From Chaetoderma sp. LZ-2023a (lineage: Eukaryota > Mollusca > Caudofoveata > Chaetodermatida > Chaetodermatidae): a stretch of DNA of 64,000 nucleotides. Shown here one piece after another: positions 1 to 64,000 of the stretch. The DNA lies in assembly GCA_034401795.1 (NCBI GenBank), contig CM067370.1:54238880-54302879 (forward strand). The letters run 5' to 3'. A model generated the notes under the pieces. The model saw nothing but the letters and a program-made list of their open reading frames with translations, had not been told where the DNA came from and did not search any database. The translations under genes and the position numbers were made by a program. Position 1 is the stretch's first letter. Each line of letters opens with the position of its first letter.

Positions 1-80
1 ATCAATGAGGAGATGTCTTGCGATGGTGATTCGCAACACCATAAGATCACTTGGCATTTTGGACCCGGCGAGCTAATAAT
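1..80 (+). repeat. 3' tail of dispersed gagctaataa repeat
   Basis: The stretch resembles the terminal part of the repeat seen at 15019-16522/23412-23653, 32870-32992 and 34150-34714. Shared features are a degenerate ggtcgccac-like stretch, then a cacttggc motif, then gagctaataa. Only the last bases are convincing. It is probably a truncated copy of an interspersed, possibly non-autonomous, element. Confidence 0.4.
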
Positions 81-220
81 GGAATTTTCAAAATTAACAG
101 GACATGGATTATAATAGCAATTGGAGCATCTTTTCCTATTACAGCTGAATAATTCTAAAATAATTTATTCCAAGGAAGTTCTTCCTTTAAATATGACAGA
201 AAATGTTATCAGCCGGCCTA

Positions 221-1770
221 TGTGAAGTTGAATTAGGGATATGTATCCCTAATTTAAAGCTCTCATATTCCATTAAATATAGACACTTTTGCACGCGATA
301 TGAGATGCCTGTTCAATTTACCCAGCATGCAATGCTACCCGGCGTGCAATGCTACCCAACATGCAATGCCCTAACTCCATAATCGTTGTAACTATTGGAC
401 GCCATATTCGTTTAGTCTATTGTCTGCACAAGCCAGGATTTCTCAAACAAAACCAACCTGCTTGCACGTGCAAATAGTCATTTGTCCTCCAGCTCTGGAA
501 GCGTAAGCATGCACGTAGGGCATATTCACGGTAGTACATTCGACAGTCTGTATTTCAATAATGTTCAGAGAAAGTGTGTGAATGTCCCGGAGAAAATAGT
601 TGAAACCTTTTATATACATTGACAGTAATTTGCGTGAAAGTTATTGCTATCAATGACAGCACCAACATTCAGTCAAATTGTTGTCAAAATAATTAGTATG
701 TAATGCAATTACTACGTGCTATATATTTGATACAAATTTTATTGAAGTGTTGCTGCAACAGCTTTCACTATATGTATTCTAAAATAATCATTATAAATTT
801 CAGTCAACATTTTCTATGGATTTGAAGAGCAATTTGACTAAGTTGTAGCTGACTAAGGCACCAAAAACGTTATCAAATTGTTGTCCATAGAATCACACGG
901 CACTCAGTATTACTATCTAAGTAGAGTGAGTATATGCCCAAAATACGCTATGCCTGCACGAAGGAAATATTTCGCCTAGCTACCATGTGTACGTTTCTAT
1001 TCGATCAATGCATTTCAAACAAATGCAAAAATCTGTCAATGAAACATACACGTTGTTTGCTAATCATTCATTCTTAGCAAGAAAGCATATATAGGCCTAT
1101 GCTCATTTTACCTAAATAGTAATATATTGATTGGACGTGTGTGGGTAATTATTCGACAATGTTGTTGGTGCCTTAGAAATCAACAACTTAGTTAAATTGA
1201 TATTCAAATCCGTAGCGAGAGTCGATGAAAATTATGATGATTATTTTAGAATATATAGACTGAAAGCTGTTGTAGGAACATTTTTCATTAAAATTAGTAT
1301 CAAGTCTCCACCAGTTAGTAATCACATTACCTAATGTTGCTGTCATTGATAGCAACAACTTTCACGCCAATTATTGTCAAATTATATATATAAAAGCTTT
1401 CTCTAAATTTCTGGAAATTGACACACTTGCGCTGAACAGTATTGAAATGCAGGCTGTCAAATGTACTGCCATAAATACGCCCTACGTGCATGCTTAAGCT
1501 TCCAGAGATGGAGGACAAATGAATATTTGCACGTGCAGGCGGGTTGGTTTTGTTTGGGAAATCCTGACCTATACAGACAATAGACTAAATGAATATGGTG
1601 TCCAATAGTTACAATGATTATGGAGTCATGAAATTGCATGCTGGGTAGCGTTGCATGATGGGTAGCATAGCATGTTGGGTAAATTGGACAGAAATCAGCA
1701 GGCATCTCATATCTCGTGCAAAATGTTCTATATTTAATGGAACACGAGAACTTTAACTTCACAACTAAGA
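221..1770. mobile_element. Foldback-like element with ~640-bp terminal inverted repeats
   Basis: The left arm (about 221-865) and right arm (about 1165-1770) are diverged reverse complements of each other. Matching landmarks are gtgaagtt at 221 with aacttcac near 1765, the tgcaatgctaccc motifs at 320-365 with tgggtagcgttgca near 1645-1660, and the aaggcacc block near 860 with ggtgcctta near 1167. The roughly 300-bp centre and the arms carry no convincing ORF. No target-site duplication was recognised. It resembles a foldback or long-TIR non-autonomous DNA transposon. It lies downstream of GluN1 exon 4, presumably inside the next intron. Confidence 0.7.
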
Positions 1771-2548
1771 GCTATATTAATTTATACGGAAAAATATCGT
1801 CATATGTTAAGAATTAATTTGTTTTATTTCATTTTATTACTTTGACGTACACAATTTACACAGTAAACCTCTAAGAGCATAAAATTTCAACAATTTTTAT
1901 TTTCAACATTCTGGTGTCAATGTGGGCCATCAAGCAATATTGGACATAGGCATAATGGATGAATCTAGTTTTAGCTATGCAACCAACTATCTCTAGCTAG
2001 GCTCCGCCCATGCTTCGCCTGTGTTGGGATCGATTGAACGCTGAACTCCTTGAATATCAGAAAACTATACAGATAAGCTATTGAATATTTTGAAACTAAT
2101 TTAACGGGGTAATGTTGCTGCCATAAATGTTGCTACGGTTATTTAATAGTAGACATACAATTTGTACAACTTGACAGACTATTAAGTGTCTATCACGACT
2201 TAGATACATCATTTATGACATAATTGATTGTGACATCAATCTACATATGACATAATTTATTATGACATCAGATATTTGACTGACAGATTGGATTCATCTA
2301 TTATTGAAACTTGTGATGAGACAGATTAACACCGTTAAATCCCTAAAATACCATTATCTCAATTTGAAGAAACATATACAAGTATACTGTAGCATCTTTA
2401 GAAAGAAGTTGAACTGGAAGCTGCTAGATGTCTTTGATTATAAATATCCAACAGAATATTACATTATAAAATGTTATATCTTGCATAGGGTTGAAAAAGA
2501 TATGCAGAAGCTAGTATAGGTCCAGTAGTTAGCATATGTATAACTTAC
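1771..2548. other. AT-rich intron sequence with one dispersed repeat copy
   Basis: No gene was recognised. Positions about 1945-2070 (from ggatgaatctagttttagct to the gaactccttgaatatc stretch) are a diverged copy of 13262-13385. The rest is AT-rich, with tgacataat repeats near 2218-2275. It presumably belongs to the intron following GluN1 exon 4. Confidence 0.5.
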
Positions 2549-2649
2549 ACAGCATAGAGCAATATGACTCTGGATGTCAGGCTCTGAATGACCTTCATTT
2601 CCTGAGTGTAGTTTAACAAACCAGGCATGTATTTAATGATCTTCTCAAT
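2549..2649 (-). CDS. GRIN1: NMDA receptor subunit 1 (GluN1), exon 4 (partial gene)
   Basis: This exon encodes part of the extracellular amino-terminal (LIVBP-like) domain of the obligatory glycine-binding NMDA receptor subunit. Read on the minus strand it gives about 33 codons, including KYMPGLLNYTQEM and SRVILLYA. These fit the family segment that precedes the SEDDA-like motif. A pyrimidine-rich acceptor ends in ttatcttcag at 2650. The donor gtaagt lies at 2548-2543, after a phase-2 codon. It follows exon 3 in frame, since that exon ends in KKKRLK at phase 0. The next exon was not found and probably lies below coordinate 1. Family assignment rests on motif recognition, not a search. Confidence 0.85.
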
Positions 2650-2744
2650 CTGAAGATAAAACAAAAACAGAGTTCCATTAACACTTTGATAGTCAAGCCA
2701 ACCAGAACCTACCTTTACAGAGGTTTTGAGAAACTCCTATTTTG

Positions 2745-2840
2745 CAGATTAAGAGATGATTTTTGAAATTTTACCACTTTAATGACTGGCTCGATAAACA
2801 ATCCGGTCATTCCAGTAGTAAAATTGCAAAAATATTCTCA
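2745..2840. mobile_element. Palindromic MITE family 1, copy 1
   Basis: The core reads aatgactggctcgataa, a short spacer, then ggtcattccagt, flanked by attttacca and its complement. This gives a near-palindromic core. Related copies lie near 12440, 26400, 28830, 31100 and 56800. No ORF is present. Confidence 0.55.
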
Positions 2841-3654
2841 ACTAGTGTTTCAAATGGGAATTCATTGAGCAAAATTGTTTATTTTCTTTATCAATCTTGC
2901 ATATTAACCCTTTGACACTCATCCAGCCAAAAATGGCCTCTGTAGTGGTCCTGAGAAACTCCCGTTTGCATTTTTTTATATAACAGAGCCAGTCAGTCAA
3001 GTGGAAATCTTTTTTAAATAGTATTTTATTGGTTTGCAAATGGATATTTCTATAAGAAAATTTAAATATCTTGGAGCAAATTTGAGCCACAATAGGTAAA
3101 AAAAATAAGTACTGTAGTAAGCTGAAGAGCGTTGGATGTAAATTTGAAGGTGGGATGGCATGTATTTCTTTTTCACCACATTTTTACTACATACATGTAT
3201 TATAAGCATTTCAGAGAATTCTTGAGTCTCTCCCACCAACACTTTTGTCTGATCATGTCCTTCAACCTTAACCACAAATCAATATCATTAGAACTTGAGT
3301 AATTACACTAGAGACATTTAAAAACTTTTCTTTGACCTTGACATTTGACCATTTGAGGCCAAAATGGATACACTTATTCAGGACCCCCAATCCCAACCTC
3401 TCAGTCATGTCTGATATAGATACCTTTAGTAGAACACAAGTTATTGCGGCAGACAAACGAACATACTCATACTGTATGCACATGCACAAGCGCGTACACG
3501 CATGCACATACGCATGCCAGAATGCACATGCACTAGAGGAGGATGACTTCATTGTTATACAATGCACCTAATATTAAAATCATCATTCCAATGTCAGTTT
3601 AAGCTTCACAGACCAAAAACTGACAATTCTTCCAGCTGTAAGGACTATTATGTT

Positions 3655-3725
3655 CAATATTCTGAAATTAATTTGACTGAGATCTGTTGCTGGTTCCAGT
3701 CAAATCAGTTTCAAAACATCCAACA
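3655..3725. mobile_element. Palindromic MITE family 2, copy 1
   Basis: The inverted pair is ctgaaattaatttgact and agtcaaatcagtttca around a short centre. A second copy is at 24465-24560. It is probably a short non-autonomous inverted-repeat element. Confidence 0.45.
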
Positions 3726-4785
3726 GCTTCATTAAATAGCTGCCTTGAAACACTAGAATTTAAGAAGCAGTGTTTAAATCTGTGCATCATAATGTACAAC
3801 TTATTTTTAAAACGAGCCACCAGAAGATCCCATAATGTCCAGGACACAAAGATTTTCAGATGAACACACATCAACAGTTGACATACATCATGCATGGCAA
3901 AGGTCTATAATCAGAAAATAAAGAATGAAATCCTGCCAATGCATCTCCCCCTGATATACTGTATCCATCAGATGAAAAATAATTGCAAGTGAACTTAAAG
4001 GTTCTTCGAGATCTGCTCCGGCATAAAACACTTTCTATGAATCTTAAGTTTGTCAAGTATGTTAATTCTCGTGAATACAAACAGAGTTGACTGAAACACG
4101 ATCACAACTGAGGACCTCTGACACCGTATCCATGTATCAAATTTGTACTGAATATGTCAAGGAATGTTCACTGAATATATTGGAAACCATTTATTCAATG
4201 AATTTTAACCCTTATCTTTTACTGTCTCCACAAAGAAAATGTTGTACAGTCCAAGTCAATTTTGTTGGACGATGTTGCGGTCTATGATAGCTAGCACCAT
4301 CTTCCACAAAATTTGTTGGAAAATGAATACTAGTTTATATATTAATTTAATTTGAAAATTTAAAGTTTAATTTGCGAAAATAAAATCAGGACACTGTCTG
4401 ACTCAAATCTTTCCACTGAAAAACCATTGCAAGTAAAGCGCCAAAACACAGAGATCGGGTCAGGACAAGAAAATTTTAATGAACTTTTTTATGTAAGATA
4501 ATCCTGTATAAATCTCACAGAAATGAAATCATGACACTGGATTTCATCCAACTATAATGAAATAAATTATGAGAGTTAGTTAAACTCTAATACAAAAACT
4601 GGCCTGAACCAAAAAATATTGATACATTTTAAGTATTTCTGGAGAGATAGCTACGGCAAACATGAACCAAAATAGGCATATCACATCTTCAGGGTGTGGT
4701 AATGGTTACAGCTACCAACGTTTACATGAATCACAACTAAACTTGACAAAAAATGATTACAGACAAACATACAGACAGGTGGTAA

Positions 4786-4985
4786 GAATGCAGGAAATGT
4801 CAATTTCCCTTTCTCCGAGATCTAACAATACTCACCATTCTGTTACTTCTGATATACAGCTGGCCCTGACAGCGGCTCTAGGATTATAGACTTAGAAAGC
4901 TTTACCGACTCCTGGGAACCGGGTACTCGGCTCCCAACTGCCGAGTACCCGTTTACCATAGAGCTCATATTGTTTGCATAGCCAC
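4786..4985. repeat. DIRS A left inverted terminal repeat
   Basis: This is the reverse complement of 11705-11886 over most of its length, including the internal palindrome gggtactcggctccc and its mate gccgagtaccc. The outermost ~45 bases (4786-4830) differ from the right ITR. They are instead complementary to the first half of the internal complementary region, as in DIRS-1. Confidence 0.9.
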
Positions 4986-5038
4986 CAAACAAGAGAAAAC
5001 TATGGCTTGCCTCCGTGGGGCTGGGAGGCTGGGTCCGT

Positions 5039-5145
5039 AACAGAATGGTGAGTATTGTTAGATCTCGGAGAAAGGGAAATTGACATTTCCTGCATTCTCC
5101 TTCGATCAATACTCACCATTCTGTTACTTCTGATATACACCAGAT
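5039..5145. repeat. DIRS A internal complementary region (ICR)
   Basis: The first half (about 5039-5093) is the reverse complement of the left terminus. The second half (about 5094-5145) is the reverse complement of the right terminus. They meet at TTC (5094-5096). In DIRS-1 this arrangement is proposed to template joining of the two cDNA ends into a circle before recombinase-mediated integration. Here the join is visible base by base. Confidence 0.9.
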
Positions 5146-5637
5146 TTGATCAGTAACCTGGTGGGAAGGGGCAAGCCATAAATGCTAATTTTGCCCCTTG
5201 GAGAAAGATTTTAGACTTCAAACTTGACTAACGGAGACCTAAAAGGACCGTCAAGTTCACGGAACCGAATCACATTCGCGTCACAGTCCTCCCCCCTTTT
5301 TCCTCCTAAGAAAAGGGAGAGAACTAACGAACATGTATCTCGCCTGAAAACACAAATATGCCAAGAGGGTTAACTGCTCCCTGCATACTCCATGTATTAG
5401 CCTGGGAATGAGCATGAATATATAAGATGAATGAACATGATACATATCCATAATACAAAAAACTCTCACTATTGAATTACCTTATGATAATTGGACTTCA
5501 GACGTACCGCCTCCAACCATTCACCGGTTCGGCCATCAGTGACACAATCTGGTTGACATCCTCTCGCCTGACCATGCCTGCTTTAGGTTCTTTTCTTACC
5601 GAAGTGAGAAAAGGGTGAAAAGCAGTGTGGTCACTAA

Positions 5638-6664
5638 CTATCGTTTCAAAACAGCTAAAGCGAGTGGATTGGCTGAGTCTGACACATCCCTCATATAGTA
5701 ATCCGTGAATGAGGACTCACAGTGCCATTGTGCAACGGCCATGATGTCCTATAACGGAACACCATTGTAAAGGGCGGTCGAGGCGGCTATTCCTCTGACA
5801 TTGTCTGCCCTTACGCCTTGCACCTGGTGCCCAGTCGCCATCTCGTGAGTAGTCTGAATGCATTCGACCACCCAACGAGAGATAGTATCCATGGATGCGG
5901 CGCCATAAGACTTTTTATGGCAGATCCACAGATGTCTATCGTTCGACCGTAACGAGTCAGTCCGTTTCTTGTACTTAGTCAAAGCACGGACCGGGCACCA
6001 GACACTGGCATCACGATCAAACCTAGTTAACTTCGGTATAATGATCGGTTTGCCGGGATATCTCAAAGATTGGTTCTTTGACATAACCTCTGCTCTTGGC
6101 AGAAGACGCAGACCTTCTCCAGAAACAATAAATCGGTTCCTCTCTGCCGAAAGCGCATGGATCTCACTGCGCCTTCTAGCTGAGGAAGCTGCCAATAGAA
6201 AGACCGCCTTTAGAGTCAAATGCTTTAGACTAGCCGAACGCAACGGTTCGAAAGGGTGCTTGGCCAGTACATTAAGCACTAAAGATAGACTCCAGGCTGG
6301 AATGACTACCGGTTGTCTCGGTCGGAGATTGCTCATTCCCTTCAACATCACATTTAACTGGGCCACCTCTGGACTATCCCTGTTGGCTAGACAAGGGATA
6401 ACTGATGCCAAAGCTGACTTGTATCCAGCAACTGTGACGGGAGCTAGTCCTCAAAAGAACAGCTCACAGAGAAAGTCTGCTATTTGCTGATAGTGGATTG
6501 AAAGGTATCAATACCCTTTTCTTCACACCAGTCTGCAAATCTGTTAACCTTGTTGTTATATGACTTGAAGGTTGACCTCCTTCTCGCAGCCGCGATGAAA
6601 TCAGCAGCCTGTCGAGAAAAGCCTTCCGACGTGGAACGTTGTTTGATAACATCCACGCAGTCAT
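5638..6664 (-). pseudogene. DIRS A tyrosine recombinase (broken)
   Basis: This would integrate circular cDNA by a Tyr-nucleophile strand exchange. An N-terminal core-binding segment (FSRQAADFIAAARRRSTFKS) lies at about 6550-6620. The catalytic part is at 5638-6420: box I arginine in ASSARRRSEIHALS, second arginine in ADNVRGIAAS, then QWHCESSFTDYYMRD with the nucleophilic Tyr. A one-base shift near 6485 and a TGA near 6455 split the core from the catalytic part. A TAG at 5749-5751 replaces the AAG lysine codon found in copy C, cutting off the Tyr-bearing tail. Apart from this, the catalytic half is well preserved. Confidence 0.85.
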
Positions 6665-6889
6665 TGAACATTTCGGGACACTCGTGTAGGAAGCGTCCCT
6701 TGGCCTGGGAGATTATGTTCGGAATCTCGGGCAACTGCACAGGATTTTCCACCAGCAGATCTAGAAGATCCGTGAACCACGCCCTGCTCGGCCAATACGG
6801 CGCTATTAGCAGGACCAGACACGGTTCCTCCCTGACCTTCACCAAAACCTTCGGTAGAAGAATGGTGGGTGGGTACGCGTAAGCGTGCA

Positions 6890-8590
6890 TCCCTCTCCAG
6901 CTTATCGCCAGAGCGTCTGTATCGACGGCATTTGGATCTGTAATCGGCGAGACATATGTCATGATTTGAGCATTTTCCTTTGTGGCGAACAAGTCCACGT
7001 TGGGTTTGCCCCAATGCTCGAAGATCCGTCGCAGAACTGGAGGGTTGAGGGACCATTCTGTTGGCAGGATTCTCTGTCTGCGAGACAAAGCATCCGCCAG
7101 AATGTTCAATCGGCCAGGAATACGAGCTGCTTTCAAAACAACCGAGTAATTCCTGCACCATTGAATCAAGTGCCACACCCTGATACACAGAGTGGGCGAC
7201 CTGGTCCCGCCTTGGCGATTTATATATGATACTACTGTCGAATCGACCGACCGTATCAATATCACCCTGCCCCTGATCATCGGAAGGAACTCTTCCAACG
7301 CCAGTTCCACTGCCATCATTTCCAACAGATTGATATGCAGCTGACTCTCCGGGAGAGTCCATGTGCCCGAGACCTGGTTCTCCCAGGCAGGCACCCCACC
7401 CTTCCAGCGATGCATCCGTGTAGACGGACAGCTGGGGGCGGGGTAGGTGCAGCGAAACCCCTAATAGGAGATTCTGACGCTGTTTCCACCATAGAAGATG
7501 CGATATTATCGGCTCCAAAACTGGCAACAGTTTTGACAGGGGTTCTGTTCTCTGTTTCCACAGAGACATCAGATACAACTGGATAGGCCTTCGCATTAGA
7601 GCATCGTACGGGATAACCTGCTCCATGGAGACCATCATGCCCAGCATCTGAAGGAACCGCCTCGCCTTGAATGTGGTTTCCCACTCGAAAACTCTTGAGG
7701 ATGGCTAACAGAGACACCACTCTGGGCTCTGACGGGTAAACCCTGCCCTCCTCAAGGTCGAATCGCATCCCCAAATAAACGAAACGTTGAGTGGGCGTCA
7801 ACTCGGATTTCTCCTCGTTGACTATGCAGCGTAGATCTGAAAGTAACTTCAGAGTCAGAGCAGTATCCACGTTCAACCTGGCTGCCGAGTCTGCCTTAAG
7901 CAGCCAGTCGTCTATGTAGGTGTGTAGCGCCACGTTCTCTTTTCTGAGAAACGCTGTCACCGCAAGGACCACTCTTGTGAAAACCCTCGGAGCTGTCGAC
8001 AGGCCAAACGGGAGACTGTAAACTCCCATACTTGATTCTGAAACGCAAATCTCAGAAACCTGTGCCAACTCCGATTCATAGGAATGTGGAAATATGCATT
8101 TTTCAGATCGATCGATACACACCACATTCCTTTCCTCAATCCCGCATTACCGACCTCGGCGTTTCCATCTGGAACCGAGGCGTATGGATAAACCAATTTA
8201 ATGGCCTGAGATTGAGTATGGGTCTCCATCCCCCTGTGCTCTTGGGGACAAGGAACATGTTTGAATAGAAGCCTGGAGTGTTTCGATTTGCTGGTTTTAT
8301 TGCTCCCTTCAGAAGCAAACCCGACACTTCCTTTTGAACGGCTTCTAACTTGTCTGGCTCCCTTGGTACGGGTGTCCAGACAGGTGCCAAAGACAGATTT
8401 TGTGGTGGAAAGTCCCACCACTCCGGCATGTAACCCTGGGATAACCATCCCAGGACCAGACTGTCTGACGTCACACCTTGCCAGGCCTCGACGAAACGCA
8501 TGAGCCTTCCACCCACCATAGACGCCTCGACGTCTAACGGGGTTGTCCGGCTCGCAGTCCGCCCCCCCACTCTTTCTTAACGAGAGAGAG
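6890..8590 (-). pseudogene. DIRS A reverse transcriptase-RNase H (frameshifted)
   Basis: The polymerase would copy element RNA into cDNA. RT fingers (GGWRPILNLRPLNWF) lie near 8190-8250, motif A (VSIDLKNAYFHIP) near 8090-8130 and motif C (TYIDDWLLKA) near 7885-7920. The RNase H domain follows, with INLLEMMAVELALEEF and a second acidic site in RSVDSTVVSYINRQGG (related copies read SDNST), then ADALSRRQ near 7080. These segments occupy different frames. Shifts fall near 8150, 8025 and in the palm-RNase H connection near 7650-7400. No single product is possible. Confidence 0.85.
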
Positions 8591-8687
8591 AGAACCATTT
8601 CGTTCTAGGCACGACGGGTATAACTGGCACCGCTGTTCCTGTCGCACAGGCGCGGTCCAGGCGGATATGAAGGGAGCTTTCGTACCC

Positions 8688-10761
8688 TCAGGTACGCTTC
8701 GGCCCCTTCTGTCCGCCCTTTGAGGCCTTACCCTTACCCTTCCCCTTGCCCTTCCCGCCTCTAGGGCGGTCAGGAGCAACATTGGGGAGGGTAGGCGCCT
8801 CTACAACCTTCCTGGGCTTCTTCGCCGGCGGCGGCTCTGAAACCCCAGCTGAAGCAGAAGTCGCAACAGGCCTAGCTTTCGCCTTGCCCTTATGCTTCTT
8901 CTGCTCCTTTGAAGGTTGTCCCGTTAGCGGTTTCCCCACAGGCCCTAGTGCATGCGCTTGCCGCACTAGCTCTAGCTGTAGGTTTACCGCTAACTGATTC
9001 TGCGCGATACTGGCGGTATCCTCTAAGATGGCCCACGCTTGGCCACCGAAGATGCTAGGCCCTGTCAGGGGTGTCCCAAGGAGACGCTCCCTGACTGCCG
9101 TAGCCGGACGCATATGGTCAATGACCATTTGCCTCCTGGATTTCGTCACACGCGCTTGCACCCTTGCCAATGCGTCCATCGACAGCACCAGGCCGTCATT
9201 GACACATGAAAGCGCCACAGGTGGCACAGGGTGGCCTGCCCCGCTTCAGCCCACACCGACTGAAGGAGACGATAAGAGTGGTTGACAGCGCTCATCGCTG
9301 CCCTCACACCCTCATCGCATAGGGACAGGACTTCTTCCTGGTGTACCTGAGACTTGTCCACAAGTGCCGGACCGGGGTGACCCGGCACGGCACTCTGGAC
9401 GCCCAGTACCCATCGGTCATCCTCCGTGACCGACGGGACTACACCATACCTGTCGTATTCCCCCCGCGGAATACGACATCTTGCCCGCACCTCCCTGGAG
9501 GCCGCAGGGAGCTGACCCTTGGTCATCAGTTGTTTGCTATAAATAGCATCCAACCATTCTATGAACCGTGGATCCAGTCCCACTGACTGGATCCGGGCCG
9601 CGGGCAAAATCCCCGTCCTGATCGACGCAACCGACGGACGGGGCGCATCTTCATCGGCCGTGGCCGAAACCACAGACGGGTCAACCCTGGCTAGCCACGC
9701 CAGAGCATCTGACCAATCTACCTCCGATGAAGACACCCCCGCAAACACGTCACCCGTTGACGTGCTCACGGGTCTGCCAGCCACGGCCTCCCAGCAAGGA
9801 GCCACGGCTGACACGCCAGGCACTCCGGTACCACACGGTTCCGCCGCCACCCCATGAAACACTCCGGTCCATGGGGTAGGTCCGCACGGAAAACCGTACG
9901 GACCCGTAGCAGTCGCGGAACCATAGCCGGACACGGGCGCCCACGGCACCCCACGTCCGACTGCCGGACCAGGCGAGATAGGTGAGTACCACGCCCGGCC
10001 CGGCACACCCGTTCCCGTGACGGCTGGTGCCAAACCAAGCCGCACGGAACCGGTGCACGGTAACGGATTTGCCTCAGCCACAGGCGGAGCCGCTGACCTG
10101 GCTTGCGCCAAACCAGACAAATGGAGGCCGGTTCCGTCTAGGACGGAATCAACCTCCATATTCTCCACCTGCGGCTTCACGGGCCGCAGCAACCTCTCCT
10201 CCTCGGCCTCCTCGTCTTCAGACTCCGAAGAGTCGTCACTAGACGAGTCAACCGTGGAACCGTCCTGGCGGACGGCTCCCACACCTGACGGACCGGCCAC
10301 CGCTACTGGACCACCCGGAGGTGGCCGCAGAGAAACAGAAACCCGTCTGGCCGAAGCCAGACGGGACTGCCAGGGGGCCGTACGAGACGGCCCCCTCGGT
10401 AACCAGTCCAGAATCCTGTCCGAGGACAGGATCCGTACCAGGCATGGGGAGAAACTGCCCCCCAACCTTTGGTAGCAGGGACGACACCAGCGTGGTCAGA
10501 ACGCTATGCAGAAAAACCCTGCAGAGCCGGACCAAACCACGCCGGCGGTGCCATCTCCGCCACCTCCAGCTGGGGACGTGGAGCACCCGCACCGGCCGCT
10601 CCACGATTTACTCTCGGACCGCCTGACCCCGCGTCAGACCCAGCCAAGTCCTTCTGGGCAAGGAACTTAACCATCGTTTCGACGGACCACACTGCACAAA
10701 CATTACACCTATGATCTATATTACACAGGGCACACATAAAACAGACATGGTCCTTGAACAT
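8688..10761 (-). pseudogene. DIRS A gag-like region (Cys/His N-terminus, frameshifted)
   Basis: This probably encodes the RNA-binding or particle protein. From ATG at 10761, the start reads MFKDHVCFMCALCNIDHRC and continues NVCAVW, a compact Cys/His cluster suggesting zinc binding. A proline/glycine-rich stretch follows, then an acidic patch (SSSDDSSESEDEEAEEE, near 10190-10240), an unrecognised conserved block (DDRWVLGVQSA, ALVDKSQVHQEEVLSLC), and a basic tail (GGKGKGKGKGKASKGGQKG) near 8700. The frame is broken near 10500. It breaks again near 9240, where A has four Gs and copy C five. The DNA is GC-rich compared with its surroundings and packed with perfect hairpins (see findings). Confidence 0.7.
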
Positions 10762-11704
10762 TACACGGACAAACTTATGGCAGTCGTCACATGATGGCGG
10801 GGCTGGCTTGGCCTATAAAATAAGCACAAACCTACAATAAACAAGCGGAACGAGACCCGGATGGAAGGCAGACAATTAATTTTCAAATAATTTGACTCAT
10901 AAATTAACCGTAACCTCCCCGCACCCCACCCCGCCACGTTACAACAACGATCGCATTGATTATGACGACAAGTACGCGGCGGGCACAACACACCCATAAT
11001 AGATCCTCCAGGATGTGTAACGGCTCCAGGAATCATATCGCATAGCATTCAGGGTATATTTACTAATCAATATAAATTATACTCCTAACGAACGCAGCAC
11101 GATATGTGAAGAAAACAACAAAATGTATAACAAAACTGCTGTCTCACACGGTAAAACCGCAGACCACACATCTACTCAAGAATTTTGAAACCACCGATCA
11201 TTGCAAACCGATCGTGATCGCACGTAAACTTGATCATTCTAAAGTTTCCGGTACCATTTTTAGTACGCAGCACCCAGAATAAGATGCGCGAATTAATGAA
11301 AAAATTTTTCTTCACATAAACATCCGAGCGACCGGGTGTGACGTCACCCGCTCGGATTCTACGGAGAACGACGTCAGCCGATATTCGTGTTAGAAATACC
11401 GTAGCAAACACCTATTTTCATATCTGCCGATCGCCTGTTGGGGTTTAAAGAAGGCGATCGTCTGGCATATATCGTTGTTAGCACACGTCCCAGATTCTAT
11501 GGGGACAGAAATTGGAACATGCGACACAACGAAATTTAGAGACCTAAGTCTTTTAACTATGGATAATAAAGAACAATACAACCTGGTTGTCTTGGGCGGT
11601 ATTCTCCATAGTCCTTAGTTAATCCTTTCAGAACACACAAACTATCACTGATTAAAGACTTAGATTATTTTAAAACACTAAAATCCTTAATGCAAAAAGC
11701 ATGT
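10762..11704 (-). promoter_or_regulatory. DIRS A 5' leader and presumed promoter region
   Basis: The noncoding segment between the right ITR and the gag ATG holds no credible ORF. It contains a perfect CRE (TGACGTCA at 11339-11346) inside a larger palindrome (ccgagcg ... cgctcgg). The same segment is almost unchanged in copy E and decayed in copy C. Promoter function is inferred from position only. Confidence 0.45.
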
Positions 11705-11886
11705 ATTGCTCTTGTCGCTATGCAAACAAGAATGAGCTCTATGGTAAACGGGTACTCGGCAGTTGGGAGCCGAGTACCCGGTTCCCAGGAGTCGGTAAAG
11801 CTTTCTAAGTCTATAATCCTAGAGCCGCTGTCAGGGCCAGCTGTATATCAGAAGTAACAGAATGGTGAGTATTGATCGAAGGAGAA
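11705..11886. repeat. DIRS A right inverted terminal repeat
   Basis: Inverted match to 4800-4985, ending gagtattgatcgaaggagaa at 11886. The outer ~20 bases are specific to this end and are copied in reverse complement in the second half of the ICR (5094-5115). Confidence 0.9.
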
Positions 11887-13012
11887 AGATGGATGGCAAT
11901 CCAGAAAGATACATAAACATACTTATCGCAAATTCGCAATATACCCATGCATTTCATGCATGGTGGATAAAAAGCTACATCTAGTAGTTTAACTTTACAA
12001 ATTTTGCAGATCTATGTTTTGAAAGCATCACAGCTGATGATATCTTTTTGCCAAATACTTCCTTTATTACAGCTAAACCTGTTCAAGAGACCAGCTGCCT
12101 TTTGCGTCCAAAATGATGTTGTGTACCTTTCTCGAGAAACACCTCCGTTGAGAGAGTTAGACAATCACAATCTGTTGTCATCAAAAAGTATTTTCTAGGA
12201 TATTAACATGCATTTAATGCATGCACATATAACACGAACACATGAATAAGTTTACATATTTATTTGGCGACAGACATAAACCGGTCACGCCTGCACTTAT
12301 GTCTAATGTACTGGTTGCCTCCCCTGGGAAGGCAACACGACGCTTGAGGCATGTAACATGTATTTAAAAATACATATTTATAGATTACTTAGACTGGCCA
12401 AAAACAGATTCTGCAGTGATCTTAACAAAGTCTATTTACACACTTTGAAGACAATTAAAAAAAAATTCAACACTGAAATGCCTGGCTTGATAACCACGCA
12501 AAACATTCCAGTGATCAAGCAAAACATTAATCTTCTTTTGGTCTGCAAATGGACATATTCTATGAGAAAATTTCAATTTCTTGAATAATTTTGAGACTTA
12601 ATGGTTTACGTCAGACTTGACTGCACATTGTTGCCATAGAAATATTTATACTAGAATGCACAGTCGATGACAGGCCATCGCAAATCCCCATGCTTCCACC
12701 AACTTTGACGTTCTGCCCCCACCCTGACACTACCTTATCCTGGGTGCGGATGTATCGCAATCCGTAATCATATGAGTAACTAACATACAAAATTTGGTTG
12801 AATTCCACTAGTTTTGGAGATCGCCAGATGGACGGATAGATGGACAGGCATAGGTGATTGCAATATCACTTCCATTTTTTCAAAACGTGTGGGGATAACA
12901 AGATGTTCTTCAGCTGACATGCCGCGTCACATCCATATTGCATTCCCCAAAGGTGTTGTGGTGTGACGCTTTAATTAACTAACAATAATTAATGACATGC
13001 AATGACAAATAC
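11887..13012 (-). other. GluN1 intron 3, 5' part
   Basis: This is intron sequence between exon 3 and DIRS A. No coding segment was recognised. It carries palindromic MITE family 1 copy 2 (about 12440-12600) and a low-copy-looking stretch at 12620-12900 that resembles generic interspersed repeat. Confidence 0.5.
12440..12600. mobile_element. Palindromic MITE family 1, copy 2
   Basis: It contains gaaatgcctggcttgataa, an aacattccagtg return arm, and the distal stretch tctgcaaatggacatattct shared with the copy near 26400. It has no ORF. Confidence 0.5.
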
Positions 13013-13189
13013 CTTTAGGCGTTTCTTCTTCGTTGCAGCTTGGAACTGAGCTAGCATTGCCCATCCTTCCTCAGCCGAACTGTGAATAAACACCACCTGT
13101 GTCCACTGGAAGTACTCACACAGCGACATCCATACATCTGCCTGCTTGGACCATGGAGGTACTGTACGCAGGAATGTTTTGTGTACAGT
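13013..13189 (-). CDS. GRIN1: NMDA receptor subunit 1 (GluN1), exon 3
   Basis: This 59-codon exon is phase 0 at both ends and sits in the amino-terminal domain. Key residues are TFLRTVPPWSKQADVW, closely matching the FLRTVPPYSHQ..VW signature of GluN1, followed by WTQVVFIHSSAEEGWAML, corresponding to the WNHIILLVSDDHEGR region. The acceptor is ttacttcag (AG at 13191-13190) and the donor gtattt (13012-13007). It joins exon 2 after SDK in frame. The assignment is by family knowledge; an ortholog search was not run. Confidence 0.92.
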
Positions 13190-13261
13190 CTGAAGTAAGA
13201 CAATTAAAAAACGGATTATAAGAAAGTAGGTCAAATATGTTCACATCCACTTTATCACTTC

Positions 13262-13385
13262 GGTCATTCACCAATGGATGAATACAGTTTTAGCTATCCC
13301 CCACCCAACTGTAGCTAAGCTCCATCCACGCTTTGTCCATGTTGTGATCGATCAAACCCTGAACTTCCTGAATCTCACATCAAAC
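13262..13385. repeat. Dispersed repeat, pair of 1945-2070
   Basis: The block from caatggatgaatacagtttt to the ctgaacttcctgaatctc stretch matches 1945-2070 with scattered substitutions and small indels. Both copies have the same orientation. Its origin is not recognised. Confidence 0.55.
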
Positions 13386-13459
13386 AATTCCGTATATCAT
13401 GATGATTGGCATTAGATACATGTGCATGTATTGAACTGAGACATACTCTTCCACTACAT

Positions 13460-13620
13460 ATCTACATATCACAACCAAATGCACGCATGCACACACAGTA
13501 CACAGACATGTACGCAGACCAGGGTTGCAAAATTCCCAGAAAGTTTGAAGTTGGTAAACTTCCACGGGGATTTTGAGGGAATATTGGGAATTTTGGGAAA
13601 CATTTAGCAACATTATTTTC
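13460..13620. repeat. Inverted partner of repeat at 23776-24010
   Basis: It contains a CA-rich stretch, cagggttgcaaaattccc and ggaatattgggaattttggg. The reverse complements of these (attccccaatattcccc, ttcccggaaagtttcc, gtgcaaccct) occur at 23776-23900, in the same intron at its other end. Confidence 0.6.
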
Positions 13621-13939
13621 TTGCAATAAATGTCTATAGCAACATTCTACTAGCAGACTAGTATTTAAACTCATACCTATAACATGGTATTACATCTTAC
13701 CTGTAGATGAAACTACAACCTGACATGCCTGTGACATGCCTGATTAAACATTTTACATAAGCTTTAAATCTTTTATTTCAAAGATACAAAATTTGGTTCA
13801 AGGCACAAATGTCAGCATGATACATGGCAACTTTACAAAATATTATAATTTATTTCACTTGAACTTGCTAAATTTATTGAAACTTTTAAAGCTAAAGCTT
13901 TGTATATGTGAGAGTAAGAAATGAAACAGTCTATTTAAG

Positions 13940-14990
13940 CCATTAAAGGAAGGCCATCAAGCTAAATTTATTGAGGTTGAACTGTCTGTTTGCTTCAATG
14001 AGTTTCAGATTGGATCTAATGGCACGCTGATCTATAAGGAAATTTAGCAATGGATGACAGTGCTCCTGGATCAAATAGATCGGCCCACCATGCAGCAGGT
14101 CATGTAGATTCTCTGTTTTCACAGCCAATCTTTTGCATAATATTTGGCCAAATTTGATAGTATTTTGCATTATACTATCTATTCAGCCATAAGCCTTGCC
14201 CACTTGCTCATCACTGAGGTACTCATCTTGATGCTTAGGATCTAGCATGTTGACAGCAGTGTGGGTTGGTTTCATGCAAAATTCTATCCCCTCATGTAAT
14301 GAAATTGTCAATTTAAATTTATGCGCCCAAGCAGTGTGGTTGTATTATGTGATTGCGCTCATATCCGACCCATTTGCGCATCCATCATTATGATTCTTCT
14401 GGCCTGGTTCTGATCTCAAAACTTTTGAACTTATACCTACAATTTTCTTTCAGTGCTATATTAGGCATAGAAAAAATATGATTTTGTTTCGACAAGATCC
14501 ATCCACAATCGGCGGAGATAGATATGATTTTAATTTTCTTGCATGGTCCAGTTCTCGGAAGGTTTTGAAGTTACTCATATTTGTTTTAACAGATATATTG
14601 GTATTTGGGCATAGACGCAGTGTCATGACTGGGCATTGGCAAAATCTTTCCATATTCACCATTCCCCTCAACACCTTGTTTAAGTAGTTTTGCTTGTCAA
14701 CTTCAGGCTTGTCACCTTTTCTTCAATGTTTGTTTTGGAGAAAAGGTTGCATTTATCACATGATGCTATATGTACTTTACAACCATTGCCTTCTTGAAGA
14801 GGATGTCCTTGGTATTCAAGCCGATGAAAATGTTCAAGGAGGTTGAGCCGATGTGTTGCGCAGGATTTATGTGTGGTTATTTTGTGTGAGTTATTATTTC
14901 CAGACAGCCTTCATATTTTCCGCCTTATCAGTCAATAAGTGATATACATATTTTTTATGGACCAATCTCTGTAATGTCAGCTTTAAGTTA
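13940..14990 (-). pseudogene. hAT-superfamily transposase relic (DUF659-like)
   Basis: The decayed cut-and-paste transposase carries a hAT-like motif order on the minus strand: YHLLTDKAENMKAVWK near 14895-14945 (family TD.A.NM..AW pattern), SCATHRLNLLEHF near 14830-14865 (C..H.LNL pattern), and THTAVNMLDPKHQDEYLSDE near 14200-14260 (the H..A..LDP......L... segment). A helical stretch runs on to 13943. Stops (TAA/TAG near 14890, TGA near 14180) and frame changes show it is dead. Termini and target duplications were not identified. Assignment rests on motif order only. Confidence 0.6.
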
Positions 14991-15018
14991 GTTCCAACAT
15001 AAATATACATTTATCGAT

Positions 15019-16522
15019 TTAAACAAGAGACCCAAGAGGCCTGTATCGCTTACCTGGATCATAGGCATTTCAACTAGAATGCTCTTTATCAACAAGATGG
15101 CCACTGAACCATTTATCCGACAGTTTCAAAAATTGCAAATTTGAGATCAGAATACCCAAAAACACTATTATATAAAACCAATTTCGGCCTCAAAATCCAT
15201 CAAATAAAAAGATCAAATATGGACATCAAACATGCTATATTTTGATTGGCCCATGGTGTCCAGGTTTTTTAAACAAACTTCAATGGCCCTTAGTCCCTAC
15301 CCATATCTGCCAAATGTCGGCCCAATCCCTTTAGCGGTTTTGGAGAAGTCGTTTTCACTACAACTAGGTCAACCAAGATGGCCGCCAAACCATTTGACCA
15401 ATCAAGTTCCCTTGAACAAACTTGGTTCAGCTCTTGCCCTAAATCATATTTCATCAGGTATGCATCAATCCCATAAGCGGCTTCGGAGATTTTTATAGAT
15501 GTTTCTAAAAATCGGCCAAAATCCAAGATGGCCACTGGCCCAATTGGCCCATCGGCTTCGTTTGAACAAACTTGAATCTCTTTACCCTAAGGATGCTTCC
15601 TGCCAAATATAAATTGAAATCGGCCAGGTAGTTCTCCAGAAGAAAACATTTTAAATTTTACATTGCTTTAGCATGGGAGCTTTTGGTGGGAAAAAGATCC
15701 AAGATGGCCACCAAAGCATTTATGCGACAGTTTCGAAAATTTCAAATCTGAGATTAGAATACCCCAAAACACATACAAAACCAATTTGGGCCTCAAAATC
15801 CATCAAATAAAAAAAATCCAATATGGCCGCCAAACATGCTATATTTTGATTGGCCCACGGCGGCCATGTTTTTTGATGGATCAACTTCTCTTGAATAAAC
15901 TTTAATGGTCCTTAGGCCATAATCATATCTGCCAAATTTCGGCCCGATCCCTTCAGAGGTTCTGGAGAAGAAGTCATTTTCGCTATAACTAGGTCAACCA
16001 AGATGGATGCCAAACCATTTGACCAATCAAGTTCCCTTGAACAAACTTGGCTCAGCACTTGCCCTAAATCATATTTCATGAGGTTTGCATCAATCCCACA
16101 AGCGGTTTCGGAGATTTTTAGACGTCTCTAAAAATCGGCAAAAATCCAAGATGGCCGCCAGCCCAATTGGACGATCGGCTTCGTTTGAACAAACTTGAAT
16201 CTCTATGCCCTAAGGATGCTTCTTCCGAAATATAATTGAAATCGGACCATAAGTTCTCGAGAAGAAAACATTTTAAATTTCCCATCGCTTTAGTATGGGA
16301 GGTTTTGGCGAGAAAATGATCCAAGATGGCCGCCAAACCGCTTATCCGACAGTTTTGAAAATTGTAAAGCGGTTTTGGAGAAGTCTTTTTCGCTACAACT
16401 AGGTCAACCAAGATGGCCGCCGAACCATTTGACCAATCAAGTTCCCTTGAACAAACTTGGTTCGGGCCTAGATCATATTTCATGAGATTTGCATCAATCC
16501 CCTAAGCGGTTTTGGAGAAGAT
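15019..16522 (+). repeat. Long dispersed 'aagatggccgcc' repeat, part 1 (host of DIRS B)
   Basis: The interspersed sequence begins around caagagacccaagaggcctg. It consists of diverged internal tandem modules of a few hundred bases, each containing caagatggccgcc, ccaatcaagttcccttgaac and ttcatcaggt/ttcatgaggt phrases. DIRS B interrupts it at 16522/23412, and it ends at about 23653 in aggtgagctaataa. Other partial copies lie at 1-80, 32870-32992 and 34150-34714. It has no long ORF and is probably a non-autonomous or repeat-derived family. Confidence 0.75.
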
Positions 16523-16565
16523 TAAACGAAATCTAGGATTTGTTTTTTCACGAGAGAGTTGATAC

Positions 16566-16790
16566 TTACCTCCCTAATACTTATTGATATTGCTAAATAT
16601 CGGCTTTCACTCAATAAACACTCAGATTAAAACAGTTAGGTGCCCCTACTGGGCAGGGAGTCAGAGTGTAGTCTGGCGGATGCCAGCCCCACCCCCGCGC
16701 ATGCGCAGACTAGCACTTCCTCTGACTAATTTATTGGCTGACACACATGCAACTATTAAGAGCCTGAAGACCGAGCATCTGTGAGGTGGA
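16566..16790. repeat. DIRS B left inverted terminal repeat with NRF1-like palindrome
   Basis: Inverted match to about 23205-23395: ggagtcagagtgtagtctgg is repeated in reverse complement near 23280. The palindrome GCGCATGCGC at 16697-16706 matches the NRF1 consensus core and is perfect in both ITRs. Confidence 0.9.
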
Positions 16791-16805
16791 CAGGCCGGGT
16801 CCGTA

Positions 16806-16895
16806 TCTAGGGAGGTAAGTATCAACTCTCTCGTGAAAAAAGAAATCCTAGATTTCGTTTATTTCACTTCAAGAGTATACTTACCTCCCTAATAC
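16806..16895. repeat. DIRS B internal complementary region
   Basis: The segment aagtatcaactctctcgtga (near 16816) is the reverse complement of the left outer terminus (16523-16575). It runs directly into tttcacttcaagagtatact (near 16862), the reverse complement of the right outer terminus (23385-23411). This is the same architecture as in element A. Confidence 0.9.
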
Positions 16896-17447
16896 TTATT
16901 GATATTGCCAGAATTCGACAGGGAATTCGGCGGGAGGGAGGCGAGGTCAAAAGACCAGCTCATCCCTATACGCTTTTCTGCGTTTAAGGCACTTAAACTT
17001 CTGAAACTGTGTGAAAACACAGTCAGGATTTGACCAACCATCGAATAACACAACCGATGTAAGAGAGATGACCGAATGTCATATGCGCTCCTCCCCCCCC
17101 CCCCCCTTCCTGGAAGGAAGACTCGAATGACCTCAATGTCCCATATGCTCTCTACGTACAAGTGCCATGTACTACAGGACAGAGACGAAAAAACTCCATT
17201 TTCGTATACTCTCAATAATGAACCACATAAACACACAAACCATCATCATGCTAATAACAACGGGTAACGTGACAATACAATCAACAATGGACAACACATG
17301 AACAAGACTGACCTTGTTGAACTTGGGTGCTGACATCATCTTCCCAGTGGTGAAGACTGATGCAGTGCCAAAAAAGTGGTTGTTTCCAATAATTAATTGT
17401 GAAATATATAAGCAATGAGGAAACCTCATCAAATAATGTACACCTAG

Positions 17448-18460
17448 TTATTTTTTCAAAATCGACAAGGCGAGAGGATTAGAGGAGTCACGGAGATAAT
17501 GGTCTGTAAAACTTGACTCACAGTGCCACTGAGCAACCGACATAATGTCATCCACAGGGACCCCATTAAATAGGGCAGTGGATGTCACTACGCCGCGGAC
17601 ACTGAGCCTTGGCCACGTCAACCTGCTTCCCGGTGACGGATTTATGACAAAACTGAATACATTCTACAATCCACCTGGAAATGGTGTCCTTCGACGCCCT
17701 GCCATGGGGTTCAATATATGACAACCATAACGCTGACTGGTCGGTGCGCCACTCCGATGTACGTTGTTTGTACCGGAGCAGCGCCCGGACGGGACACCAT
17801 ACTTTAGAATTAGGATCATATCTAGTTAAAGTTGGCAAAACAATAGGTTGACCTGGATATTTCAAAGACTGATTCTTAGCCAAGAAATTAATCCTAGGTA
17901 GCAGCTTAAGGCCTTCCCCTGTAACCACAAAACGGTCAACCTCGGCTGATAAGGCATGAATTTCACTCCTACGCCTAGCCGAGGCCGCAGCAATTAAAAA
18001 TACAGATTTAAGAGTTAATAGTTTCATAGAAATGGAACTAAGTGGTTCAAAAGGCTTATCACCTAGTACCTGAAGCACCAGAGATAAACTCCAAGACGGA
18101 ATCACCGGGGGATTCCTTGGTCTTAGATTGCCCATGCCTTTAATTAATACATTTAATGTACTTACTTCATCACTTCCCTTCTTAGCCAAGCAAGGAATAA
18201 CAGACATTAAAGCTGACTTATAACCAGCAATAGAGTTAGGCTTGAGGCTATAGGCATCATACAGGTGACAGAGGAAATCAGCTACTTCCTGAATAGATGA
18301 ATCCATTGGATCAATACATCTTTTTGAGCAGCACTCTGCAAATCTGTTGATTTTATAATTATATGCTCTGGAGGTTGACCCCCTCCTGGCTTTGGCCATA
18401 AACATGGCTGCTTGCTCAGAAAAGCCCTCCTTAATTTTAGATTCCTTGACAACATCCACG
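17448..18460 (-). pseudogene. DIRS B tyrosine recombinase (one frameshift)
   Basis: The core-binding part (EGFSEQAAMFMAKARRGSTS) lies near 18380-18440, and box I arginine (ASARRRSEIHALSAE) near 17950-17990. The second arginine (SVRGVVTST) and the Tyr segment (QWHCESSFTDHYLRD) are readable only after a frame change near 17601-17606. There gctcagtg has apparently lost a CA compared with the expected reading. The stop is TAA at 17448-17450. Apart from that two-base loss, all catalytic boxes are present, so the lesion is recent or an assembly error. Confidence 0.85.
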
Positions 18461-18467
18461 CAGTCAA

Positions 18468-20271
18468 TCAGAACATTGACGGATTGTTGTGAAGGGCCTT
18501 GCCCTGGAAGATAATGTCGTCCATCAGAGGCAGAGGAACCGGATTGCAGACCAGAAGGTCCAGCAGATCCGTATACCACGATCGGCTTGGCCAATCCGGG
18601 GCGATCAGGAGCACTTGGCACTCCTCCTGCCGGATTTTCTGAAGAACTTTTGGAATCATGATTGCTGGAGGGAATGCGTATGCATACATTCCCGCCCAGC
18701 TGATAGCTAACGCATCTGTTGCGAAAGCGCTTGGATCTGGAATCGGAGAGACGTACGTCGTCATCTTCGCATTCCTCTTCGTTGCGAACAAATCGATGTT
18801 GGGCCACCCCCAATGGTCGAACAGACGATCCACCACACTTTGATTTAGTTGCCATTCCGTGGGTAAAACACTCATCCTTCGGCTCAATGAGTCTGCTAGC
18901 AGATTTAACCTTCCCGGAATATGAACTGCTTTCAAGGTAATCCTGTGATCCAGGCACCAACAAAGCAGTCTCCATGTCATCATACAGAGACTGGGCGACT
19001 TCGTTCCGCCCTGGCGGTTTATGTCAGTCACTACAGTTGAGTTGTCTGAACGAATAAGAACAATCTTGCCCTGAACTTTCCGTAAGAAATGTTCCAGGCC
19101 CAGGACTACTGCTCTTAGTTCCAGTAGATTGATATGTTCCTTTGACTGATCCAGATCCCACAGCCCTGATATTGTGGACTCTTCCAGGCAAGCTCCCCAC
19201 CCCTCCATCGATGCATCTGTATACAGTCACCTGAGGGTGGGGAGGGGTTAGCAAAACCCCCAACAGGAGATTCTCTGTCTTCAACCACCATTGCAGGTGG
19301 TGAATTAGAGGCGCCAACACTGACACATTCGAGTCCAGTGAACCTGTACTCTGGGTCCATTGTGTCATGAGAAAAAGCTGGATCGGCCACCTGCGTAAGG
19401 CGGCCTGAGGAATGACTGGTTCCAATGAAACCATCAACCCCAGCATTCTCAAGTAAACCCGTGCCAGGACATGACGACTGTCGCACACTGACTGAATTAC
19501 TGAGATGAGTTTCTGAACTCTCTCCTGAGTAGGATAAACATATCCTGTCTCTAGATCGAAGAACATCCCCAGGTAAACAAACTTCTGGGATGGAGTCAGC
19601 TCTGATTTTTGAAAATTTATCATCCAGCCTAAATCCGTGAGCATTTTCAAAACAATCTCCAGATTGGTCGATAAACTTTCCTGGATGTGTGCTTTTAACA
19701 GCCAGTCATCTATGTACGTGTGGACTGCTATGCTTCTCCTGCGGAGGTATGCTGTGATCGCAAGAACCACACGGGTGAAAACCCGAGGAGTGGTGGAAAT
19801 TCCGAAGGGTAACACCCTGAATTCCCACTGTCTGCTCTGGAATGCAAATCTCAGGAAGCGACGGAAACTCCTCGCTATGGGAATGTGGAAATAAGCATCC
19901 TTCAAATCTATTGAAGCTGTCCACATTCCCTTCTCTAACCCCGCCAACACCGAGCGCACAGTCTCCATCTTGAAACTGGGCGTCTCTATGAACTTGTTCA
20001 ACGGCTTGAGGTTGAGAATTGGTCTCCACCCTCCGGTGTTTTTTGTTACCAAGAACACGGTTGAATAGAAGCCAGGACACTTTTGTGCCGGCTGAATAGC
20101 TCCTTTTAGTATGAGCGAATTTATCTCCTCCTCGATACACAACCTTTGCTCCGGATCTCTCGGATTCGGAGTCCAGATTGGCACTAGAGACAGTCGCGAT
20201 GGGGGGCCTGTCATCCAATCGGGATAATACCCGATTGAAAGCCATCGCAAGACTAAACGGTCCTGAGTCAA
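18468..20271 (-). pseudogene. DIRS B reverse transcriptase-RNase H (one frameshift)
   Basis: The RT is open over about 350 codons: GGWRPILNLKPLNKF (residues ~80-94), motif A ASIDLKDAYFHIPI with catalytic Asp at ~122, LPFGISTTPRVF, and motif C YIDDWLLKA at ~186-194. The RNase H part has INLLELRAVVLGLEHF, the RSDNSTVV acidic site, LADSLSRR and IDLFATKRNAK. The two parts are put out of frame at about 19218-19224, where tatacagatg appears to lack a CA. This is the second such loss in this element. The predicted intact product would be typical of DIRS RT-RH. Confidence 0.88.
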
Positions 20272-20358
20272 CCGTTCCCACTCTCCTTTGCCAGAAACAC
20301 CGGAGTGGTTCTCACCGCGGTAACCGGCCCATCAGGCACGATTACCACGACCAGATCC

Positions 20359-22349
20359 TCACGCACCACGCCCAGCACCGCGCGCACCTCGGTGCGCGGG
20401 TGGCTGCCTGGCTGACTGCGCCTGAGAAGCCTGCGCCCCCCTCACTGCAGGCCGAATCGCACGCGGCCGAGGCCGACGCTGCGATGGTGGTTGGCCTCTG
20501 ACCTGGCCACCTCCACCTCGAGCCTGCAGGGGACGATACGCAGGGGGTGCGGCGCAAACGCGCTCCCGACGGAGCACTTCAAACTGCTCGCGCAGCGCCC
20601 TCTGGTTATTGACCAGAGTAACCATCTCCTGGAGGTGTCTACATCCCTCACCTCCAAAGAGACCAGGACCTGTCATAGGCGTACGCAGTAGCCTATTGTA
20701 CAGGTCCTGGGACGGGCACAGATTGTCCAAGGCAAATGTGCGCCTTGCCCGGACACTCCTAGTCACCGCCCGAGTCATGCAGTCCAGAGCCAGGTCGATA
20801 CCCCCTGTAACAGCTGGGAGACGTGGGACAGAGCGGCAATCGAAGCTCTCCCACTCTCCTCCGCATCACGCAACGCGGCATTTGCCGAACCCAACACGTT
20901 CGAACACAAGACTCCCGTGTCAGAACGGGAGCCTGGCCGCGCATCCTCACCCAAAGCCGCGCGGTCATCCACACTCGGCTTGGGTACACCACTGTACCTC
21001 TGGTAATCCAGGGGCACGATGCGGCAACGCCGGGCCACCTCGCGAGGGGCCTTCGCGAGACGCCCATTCGCCTTAATGGACGTCTCCGCAGCCTCGAACA
21101 TGTCAACGACATGCTCTGCCAGCGGCAGAGATGGCATCGCGTTAGCAGTAGCCTTACCAGCTAACCACGGCCTGTGGTCACGCTGGCTAGCCGACTGCTC
21201 CACGGGCAGACCTGGCCTAACACTTACCAGCCACTGGCAAGCGTCAGACCAATCCTCTTCCGTGGCTAGCTGCGAGCGCTCTACAAGACGGGGGCCTTCG
21301 TCTTCCTCCTGAGCGCAAGCAGCAGAGCTTGACGGCGGATATGTTGATACCCCTGGCCAGCCAGGGAAAGCATGCGGGCCCAAAAGAACAGGCATGCTAA
21401 TCTCACTGGCCTGACCAGGAGCAGGCGCCGTGGTAGAGCGCGGGGCAGATACCGCCCCACCACGGCCCTGGCCAGCACCAGCGACACTCTCGGCAAGCCG
21501 AGGTATGCGGTAACGCTGGCCATCAGCAGCGCCCAGGGCCACCTTCTGAACCGTGAACTCTACTCCTGCGTGAGTAGAGCCATGGACTATGTCGCCTGTA
21601 TTCCCCGCGAGGGGTGCACAGACGTCATAATCCATGGCAACGTCTTCAGACGGCGACCCTAACAGGTAATCCTCTTCCTCCTGGCCAGAAAGATTAGACT
21701 CCGGGTCAGCAAAGAGAGCTAACCCGGACTGGCCAGGAAAGGTGCCATAGGAGGTACTGGCACCCGCGCCGTGCGGATATCCCTGGACTGATAAGCAGCC
21801 CGCGGGTTCCAGCGACAGCCGTCCACGACCCCTCGGCGCGGCACCAAGCCTGCTGCCAGGGTCGTGGAACGCACCCTCTAATGGGGCCACCTCTGAATCT
21901 ACGAACAACGGAAACGGCCTACGGACAGGTGATTCAGAGGTGGGGATTACCTGCTCCGAAGCAGATGATGAGGCCAACAAAGGATTTGGTCCAGGAAGCA
22001 TGCCACGAAGCAACTCTGGAACCAAATCCTTTATTGTCCTCTTCATCTCTCCCAACATCTCGGTCCGGAAGGCCTCCATATCCACCGCGGACGAGGCCTT
22101 CCTCTTACCCTTCTTACTCACACCCTCTCTTTTCTGCTTCTTCTTCTCCTCCTTCACCACCTTGTCCTTCGCCTGTAAGCACAAGAATTCGGACATTAGT
22201 TCGCCCCCCCAGTGCTTACATATCTCGCAATTAATCAAAGGACCGCAGGGGCTACGCTGATAGCAGAGATGAGGAAGAAACCTCTCCTCCAAGAAACGTC
22301 CACAGGATGAGCAACCAGGTCTCTGAAACAGGGCAAAGGACGAGGGCAA
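20359..22349 (-). pseudogene. DIRS B gag-like protein (524-codon ORF plus shifted tail)
   Basis: Starts at ATG 22349. It opens with a Cys/His-rich segment (CSSCGRFL, LPHLCYQRSPC, INCEICKHWGGEL), which could bind zinc as in element A. A lysine-rich stretch follows (KDKVVKEEKKKQKREGVSKK), then acidic and low-complexity sequence, and a conserved block ending near VSQLLQG. The last ~140 codons (TRSVRARRTFALDNLC, MTGPGLFGGEG) lie in another frame, entered at a five-G run near 20812. They match the A/C segment LTGPSIFGGQA. The region is GC-rich and hairpin-dense. The function is inferred from position; no known capsid fold is recognisable by eye. Confidence 0.65.
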
Positions 22350-23204
22350 TGAGCAACTTAGTTAAGCTTAGAAACTTAAACCAACTCAGCGAGGGAAAAT
22401 GATCATAAAGATCAATAATCATCTGAAACCAGCGTTGGACAAAACTTTAATTGTTAATAAAGAGCAAGGCTGATTATGACGTCATTAATCCTATGACAGG
22501 AAAAAATCGATCCATAACAAACATCCAAGTGCAAGGACGAATTGTATCCATAACCAGAACATGTACAGAATGGACATTCCGACTACACACCCATCAGATA
22601 AATACTGATAACAATGGTAAATACAGTTAATTTTCTCTAAAATAATTAACATCACCTCATATCAATAATTAGATACACTTGTATAGACAAACCATTCAAC
22701 GTGATGACCTGGAGCACTCCACCAAGACTACGCCTCCTAACACTCTCCACCTTAGGGGAAGGAGTTGGATCAAGAGGGCAAAGTGAGAAGACCTTTATAC
22801 TAGGCCTCCGACTCACTGGACATAGACTTTTTGGTTAGATAACCTAACAGTATTAGTAGGAAATGGAACCAAGGTGGAGAAAAACAAACTCTCTGATGCT
22901 GTGATGTCCATTACATATCCTCACCTAGACCTGTGGACATAAACACAAAGAGAGATTAGTATTATATAGCACCTAGTTGAAATAAACCAACTAAACAAGG
23001 CGCTTATCACGGTAAACGCGAGTCCCGGAAACACATTACACCGGGAAAAAACTCGCTAATTTTACTAGAAGTCACCTGATGTATAGGTCCTGGACCCTCC
23101 ATTGGCGAAGTATTCCGTCCTGCCATCTTAATCAGGGGTTATCACTTCTAAATAACACTCAAAAGACTTTGAAAAGAGTTTAGAAAAGCTCTAGCACAAA
23201 AACA
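22350..23204 (-). other. DIRS B 5' leader
   Basis: The roughly 850-base noncoding segment between the right ITR and the gag ATG is AT-rich and has no ORF of interest. It presumably holds the transcription start. No CRE was seen here, unlike A. Confidence 0.5.
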
Positions 23205-23395
23205 TGTGTAGACTCTGCCAATAAATTAGCAAAGAGGAAGTGCTAGTCTGCGCATGCGCGGTGGTGGGGCTGGCATCCGCCAGACTACACTCTGACTCCC
23301 TGCCCAGTAGGGGCACCTAACTGTTTTAATCTGAGTGTTTATTGAGTGAAAGCCGATATTTAGCAATATCAATAAGTATTAGGGAGGTAAGTATA
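23205..23395. repeat. DIRS B right inverted terminal repeat with NRF1-like palindrome
   Basis: Inverted copy of 16566-16790. It carries TGCGCATGCGCG at 23249-23260, the mirror of the palindrome in the left ITR. Confidence 0.9.
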
Positions 23396-23411
23396 CTCTT
23401 GAAGTGAAATT

Positions 23412-23653
23412 TTAAAGACATTTCCTAAAATCAGCCTAAATCCAAAATGGCCGCTGGCCAAATTGGCCGATCAGGTTCATTTGAACAAACTTGGATCCCG
23501 ATGCCCTAAGGATGCTTCCTGCCAAATATAAGTGAAACTGGCCCAGTGCTTCTTGAGAAGAAGTCGTTTAAAGGAAAAGTTGACAGACGACGGACGGACG
23601 ACGGATGGTCGCCACAGCATAAGCTCACATTCAGGCCAGGTGAGCTAATAAGA
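23412..23653 (+). repeat. Long dispersed repeat, part 2 (after DIRS B)
   Basis: Continues 15019-16522 past the DIRS insertion. It contains aaaatggccgctggccaaat and gatgccctaaggatgcttcc, then a GACGG-rich stretch (23583-23608) and aggtgagctaataag at the end. Confidence 0.75.
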
Positions 23654-23775
23654 TAGTAATGTATCTTAGCTTATGATTGTCTTGAAAAAAGCAGAACAGA
23701 TGATTTGCCATTTATGGAATAGTACCTATTTCTCATTGTTATTTAAATAAAACGTTAATGTATATACAGTATACA

Positions 23776-23981
23776 TGAAAATTCCCCAATATTCCCCAAA
23801 TTTCCGCAATCTGAAAATTCCCAAAATATTCCATGGAACATTTCCAAAATTCCCGGAAAGTTTCCATGCCTGTGCAACCCTAACGCAGATATGCAGATAC
23901 ATACAAATAAATGCACACCACACAACACACTCACCCACCCACCCACTCAGCTCATACACACAACCCCCCCCCCCCGCTCAG

Positions 23982-24012
<31 letters not shown>
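23776..24012. repeat. Inverted partner of 13460-13620, with (CA)n tract
   Basis: The block from attccccaatattcccc through gtgcaaccct to a CA-rich stretch is the reverse complement of 13460-13620. It ends in a poly-C run and a (CA)n microsatellite at about 23992-24012, just past the donor of GluN1 exon 2. Confidence 0.6.
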
Positions 24013-24054
24013 TGAGTCTACGCACATGCACCCAAAGCTTACATATTAACAAAC

Positions 24055-24369
24055 CTTATCAGAAAGAGCCTCTTCTCGAGATGCTATTCCGAGGACTGGA
24101 ATTTTGTAGAATGCAGCCATGTATGACAAAGACTCTGGTGAATTATCTAAGTTTGGTGGATGACTAACAACAATGGCCGAGACCTGTTCTTTCATGACGA
24201 CCTCACAGATGAGCATGGCTGCATGGACTGGATTGACATCCATAATGAATGTTGTGCTGTTAAACCACACAGACGGAAGAATCCAGGGTTTGTCTCTGAG
24301 TTTAGAAACAGCATCTTTGAAGAAAGATTCTTGCTCAGGTGAACTAAGAATGCCAGCAAGATTGACAAC
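24055..24369 (-). CDS. GRIN1: NMDA receptor subunit 1 (GluN1), exon 2
   Basis: A 105-codon exon, phase 0 at both ends. It encodes the start of the amino-terminal domain: NLAGILSSPEQESFFKDAV (family pattern N.GA.LS....E..F..AV), an N-glycosylation-type FNST, VHAAMLICEVVMKEQVSAIV, and SHPPNLDNS followed by FYKIPVLGIASREEALSDK. The SHPP ... Y.A.FY.IPVLG ... SDK layout is characteristic of GluN1. The acceptor is ttctgtgtag (AG at 24371-24370) and the donor gtttgt (24054-24049). It continues exactly into exon 3 at 13189. Confidence 0.92.
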
Positions 24370-24811
24370 CTACACAGAAAGTAAAACCTCTTAAACCTTT
24401 CACCAACAAATCCGGGAAAAACTTCCGAAAAAGTACATTCATTATGATATAAAACTTATCCTGTCAAATATTTTGAAATGAATTTGACTGGAAGCCATTT
24501 CTTCAGTCAAATTAATTTCAAAATATTTAAAATTAATCAAATAGTCAGTCGAATTAATTTCAAACTATTCAACAGTTTCCTGTATAGTTGCCTTGAAAAT
24601 GAGATAGGGAATTCATCTGTGAAAGGGTTCCAATTTAATTGTTCATAAATTACCTAATTACATAAATGCACATGTAAATACCTATATCATTGGATGAATC
24701 CATTTATCAGATGGTAGTGGATACCTCCTAAATCAACAGGTAGACATCTCTTCTACAGATGTCAATCAACATTTAGACATCAGCATGGTAAGATGGTAAG
24801 TAAAGACTTAC
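24370..24811 (-). other. GluN1 intron 1 with MITE family 2 copy
   Basis: A 442-base intron with donor gtaagt at 24811-24806 and acceptor AG at 24371-24370. It contains the second palindromic MITE family 2 copy (about 24465-24560), with inverted aaattaatttga/tcaaattaattt-type arms. Confidence 0.65.
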
Positions 24812-24898
24812 GTGTAATGATGCTGCTAAATTCACAAAACAGAAGTAGTAGAAGAGAGATGCCTGTAACATGCCGTGGGAAGAAAGAAGAGCCAGCAT
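24812..24898 (-). CDS. GRIN1: GluN1 exon 1: start codon and signal peptide
   Basis: 29 codons from ATG at 24898, ending at a gtaagt donor in phase 0 and continuing into exon 2 (VVNLAG). The segment LQASLFYYFCFVNLAAS is strongly hydrophobic, as expected for the signal peptide of a class C-like ionotropic receptor. An in-frame TAA lies 18 bases upstream of the ATG, and the context is aaaATGc. A second Met at codon 10 is an alternative start that would still leave the hydrophobic core. There is no direct evidence for the transcription start or for further 5' UTR exons. Confidence 0.78.
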
Positions 24899-25337
24899 TT
24901 TGATGAAGAGTGATTATGTGTGTACGGTCACAGCATGATATGCAGCCAGATGCTCTGGTGTATTATGGCCTATGAAGCAAGCTCTACTCTGAAATATAAT
25001 AACATACACATGTATATCAAAGAGATTAAATAAAGTGGATACAGAAGTAATCGTTTTACTATATATAGTAATATTATGCTTTGGTTTTGATATATTATGC
25101 ACCGTTTGCACAACTCTTGTTCTAAAAAAAACCCCAGTGCATGTCGATATACCTACATGCATACATGTATGGGATTACATACTTGAATGATTAAAATTCA
25201 GCTCTTACAGTGTCATCTTCTATGGCATCTTTGACCTCTAATTCTACCGTACGTCAGGCTAGGAAGTTTTAGATGACGGAGTCCAGCTTCGTATATGTCA
25301 TGTCATACAGTCCTGGTAACAGTTTGGTGGCTTGTCT

Positions 25338-25690
25338 CTAGACATTTTCTATATTAGTTTCATCAGTGTTGAATCGCGAGCTCCATATTGTGTTGCCGCG
25401 CTCAAGAAGTGGCCTCATCCAGGCTTTGAATAGTAGCCTAAACATTTCTCCATCAAGGTAGCGGAACGATCGTCTGATCAGGCCTGCTACTTGATTGGCT
25501 TTGTTGACGGTCCTTTCAACATTCTTATGGAAGGTTAACTTATCATTGAAATAAACCCAAAGATCCTTTTCACATGTTTTCATTTCTAGTTCTATCAGTT
25601 GCCTTCCAGATTCGGACATTGTCTGTGTTCAGGGTGACCCGTGCCTATCCTCATTACTTTACAATTGTGAGGATGAAATTTTAGCAACCA
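25338..25690 (-). pseudogene. LINE reverse transcriptase C-terminal fragment
   Basis: The minus-strand reading runs WLLKFHPHNCKVMRIG, a short gap, then EKDLWVYFNDKLTFHKNVE and GLIRRSFRYLDGEMF, LLFKAWMRPLLERGNTIWS. This is the segment downstream of the YADD motif in CR1/Jockey-type non-LTR elements. It is truncated at both ends and frameshifted near 25620. A related fragment is at 36738-37214. Confidence 0.75.
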
Positions 25691-25699
25691 ACATTCTGA

Positions 25700-27029
25700 C
25701 CCGAGTTGTAACTTATTGATGTTCTTTTGCAATGTATGCATTGTTTGGACTAGTATATTCTTTTTTGCTCAGATAGGGCAGTTTGGGTTGGGGACATGGG
25801 TGAGGTGTTTGGCATGGGTGGGATGGGCAAATGACATACCCCAAACCCACGCATCCGACCTGGCTGAGGAAATGGTTGGTGGAACTGGCAGTGGGGATTG
25901 GGCGATATAGGTGCAGGTTTGTTTATTCAATGTTTAGGCATTGCTATGATCGGTTCTCCACTGCTTCCCCTAAACATAACTAAACTATCACATATCTATT
26001 CCTGCCAAATAGCTACCAGTGCACTTCCGCATATCTACCCTGACCCTATTACAACCGCTAACTCCATAAATCCACTTACTATGATAGCTGCCTCTATTGA
26101 CATCACTACACATGCATGATACATCATAGATAGCTAGCTACCCATACCATACACAAATAGATATCTCAAGCCAGTGGTGTCGCTACCATGCCCAAAAACT
26201 ACCCCTACAATCATAGCCTAGACTGGCCTAATCTACTAGCCTTGTGTTAGGCTTGTTCGATTATCGCGTTGAGTTTTCGCGATCGATTAGTAAAAAATAA
26301 TTGTGAGTACTCGATTAATAAGCTTGGATACAAATCACCAAGGCTTAACAACAAAAGAATATCAACGAGGAAAATCGCAATGGTGTTTAGAAAAGTCCTT
26401 TGGAGGGCAAGAGAAGACTATTTTTGAAAATGTATCACTGGAATGCCTGGCTCGAAAATGGTTCGATTCCATTAATACATTTTCAAAAATAGTCTTCTCT
26501 TGCCCTGCAAATGGACATACATTCACTAAGAAAAATGTAATTTTTCATGACCGATCGCATTAAAAAGCAATTGAAGGTTTTGAATATTTTATGCAATAGA
26601 AAATATTCACGATTATTCGATTATTTAATTTTTAATCATATAAATTCACAATTTAAAACATAATCATGATTTTCGATTTAATCACATAATCGTGCAAGCC
26701 TACCTTGTGTAAGCATATGAGTTTAGCCTAGCATGTTAGTGTCTGTAGTCTGTACTAACTTACGTTACTCGCACAGCCTGCCAACATAGGCTAGTAGCAA
26801 TAGACTAACCTACTAACGTGCCTGCTCACCTATGTGACAATGCAGCCACATCAATTGGCTGTTAAATCATTATTTTCATTTGTTTTCTATATCTTTCTAT
26901 TAGTTTTTTTCTCAGCCAGGCCAGTGTGTGTGTGTGTGTGTGTGTGCGTGCATGTGAGGGAATGTGTAGAGTGGACACACCTCAACCCAATGCACTCTGG
27001 CCTGGCTGTGGAAACGTTTGGTGAAACTG
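25700..27029. other. Intergenic repeat-poor sequence with MITE and (GT)n
   Basis: No gene was recognised. It contains palindromic MITE family 1 at 26395-26570, a (GT)n run at about 26925-26947, and a CATG/CTAG-rich approach to the array at 27030. Confidence 0.45.
26395..26570. mobile_element. Palindromic MITE family 1, best-preserved copy
   Basis: The arm gaagactatttttgaaaatg (26414-26433) is mirrored by cattttcaaaaatagtcttc (26479-26498) around a core of ggaatgcctggctcg and cgattccatt. The arms are almost perfect, so this copy is the youngest of the six seen. The phrase ctgcaaatggacat follows, as in other copies. Confidence 0.65.
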
Positions 27030-28340
27030 GTCTAGTCTACTAGCTAGCCAACTAGCCAATTACACTAAACTTCTAGCCTAGTCCACTAGCCTAGTCTACT
27101 AACTAGACTTCTATCCTAATTTACTAGCTTAGACTTCAAGACATCAATATTATCTCACAAGCATAGACTTCTAATCTGGTCTACTAGCCTAGCATCTGGA
27201 CTTCTAGCCAGCTAATCTATTAGCCTAGACTGCTTTCATATCCTACTAGACTAGACTTCTAGTCCAGTTTACTAACATATTAGCTTAGACTACCAGCCTA
27301 GATTACTGGACTACTTGCTTAGACTTCTAGCCTAGTCTATTAGTCTAAAAACCCAGACATCTAGCCTAGTCTATTAACCTACTAGCTTCGACCTCTAGTA
27401 TAGACTTCTAGACTAATCTACTCACCTACTTCACTAGACTTCTAGCCTAGTCTACTAAGCTAGACGTCTAGCCTAGCGTACTAGCCTAGACTTCTAGTCT
27501 AATAGCCCATACTTCTAGGCTAGACTATTAGCTTAGCCTTCTAACCAAATCGACATGACTTCTAGCCTAGTCTACTACCGTAGAGCTCTTGTCTAGACTT
27601 CTACTAGACTAGACCTCTAGCCCAGTCTACTAACATATTAGCCTACACTTGTTGCCTAATCCACTAGTCTAGACTAATCTACCCAGCTATGAGACTAGAC
27701 TTCTAGCCTAGTCTACTAACCTAGACCTCTATACAAGCCTACTAGCCTAAACTTCTAGTCTAATAGCCCATACTTCTAGCCTAGTCTACTAGACTAAGAT
27801 ATCAAGTCTAGACTACTAGCTTAGCCTTCTAACCAAATCAGCATGACTTCTAGCTTAGTCTACTAGCGTAGAGCTCTCGTCTAGACTTCTACTAGGTTAG
27901 ACCTCTAGCCCAGTCCACTAACATATTAGCCTACACTTCTATCCTAATACACTAGTCTACTTGCATAGAGTTCTATCCTAGACGTCTATCCTAGTCTACT
28001 AGTATAGACTTCTAGATAATCTAATAGCCTACTAGCCTAGTCTACTAACCTAGTCTATTAGCCTAGATTTCTAGTCTTGACCTTTAGGTTAATATCCAGA
28101 TTTCTAAACCAATCTACTAGACTTCTAGCCTAGTCTACTAGCCTCATAGCATAGACGTCCAGCCGAGTCTACTCACCTATTAGACTAGATTTCTAGCCTA
28201 TGCTTCTAGGCTAGTATATTAGCCTAATAGTCCATGTCCAGATTAGTCTACGAGTATAGATTTCTAGTCTAGTCTACTACCCTAGACTTCTAGCCTAATC
28301 TAGTTGCCTACTAGCCTAGACTTATATCCTATATTGTTGC
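27030..28340. repeat. Degenerate CTAG-rich tandem array
   Basis: About 1.3 kb built from variable phrases of tctagcctagtctactagcc type, with spacing that is not strictly periodic. CTAG and TAGACTAG recur on both strands because the unit is nearly self-complementary. A related array is at 53641-54782 and 55554-56365. Confidence 0.85.
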
Positions 28341-28360
28341 TCACCCACAGGGTGTAGGGG

Positions 28361-30144
28361 TTACCAATCTGCGTGATTAATGCCTACAGGATCCATAGTA
28401 TGTAGTTGGTGGATCCAGTAAAATTTGCAGTCCTTGCGTGGAGTTGTGGGTCCCTCGCTATCAGGATGGTGACGAAAAACCTCTATGACCCTGTATTTGA
28501 TACAGTTTGTATCATGTCCAGGCAGGTTAAAATGTTGTGAGACTGGTTTCTTTTTTTGTTTTTGTACATGTATCTCTGATGTGTTCTTTGATGCATATCT
28601 GGACTTCAAGTTTAGTCTCACCCACATATTGCATGTTACATTTGGAACACGTGAGGCGGTAGAGCGATAACTCACTTGTGCACGTGTGTGTGATGGAAGG
28701 TTTTGCTCTTCTCTAGATGACTGCAAAAGATGCAATTGATTTTTTGGCAGGGTTCTATTTTGTTTGGAGTGGAACTTTATCGGCATCCTCTTTTATTATT
28801 TTATTTATTATCACATTTGGTCAAGAAAATTTTCATATTTTCTTACTGAATGTCCATTTAATGGCAAAGAAAATGTAATTTTTGTAAATTTATTATTCGA
28901 ATGACTGGCTCAGTTATCGATCCAGTCATTCCAGTGGTAAATTTTCAAAAATTCTCTTGACCTATAAATGGACATTCCACAAGACCATAGCCGAGGCCGG
29001 TATGACCATTAAAGGGTTAAAAGAGACACCACCAGCTGGTATTTTATGGTGGGGTTTTTCTGTAAAGGTGTCCTTGCATTTTGGACTTGTATGCAGGAGA
29101 TCCTGTGTCTGTTGATGATCTTTTTAGACAGATGCTGTGTGGGTGGAAATCAGTTATTAGTGGGATCCTCTTGAGTTTCTTTGATTTCTCCCTTGGTGCA
29201 AGCAGGGATATCTTGTCTTGTTGTAGTGCTTTGTTGTAACTTTCGAACAGTGAATCGACTGGATAACCTGTTTTCATAGTGGTTGATTGTATTATGACTA
29301 TGTTTTTCGTAGTCTTCTGTATTGCCACAAATTCTCCTGACTCTCAGGAATTGAACATATGGACTCACATTTTTACTGGAGTCCGGGTGTGCTGATTGGT
29401 AGTGTAGATACCTGTGTGTATCAGCCGGTTTTGTGTACAAGTTTGAGTGTGTGGTTACCAGAGATTGAGACCAGTGTGTCTAGGAAACTCGCTTCGTGGT
29501 GTGAGATTTCAGCTGTGAATTTGATGCTTTCGTGTGATGAGTTCATATAGTTGATGAAGGTGTTCAGTTTTTCTCTTCCCTCTGTCCATATCATAAAGAT
29601 GTCATCTATATAACAGAGATAGAGTAAGGGTTTGCATGGGTTGTTTCTAAGCAATTTCCCTTCTAAATCTACCATAAAGATAATGGTATAGCTGGGTGCT
29701 ACTTTTGTACCCATGGCTGTCCCTCCTATTTGGAGATAAGGTTTATTGTTGAAAACCAAGTTGTTACAAGTTAATACGATTTTCAAGAGACAGTAGGGAC
29801 CTCGGACTGGTCTGGCCTGGGGTCCCTTATGTCCTAATTTGCTGTAGCTCTCATACCTTCTAGATTCGGTATGTTGATGTAAAGTGACGTGACATCCACA
29901 GTGACTAGAATGGCATTATCGGGTAGAATGGCATAAGAATCAAGTTTGTTTATAAATCAGTGGTGTCACCGACATATGAGGGTATGTCTGTTAGGTGGAT
30001 TTTAATATGTTCGTCCACGAAGCTACTGATGAGCTCAGTAGGATTCCCATTCCCACTGATAATAGGGCTACCTGGCCCTGGGATAGTCATGTTATCCTCA
30101 TAACCTGGGACAACACCAATGACATCAGACAACACGCACGTCAC
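28361..30144 (-). pseudogene. Penelope-like element: RT and GIY-YIG endonuclease remains
   Basis: The RT begins near 30144 with GSPIISGNGNPTELISSFVD and has motif A (ILVTVDVTSLYINIP, near 29870-29920). It then has YLQIGGTAMGTKVAPSY and motif C (CYIDDIFMIW, near 29590-29620), then the ISFLDT/FTAEIS-type region. Near 28570-28670, CSKCNMQYVGETK and IKEHIRD match the GIY-YIG endonuclease typical of Penelope elements. The arginine expected after YVGET appears as Cys. Several frameshifts are present, the 5' part is missing, and a MITE lies between the RT and the nuclease. Confidence 0.85.
28800..29020. mobile_element. Palindromic MITE family 1 copy inside Penelope-like element
   Basis: The core aatgactggctcagttatcg with the return arm ccagtcattccagtgg lies around 28897-28945, within arms of aaaattttca type. 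It splits the Penelope reading between the RT and GIY-YIG parts, so it inserted after that copy arrived. Confidence 0.6.
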
Positions 30145-30226
30145 AACACATACTCATGTCATACGCACGTTTGACGTCACGCTACTTTGACGTCAAACTA
30201 CAACAGTAAAAACACTTTGACGTTAT
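30137..30226. promoter_or_regulatory. Cluster of CRE-like sites
   Basis: Two perfect TGACGTCA palindromes (30172-30179, 30188-30195), one TGACGTTA (30218-30225) and a CGTCA half-site (30139-30143) fall within 90 bases. They lie 80-170 bases upstream of the ATG at 30309. CRE palindromes bind CREB/ATF-type bZIP factors in animals. Promoter activity here is inference. Confidence 0.5.
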
Positions 30227-30308
30227 CAAGCAAATAGGTGATCTATACGTGTACCTGTGGCAGTTTTTTATCAACACAAGAGCCTGTCAAGACACAAATC
30301 TATCAAAC

Positions 30309-30929
30309 ATGGCATCACCACTAGTCAGTACCCTGGTCATTGTACAATTCGTCATTTTCATGGAAAGAAGACCTGAAACGTCACTAAGAAAACAGCATCC
30401 TGTCAGTCACACAAACCTGACTTTGGAAGTAGAATTCATCAACACCAGCGTAGAATCTGCAACCTCTTTACACAACTTGTTATTGGAGAGTCTGTTGCAC
30501 TTATCTTTCAACACCAGTCTTTCCACCAGCACGGAACCAAGGTTCAACACTGGCAACCTGCCAGTTCTCAACCTAAACATAGCCTTTGACGAATTTGACC
30601 GGGAATTAGATAATTCCCTCAGCTCAACCATTCCAGCCGCTATGGAAACATATAAGCATGAAGCGGTTCCCTATAGCATTGAAGAAGAAACAATATTCTT
30701 CGACAAAGCTGCTGAAGAAAATTTTGATCGACTAGATCGATCAATTCCAGCAACACCTGATAGTAGAGTCAGCAAATATAACTCACCAGCTGAAATTAAC
30801 TCTCCATCTCCACCCGCATCACCAAGCTGGGGAGCTGAAGCACCCATAATTAAATCCACGTACACCCTTCTGGGACACAAATTTCACCAAAAATTAGTCG
30901 GCCAATTGTGTACATACATCACACTGTGA
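30309..30929 (+). CDS. Hypothetical protein (207 codons), function unknown
   Basis: The open frame begins MASPLVSTLVIVQFVIFMERRP, and a further in-frame ATG lies upstream at 30249. The first ~18 residues are hydrophobic and could be a signal or anchor. The remainder is rich in Ser/Thr/Asn with hydrophobic repeats (LHNLLLESLLHLSFNTSLS), then acidic and proline-rich stretches (NSPSPPASPSWG). No family was recognised. It is not a mirror of the neighbouring Penelope frames, and it sits directly downstream of the CRE cluster. It could be a first exon, an ORF of an unrecognised element, or chance. Confidence 0.35.
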   Translation: MASPLVSTLVIVQFVIFMERRPETSLRKQHPVSHTNLTLEVEFINTSVESATSLHNLLLESLLHLSFNTSLSTSTEPRFNTGNLPVLNLNIAFDEFDRELDNSLSSTIPAAMETYKHEAVPYSIEEETIFFDKAAEENFDRLDRSIPATPDSRVSKYNSPAEINSPSPPASPSWGAEAPIIKSTYTLLGHKFHQKLVGQLCTYITL

Positions 30930-30969
30930 ATCAACGTTACATACACAGAGCTGCCAACCCCCAGTTCAA

Positions 30970-31070
30970 GCAATCAGTAGTTTCCGGTGAAAAAACATGA
31001 TTTTCAGTAGTTTCACACACTCTTTCAGTAGTGGATTTTCAGTAGTTTGAGGAACCGTTCAGTAGTGATT
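30970..31070 (+). repeat. Cluster of five CAGTAGT motifs
   Basis: CAGTAGT starts at 30975, 31005, 31026, 31040 and 31060, mostly preceded by TT. Spacing of 14-30 bases excludes a simple tandem repeat. It lies between the hypothetical ORF and a MITE copy. Its function is unknown. Confidence 0.5.
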
Positions 31071-31094
31071 AAAAAAGCAGCAAAACACTTGATT

Positions 31095-31200
31095 TTAAAC
31101 AAGGCGAGAGAAGAATATCTATGAAATTTTACCACTGGAATGATTGACAGTTATCGAGTCAGTAATTCAGGTGGAATCCAAAACAGAGTTCACCCACATA
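31095..31200. mobile_element. Palindromic MITE family 1, diverged copy
   Basis: It contains aaattttaccactggaatga, tatcgagtcagtaattcag and a gtggaat end, matching the family core. Confidence 0.45.
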
Positions 31201-31440
31201 TACCGTGAACTACAAAGCATGAAACTAAAGAAAATGACGATCCACTCCATGGCGGCGAACCATGAAGGAAAAGTACAATCCTGGGCTCACTGCTTTGCAG
31301 TACAGCTGACATTGCTGCATCATGGGGAACATAGCTTTCCAGTCCTTCTGGAAGCTATGGATTCATAGATCAAAGATGTCCTTGGTAAAAAGACTACGTT
31401 TATACAATGCAACCTGCGTTTCCTTGATGCACTCCTTGGT
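31201..31440. other. Short unassigned stretch with a 75-codon ORF
   Basis: Frame 31144-31368 (+) encodes KLKKMTIHSMAANHEGKVQS and LLHHGEHSFPVLLEAM. It reads like a real protein fragment but was not recognised. It overlaps the MITE end, so the ATG is not meaningful. It may be an exon remnant or transposon fragment. Confidence 0.2.
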
Positions 31441-32780
31441 GACACCTGTCACTAAGCATGTCCGCGCATGCGCAATGGAGCCCAAATAGGAAACATATTC
31501 ACTTTTCTAAATTTAATTGCCAAATATTATAAACAGATTCTCAAATCATTCCCATGCGGGGTGGCTGAGGCCGGGTCGTAGTGATTGAACGGTAAGTATG
31601 TTTTATAGTGGTTAATAAGACTACAGACCAACCCGCAAGGGGGGTCTGTTGGGGGGGGGGGTGATTACACCGCAAAAACATCTATACCGTTCAATCACTA
31701 CTTGCTAAACCCGTAGATTTGGTCAGTGCCCCACTTAAAAACCCTTGGTGGGTGGAGATTTGAGAATCATTAAACACGGATAAAAATTAAACAACTCATA
31801 TCTAAATGTTAATAAATTAACATAATAGTGCATCCATAACGAATCACACAGCGATTATCAAACAAGGAAAATTGTCAACTCAATGAAATAAACAAAACAA
31901 GAGAATATTCTCACCATATCTGACAGACATACAGACTAATGAGATTGGTGAGATGTGCTTGGTAAATGGTCCGTGGCTTGATTTGTTAAAATCATTATAT
32001 TTCTAAAAAAGGAGGCCGCTGGGCTCTGATCCTTTAAACAGAAAGAGGTAAAAGTTGATTTAGATTTCCAACCTGTGACTTGCATGACATCGTCCAATGA
32101 TGAGCCGGCGAAGAGCGAAGGAGGTAGCCATACCACGATGGTTGAGAGCCTTGACATGGGCTAAATTGATCTCACCTGGGAGGCAATCTCATAGCATAAT
32201 TTTATGGTCCCACAGATCCATCTGGCAAGTGTGGCCTTAGAAACTGGTCTAGTCACCTCCTCGACATACGGAACCCATAAGTGTGAAGAATCAGATCTTT
32301 TAAAATTGGTACGACGTTTATAGACTTTTAAGGCCCTGACAGGACACCAGAATCTGTCAGACGGCGAAAAAGACGATAAAGATTTAAGAATAATAGGTTT
32401 GGCTGAGTAACGGTTAGACTGGGTCTTCGATAAAAAATTCCTTCTGGGATATAAAACTAGACCATCCCCAGATTCGATAAACCTGTCTTTTTCTGCGGAA
32501 AGAGCATGAATTTCGGATCTTGTCCTAGCTGAAGTGGCAGCAACAAGGAAAACACCATTAAGAGTCAATAGTTTGAGACTGATAGATCCAATTGCCTCAA
32601 AATGGAGACTTGCCAAAACTAGAAGAATCAAGGCCAAATTTCAGAAAGACAAAGGCTTAGCCACTGGAGGACAAATATTGCCCAATCCTCTGATAAAACC
32701 ATTGAGACCCCTCAAATCCTTGATATCAGCATTCAGAAGACAAGGAAGAGAAGAAGCCAAAGAAATCTCTAACCCCTAAC
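31441..32780 (-). mobile_element. Truncated DIRS-like element D (third family)
   Basis: It retains only the 3' part: ITR/ICR-like sequence at 31455-31745 and a recombinase. The inverted pair gtagtgattgaacggta (from 31579) and taccgttcaatcactac (from 31687) resembles an ICR. GCGCATGCGC at 31464-31473 recalls the ITR palindrome of element B. RT and gag are absent and the outer left end was not found. Confidence 0.7.
31936..32777 (-). pseudogene. DIRS D tyrosine recombinase, catalytic Tyr lost
   Basis: Box I arginine is in ATSARTRSEIHALSAEKDRF (near 32480-32540), and the conserved FWCPVRALKVYKRR follows. The terminal part reads VTGWKSKSTFTSFCLKD near 32030-32075. The residue at the nucleophile position is Cys (TGT), where A and B have Tyr. 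A TGA near 32642 (at a Trp position) and a frame change near 32160 also break it. It is dead as an enzyme. Confidence 0.75.
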
Positions 32781-32869
32781 GGTGATAGCTGATAAATGAA
32801 ATGAATCGAATAGATACGATTAAAAATCAAACACCTAGGAAATACAAACGGAATCAGTCAAGAAACTAT

Positions 32870-32992
32870 GTTTATTGAAATTGGCCTAGTGGTTCTTGAG
32901 AAGAAGTCGTTTAAAGGAAAAGTTGATGGACGACGGACGGTCGCCATGGCAAAGCTCACTTGGCCTTTCAGGCCTGGTGAGCTAATAAATCT
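32870..32992 (+). repeat. 3' fragment of dispersed gagctaataa repeat
   Basis: From gaaattggcctagtggttct through a gacggacgg stretch to ggtgagctaataa. It matches the tail at 23540-23653. Confidence 0.75.
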
Positions 32993-34149
32993 CACCCCAA
33001 AATTGATTTCTAAATTTAGACCCTTTTGGGACAAAGTTGGTCCCATGACTGTAGGTCTCCCTTCCCAGTACCTATATTAGTTGCTGCTAGAGATAGATAC
33101 GCTGTCTAGTATATCGGTTGGACTCCTGGGCAACTTGTTATTTTTGGAAGAAATATTTTTCTAGCGCTATTTATAGCTGTCAATGGCCAGTAGATTGCAT
33201 TATCAGCTCTGGTACAGCTGTCTGCTAACGTAAACATTCCATTCTTACAGAAAGGCACGATCCCGGTTGCCGATTTCAACAATAAAAATTGTCACAAATC
33301 AGCCTAGAGGGGTGTCTGCTAATTCACCAGTAATGAGAAATGTCTCGCGCGACCGCGCAGTCGTAGTTAATAATAATCGATAATGCACAGTTGTATTTTA
33401 TGATTGGCTCGCAGACCATCCGATGTCATTAGGCATGAGTGAAAAATTACTATCGTAGTAAAATTTTGATCATGTGACTTGTTGTCATTCATAACGAATT
33501 AATCACATGATTTATTTCAACCAATCTCTGTGCGACACTCACGATCAACATTGATGGATAATGGCGGGGGGGGGGGGGGGGAAATCTAGTCACTGTGCCG
33601 CTTTTAAACGCAGTAAGGCAATATCTTAGTGCCAACTTTGATGGGTTATATGACCCAATATATTATTACTGGAAGGATCCGAGAGTAATAAGACCCGATA
33701 TTTAAGTGGTTCATTGCTTTGGAGCAACCAAGAAAACAGGTCTATATGTCAGGAAAATCGGTACGTAGTAACTCTTATTTCCAGTAAATCGCATTTCCAG
33801 TAAATTGACAGTTTAACGCATACAAGCTAAGAAGGGTCAAGCTATCTACTAAATCCCTTAGAGCTGGTTACGCATTTTATTGTGGCGGACTTGCGGGCCT
33901 CACAATAACCCGCAAGTCTCCAACAACAAAAAGCTGTTCGCCGAACATATTTTGACGACACGAATCAATTATTTCATGTAACTATTATGTCTATCATATG
34001 AAAACAATTAATATACTAAGTGTACCTAGTACCGAGAGCCTACTGTGCTGAATTTTTTATGGCGAACAAAAATAGGTATTTTATGGAGAACGGAAATAGG
34101 TCTCCTAAAATTGTGTAACCTCCACGCGAACGTGTTCAGCCGTTCGCCA
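32993..34149. other. Unassigned intergenic sequence with poly-G tract
   Basis: No gene was recognised. A run of about 18 G interrupted by nothing else lies near 33563-33581, a strong quadruplex or slippage site. The rest is AT-rich with no family resemblance seen. Confidence 0.45.
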
Positions 34150-34714
34150 CAAATTTACACCCCTGGCTAAGAAAACCCAAAAACATATATAGAACCAATT
34201 TTGGCCTCAAAATCCATCAAATAAAAAAATCGAATATGGCCGCCAAACACGCTACATTTTGATTGGCCCATGGCGGCCATGTTTTTTGACGGATCAACTT
34301 CCCTTGAACAATCTTTAATGGCCCTTAGTCCCTAATCATATCTACCAAATTTCGGCCCGATCCCTTTCCGGGAAAACTAGGCCATCCAAGATGACCGCCG
34401 AACCATTCGGTCAATGAAGTCTTCTTGAACAAACTTGGCTTACGTCTTTCCCCAGATGAGCCTTCATGAGTTTTGAATCGATACCCCAAGCGGTTTCTGA
34501 GAAGATTTTTAAAGACATTTCCCAAAATCGGCCGAAATCGAAGATGGCCACCGGCCAAATTTGCTGATCGGCTTCGTTTGAACAAACTTGGATCCCTATG
34601 GCCTAAGGATGCTTCCTGCCACATATAATTGAAATCAGCGTAGCGGTTCTTGAGAAAAAGTCGTATACAGGAAAAGTTGATGGACGAACGGTTGCCACGG
34701 TGAGCTAATAATAT
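34150..34714 (+). repeat. Partial copy of long dispersed repeat
   Basis: It contains atggccgccaaac, ggatcaacttcccttgaaca, gatttttaaagacatttccc and the gagctaataa end. Position ~34502-34520 shows the uninterrupted form of the site that DIRS B entered. Confidence 0.75.
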
Positions 34715-36737
34715 GAAGATCCTTTATATGTAGAATATGCTTCATGTAGAATAATAACAATATGGTAAAAAAATAGATGTTGTGCTGTCCTGTGTTCTGT
34801 TGTTGTTGTGTTCGGATATTCCTCCTCTTCATAGGAGCACAATCTAGGCCCTCATCCCAGCCGATCAGTGTGCTATTTTACAGGTTCAGATATGGAGCCA
34901 CGGGCCACTTGAGTTGTTGACCGAGACATAGATACAGTACAGTATTTTAACTTATTATTACTATTTAGTCCACGCCGCCAGCCACGCCGCCAGCCACGCC
35001 GCCAGCCACGCCGCTAGCCATGCCACTCAGCCTTAGCCGCTAGCCATGCCACTCAGCCTTAGCCACCATCAGGTAGTAGCCATCACCTGCGTGCTTTAGA
35101 CCTGAGCCTACATGTCTGACAACTGACTTTTTCCTATCAGAGCATATTCACAACTGAGCTCTCAATACAGGGCCTGACACTCAGCGTGAGTTCTTTTACG
35201 TCCCCCATGGCACTGATACAACACGAGACGGGAATGACGGCATTACTTCCCCTCCGAAGGACAGAGCACTGCACAGGTTTTTACACCTACCCACATCCTG
35301 AGTGAGGGATCGGACCAGTAACATTTTTGGATTTCTGGACTGTTGAGCCACACAGCACCTCTGTAGTCTGTGTTTACGCCTGTATCATCGGGTAATGGGT
35401 TTTCGAGGGTGTAAGCACATTTTCGCCAATTTAATATGAGTAGAAATTTTATCAACAAATTTTGTCAATTTCGTAACTAGCAAACATTTTCTGAAATAAA
35501 TCATGCATGGAAATAAAAATAAATCTTAAAATAAACTTGCTGCTTATAAATATTCCCTACCTGGTATACAGATGCAATCTCAGTATTGTGCCATGTGTTT
35601 TTGAGGGTGATGTAATCGTGTAATTTCGACTAGTGAGGCGGTGAATTGGTCATTTTTATGATTTGAGCAAAAGCGAGTCTGTCACTGACAATAATGCTCA
35701 TAACTGGGTCTGATCCAAGCACAAAACTTAATCTATAGTTGTAAATTCAGATCAGGTTATATTCTGCTTTTCGTGATAACCTGGTAGCAGTAAATTTCAG
35801 CCAAAACATTAAAAAAAGTTAAAATCATTCAGTTTTTCTTTTGGAAATTGGTAAATGTGTTGCTGAAAATGAATATACGTGTTTTGCCTACAGGAAAATA
35901 GAGAAAAAACATTGAAAGTTATATTGGATACAACTTAACTAGGGCCGGTTTGAAGCGCCATTGCGGGTAGAGAAAAATCAATCTGATCTGAAAAGTATAT
36001 AAGCACCCAATGCCAGTTCCACGTTTCGTGAGAAATAAATTATTGCTATGGCAATGAACCTGCTATGCTACTCAGGCCAGTAACTGGCAAATGTAATTGG
36101 ATGCAAAAACTGGACTGATTTGTAGTTTCCTTACGAGTTATCTGTATTTTTATCATTAGTAAAAAAAGTAATAGTGAAAATACATGTTTTTCACTACACT
36201 GACATCAAAAGGCATAAAATAATCACTTGTTCTACGTGCATCTTTTTAAAATTTACACTTGTGGTGTAAAAATACTATCTATCTTAAGACACATGATTTG
36301 TTGACATCACTTAAGCGACGCGCACGTGAGAACGTCAAAAGTATGTACCCTCGAAAACACTTTAATAGACGATACATGAGCTATTACATTACGAACGGTT
36401 TTTTCATCATCATCATTATATGAGGCATAAGCCCTTGGCTTGTTATTGCCTCTGGAGCTGTGTTGGTATTGTATTACTAGTGCTTGTACTTTGTTTAGCT
36501 ACAATTGTTTATTTGTTTGGTTGGCATTATTCATTGACATTAATCAGGACCCTGGTTGACTTTGGGAGGTGCTGTGGGGCAGATGGGTTATCCCCGCGTC
36601 AGCTGCGGTGTGCCACCTACGCTCATGGTTACACCCTTCTGCGCCTAGCATTTGGGTATATTTCTAGATTGTCTTATTATTATATATCTATTAGTTGGTT
36701 ATGTTATGATCGTATATTATGTCATTTAGGTGCATAT
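34715..36737. other. Unassigned intergenic sequence with small tandem repeat
   Basis: About four copies of a 12-base ccacgccgccag unit, then two ~27-base units with ctagccatgccactcagcct, lie at 34973-35065. No gene was recognised in the rest. An open frame at 36420-36752 with one hydrophobic segment has no recognisable family. Confidence 0.4.
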
Positions 36738-37214
36738 CTAGTTTTGATTTAAACACACCGAGCATATGATTTTGAATGTGGTGATCAAAGGAAAGAGCTG
36801 AGTCAAAGATGACTCCGAGATCGTTTTCGTTGTCCACATGGGATAGGGTATGGCTAGCATTATCACATTCAAGTTTATATTGGAAATTCTATTTTGTACC
36901 TCTACCAATGGATATACATAACATTTATCAGGGTGGAATTTTAACATCCATGTTTTTTACCACATTTCCAGGCTGGTCAGATCTGATTGCAGGTCATTAC
37001 AATCAGATTGTTTTGTAATATGCTTGAAGCTCTTTGTGTCATCTGCATAAAGATAAAGATATACGTCTAATACGTGTTGACAGTGGCGTTGGTAAGTTGT
37101 CAGATTCATAGGCTCTGCCTTTGATGGACTGCCCAATTGTGATGTATGTACTTTATATATTAGGCCTGCGCATGAAATAATAATCTTGAAATGAATCTTG
37201 AATCCCGAAATCAT
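36738..37214 (-). pseudogene. LINE fragment with RT motif C
   Basis: The minus-strand reading has YLYLYADDTKSFKHI (motif C, near 37020-37060), LQSDLTSLEMW and MLKFHPDKCYV, the same family as 25338-25690. The upstream part (37080-37200) resembles 57757-57870 in inverted orientation. It is truncated and frameshifted near 36950. Confidence 0.7.
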
Positions 37215-37575
37215 AAAACATTTGTGAAAAATAGTGTTAAATCTTACGATAAGCTATTACACTTTTAAGTAGCTTAATTATGGTTTGCCACATATTGCCA
37301 TTGTGCCTCCTCTAGAGCGTAATCTCACTGCACACTGTGTGCTAAAAAAATTTCAACTTGACATAAATGATAAAAACAACATTAACATTTCTTTCGAATG
37401 TGTTATCTCGCAGAAGGATAAATTCCTCGCCACTTGGTTCCTTGAGGGAACTCATTAATTTCGGCCGAATATGCGTATTAATCGCGCACACATCGAACTA
37501 TTTCGGTACTGTACACGCATGCGCATAGGTTAGCGCAGATTTTGATGACAGTAAGATTCTGTAAAATGCATGTGT

Positions 37576-38112
37576 GCCTTGAGGGAACCTTTATTTTATA
37601 CATACAAATTATAAATAGGCCTACATAGATATATCCAGACGTCCGAGGGATACCTCGATGGACTCTTTATATAGGTAGCTGTACGTGAAGGATGCCTTGA
37701 GGGAACATATATTTATGGAGATTGCTGATGGTGCCTTGAAGGAACCTTTATTTATGTAGATGTCTGAGGGGTGCCTTGAGGGAACCAGTATTTATGTAGA
37801 GCGCTGAGTGTCTTGAGGGAACCTTTATTTATGTAGATCTCTGAGGGGTGCCTTGAAGGAACCAGTATATATGTAGATCACTGAGTGTACCTTGCGGGAA
37901 CCTGGATGTATGTAGATTGTTGAGGGTGCCTTGAGGGAACCTTTATTTATGCAGATGCCTGGGTGGTGCCTTCAGGGAACCTCTATTTATGTAGATGTAT
38001 GAGGGGTGCTGTCAGGGAACCTGTACTTATGTAGATTGCTGAGGGTGTCTTGAGGGAACCTTTATTTTAGCAGATCCTTCAGGGCACCTTTATTTATGTA
38101 GATGTCAGAGTG
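37576..38112 (+). repeat. ~40-bp minisatellite, forward arm
   Basis: About eleven degenerate units of the form gtgccttgagggaacc plus tttatttatgtagatgtctgaggg. The array ends at the 5' LTR of the Gypsy element and continues beyond the 3' LTR in the opposite orientation (53111-53400). Confidence 0.9.
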
Positions 38113-38117
38113 GTGTC

Positions 38118-39351
38118 TGTAACGTTCTTATTTAAAGTAACAGTTCAGCTTTAATTATATAGCACTCCGGGTCAAGTTCGACTCGCTAACCATAGTCAGT
38201 TTCATGGTTTACTGATCATGCGCAGTTGCTATGCCCAGTCGAACTTGATCGTAGTCGCCTATAGTTCGTTGGTACCCGGTTCCCTATTGAATTACTATTA
38301 CAGAAAATTTGGAGCCGGGTACCAGTCTCCATTAACCCTTTCTGTCACCTACGAAAATAGATTATTTTTGTCCGCTAAGACGTTAAAAAGCGTCCATATG
38401 GCATAAAGTGGGAAGGAATATGTCTTGGGAATATTGACAAACAATGGGGAAGCATAATTTCATCAAAACTTAGTTATTTAGTGAAATATTTACACTTTTA
38501 TACGCATTTATTCGTAACAAGCGATCGGTGTTCGCCATTTTGAAATTTATGCAAATATCGCACTAGCCATCTGAACCGAGGTCGGGTGCTCGGTTGACTA
38601 TAGTTGAATAGCTAGGTCAAGTTCGACTCGCTAACCATAGTCAGTTTCATGGTTTACTGATCATGCGCAGTTGCTATGCCCAGTCGAACTTGATCGTAGT
38701 CGACTATAGTTCGTTGGTACCCGGTTCCCTATTGAATTACTATTGCAGAAAATTTGGAGCCGGGTACCAGTCTCCATTAACCTTTCTGTCGTCTGTTTAG
38801 ATGACCTACCAAAATAGGTTATTTTTGTCCGCTAAGACGTCAAAAACTGTCCATATGGCATAAGGTGGGAAGGAATATGGGCTTGGGAACATTGACATAC
38901 AATGGGAAAGCATAATTTCATCAAACCTAAGTTATTTTGTGAAATATTTACACTTTTATATGCATTTATTCGTGGCAAGCGATCGGTGTCCGCCATTTTG
39001 AAATTTATGCAAATATCGCACTAACCATCTGAACCGAGGTCGGGTGCTCGGTTGACTATAGTTGACTAGCTAGTTAACTATTTGAAGTTCGACTGGTACT
39101 CTAGTTAGCTAAAGCTAACTATGGTTAGGAGTCGAACTTGACCCTGGTTAACTATTTGAAGTTCGGCTGGTACTCTAGTTAGCTATAGCTAACTATGTTT
39201 AGGAGTCGAACTTGACCCCGGTAACACGGTCAGCTGTCAATCACAACTGTCAAATTACTGTATTCGCCGTATCGATCGTGCCAACAAAATAGAAACACTC
39301 TATATTTGTCCTGAATCTGTATCAAAGGTCTTTAAACATCAAGACATCATA
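38118..39351 (+). repeat. Gypsy 5' LTR, split by an insertion
   Basis: 38118-38170 and 39218-39351 together match the 183-bp 3' LTR (52928-53110) with a few substitutions, such as cactccgg versus cactctgg. The middle is an insertion (38171-39217). Confidence 0.9.
38171..39217. mobile_element. TIR element with internal tandem duplications
   Basis: It begins gtcaagttcgactc and ends with the complement gagtcgaacttgac, and is flanked by ccgg on both sides (38167-38170, 39218-39221). Inside, a ~445-base unit occurs twice in tandem (38171-~38614 and ~38615-39060). Two ~75-base units follow, each ending in gagtcgaacttgacc. The palindrome ggtacccggttcc/ggagccgggtacc recurs in each large unit. No ORF is present, so it is non-autonomous. 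Confidence 0.8.
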
Positions 39352-39522
39352 ATCTGGCGACGAGGAAAAACAGTACCAAAGTCGGTAATCAGGAAAACAA
39401 TATTAAAACACAAACATTCTGAAAAACAACCAGATTTCGCTACAACACCCAGTTTGCGTCAATGCAAACCCTGTAAATCTACATGTGTCTTTGAATGATA
39501 TTCATATACAAACACTCACACC

Positions 39523-39610
39523 ATGGCATCGGGACTTCCATGTTTTGATCAATTTGATGTACATGAGGAAGGGGGCAATGCTGGTCCAAGGTGGAAAAAA
39601 TGATTAAGAC
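39523..39610 (+). pseudogene. Gypsy gag, 5' fragment
   Basis: The ATG at 39523 opens MASGLPCFDQFDVHEEGG and continues NAGPRW, the usual start of this gag group. A TGA at 39601 replaces the expected Trp. DIRS C then interrupts the gene at 39611. Confidence 0.75.
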
Positions 39611-40744
39611 TTCTCCTTCGATCAATACTCACCATTCTGTTACTTCTAATATACAGCTGGCTCTGACAGCTGGCTCTAGGACTATAGACTTAGAAAGCTT
39701 TACCGACTCCTTGGAACCGGGTACTCGGCTCCCAACTGCCGAGTACCCGTCTACCATAGAGCTCATTCTTGTTTGCATAGCGACAAGAGAATACATGCTT
39801 TTTGCAGTTGGAAAGTCTTAAGATTGTTTAAGCCTAAGTCTTTTTACTGTGATTAATTGTGATAGCTTGTGCGTTCTCAAAAGGATATTTTGGATTAATA
39901 TGGACGCAGCCGAGGATATCAGGTCGTATATTTCCATGTTATTCCATAGTTAAAAGACTTAGGTCTCTAAAATTTCGTATGTGTCGCATGTTCCAATTTC
40001 TAACCCCAAAGAATCTGGGACGTGTGTTAACAACGAAATATGACAGATGATCGCCTTCCTTTAAATCCCCAACAGGCAATCAGCAGATATGAAATTAGGT
40101 GTTGGCTTATCGGTGTTTTAACACGATGATCGGCTGACGTCATTCTCCGTAAGATCCGAGTGGGTGTCGTCACACCTGTGTTTCTCGGATATTTATGTGA
40201 AGAAAATGTTTCATTAATTCGCGCATCTGATTCTGGGTGCTGCGTACTTTAATTAGTACCAGAAAAACTATGGAATTTTCAAGTTTTGCGTGTTATCACG
40301 ATCTGTTTGCAATGATCAGTGGTTTCAAAATTCTTGATTTAGATGTGTGGTCTGCGGTTTTACCATGTGCTACAGCAGTTTGTTTACATTTTGTTGTTTC
40401 TTCACATATCGTTTTGGCCTTCATTAGGAGTATAATTTTTATTTATTAGTAAATATACCCCGAATGCTATGCGATATGATTCCTGGTTCCGTTATACATC
40501 CTTGAGGATCAGTGTATGGGTGTATTATTGCCCGCTTCGTTCTTGTCATCATAATCAATGCGATCTTTGCTGTAATGTTGCGGGGTGGGGTGCGGGAGGG
40601 TGACAGTTAATTTATGGTCAATATATTTGAAAATTAATTGTCTGCCTTCCATTTTTGTTTCGTTCCGCTGGCTTATTGTAGGTTTGGTTTATAGGCCAAG
40701 CCAGCCCCGCCATCATGTGTCGAGTGCCACATATCGTACGGGTT

Positions 40745-42481
40745 CTATGCAAGGACCATGTCTATTTCCACTGTACTAAGTGTAGTCTTGACAGTAGGTG
40801 TAACGTTTGCGCTGTGTGGTCAGTCGATATGATGCTTAAGTTCCTTGCCAGAAGGACTTGGCAGGGTCTGACGCGGGGTCAGGCGGTTTGAAAGTAAATC
40901 GTGGAGCATCCGTTTCGGCCCGTGGGGGTGTTCCGCGTCTGCAACCAGAGGTGGCGGAGATGGCACCGCCGGCGTGGTTTGGTCCGGCTAGGCAAGGTGT
41001 CTTGCATAGCGTTCTGCCCACGCTGGTGTCGTCCCTGCTGCCAAAAGTTGTATGGTAGTCTCACCCCATGTTTGATTCGGACCCTGTCCTTGGACAGGGT
41101 TCTGGACTGGACGCCGAGGGAGCCGTTTCGTACGGCCCCCTGGCAGTCCCGTCGGGATCCGGCCTGATGGGTTCTGTCTCCGTGCGGCCACCTCCGGGTG
41201 GTCCAGTAGCGGTTGCCAGTCCGTCGGGCATGGGAGCCGTCCGCCAGGACGGCTCCATGGTTTTCCTTGTTTAGTGACTACTCTTAGGGGTCTGAAGATG
41301 AGGAGGCCGAGGAGGAGAGGGTGCTGCGGCCTGTGAGGCCGTGGGTGGAGAGCATGGAGGTCGATTCCATCCTGATGGAACATGTCCTCCATCTGTCTGG
41401 CCTGGCGCAAGCCAGGGCAGCGGCTCTGCCCATGGTTGAGGCCACGCCGGTACCGGTCACCGGTCCCATGATGGTTGGTTTGCTGCCAACCAACACGGTG
41501 ACGGGTGTGGCCGGCCAGGCATGGTACTCACCTATCTCGCCTGGTCCGGCGGTCAGACATAGGGTGCCATTGGCGCCCGTGTTTGGCCACGGTTCCTCAA
41601 CCGCTATGGGTCCGCACGGTTTTCGGTGCAGGCCTACTCCATGGACTGGTGTGTTCCATGGGGTGGCGGCGGAACTGTACGGTACCAGAGTTCCTGGCAT
41701 ATCAGCAATGGCTCGTAGCCGGGAGGCCGTTGCTGGTAGAGCCGTGAACATATCAATGGGTGACGTGTTCACGGGAGTGTCCTCCTTGGAGACGGATTGG
41801 TCTGAGGCTCTGGCTTGGCTAGCCAGGGTGGACCCATCTGTGGTTTGGACCACGGCCGAGGAGGATGTACCCCCGTCCATCGGTGCATCGATTAGGACGG
41901 GGATCTTGCCCGCAGCCCTGATCCAGTCTGTTGGACTGGATCCATGGTTTATGGTGTTGCTTGATACTAGTTATAGCAAACAACGCATGAACAAGGGCCA
42001 GCTTTTTCCGGCCTCCATGGAGGTGCAGGCGAGGGGTCGTATTCCACGGGGGGAATACGACAGGTATGGTGTTGTCCCATCGGTCACCGAGAATGACCGC
42101 TGGGTACTGGGTGTTCAGAGTGCTGGAGCGGGTGGCCCCGGTCCGGCACTTGTGGACAAGTCCCAGGCACACCAGGATGGAGTCCTGTCCTTATGCGATG
42201 AGGGTGTGAGGGCAGCTATGAATGCTGTCAACCATTCGTATCGCCTTCTTCAGTCGGTGTGGGCTGAAGCGGGGGCAGGCCACCCTGTGCCACCTGTGGC
42301 ACTTTCGTGCATCAATGACGGCTTGGGGCTGTCTATGGATGCACTGGCAAGGGTGCAAGCGTGTGTGGCAAAGTCCAGGAGGCGAATGGTTCTTGACCAT
42401 ATGCGTCCGGCTATGGCAGTCAGGGAGCGTCTTCTTGGGACACCCCTGACAGGGCCTAGCATCTTCGGTGGCCAGGCGTGA
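40745..42481 (+). pseudogene. DIRS C gag-like region
   Basis: The Cys/His start (CTKCSLDSRCNVCAVWS, 40765-40820) lacks the ATG seen in A (a frame change at 40745). The downstream 386-codon frame (41321-42481) is uninterrupted through the position where A is frameshifted. That shows the ancestral gag read continuously into LTGPSIFGGQA. Conserved stems with compensatory changes lie at 41084-41103 and 41354-41392. Confidence 0.7.
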
Positions 42482-43240
42482 GACAGAGAATAGAACCCCT
42501 GTCAAAACTGGTGCCAGTTTTGGAGCCAATAATGTCGCATCTTGTAGGGTGGGAACAAGCGTCAGAATCTCCTAGTAGGAGTTTTTTCGCCGCACCTACC
42601 CCAACCCCACCTGTCCGTGTACACGGATGCATCGCTGGAGGGATAGGGGCCCTACCTGGGAGAACACCAGGTCTCGGGCACATGGACTCTCCAAGAGAGC
42701 CAGCTGCATATCAATCTGTTGGATATGATGGCAGTGGAACTGGCATTGGAAAGGGTTTCTTCCAAAAGTCAGGAGCAAGGCGATATTGATACGGTTGGGC
42801 AACTCGACATTAGTATCATACAGAAATCGCCAAGGCGAGACCAAGTCACCCACACTATGTACCTAAGTGTGGCACTTGATTCAACGGCGCAGGAATTACT
42901 TGGTTGTTTTTTAAAGCAGCTCATATTCCTGGGTGATTGGACATTCTGGCCGATGCTTTGTCTCGCAGACAGAGAATTCTGCCAACAGAATGGTCTCTCA
43001 ACCCTCCAGTTCTTCACAGGATCTTCGAGCATTGGGGCAACCCCAACGTGGACTTGTTCGCCACAAGGGAAAATGCTCAAATCATGACTTATGTCTCGCC
43101 GATACAGATCCTAATGCCGTCGATACAGACACTCTGGCGTTAAGCTGGAGAGGGATGCATGCTTACGCGTACCAACCCACCATTCTTCTACCGAAGATAT
43201 TGGTGAAGATCAGGGAGGAACCGTGCCTAGTCCTGCTATA
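42482..43240 (+). pseudogene. DIRS C RNase H remnant
   Basis: It starts at the deletion junction near 42480. Recognisable pieces are ELALER-like, GQLDISIIQKSPRRD (acidic site degenerate), WSLNPPVLHRIFEHWGNPNV and WRGMHAYAYQPTILLPKI. They are spread over three frames. Confidence 0.75.
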
Positions 43241-44400
43241 GCGCCGTTTGGCCCAGCAGGCCGTGGTTCACAGATCTTCGAGGTCTGTGGGTGGAAAATC
43301 CAGTGCAGTTACCCGAGATTCCGAACATAATCTCCCAGGCCAAGGGACGCTTCCTACTCGAGCGTCCCGAAATGTTATTGACTGCATGGTTGTTGTCAAA
43401 CAACGTTATACGTTGGCGGGCTTTTCTCGACATGCTGCAGATTTCATCGCAGCTGCAGGAGGGAGGTCAACCTTCAAGTCATATAACAACAAGGTTAACG
43501 GATTTGCAGACTGGTGTGAGGAAAAGGGTATTATTACCTTTATTCCACTATTCAGCAAATAGCAGACTTTCTCTGTGAGCTGTTCTTTTCAGGACTAGCC
43601 CCTGTCACAATTGCTGGATACAAGTCAGCTTTGGCATCAGTTATCCCGTGTCTAGCCAACAGGGATAGTCCAGAGGTGGCCCAGTTGAGTGTGATGGTGA
43701 AGGGAATGAGCAATCGCTGACCGAGACAACCGGTAGTCATTCCAGCCTGGAGTCTATCTTTAGTGCTTAATGTACTGGCCAAGCACCCTTTCGAACCGTT
43801 GCGCTCGGCTAGTCTAAAGCATTTGACTCTAAAGGCGGTCTTTCTATTGGCAACTTCCTCAGCTAGAAGGCGCAGTGTGATCCATGCACTTTCAGCAGAG
43901 AGAGACCGATTTATTGTCTCCAGAGAGGGTCTGCGTCTTCTGCCAAGAGCAGAGTTTATGTCAAAGATTCGATCTTTGAGATATCCCGGCAAACCGATCG
44001 TTATACCGAAATTAAGTAGGTTGGATCGTTATGCCAGTGTCTGGTGCCCAGTCCGTGCGTTGACTAAGTACAAAACGGACAGACTCGTTACGGTCGAATG
44101 ATAGACATCTGTGGATCTACCATATGGAGCCATATGGCGCCTTATCCATAGATTCTATCTCTCGTTGGGTAGTCGAATGCATTCAGACTACCCGTGAGAT
44201 TACGACTGGGCACCAAGTGCAAGGCGCAAGGGCATGATGTTAGAGGAATAGCCGCCTCTTCCGCCCTTTACAATGGTGTTCCGTTTAAGGACATCATGGC
44301 TGTCGCACAAGGGCACTGTGAGTCCTCTTTCACGGATTACTATATGAGGGATGTGTCAGACTTCGCCATTCCACTGGCTTTAGCTGTTTTGAGACGATAG
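43241..44400 (+). pseudogene. DIRS C tyrosine recombinase (broken)
   Basis: The core-binding part lies near 43370-43555, with a frame change at 43556. Box I is SSARRRSVIHALSAERDRF near 43860-43910. The terminal part at 44194-44400 has VRGIAASSALYN and CESSFTDYYMRDVSD including the Tyr. The residue before HCESS is Gly (AQGHC) where A has Trp. It ends at TAG 44398-44400. A TGA near 43720 and a shift near 44100 break the frame. Confidence 0.8.
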
Positions 44401-44889
44401 CTATATGACCGCGCTGCTCTTCTTCCTTTTTTGGCATTTGTAAGAGAGAATTAAGAAGCAGACATGATCGAGCGAGAGGATATCAACCAATTGTGTCACT
44501 GATGGCCGGACAAGTGAATGGTTGGAGGCTCCAGGTCTGAATTCCAAATATCATGAGGTAATTCACGATTGAGAGTGTTTTGTATTATGTCTATATATCA
44601 TGATCATTCATCTTATATATTCATGCTCATTCCCAGGCTAATATATGCAAAGAGCAGTTAACCCTCTTGACATATTTGTGTTTTCAGGTGAGATGCATGT
44701 TCGTGAGTTCTTTCCCTTTTCTTAGGAGAAAAAGGGGGGGGGCAGTGATGCGAATGTGATTCGGTTCCGTTAACTTGACGGTCCTTTTTTAGGTCTCCTT
44801 TAGTCAAGTTTAAGTCTAATTCTTTCTCCAAGGGGCAAAAGTAGCATTTATGGCTTGCCCCTTCCCACCAGGTTACTGACCAAATCTGG

Positions 44890-44992
44890 TGTATATCAGA
44901 AGTAACAGAATGGTGAGTATTGATCGAAGGAGAATGAAGGAAATTTCAATTTCCCTTTCTCCGAGATTTAACAATACTCACCATTCTGTTAC
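44890..44992. repeat. DIRS C internal complementary region
   Basis: gatcgaaggagaa is followed by ggaaatttcaatttcccttt. This joins the complements of both element ends, as in A but in the opposite orientation. Confidence 0.85.
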
Positions 44993-45240
44993 GGACCCAG
45001 CCTCGCAGCCCCACGGAGGCAAGCCATGGATTTCTCTTGTTTGGTGGCTATGCAAACAATATGAGCTCTATGGTAGACGGGTACTCGGCAGTTGGGAGCC
45101 GAGTACCCGGTTCCAAGGAGTCGGTAAAGCTTCCTAAGTCTATACTCCTAGAGCCAGCTGTCAGAGCCAGCTGTATATCAGAAGTAACAGAATGGTGAGT
45201 ATTGTTAGATCTCGGAGAAAGGGAAATTGAAATTTCCTTC

Positions 45241-46027
45241 AGTTTGGAGCGTTTAATGGTAGCTATGGATATAAACGAGAATAAGAGAAAACGGGCTCTA
45301 CTTCTCCATTATGCTGGCCCTGCTATTGATGATATTTTTGACTCACTTGCAGACACAGGAACGGATGACGACTACACTAAAGCTGCAGACTCTTTGACAC
45401 AATATTTCACACCAAAAGCAAGCCCTGCATTTGAAGTATATAATTTTAGACAAGCAAAGCAGAATGAAGGTGAAGCACTAGATAGTTATCACACTAGACT
45501 ATGCCAGCTCAGCAAATGTTGTGACTTTTCAGACACTGACAAAGAAATTGCAGCACAAATAATTTTAAATTGTGAATCACAAAAGTTACGTCGAAGAGCA
45601 TTACATGAGAATCTTAGATTAACAGAACTGTTAAATGCTGGACGTGCACTAGAAGTCAGTGAACGACAAGCTAATACAGTTGAAAATAATCCTAGTAAAT
45701 CGTACGTTCATAAAATCGACCAAGACAACCCACAATCTCATGAAATAAGCATAATCTCATGAAATAAGTATAAACAAACCACATACCAGAAAACTCAGTC
45801 GCTATAATCAGTCGCAGCCCAATAGTCATCGTTCACAATCATGTAGGCCCAGTCAGCGAAAGAGCAGCACAACGCGTTCAACAAACCCTTGTTATTTTTG
45901 TGGTGGGCAGTACCCTCACAGAAAGTTATGCCCAGCAAAAGGAAAACGTTGCAATGCATGCGATACATTCGGACATTTTGCCAAAGTCTGCAGGAAGTCA
46001 AAACATGAAAAACAGACAGTACAGGCA
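45241..46027 (+). pseudogene. Gypsy gag, 3' part with CCHC knuckles
   Basis: The capsid-like part (LLLHYAGPAIDDIFDSLADT, YFTPKASPAFEVYNFRQAKQ) is open to 45762. The zinc knuckles CYFCGGQYPHRKLC and CNACDTFGHFAKVC (45890-45995) follow after a stop and frame change. They bind genomic RNA in this family. DIRS C cuts off the N-terminus. Confidence 0.8.
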
Positions 46028-48780
46028 ATGAATACAGCCGTCAATGATTCAGACGATGCAGACTATGTTTACAGCATAACATGTGACAGGTATACAGTAA
46101 GCAATGTAACCTATCGTGGACAGCTTCCAAGATGTCAGATTAAGATTGAAAATCATCCAATTCAAGTAACAATCGATTCTGGTTCTTCAGTCAACATACT
46201 AGACAGTCAGACATATCAATTACTAATTCAGTCAGAAAACGCTCTCAAATTGCTAAAATCTTCAGAGACACCAGTCTATCCATATGGTTCCAAAAAACCA
46301 TTACCAGTTTTAGGTGTTCTGAAACCAAATGTTAAGATTGGAACTCTAGATACAGTAGCCGACTTTCATATTGTTGACGGAAATAGTGGTAATCTGTTAG
46401 GTTGTCAGACAGCACAGGCTCTGAAAATACTTCATCTCACACAAGCAATTGAATCAAAATGTATACCGTCAGAAATAGAACATGAATTCAGTGATCTATT
46501 TTTAGGAATTGGTAAAGTAAAGAACAAACAAAGCAAACTTCACATAGATGACAGCATTCAACCTAAACAGCAGCCACACAGACGTATCCCCTTTCATATC
46601 AGACAGGACGTGGAGAACGAACTGGAGAAACTTGAGCCCTTAGACATTATAGAGAAAATTGACGGAGCAACACCCTGGGTAAGCCCAATCGTAACAGTAC
46701 CCAAAAAGACTGGTGGAGTACGTATTTGTGTTGACATGCGCGAAGTGAATAAAGCGATGCAACGACAAGAGCACATCACTCCTACAATAGATGAATTAAT
46801 CAATGGTCTAAATAGATCCACAGTTTTCACTAAATTCACTAAACAGCTGGGTATCACCTACTTGAACTTAGCCCTGAAAACATGCAATTTACAACATTTA
46901 GTACACATATAGGTTTAAGACGATGCAAACAATTGATGTTTGGAATAAATGCAGCAGCAGAAATTTTCCAGAACGCAATAGCAGAGCTACTTCATGATCT
47001 TCCGGATTGCAGAAATTTATCGGATGGCATTATAGTTCGTGGAAAAGACCAACAGACTCATGATACAAACCTAAGACGTGTTCTAGTGAGACTTCGTGAA
47101 AATGGTGTAACACTCAACAAAGACAAATGTGTATTCTCACAGCCAGAAATAAGTTTCTTTGGACATACATTTGGACAAAATGGCATCAAGCCTGATCCAA
47201 ATAAGATAACAGCAATCAGCAATGCAGAACCACCAAAATCATCATCAGATGTAAGATCTCTATTGGGAATGTCTCAATATGTTGCACGATTCATTAAAAA
47301 CTATGCAACAATTACAGCTCCTTTGCGAAAAGATACCGAATGGAGATGGGATGTAACAGAGCATAATGTACTCGACAGACTTAAAGAAGCATTATCGGGA
47401 ACTCATGTCATGGAGTATTTTGATCCAAAACGTGAAACAGAAATACTAGTAGATGCTAGCCCATGTGGTCTTGGAGCAATTCTTGCCCAAGATAGCAAAG
47501 TAATCAGCTATGCTAGTTGAGCTCTTTCAGAAACAGAGTCTCGATATTCTCAAACCGAACGTGAAATGTTGGCTGTGATCTGGGCAGCAGAACATTTTCA
47601 TCCATACGTGTATGGTTCTCCTTTTCACAGAACACAAACCACTGATTGGAATATTCAAATCGCAAAAACCCACATCGGCTCGAATAGAGAGATGGAGACT
47701 GCGACTTACGCCATACCAGTGTAGCATTCAGTATCGACCAGGAAAGAATGAAAACATTCCTGCGGATTATATAAGCAGACAATCAACCAATCCTGCACCC
47801 AGTTCAAGTATCGCAGGAGAATATGTGAACTATATTTGTAACAATGCTATTCCAAAAGCAATGACACTTAGCGAAACAAAGTCAGAAACTCAGTCAGATC
47901 CAACTTTGCAGAAAGTAATTGAAGCTATTCGTATCGGTAACAAGAATGATGCAGAAATCTCTGACTTCAGAAAGGTTTCAGATGAACTATCAGTGTATGA
48001 TGGACTTATTCTTCGAGGTGATCACCTTGTGATTCCAAAGTCATTACGTGAAAAAGCAGTCAGACTGGCTCATGCCGGACATCAGGGAATTGTGAAAACA
48101 AAGCAATTAATCCATGAGAAGGTGTACCAGATGGCCCATGGCAAGAAGTTTCTATGGACTTTTCAGGCCCATTTCCTTCTGGTGAATATCTGCTTGTTGT
48201 CGTTGATGACTATAGTTGATATCCGGAACTGGAATTTGTATCAACAACTTCGGCAAAAGCAATGATTCCGAAGCTAGATGCCATATTTGCAAGACAATGT
48301 ATACCAAGGGTAGCAAAATCAGATAATGGTCCACCACTCAATGGACAAGATTTCACAAACTTTGCAACTCACTTAGGTTTCAAATACAGAAAGATAACAC
48401 CAGCATACCCAGAAGCCAACGGTGAAGTAGAACGATTCATGAGGACACTCAACAAAGCAACGCATACCTCATTAGCAGAATTTTGCAACTGGAAACAGGA
48501 TTTAAACCAATTTCTTCGCCAGTATCGAGCGACACCGCATTCTATCACCTCAATATCACCATTTCAAGCATTGACTAGTGGTAAAATGAGAATCTCACTA
48601 CTGGAGGTGAATCAGACACCACCCATCACAAGGATACATGACACAATGAAACATCATGATCATGACACTAAATCTAAGATCAAAACATATGCAGACAATC
48701 GCTATCATTCGAAACAAAGTAAGCTAACGGAAGGTGACACAGTTCTGGTACGTCAAGCCAAACACAACAAACTGACAGCT
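46028..48780 (+). pseudogene. Gypsy pol: protease, RT, RNase H, integrase (broken)
   Basis: The protease signature IDSGSSVNILD lies near 46170-46205. RT has PLDIIEKIDGATPWVSPIV and GGVRICVDMREVNKAM near 46640-46760. Motif A lacks its catalytic Asp (FTKFTKQ, near 46835), and motif C reads LSDGIIV instead of a DD (near 47020-47040). RNase H starts VDASPCGLGAILAQ and is stopped at 47518. In integrase a deletion near 48125 removes most of the zinc-binding region. The catalytic core is recognisable as SMDFSGPF, KSDNGPP and EANGEVERFMR in two frames. The lesions would abolish reverse transcription and integration. Confidence 0.85.
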
Positions 48781-51700
48781 GTAGCTCGCGGGGTAGTGTC
48801 AGGCCATTCCGGTGTCTGGTGTTGACTCGCCATGCTGCAAGTGCACGACGAATGATGACGCTGGTTAGCTTCTGGTCTTGGGGTGACGGATCCTGTCCAA
48901 TACTGCCCTACGGGTAACAAAGACCGGCTCCTAAGGCCGGTGGAACGCAATCATTCCGGTGGGGCCGTGCGACCATCGTCGCGAACATTAAACACTACAG
49001 TCTCATCCCAAGAGTTTGTGTCACCAGTATGCCTGTCCATAGCAATTTTGTGATCTATGGACCTACATGATTTGATTTGGTGACCTAATTAACATGTCTA
49101 TGCAATATTTTTACCTAAACAGACCGTCAAGTATACTAGATAAATATAATGATCATACGAAAATACAAGACATAGAGACAGCCTGATGAACTTCTAAACG
49201 TGGGGCTCCCGGAGGTACCACAGAGACTCGTAGGTCCGCAGAGGTATCCCCGTAAGGGAGGCTCCCGTACACGAGATAACTAATTAACTTAATATAAGCT
49301 ATTATACCTCTAAGCTGAAAGGAAAGAAAATTACCTTTTGTAGTGTCGGAAAATCATGTGCCTCACGCGGGCACCACTCATAGTGCTAGTTTGGGTGAGG
49401 AGTATTATCTTCACGCGGGCCGTCATTACTGAATCCTTGCGAGAGAAAGTGGGAGAAGAGATTTGTCCGAAAAGGGCCCACTCTAATGTTCAACCAAAAT
49501 GCTGTAAAGAAAAGACCATACCTAGTTAAATTATGACTATAAGCTTGCGTGCTGTTTTACGTGAAGACGGGATGAGCGATTCCCGAAGGATTCCCACGTC
49601 ACCGTCTTATGTAATTCTCAATATGCTGAATTAGTAGTTGCCATTTTTATTTTTGTGGACCTTCTTCTATGCCTAACCTAATATTGAATTTTTATAGACA
49701 AGAACTATTTTAGGCCGCAGATGGCTGGCGTCTACCTAGCTTTTTAGATACAGCTGTCATTGAGAATGGCTGCCCTAAGACATCAATACTGAAGACAGCG
49801 TGCATACATGTTACTTTGCAAAACCTCTGAACTGGGTAAGAATCTGGACATCTCACTCCGTAACCACATAAAACGTCACAGGACATTGGTTACTTTCCAC
49901 AAAAGCATTTTTAGGTAACTGATCTATCGTTATGGTGGGGGTAAGCGAGACGAATACCCACCATGAATGTCCTTCCCGTGAGGGCATGGCAGATCATAAT
50001 ATCATGCCCAGACATTCTTACAGAAGTCGGTGGGGGATGTGTATCTCGCCCGTCACCAGGTCCTACGGAACTAACTTTTTAACCTGGCGTTAGGTTTAAA
50101 CACCAGTTGCCGAGTTATGCACTGCAGTGCGGGAGGATTGTTCAGCAGATTAAAGAAAATAATAATTAAAATATGTTTTAGCAGTGCTTTCCTACATTGG
50201 CAAAGGTAACTAACTACTGAGTATCCGATGATACACGGGGAATGTGTGTGACACCACACCCTGGCCATCACCGCTCGGAAACCCCAATAGTTACCCAGGG
50301 TCGGATCAGTCCATGGTGCAGATAGGGACATTTTAGAAGCCATAAGGCTTAGTGGAACATGCAGAGAGACAATAACTTAGAAATATGAGGCCCTTTAGGT
50401 ATGTTGGCCAATCTTACACAACCTTGCCGGAGTGCGGGGATAAATTATCGCAACTACCGGAAAAGAGGCGTACACTATGCGTCTCCTAACGAAGAGATTG
50501 TCTCTAATCATATTAAACCTATCCTATCGAGCTGAATAGAAAAGGTTATTAGTCGGTAGCATGCTGGGCTAAACAGAGTTATAGCACGGACAGCGACCTC
50601 AGTGAAAAATTGTTGGTGGTGGGAGAAAGTGCTGCATATATAAGTGTTGCTGTATAGTGTTTCCTACGTGCACTGCAGTCCTATATTTTTCTACAAATAA
50701 ACAAAACATATAAACTGATGGCCACTTGCCATATATAAACTAACCAGAACAATCAATACAATGTGAAATGATCAGAATAATATATATATATAAGCCCCTA
50801 AGACCGTTACGGTGCCTTTTAGGCATCGGGACCGTTTATACAGATACGATATAATTATCAAAGATGTAATTAACGGGATAATTAAAATGTCAAGTATAGT
50901 TACTTAAATAATCGGTAGCCATTTTTAAATCTGGGCTATCGTGTTACTGAAATTGATACGTCACCCTTGGTTTGACGTGAGTTGATGCGTTTCCTGGAAG
51001 CTGGAAAGTTCCCGCATGCCGGTTTCCGCAAACAGGATTCCCGCAAGCAGCCCATGACGGGAGCGGATCGAACTCAGGACTGTAATCACAATATAGAATG
51101 TCTAACGAGTAGTCAGCAAGAGATACAATAACATTACTGCTATGACGAAAGTTCCCATACACCGATGGTATGGATGGAAGTTGCCAACAACCCGATCATA
51201 AGCGGGGGTTGTTGAATGCGGATGAAGATACATAACTAAGCTTAATGGTGTGGGGTACGTCAGCCAGCTCTGAAGACGTACCGGGCAAAGTTTACTTTGC
51301 TGCGGTCAAAAAGTTTAGATAAACTTGCACGATATCAGTGCGGGGACAGCTGAATAACCACTTTTTGGCATGGCCGACAGATCCGGCGAGTCATCACCAA
51401 AGAACATCACTGCCTCTACATCTGTAGAATCACATTTTTAGGCCATGAAAGGCCTCACCGCAAGTTCGTGTTCCGAGTTAGTTCTTGATGTATTCGTGAA
51501 CAATATTCAAAAGTTCCAAAATTACTCCCGCACAAACGGGAAATACAAAATTGATTTAGTGTGGTGGGTTGGGTTGCTGCTGCCTACGGGAGAGAAACCT
51601 TCGAGACTGAAGTCATTTGTTTAATGACTGTCTTGTGATTGTAGCTGATACAGTTTCAACCTATTTGGCCCCTGGCCGAGGATGCTGTCGAGTTCTGGAT

Positions 51701-52260
51701 TTCGTCTCCTTTTGTACTACTCGGGATGTCATAGGCGCAGGCTCCAACCAATCATCGGTCGAGCAACAGCCAATCGGCGCGTAGCTAATAATAATGCAGT
51801 CAAATGTTTTAGAACATTCTAGAAGTTCTGCGTACACGTGGTTATGATGTCACTGCAATACCTTGAAGATAATCAAAAGGGGTTTTCCGTGGATAACTCA
51901 GCCATTTCTTAACCGATTTTGAAATGGTTTACAAATTTGGAAAGCCCGTCGAATTCTGGTCTTGATTAATGCCAGATTCGGTGGGAACAAGTAATTAAAA
52001 AAGGATTACATTGTACCTTCTCGGTACACTAAAAGCGTCATCCTATCTTGGTCGTAAAATACGCACTCTGTCGAAAATAGTATTATGCGCGCCATGGTCT
52101 TTAACGAACTTAGTCGTTTTTACAACGCGATTTCTCTCATAGGTCCATATACGCTTATAGCTCTACCCAGGGGGGCGTGTTCAGGGAAGGAATTCAGGAC
52201 GGACGGCGTGTACCCAGCTTAGCTGGTTCGGCCGGCACCAGACCGGTCGATCCGAACCAC
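48779..52260. mobile_element. 3.48-kb ORF-less, hairpin-rich insertion of unknown class
   Basis: It interrupts Gypsy integrase between NKLT (48778) and PFNPYPYRV (52265). acag occurs on both sides (48775-48778, 52261-52264), a plausible 4-bp duplication. No ORF above ~90 codons resembles a protein. No terminal direct or inverted repeats were recognised. Many perfect stems occur, including CAACAACCC/GGGTTGTTG (51185-51214), GGTACGTC/GACGTACC (51254-51282), GCAAAGT/ACTTTGC (51285-51300), AAGACGG/CCGTCTT (49564-49608) and, at the right end, GGTTCGG/CCGAACC (52225-52258). Its class is unknown. Confidence 0.65.
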
Positions 52261-52264
52261 ACAG

Positions 52265-52629
52265 CACCATTCAATCCGTATCCCTATCGCGTCATCGCTA
52301 GGAAAGGCCACATGATCACAGCTCAAAAAGACAATCACAGACTCACCCGAAATGTTTCTGTGTTCAAGCAGATAGCACCCAAATCCGTTCATATTTGTGA
52401 GGAACAATTGGATTCTGAGAAGGAAGAGGATCTGTCATGTGATAATAACAAACAAATGCCATCAAATAATGATCAATCAGTGTCAGACCAGAACTATGTG
52501 AATTTAGACTTAACACAGCCAAGTCTTCCAAAACCAAATCCTTCACCATGACTACCATCCTGCATGGGACAACGCAGATCAGTTCGTGAGCACAAACTAC
52601 CCGTTAGGTTCAAGGATTACTTGACATAA
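52265..52629 (+). pseudogene. Gypsy pol C-terminus
   Basis: It resumes the integrase tail with FNPYPYRVIARKGHMITAQK and RLTRNVSVFKQI. It runs through an acidic linker to a TGA at 52549. The family end motif (QRRSVREHKLPVRFKDY) follows in the same frame, up to TAA 52627-52629. Confidence 0.8.
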
Positions 52630-52927
52630 CTATTTAAGACATTTTCTAGTTGATCAGTTTATTCTACGTACAGATCAAGAGACAATCATAATCACAATCA
52701 GATATAATTATTAGTATATTTGCAAAAATAGAAACACACTAATGAAACATGCACCTACTCGAATTCACGCACACAAATGTAACTATCTTTTTAGTCTTGA
52801 ATGTCAATTTCAACATAGTAACCATACATTATGTAATCTCATTTAATTTACCAACATACTATATTTGATAATTGGCATATTTGATTTGGTATTTTTTATT
52901 CTTGTTCATTATTAAGAAGGAGAGAGA

Positions 52928-53110
52928 TGTAACGTTCTTATTTAAAGTAACAGTTCAGCTTTAATTATATAGCACTCTGGTAACACGGTCAGCTGTCAAT
53001 CACAACTGTCAAATTACTGTATTCGCCGTATCGATCGTGCCAACAAAATACAAACACTCAATATCTGTCCTGAATCTGTATCAAACATCTTTAAACATCA
53101 AGATATCATA
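52928..53110 (+). repeat. Gypsy 3' LTR
   Basis: 183 bp starting TGTAACGTTC and ending near atatcata, preceded by the purine tract. It is the uninterrupted counterpart of the 5' LTR. Confidence 0.9.
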
Positions 53111-53400
53111 GTGCCTTCAGAAATCTACATAAATACATGTTCCCTGAAGGCACCCCTCGGCCATCTACATAAATACAGGTCCCTGAAGGTACCCCTCGGA
53201 CATCTACATAAATACAGGTTCCTTCAAGGCACCCTCAGCAATCTACGTAAATACCGGTTCCTTCAGGGCACCCCTCAGACATCTACAAAAATACAGGTTC
53301 CCCAATGCATCCCTCAGCCACCTACATAGATAAAGGCTCCCTCAAGGCACCTCTGAACAATCTACATAAATACAAGTTCCTTCAAGGCACCCAGAAGTAC
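53111..53400 (-). repeat. ~40-bp minisatellite, inverted arm
   Basis: After ten bases of a forward unit (gtgccttcag), the array switches to reverse-complement units such as atctacataaatacaggttc plus cctgaaggcacccctcgg, about seven copies. The unit is the same as at 37576-38112. Confidence 0.9.
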
Positions 53401-53640
53401 TCAGAGACTTTACATCTCTTACCCCTGGTCATCGGGCCTCTTCTCCCTTAGGATCTTTCAACTTGGCTGGACCGTAAACTATGCATTCACATTACCTACA
53501 CTGCCCTCGCAGGTACCTATTTACAGTTAGGTGGACTGGATCAACGCAGAGTGAAGGTCCTTTTCACGAACAGAACGCGGTGGCCTAGCCAGGAGAAGAA
53601 CTGTCAACCTTTGAGGTACCAACGCTCACTCCTAACCACT
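53401..53640. other. Interspersed repeat fragment, unclassified
   Basis: It contains tatttacagttaggtggact and a cctaaccactcagccactac-like end, phrases that look like a common invertebrate interspersed repeat. No gene was seen. Confidence 0.35.
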
Positions 53641-54782
53641 CAGCCACTACGCATCTACTCTAGATAGTCTAATTTAAGCTATGCATTGTAGCTTAGCTTA
53701 GCCCAGTATAGATTGGCTTAGGTCAGTATAGCTTAGCACAGCATAGCATAGCTTAATCCAGTATAGCTTTGTACACTGTACAGCTTAGCTTAGACTAGTA
53801 TAACATAGCTTAACCTAGGCTAGTATAGCATAGCATAGCTTAACAGACTAGTATAGCATGGTTTAGCCTAGACTAGTATGGCATAGCTTAGCATAGAATA
53901 GTATCGCTTAGTCTAGTCAAGCATAGCTTAGCTTAGACTAGTATAGCTTAGATTAGAATACGATATCTTAGACTAGACTAGCATAACTTGGCCTAGTCTA
54001 GTATAGCATAGCTTGGCATAGACTTGTATAGCACAGCTTAGCCTATACTAGGATAGCTTAGACTATTATAGCTTAGACTAGTACAGCTTAAACTAGTAGA
54101 ACTTACATGTACACTAGTATAGCTTACACTAGCAAAGCTTAGACTAATATTGCTTGAACTAGTATGGCTTAAACTAGTTTAGCTTAGACTAGTATAGCTT
54201 AGACTTGTATAGCTTAGACTTGTATAGCTTGGCTTAGCTTGGCTAGTTAGCATAGCTTAGTCTAGACTACTATATCTTAAACTAGACTAGTATAACTTAG
54301 AGTATGCTAGTAGTATACTTTAGACTAGACTAGTATAGCTTAGAATAGTATCGCTTAGACTAGTATAGCCTAGATTAGTATAACATGGACTTGTATTGCT
54401 TAGACTAGACTAGTATAGCTCTGACTAGACTAACATAGCTTAGACGAGACTAATATAGCTTAGACTAGCATAGCTTAGACTATACAAGTATTGCTTAGAC
54501 TAGTATAGCTCACTATAGTATGGCTCAGACTAGTCTTAAACTAGGATAGCTTATACTAATATAGCGTAGACTAGTATAGCTTAAACTAGTATAGCTTAGA
54601 CTAGGATACCTTAGACTAATATAGTTTTGACTAGTATAGCTCGCATTAGTATAACGTATACTAGTATGACTTAGACTGGTATGGTTTAGATGAGTGTGGC
54701 TTAGACTAGTATGGCTTAGATAGTATTGCTTAGACTAGTTTTGCTCAGACTAGTTTAGCTTAGACTAGTATAGCTTACAATA
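53641..54782. repeat. TAGCTTAGACTAG array, left part
   Basis: About 1.1 kb of variable phrases around gtatagcttagactagtata. It resumes after the LINE insertion at 55554. It is related in composition to 27030-28340. Confidence 0.85.
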
Positions 54783-55467
54783 ATATTCACAATTACTATG
54801 TGTCGTACCACGTTTTAGCGACAGTGCCCGCAACATAGGCGTAACTTTTGATAACATTCTTTCAATGGAAGCATATGTGACATCTGTCTCTCGTTCCATC
54901 TTCGTCAATATGAGAAACATCAGCAAAATTCGAAATCTGCTTGACACCGACGCAGTTAAAACACTTGTTCATGCCACCATAACATCCAGGTTGGACTGGC
55001 ATAACATCAGCCCAGTTGGAGCGTCTGCAGAGAGCCCAGAACACAGCAGCTCGGTTGATCACCCGCACGAGAATGCATGAACACATCACGCCTGTTCTCC
55101 ACGAACTACACTGGCTGCCAGTTAGAGAACAGATCAGCTATAAGGTCGGACTCTTAGTGTTCAAATGCCTTCATGATCTTGCACCACCGTACCTAAATTC
55201 ACTGATCGTACGAAGAACATCAGCAAGGTCCCTTCGATCAAATTCACAATTACTATGTGTCGTACCACGTTCGAATTTAACCATCGGTGAACGCGCCTTC
55301 TCGAGAGCAGGACCAAAATTTTGGAACAATCTACCATCTGACATTCAAAATTGTAACAAAATTGAGCCATTTAAATCTATGTTAAAAACTCACCTTTTCA
55401 CAAGAGCATATTTTTAAATTTTGTAAAGCGCCTTTGAGCGGTTTAGTCCGGAATCGGCGCTATAGAA

Positions 55468-55500
<33 letters not shown>

Positions 55501-55546
55501 CATACATACATACATACATACATACATACATACATACATACATACA
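54783..55546 (+). pseudogene. L2/CR1-like LINE 3' end inserted in the array
   Basis: The RT C-terminal region reads NIGVTFDNILSMEAYVTSVS, LVHATITSRLDWHN, then in another frame LQRAQNTAARLITRTR and HITPVLHELHWLPVREQISY, ending KTHLFTRAYF at 55417. A 3' tail follows (gtaaagcgcctttgagcg, cggcgctatagaaattt) with (CATA)n. The 7-bp duplication TACAATA flanks the insertion (54776-54782, 55547-55553). The first ~28 bases repeat 55240-55268. Confidence 0.82.
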
Positions 55547-55550
55547 TACA
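55471..55550 (+). repeat. (CATA)n microsatellite tail of LINE
   Basis: About 20 uninterrupted tetramers directly follow the LINE 3' end. They are likely the element's tail, expanded by slippage. Confidence 0.9.
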
Positions 55551-55553
55551 ATA

Positions 55554-56365
55554 GTATAGCTTAGACCACTATAGCTTACACTAATACAGCTTAGACTAGT
55601 ATAGCTTGGATTATCTTGCCTTATCTTGGCTTGGCTTAGCTTGGCTTAGCATCGCCCTGGTCGACATAGCATTGACCTGGTCGACATATCTGTAAATAGG
55701 TACCTGCAGTATGTTGCTACCGGGCTTGGTCTGTCTGCCTGCCTGCATACATGCCTGCCTGCCTGCCCCCTAGACTTAGCCTACTTTACAATAGTTTAGG
55801 CATACATTGTGCAGCCTAGCCTAGACATAACTAGCCTAGCCAACTCACCTTAACCTACCCTAGACATAGCATATAGGCGATCCTAGCTTGCATAGCCTAA
55901 CCTAGGCCTAACCTTCCAAGCTTAGACTAAACTAGCCTAACCTAACCTAGTTTAGACTATCCCAACCAAGCATACCTAATCTATCTCAGACTTAGCTTAG
56001 CATAGAGTAGCCTATATGCATAGCTTGTATAGCATAGCCTATATATAGCTAGCCCAGATTGTCCTACCGAGACCTAGCTTAGAGCCTAGCCTAGCATACC
56101 CCAGGCTTAGGCTTATCCTAGCATCAGCTAACCTATGCATAGCTTGAGTAGATTAGCCTGAGCATAGCTAACTCAGCTTGGATTACCCTAGACTTAGCCT
56201 ATAGGCTGGTCCAGCCTAACTTAACATAGACTAGCTTGCCATACCCTAGCCTATCCAGGCCTAACATACCATAGCTTTAGACTTAGTCTAGCATAGGCTA
56301 GCCTAGACATAGTTTGCGTAGTCTAATCTAAGGCCAACTTAGGCTAGACCTAGCCTAGCCTAGCC
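55554..56365. repeat. TAGCTTAGACTAG / TAGCCTAG array, right part
   Basis: Continues the array, drifting to agcctagcctagacatagcc phrases and CTTGG variants. Short GCCTGCCTGC tracts occur near 55735-55770. Confidence 0.85.
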
Positions 56366-57190
56366 CCCACCCCACCCCACCCCAGTGGCGACGGAGCCGG
56401 GGGTAGGGGGGGGCGGCTTTATAAAAAAAAAATTGGGGGTGGGGGTGTGGTGGGGGGGATGTCTTTACACACACCCCCCCACTCCTTCAATCTTCTAGTG
56501 TAAATTTTTTAACCCCCAATTATCACTCTAAATGCAGAAGATGACTTCTAAGAGCATCTATTTTAACCAAATTTCCAGTGTAGTCCCCGCCACCCCACCC
56601 CACGCAGTGTTGTGTGTACTGTGAATATGTATTTCTATGGTACTATCATTGTCCACTGACACTGCTATTGTTCATAAATCTTATATCAACAATATTTAGG
56701 AACACATGAGCAGATCACTGATGGCGACAGTCTGCGATATCATTAACCAGGCATTAACACTTTAACTAGACAGACCGTCTGAAATTATCTTGAAAAACGT
56801 CGATTTACACGCCCTGATTTGAAATTTGGCCATAGCGAACCAGTCATTCAAGTGGAAGATTTATAAAATATTCCTTTCATGCTCTATAAATTAACATTTT
56901 CCCCGAGAAAAATTCTCATTTTCCTGAGCAATTTTAAGCACGAATTATCACTCAGAATGCAGGAGATGGCTTATCAGAGCATTTAATTTTCAAAATTTTC
57001 CGGGGGAGGACCCCAAACCCCCCCCCCCTGGAACCCCCATATTAGGGAGGCGAAGGCGCCCCCCCCCACCCCACCACGCCCCCCCCCCCCTCTACCCTGG
57101 CCCCTCAACACGAAATCCTGCATCCGGCTCTAAACCCCTCCCCCACCCTGTTGCAGAGCCACTCCGCCGCCACTGCCCCTCCCGCCCCAC
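56366..57190. repeat. G/C-tract repeat with duplicated module and MITE remnant
   Basis: Long G and C runs lie at 56395-56460 and 56995-57120. They flank two related AT-richer modules (56520-56575 and 56945-57000, both reading ttatcactc.aatgcag and agcattt). A MITE family 1 remnant lies near 56820-56900. No ORF is credible. Confidence 0.6.
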
Positions 57191-58369
57191 CTCACTGCCT
57201 CAAGAAATCCATAAGTAACCGGTATGCAGAAGTGGACTACGTCAAAGAAAATGCGTAGATCAGGAAAACTGGTTATAATTAAAGTTTTGAGGTAATAGCT
57301 ATCCCATCTTTCAAGGGCCAGATATCCATTTGTTTAACTTAAAAAACATAAATTTCCATCTACTTTACTCTGACAATGCAGAATAAGGTGGTATGTTAAA
57401 GAACTATGTTTCGTGAGCATCTATTGAATGTAGTAAAGCGGCGCTGCAAGAATCGGGTTCCCTGAAGGAACCAAGTGGTGATGAATTTATCCTTCTGCTG
57501 TTATCTCCCTTAAAAGTTACCGAACCACAGCGCATGCGTAAGTCAAAAGTTATTTTTAGTAACAGGATTATTATTTTATAAGAGCATACGCAGCGTTATT
57601 TGCTACATAGACTAAAGTATAGTTGTAACAACACTTACCGGTACACCGTCACGCTATACAAAATTCGATTTCTGAGCATATCGTTATTAGTTACCAGTTT
57701 TCGTGTGTTAACGGTTACCGGTTTTCGTGATTAAATTCATAGTTATCATAATCAAGTTCAAGTTCAAGTTCAAGATTATTTATTTTGATATAGAATATAC
57801 ATTTACAGTTTCACAACGGTAGTCCACCAAAGGCAGAGCCTATGTGGCGGTGGACCCCTACATTATACTACATATAACATATAACAACAACAATATACAA
57901 TATAGGACATGAGAATACTGAATACATACGGTTAACATGTTATAGTCCTATATATACATATAGTTAACTGTCTCGCTGCCAAGCCTCTGCAGTCTACATT
58001 TTCCATGGAGCCTAACTCGGGGTATGCTGAGTACCTCTAAAACAATTTGACCGAACGTTGTCGGTGGCTAAGCCACAAGCAACTTTCAGTCAAATTTTTT
58101 CTAAAATACTCAGCCAATCCAGAGTCATTGCCAATTGGAGTTATTGTCCGCTTCCAGCAGTCCAACAGTTAATAGACGTATGACAATTTACATTTTTACA
58201 GGGAAAGACATGACAGGGATGTGTGCTTATCTTGCTTAAGTTAATAATTCTATATTACATATTCTTATTATCAATGACAAAGTATTTTTTAGGCTGTGAT
58301 GGTAGAGTTAGTTGTTTGGTAGTTACCATTATGACAGATATTCTTATTATTATTAATATTATTATTATT
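57191..58369. other. Unassigned sequence with inverted counterparts near 37 kb
   Basis: 57453-57500 (gaaggaaccaagtgg, gaatttatccttctgc) is the reverse complement of about 37400-37450. 57757-57870 (caagttcaag repeats, ccaaaggcagagcctatg) corresponds inverted to 37090-37200. No gene was recognised; (ATT)n lies at 58340-58380. Confidence 0.5.
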
Positions 58370-58680
58370 ATTATTATTATTTGTTCTGGTGACTGGGTGC
58401 AAGACTTGCCCTGTAGGTGGGGCTTAGAGTACACCTTCCGTATCCTCTGCGTGTCGTAAGAGGCGACTAAAGGAGGTAAGGGTGAGGTAACCCTGACAGA
58501 AACCTTGAGTGCTGAAGACGGAGGTTCCAGGCCGCACGGCGCACTCTAATAAACCATGGCTCCACGCACTTAACGCTTATGATCATGTCGATAGTCACTT
58601 ACAGGACTGGCGGTATGATCAGCGAACGAAAAGAAGAAGAAGACTGGGTGCAAGTTAGTCTCTATGAAGAGCCGCAGTCT
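58370..58680 (+). repeat. SINE-like or LINE-tail repeat
   Basis: The phrase gtgtcgtaagaggcgactaa at 58452-58471 forms a GTCG/CGAC stem. I recognise it as a phrase that recurs in interspersed repeats of many invertebrates. Flanking copies of gactgggtgcaag (58391 and 58641) may be a 13-bp target duplication, giving an insertion of about 250 bp. Confidence 0.5.
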
Positions 58681-59109
58681 ACAACTGCGTCTCTAACATC
58701 TGCCTATCGATTCCTGTCTGGATTTTCCGCCGAAACGGCCCATATTTAACACGCCTGTTTTTATACGAAAACTGGATATACGTGCGAATCGAACTATGCA
58801 GTCAATAAAAACATATCGGCAACATCAGATTGCCGTAAATAGTTTAGTGAATTATTCTCTTTAAACCATTCAGTCTTCGTTTTATTCAAAGTAAACAACA
58901 GGCACGTCTGTCTGCGCGTACATTCTGCTTTTTTCGTATCTTCTCGCTTCGGTTGACGACTCACGTGACGAGCGAGTCCGCGCTAGATCACGTATTGCGT
59001 TGCCGGACGGCGCCCGATTGTAGATTGAACAATCTACGAGGATTTTTAGAAAAGGTCTGATTGAAGATATTTTCTTTTAAAATTGTTTAATAAATAAATG
59101 AATTATATT
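58681..59109. other. Unassigned intergenic sequence
   Basis: No gene or recognised element was seen. It is moderately GC-balanced sequence between the SINE-like repeat and the AT-rich satellite. Confidence 0.4.
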
Positions 59110-59246
59110 AATTATCTTAGTAATAATCATAATAATAATAATAAGAATAAGAACAATAATAATAATTTGGAAAAATTTAATTAAAAAAAATTAATAATAA
59201 TAAAAATAAGAAAAAGAAGAAGAAGAGGAAAAAGAAAAAGAAGACG

Positions 59247-59342
<96 letters not shown>

Positions 59343-59760
59343 GATTATTAAACAAATAAAAAAAATAAAAATAATTATTCAGAATAATATTCAGAATAAT
59401 AAGAATATTAAGAATAATAATACTAATATTAAGAATAATAATACTAATTTTTTTAAAATTTAAATAAATAAATACATAATAATAATAATCATAATAATAA
59501 TAATAATAATAATAATCATAATCATAATAATAATAATGAATATTAAACAAATAAAAAAAATAAAAATAATTATTCAGAATAATATTCAGAATAATAATAA
59601 TAAGAATATTAAGAATAATATTAAGAATAATAATACTAATATTAAGAATAATAATTTTTTTTAGATTTAAATAAATAAATACATAATAATAATAATAATA
59701 GTACATTTTTAGAGCGCTTAATCCATGCAACTGCATGCTCTAAGCGCTAACGCGCGTAAG
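59110..59760. repeat. AT-rich satellite with (AT)n and (TAA)n tracts
   Basis: An (AT)n run spans 59249-59319. Units of about 180-190 bases containing taaacaaataaaaaaaataa, attattcagaataatattca and aagaataataatactaata occur from about 59340 and 59530, and again at 62055 beyond the LINE. A long open frame here is low-complexity Tyr/Ile and not a gene. Confidence 0.8.
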
Positions 59761-59764
59761 TATT

Positions 59765-61977
59765 CTATGGATATGCTATTTGAAATAAATAGAATTTAAG
59801 ATTGGATTTAAAGATTTCTAAAGTTGATGAGTTTCTAATTTCATTTGGTAAGTTATTCCATTCGGTAGCTGCAGTGAAAGAGAAAGTTTTATGGCCATAT
59901 GTTTTAGAGTTGACCTTAGGTACTTTTAGTAGATTTAGATTTGCAGATCTGAGAGAGCGACCAGGAATGTAAGGTTGTACAAGGTCAGAGAGATAGGCTG
60001 GTGCTGTGCCAGATACACATTGGTATGTCAGACATAGTGTCTTAAAAGTTATTCTTTGCACAATGGGGAGCCAGTGCAAATCATGTAGGACCGGAGTAAT
60101 GTGTTCTCGCTTGGCACACAGGGATATGATTCTCGCTGCAGTGTTCTGGACCACCTGAAGTCGCTGAATAAGTTCTTTTGAGGCGCCAATCAGGAGGCTA
60201 TTACAATAATCCAGGCGCGACGTTATCAATGCTCGTACTAGCATGATCGCGGCCTCTTTTGTGATATAGCGCCTGATGCTGCCGATATTGCGCAATTGAA
60301 AATAGCAGACTTTGCAGATGTAACTAACATGTTTATCCATAGTCAGTTCATTGTCTAAGTATACACCAAGATCCTTTACGACAGTTGACAGCTTTATTTG
60401 ACTATTTCCAGCTGTGATGTCACATAGGTCAGTCTTAGCACGTCGGTTTGCTGGCCCGACTAACAGAGCTTCGGTCTTTTCATCGTTAAGTTTCAGCATG
60501 TTTGTAGTCATCCACTCTTTAATGTCTATATAACACATATTGAGCTGACTTGTTGCTAAGCGTGCAGTACATGTTGAAGGTTCAAAACTAATGACAAGCT
60601 GTGTGTCATCAGCATAGAAGTGACGCATAATGTTGTGCTGATCAATAACCGATCCAAGTGGTTGTGTGTAGAGTGTAAATAACACCGGACCTAGAATAGA
60701 CCCCTGAGGCACACCACACACGAGGTTGACTGGTTCTGAAAGTGTGCCGTTAATATATACAGACTGGTGTCTATCGGATAAATATGAGTGAAACCAGTTC
60801 CAGACAGTGCCTTGTAAACCAAATACACTACTCAATTGTGACATAAGTAAATGATGGTCTATCGTATCAAATGCGGCACTGAGGTCAAGGAGTAGCAACA
60901 ATGACACATTACCTCTGTCTACCGCCTCTCGAATATTATTGAGGACGCATAATAGAGCAGTCTCCGTGCTATGACGCTGACGGTACGCTGACTGAAACGG
61001 TTCATATAACGCATTGTCACTTACATGAGCTGATAGTCTTTTGAACACCGCCTTCTCGATTAGCTTAGACATAAAAGGCAGGTTCGAGACAGGTCTATAG
61101 TTTTTTAGAGTATCTTCGTCTAGGCCAGACTTCTTCAACAGTGGTTTGACAACTGCCCGCTTAAATGTCATTGGCATGAGGCCAGATTCTAAGCTGGAAT
61201 TAACCAGCATAGTTATTGTTGGGAGCAAGATGTCAATGTTTTCAAGCACGATTTTCGTAGGAATGGGATCGAGAGTACAAAATGTTGGTTTTAATTCCTT
61301 TAAAAGAGCCATTATATCGCTTTCAGAAAATGAAGTGAAATTGTCAAAAGTTTTATGAGCGAACATGGTTTGATTGGAGAGAAACGCAGCTGAATCATTT
61401 GACTGTTGCAATTGTGTACGGATATCCTCGATCTTGTCATGAAAGAAGTCAGAAAATGAGCGGGCGATCATTGTAGGATCATCACCATGTGGTAGAGAAC
61501 AATCTCTTTTCTTACCCAATAAGGCAAACATTGTATTGTACAATTCCTTAGGGTTAGACTTGCTTTCTAGAATCTTATCATTAAAAAAGGATTGTTTAGC
61601 ACTCGCAACAGTCTTAGTGACAATGTTTCTCGCATCAACATAAATCTGACGATGTACTTCTAGATTTGATTTCCTCCATCGTCTCTCCGCCTTTCGTCTG
61701 TTTGATTTGGCTATTGCAACCTCGGGTGTAAAAAGCCAATGCGACTGTTGTCTCTGAGGAATTGTTTTTAACTTCTCAGGAGCATGCACGTCTAGAAGAC
61801 GTACTAGTTCTGTGTTATAAAGGTTAGCAAGACGTTCACAGTCAGGTGGTGGCGATGTTATCAATACAGAGCACTCAAGGTCGTGACGGAAAGCAGACAT
61901 GTCAATTTTCTTGAGGTTTCTACAGGGTATGGATACGACAGGTAGAGATGCCTTAATAGTACTGAGATTAACGATTA
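59765..61977 (-). pseudogene. L2/CR1-type LINE, 5'-truncated, open RT frame
   Basis: The open frame is 711 codons from ATG 61900, and in frame upstream to about 61977 where the element is truncated. RT: KNYRPVSNLPFMSKLIEKAV (~266), AYRQRHSTETALL, LLLLLDLSAAFDTIDH with catalytic Asp (~339), VCGVPQGSILGP, FYADDTQLV (~428-436), and the C-terminal HITPVLHDLHWLP and WNNLPNEIR. The apurinic-type endonuclease expected upstream is absent, so this is a dead-on-arrival copy despite its intact RT. The 3' end gcgctctaaaaatgtac leads into (TTA)n. Confidence 0.88.
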
Positions 61978-62008
61978 CATAATAATAATAATCATAATAA
62001 TAATCATT

Positions 62009-62058
<50 letters not shown>

Positions 62059-62239
62059 ATATTAAACAAATAAAAAAAATAAAAATAATTATTCAGAATA
62101 ATATTCAGAATAATAATAATAAGAATATTAAGAATAATATTAAGAAGAATAATACTAATATTAAGAATAATAATACTAATTTTTTTTAAATTTAAATAAA
62201 TAAATACATAATAATACTAATCATAATAATAATAATCAT

Positions 62240-62273
<34 letters not shown>

Positions 62274-62470
62274 GTTTGGAAAAATTTAATTAAAAAAAAC
62301 AAACTAATAAGAAGAAGAAGAAGAACAAGGAGGAGGAGAAGAAAATAGTGAAAAAGAATAAATAAGAATAATTTTATTTAAAAAAATCATAACAATAAAT
62401 ATTAATAATGATACTAATAATAATAATAATAATAATAATAATGAATATTCAAAAAATAAAAATGATAACA
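61978..62470. repeat. AT-rich satellite continued, (TAA)n
   Basis: (TAA)n lies at about 62005-62055, then the same ~185-base unit as at 59340 and 59530, then GAA-rich and (TAA)n sequence to 62440. Confidence 0.8.
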
Positions 62471-62841
62471 AAAATTATGATTTATGACGCATTCAAGATG
62501 GTCGTAAAACCACTGAGCTAATCATGTTCCCCTTAGCTATTTTGATGCTAGTGCCAATCAATAGCATATTCCCTGAATTTCGCCTCAATTTGCTTGGTTA
62601 TTCTTGATACAAAATACATTTGAAATTTGCGGGAAATATAATAATAAATGGAATAATCAGTCTAGTCTTCCATAACTTTTGTCTTGTAATCATAATGATA
62701 CAAGAAAACCAGGGCTAAGATAAGAGCAAGCCAATGGGCTATGCCTCGTAAATGATGATGGTGATGGTGATGATCATGAAGATGATTTAAAATATACGAT
62801 CCTTGCAGGTTAGCAGATAAGGGATCTATGCACATATAACA
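62471..62841. other. Unassigned sequence before DIRS E
   Basis: No gene was recognised. A short GATGATGGT tract is near 62752-62785. Confidence 0.4.
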
Positions 62842-64000
62842 TTCTCCTTCGATCAATACTCACCATTCTGTTACTTCTGATATACAGCTGGCCCTGACAG
62901 CGGCTCTAGGATTATAGACTTAGAAAGCTTTACCGACACCTGGGAACCGGGTACTCGGCTCCCAACTGCCGAGTACCCGTTTACCATAGAGCTCATTCTT
63001 GTTTGCATAGCGACAAGAGCAATACATGCTTTTTGCATTAAGGATTTTAGTGTTTTAAAATAATCTAAGTCTTTAATCAGTGATAGTTTGTGTGTTCTGA
63101 AAGGATTAACTAAGGACTATGGAGAATACCGCCCAAGACAACCAGGTTGTATTGTTCTTTATTATCCATAGTTAAAAGACTTAGGTCTCTAAATTTCGTT
63201 GTGTCGCATGTTCCAATTTCTGTCCCCATAGAATCTGGGACGTGTGCTAACAACGATATATGCCAGACGATCGCCTTCTTTAAACCCCAACAGGCGATCG
63301 GCAGATATGAAAATAGGTGTTTGCTACGGTATTTCTAACACGAATATCGGCTGACGTCGTTCTCCGTAGAATCCGAGCGGGTGACGTCACACCCGGTCGC
63401 TCGGATGTTTATGTGAAGAAAAATTTTTTCATTAATTCGCGCATCTTATTCTGGGTGCTGCGTACTAAAAATGGTACCGGAAACTTTAGAATGATCAAGT
63501 TTACGTGTGATCACGATCGGTTTGCAATGATCGGTGGTTTCAAAATTCTTGAGTAGATGTGTGGTCTGCGGTTTTACCGTGTGAGACAGCAGTTTTGTTA
63601 TACATTTTGTTGTTTTCTTCACATATCGTGCTGCGTTCGTTAGGAGTATAATTTATATTGATTAGTAAATATACCCTGAATGCTATGCGATATGATTCCT
63701 GGAGCCGTTACACATCCTGGAGGATCTATTATGGGTGTGTTGTGCCCGCCGCGTACTTGTCGTCATAATCAATGCGATCGTTGTTGTAACGTGGCGGGGT
63801 GGGGTGCGGGGAGGTTACGGTTAATTTATGAGTCAAATTATTTGAAAATTAATTGTCTGCCTTCCATCCGGGTCTCGTTCCGCTTGTTTATTGTAGGTTT
63901 GTGCTTATTTTATAGGCCAAGCCAACCCCGCCATCATGTGACGACTGCCATAAGTTTGTCCGTGTAATGTTCAAGGACCATGTCTGTTTTATGTGTGCCC
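62842..64000 (+). mobile_element. DIRS-like retrotransposon E (family A), 5' end only in window
   Basis: It starts at TTC (62842-62844) with tccttcgatcaatactcacc. It matches the reverse complement of 10728-11886 with only about two differences seen by eye. It contains the ITR (to about 63023), the leader with a perfect CRE (63382-63389) and the gag ATG at 63966 with the first codons of the Cys/His start. It runs off the window end. It is the best candidate in this window for an intact family-A copy. Confidence 0.92.

Follow-up and report, generated by a model that had tools for sequence, protein, structure and literature searches.

Hairpins along DIRS-type retrotransposons suggest selection for folding of the element RNA

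The DIRS-type retrotransposons of two families, found together in one 64,000-nucleotide stretch of DNA (the window), fold in excess of nulls that preserve their proteins, and this excess is absent from a gypsy-like element in the same window. Their hairpins go far beyond the needs of the protein code, which suggests that the RNA of these elements has been selected for folding along its length. That selection acts at the level of RNA is shown in part, by the retention of G.U over A.C pairs and by a few two-sided changes. We hold with moderate confidence that these DIRS RNAs carry genome-scale ordered RNA structure (GORS), kept by selection on the sense (genomic) RNA.

The DIRS elements of the window

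Copy A (4785-11888, sense on the minus strand) is recognised as a DIRS element by a PF00078 reverse transcriptase (RT) match, by inverted terminal repeats (4826-4982 against 11717-11874 inverted, 98.7%), by an internal complementary region (5037-5139) matching both element ends and by protein similarity to a second family, B, in RT, RNase H-YR and the gag-like ORF. Family B (17515-22361, minus strand) is separate and only distantly related; its ORFs, also on the minus strand, are RNase H-YR (17566-19023), RT (19024-20331, PF00078 at 1.8e-22) and gag-like (20775-22361). PF00078 exceeds its cut-off in ORF 7316-8146 of A as well as in ORF 19024-20331 of B, and the gag-like ORF sits upstream of RT in both. 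The two families share the RNase H-YR ORF at 62% identity over 218 aa. A gag-like ORF, RT, an RNase H-YR region and, in A, inverted terminal repeats and an internal complementary region are what these elements have in common with the DIRS1-like elements of Dictyostelium, Xenopus, Anolis and others. The tyrosine recombinase itself gave a sole match, Phage_int_SAM_4 in B, which is below the cut-off (E 0.0022), as is a Dam methyltransferase match (PF05869, E 0.0089) in ORF 6480-7460 of A.

A second copy of A's family, C, lies on the plus strand (39611-45241). It is 84% identical to A over A 9034-11498 and 90% over A 4789-7558, and has no counterpart of A 7558-9034; its gag-like region, also on the plus strand, spans 40860-42480, and stems were counted in ORF 41288-42481. 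The end piece of a third copy (62840-64000, plus strand), 99.7% identical to A over 773 bases, leaves the window before gag.

The gag-like ORF of A (9146-10495, minus strand, 449 aa) is the most hairpin-dense region of the element. It is 34% identical to ORF1 of family B over 194 aa, and a further N-terminal piece resembling that ORF (33% over 46 aa) lies at 10660-10797. Since neither Pfam (E up to 10; A, B and C) nor the PDB sequences (E up to 1; A and B) gave a match to these ORFs, the name Gag is given by position. DIRS1 ORF1 has been reported to have a LAP2alpha-like kinship (PMC4495291); the same Pfam search found none for the ORFs of A, B and C. Comparison with viral contigs yielded no confirmed relative of the A gag ORF, nor did viral and genome contigs yield one for the family B RT, and Rfam had no match anywhere in the window at gathering scores.

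Other elements accompany them. The gypsy-like element at 45199-48825 matches RT, RNase H and, weakly, an integrase zinc-binding domain, and its first ORF has a PNMA match slightly under the Pfam cut-off. It served as a control. A LINE-like ORF (59765-62092, RVT_1 at 1.8e-31) lies in 59068-62479 with repeat arrays by both ends. A YR ORF fragment of a further DIRS type, its protein 47-48% identical to A and B, occupies 32164-32775.

Stems and folding energy against shuffled sequences

A preliminary description of this DNA had listed eleven perfect inverted repeats following one another in the gag region of A. Ten are perfect where it placed them; the one given as 10259-10264/10269-10274 is a perfect stem too, but lies one base further on (10260-10265/10270-10275), and a perfect stem given nine pairs from 10373 in fact has arms of 10 bp (10372-10381/10387-10396). 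The chain is longer than that list: the ORF contains three more stems with arms of 7 (9364, 9413, 9491) and six more with arms of 6.

Counting perfect stems with arms of 7 or more and loops of 2-15, the A gag ORF holds 12. This exceeds both dinucleotide shuffles (1.34 +/- 1.13; none of 200 reaches 12) and a codon permutation that preserves the protein (2.01 +/- 1.33; 0/300), and it equally exceeds a permutation that also keeps dinucleotides (2.08 +/- 1.29; 0/60). Five of its stems have arms of 9 or more, against 0.2 expected. By codon permutation the gag ORF of C has 8 stems against 1.78 (0/300) and that of B 7 against 1.26 (0/300; 1/60 with dinucleotides kept), none of the B stems reaching an arm of 9. 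Elsewhere in A, ORF 6661-7704 has 3 against 0.71 (9/300) and ORF 7316-8146 has 4 against 0.66 (1/300). Perfect stems are not in excess by count in the RT (1 against 1.44) or RNase H-YR (2 against 0.86) ORFs of B, and the three gypsy ORFs give 2 against 0.57, 1 against 0.71 and 0 against 0.60. Against dinucleotide shuffles, the YR region of A has 5 stems where 1.03 are expected and RT-YR of C has 7 where 1.83 are (0/200 each), with no excess in the 5' region of C (0 against 0.61). The stems show no clear preference for a codon register.

Folding energy also shows an excess. The mean minimum energy of 100-nt windows, compared with codon permutations on the sense strand, gives z of -10.2, -9.8 and -9.0 for the gag ORFs of A, B and C. 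Outside gag, it gives -5.5 and -5.6 for two overlapping RT/RNase H ORFs of A, -6.3 for the RT of B and -5.0 for its RNase H-YR; the controls stand at 0.03 (gypsy) and -1.9 (LINE). The excess survives two stricter nulls in the gag ORFs of A, B and C and in the RT and RNase H-YR of B. With protein, codons and dinucleotides all kept, these five range from -4.6 to -9.7 (A gag -8.2, B gag -9.7, B RT -5.2), and gypsy is at 0.4; permutation inside 50-codon blocks gives -12.1 for A gag, -12.6 for B gag, -5.6 for B RT and -0.1 for gypsy. In a scan of the entire 64 kb against local dinucleotide shuffles, the three kilobases with the lowest mean z on the sense strand are those of the three DIRS gag regions (kb 9, -3.39; kb 21, -3.10; kb 41, -2.75, with -3.06 on its antisense strand). 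The kilobase with the 32-kb YR fragment has no folding excess in that scan (-0.32 and -0.09).

We also followed the published 350-nt method, using a 60-base step (200 for background) and 15 dinucleotide shuffles. All nine DIRS regions are over-folded on the sense strand, by 12.7 to 30.8%: gag 30.8%, 5' 26.1%, YR 20.4% and RT-RNase H 18.4% in A; gag 26.7%, RT 16.8% and RNase H-YR 12.7% in B; gag 21.3% and RT-YR 14.3% in C. The window-weighted excess is about 23% for A, 19% for B and 17% for C. The gypsy element is not over-folded (1.6%), and the LINE and the background at 31-37 kb give 5.1% and 5.3%. Gag has the largest excess within A, within B and within C, and copy C, which carries the deletion, is less structured in gag than A. 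The idea that structure would be confined to gag nevertheless fails, as the RT, RNase H-YR and 5' regions of A are over-folded too, and so is the second DIRS family.

Pairing between copies and between strands

The hairpins of A described here, all on the minus strand, were compared one by one with C. Folded on their own, ten stretches of A gag range in z from -1.17 to -5.95. The hairpin at 10413-10432, ATCCTGTCC-tc-GGACAGGAT (fold of 10405-10440, z -3.24), has become ACCCTGTCC-tt-GGACAGGGT in C by a two-sided change; this C hairpin is real, although it lies at 41081-41100 and not at 41084-41103 as first placed, and the reported T-A to C-G change in ATCCTGTCC/GGACAGGAT stands. The other reported paired change, G-C to A-T in TTCCGTC/GACGGAA, is also as described, its C hairpin being correctly placed at 41365-41380, and CTGCGGC/GCCGTGG of C does pair by way of two wobbles. 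At 10121-10159, two nested perfect 7-bp stems fold as 10 + 7 pairs (z -5.95); an inner G-C pair of A corresponds to A-T in C, where the loop has lost one base.

Several stems persist with partial change. The 10-bp hairpin at 10372-10396 (loop 5, z -4.02) has one A.C mismatch in C. The 10-bp hairpin at 10342-10365, capped in the sense RNA by C(UUCG)G (z -5.45), has two changed pairs that are G.U in C, one of them changed on both sides, and has lost one pair. The hairpin at 10256-10279 has 10 Watson-Crick pairs in C and nine plus one G.U in A (fold of 10250-10285, z -3.71), and a 7-bp hairpin at 10169-10189 is retained in C with two G.U pairs. A stem at 10090-10120, which C(GCAA)G caps in the sense RNA, folds with a z of only -1.17; two of its U.G pairs are C-G in C, and one of its G.U pairs is a G.G mismatch there. 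The 8-bp hairpin at 9849-9877 (z -2.45) carries one U.G in C, the 10-bp hairpin GGATCCAGTC/GACTGGATCC at 9570-9594 (z -3.50) has one mismatch, and the 11-bp hairpin at 9451-9478 (z -5.55), in a stretch that codes CRIPRGEYDR, differs in its outermost pair alone. The clearest single case of pairing kept between the copies is the 15-bp hairpin at 9738-9772 (fold of 9728-9778, z -5.10). Its three G.U pairs in A are all Watson-Crick in C, which elsewhere in the stem has one U.G, one A.C and an outer G.G mismatch.

To place these cases in a tally, one-sided changes of Watson-Crick stems were scored as G.U, which RNA tolerates, or as A.C, its mirror on the other strand. The position of each arm in the other copy was set purely by sequence identity, allowing a shift of up to 3 bases, and a stem was excluded when either arm fell below 60% identity. 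Seeded from A, gag contributes 12 stems with arms of 7 or more, including one at 10605 that another alignment counts as 5'; the 9511 stem, to which another alignment gave two G.U and two other mismatches, is outside the tally. All pair-change statistics rest on two alignable copies, A and C, of one genome. In gag, stems with arms of 7 or more show 14 G.U changes and 2 A.C, where observed substitution rates predict 9.3 G.U (one-sided p 0.013); over all regions the counts are 20 and 6 (one-sided p 0.017). The preference is weaker with arms of 6 or more (gag 21:8, p 0.086; all regions 35:15, p 0.042).

Changes on both sides of a pair are few. In gag, with arms of 7 or more, the distinct tally is three that keep the pair and one that breaks it. 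Seeded from A, 3/3 keep it (permutation mean 0.72; 57 of 2000 permutations), and seeded from C, 2/3 do (mean 0.21; 15 of 2000), the two directions not being independent because two of the three kept changes appear under both seeds. Arms of 6 or more give 3/3 (63/2000) and 2/3 (301/2000), respectively, so that the result from C seeds becomes weaker. In RT-YR, with arms of 7 or more, 1/1 and 2/2 keep the pair (140 and 115 of 2000); in the 5' region 1/1 does (503/2000) from one seed, and the other seed has none. Divergence between A and C is 15.3% at paired and 19.0% at unpaired sites of the A structure. The corresponding figures for the C structure, 14.2 and 27.6%, are biased, as C's own mutations unpair sites, and so this comparison is not main evidence. 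Within single sequences, interruptions of stems with 7 or more Watson-Crick pairs are G.U rather than A.C by 10:2 in the gag regions of A, B and C, with 6:8 in RT-YR, 0:1 in the 5' region of A and 10:10 in three background stretches; these numbers, gag included, are too small to weigh.

The two strands give a less simple picture. Over 100 nt, with codons and dinucleotides kept, the gag excess on the antisense and sense strands is 21.9 and 23.1% in A, 24.1 and 21.6% in B and 24.3 and 17.9% in C. Perfect stems of any origin make both strands fold, and therefore an antisense excess is expected. Over 350 nt, sense exceeds antisense in 8 of the 9 DIRS regions, A and C not being independent, and the exception is C gag. 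Stems containing G.U are abundant in sense gag (A 15 against 3.4 and B 10 against 2.9, 0/100 shuffles each; C 9 against 3.7, 2/100) and less so in antisense (A 4 against 1.4, 11/100; B 2 against 1.25, 38/100; C 3 against 1.1, 9/100). RT-YR of A shows 15 against 6.1 in sense and 6 against 4.4 in antisense. The direction is reversed in RT-YR of B (antisense 9 against 3.3, 1/100; sense 7 against 4.9, 19/100), and RT-YR of C has an excess on both strands (10 against 3.9 sense, 6 against 2.6 antisense). The 5' region of C has no excess of G.U stems, and the sense strand of the LINE has some (8 against 3.2). This strand test is weak alone because composition accounts for a large part of the difference between sense and antisense: after shuffling, A and B gag still yield about 2.4 times more G.U stems in sense. 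Stable tetraloops are not clearly commoner in sense (A 6 against 5, B 2 against 2, C 2 against 0).

Ordered RNA structure and its alternatives

We propose a model where many consecutive short stem-loops would run along the element, densest in gag, encoded at least partly by synonymous codon choice; selection on the sense (genomic) RNA would maintain them for as long as the lineage stays active. Their role may be global self-folding rather than a single local signal. Such folding could compact the genomic RNA in Gag particles, and it could reduce pairing with antisense transcripts, leading to less dsRNA and less small-RNA attack.

Alternatively, template switching (snap-back), while the element is reverse transcribed or its DNA replicated, could both generate the stems and keep their arms matched, selection on RNA contributing little or nothing. 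Long perfect stems are numerous, gag is over-folded by energy about as much in antisense as in sense, and two-sided changes from one Watson-Crick pair to another are expected from this process too, which is reported both to give rise to hairpins in RNA genes and to preserve them (PMC8794818). Those hairpins share perfect stems and two-sided changes with the DIRS elements, but the mechanism described there would not, on its own, predict a preference for G.U over A.C, and gives no reason for the 14:2 ratio in gag or for three G.U pairs of A at 9738-9772 where C is Watson-Crick. If template switching were host-wide it should also affect the gypsy element, which shows none of the excess, an argument that leaves a version confined to the DIRS elements untouched. 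We consider this a serious explanation, though less likely than selection on RNA. Of the two proposals made in the preliminary description, selection on RNA structure has the stronger support, from an excess lying at least partly in synonymous choice and from G.U over A.C, the pair statistics coming from two copies. The two could also act together, template switching generating perfect stems by mutation and selection preserving them.

Structure might instead be selected in single-stranded DNA, as cDNA or a circular intermediate, and over-folding on both strands and the circular intermediate of the published DIRS model (PMC3266345) would suit this; given that G.U exceeds A.C on the sense strand, and that the sense excess is the larger in 8/9 DIRS regions at 350 nt (A and C not independent), we find it improbable. 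A packaging, dimerisation or translation signal local to gag would agree with the folding excess of A, B and C being highest in gag, which also has the most perfect stems. The stems are numerous and scattered, however, and over-folding of RT, RNase H-YR and the 5' region in A, and of family B, argues against one local packaging or priming signal, so that such a signal seems more improbable still. The least probable account, an artefact of high G+C, codon use, protein sequence or local composition, starts from the 63% G+C of A gag and is ruled out, as A gag exceeds the dinucleotide, protein-and-codon, combined and local-block nulls.

Ordered structure over the whole length of the genome is tied to persistence and reduced innate sensing in RNA viruses. 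RNAs with such structure are poorly sensed by innate pathways, and a mean folding excess above 3% has served as the threshold for GORS (PMC3950689). All nine DIRS regions pass it, but the LINE (5.1%) and the background (5.3%) do as well with our settings, and the threshold alone is therefore non-discriminating here. Published mean excesses are about 15% for SARS-CoV-2, 7.5-10.7% for HCV and 23.4% for the highest vertebrate RNA virus (PMC7642675). The average of A, about 23%, is near that top value, a rough comparison only, since shuffles, step and regions differ from those of the SSE program. Like the GORS viruses, the DIRS elements have consecutive stem-loops through coding sequence, no single regulatory site and an excess over dinucleotide shuffles; unlike them, they are integrated tyrosine-recombinase retrotransposons with the strongest folding in one gene (gag, 21-31%).

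Among retroelements, SHAPE has placed up to 30% of Ty1 and Ty3 RNA and about 40% of HIV-1 RNA in stable regions, as mosaics in A-rich RNA (PMC11381356). These too are genomic RNAs with stable regions inside coding sequence, whereas the DIRS structure is predicted from sequence and its excess is found in 9/9 regions tested. We found no earlier report of RNA structure in DIRS coding regions in open-licence PMC titles and abstracts, and the terms 'secondary structure' and 'hairpin' are absent from the main text of two DIRS papers (PMC3266345, PMC9210276). It is tempting to speculate that DIRS-order retrotransposons generally keep ordered RNA structure over their whole length, matching in density the most structured RNA viruses known, and that this structure shields genomic RNA from pairing with antisense transcripts of the same element and from the small-RNA and dsRNA pathways, with gag as both protein gene and folding scaffold. 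We offer this broader claim tentatively and think it may well prove too wide.

If GORS does occur in an integrated retrotransposon, the many genomic copies would provide a system in which structure could be measured directly. Erosion after insertion and evolution through G.U steps would become measurable, and selection on RNA could be better separated from template-switch mutation as the source of perfect stems.

Two further observations were made in the window. In a tandem-repeat region at 27200-28200 the minus strand is strongly over-folded (kb 27, mean z -2.49). Both inverted terminal repeats of A contain a hairpin of 12 perfect pairs, CGGGTACTCGGC / GCCGAGTACCCG, around a loop of 8 bases, at 11749-11780 and, by repeat alignment, at about 4920-4951 in the right repeat; C has this hairpin unchanged.
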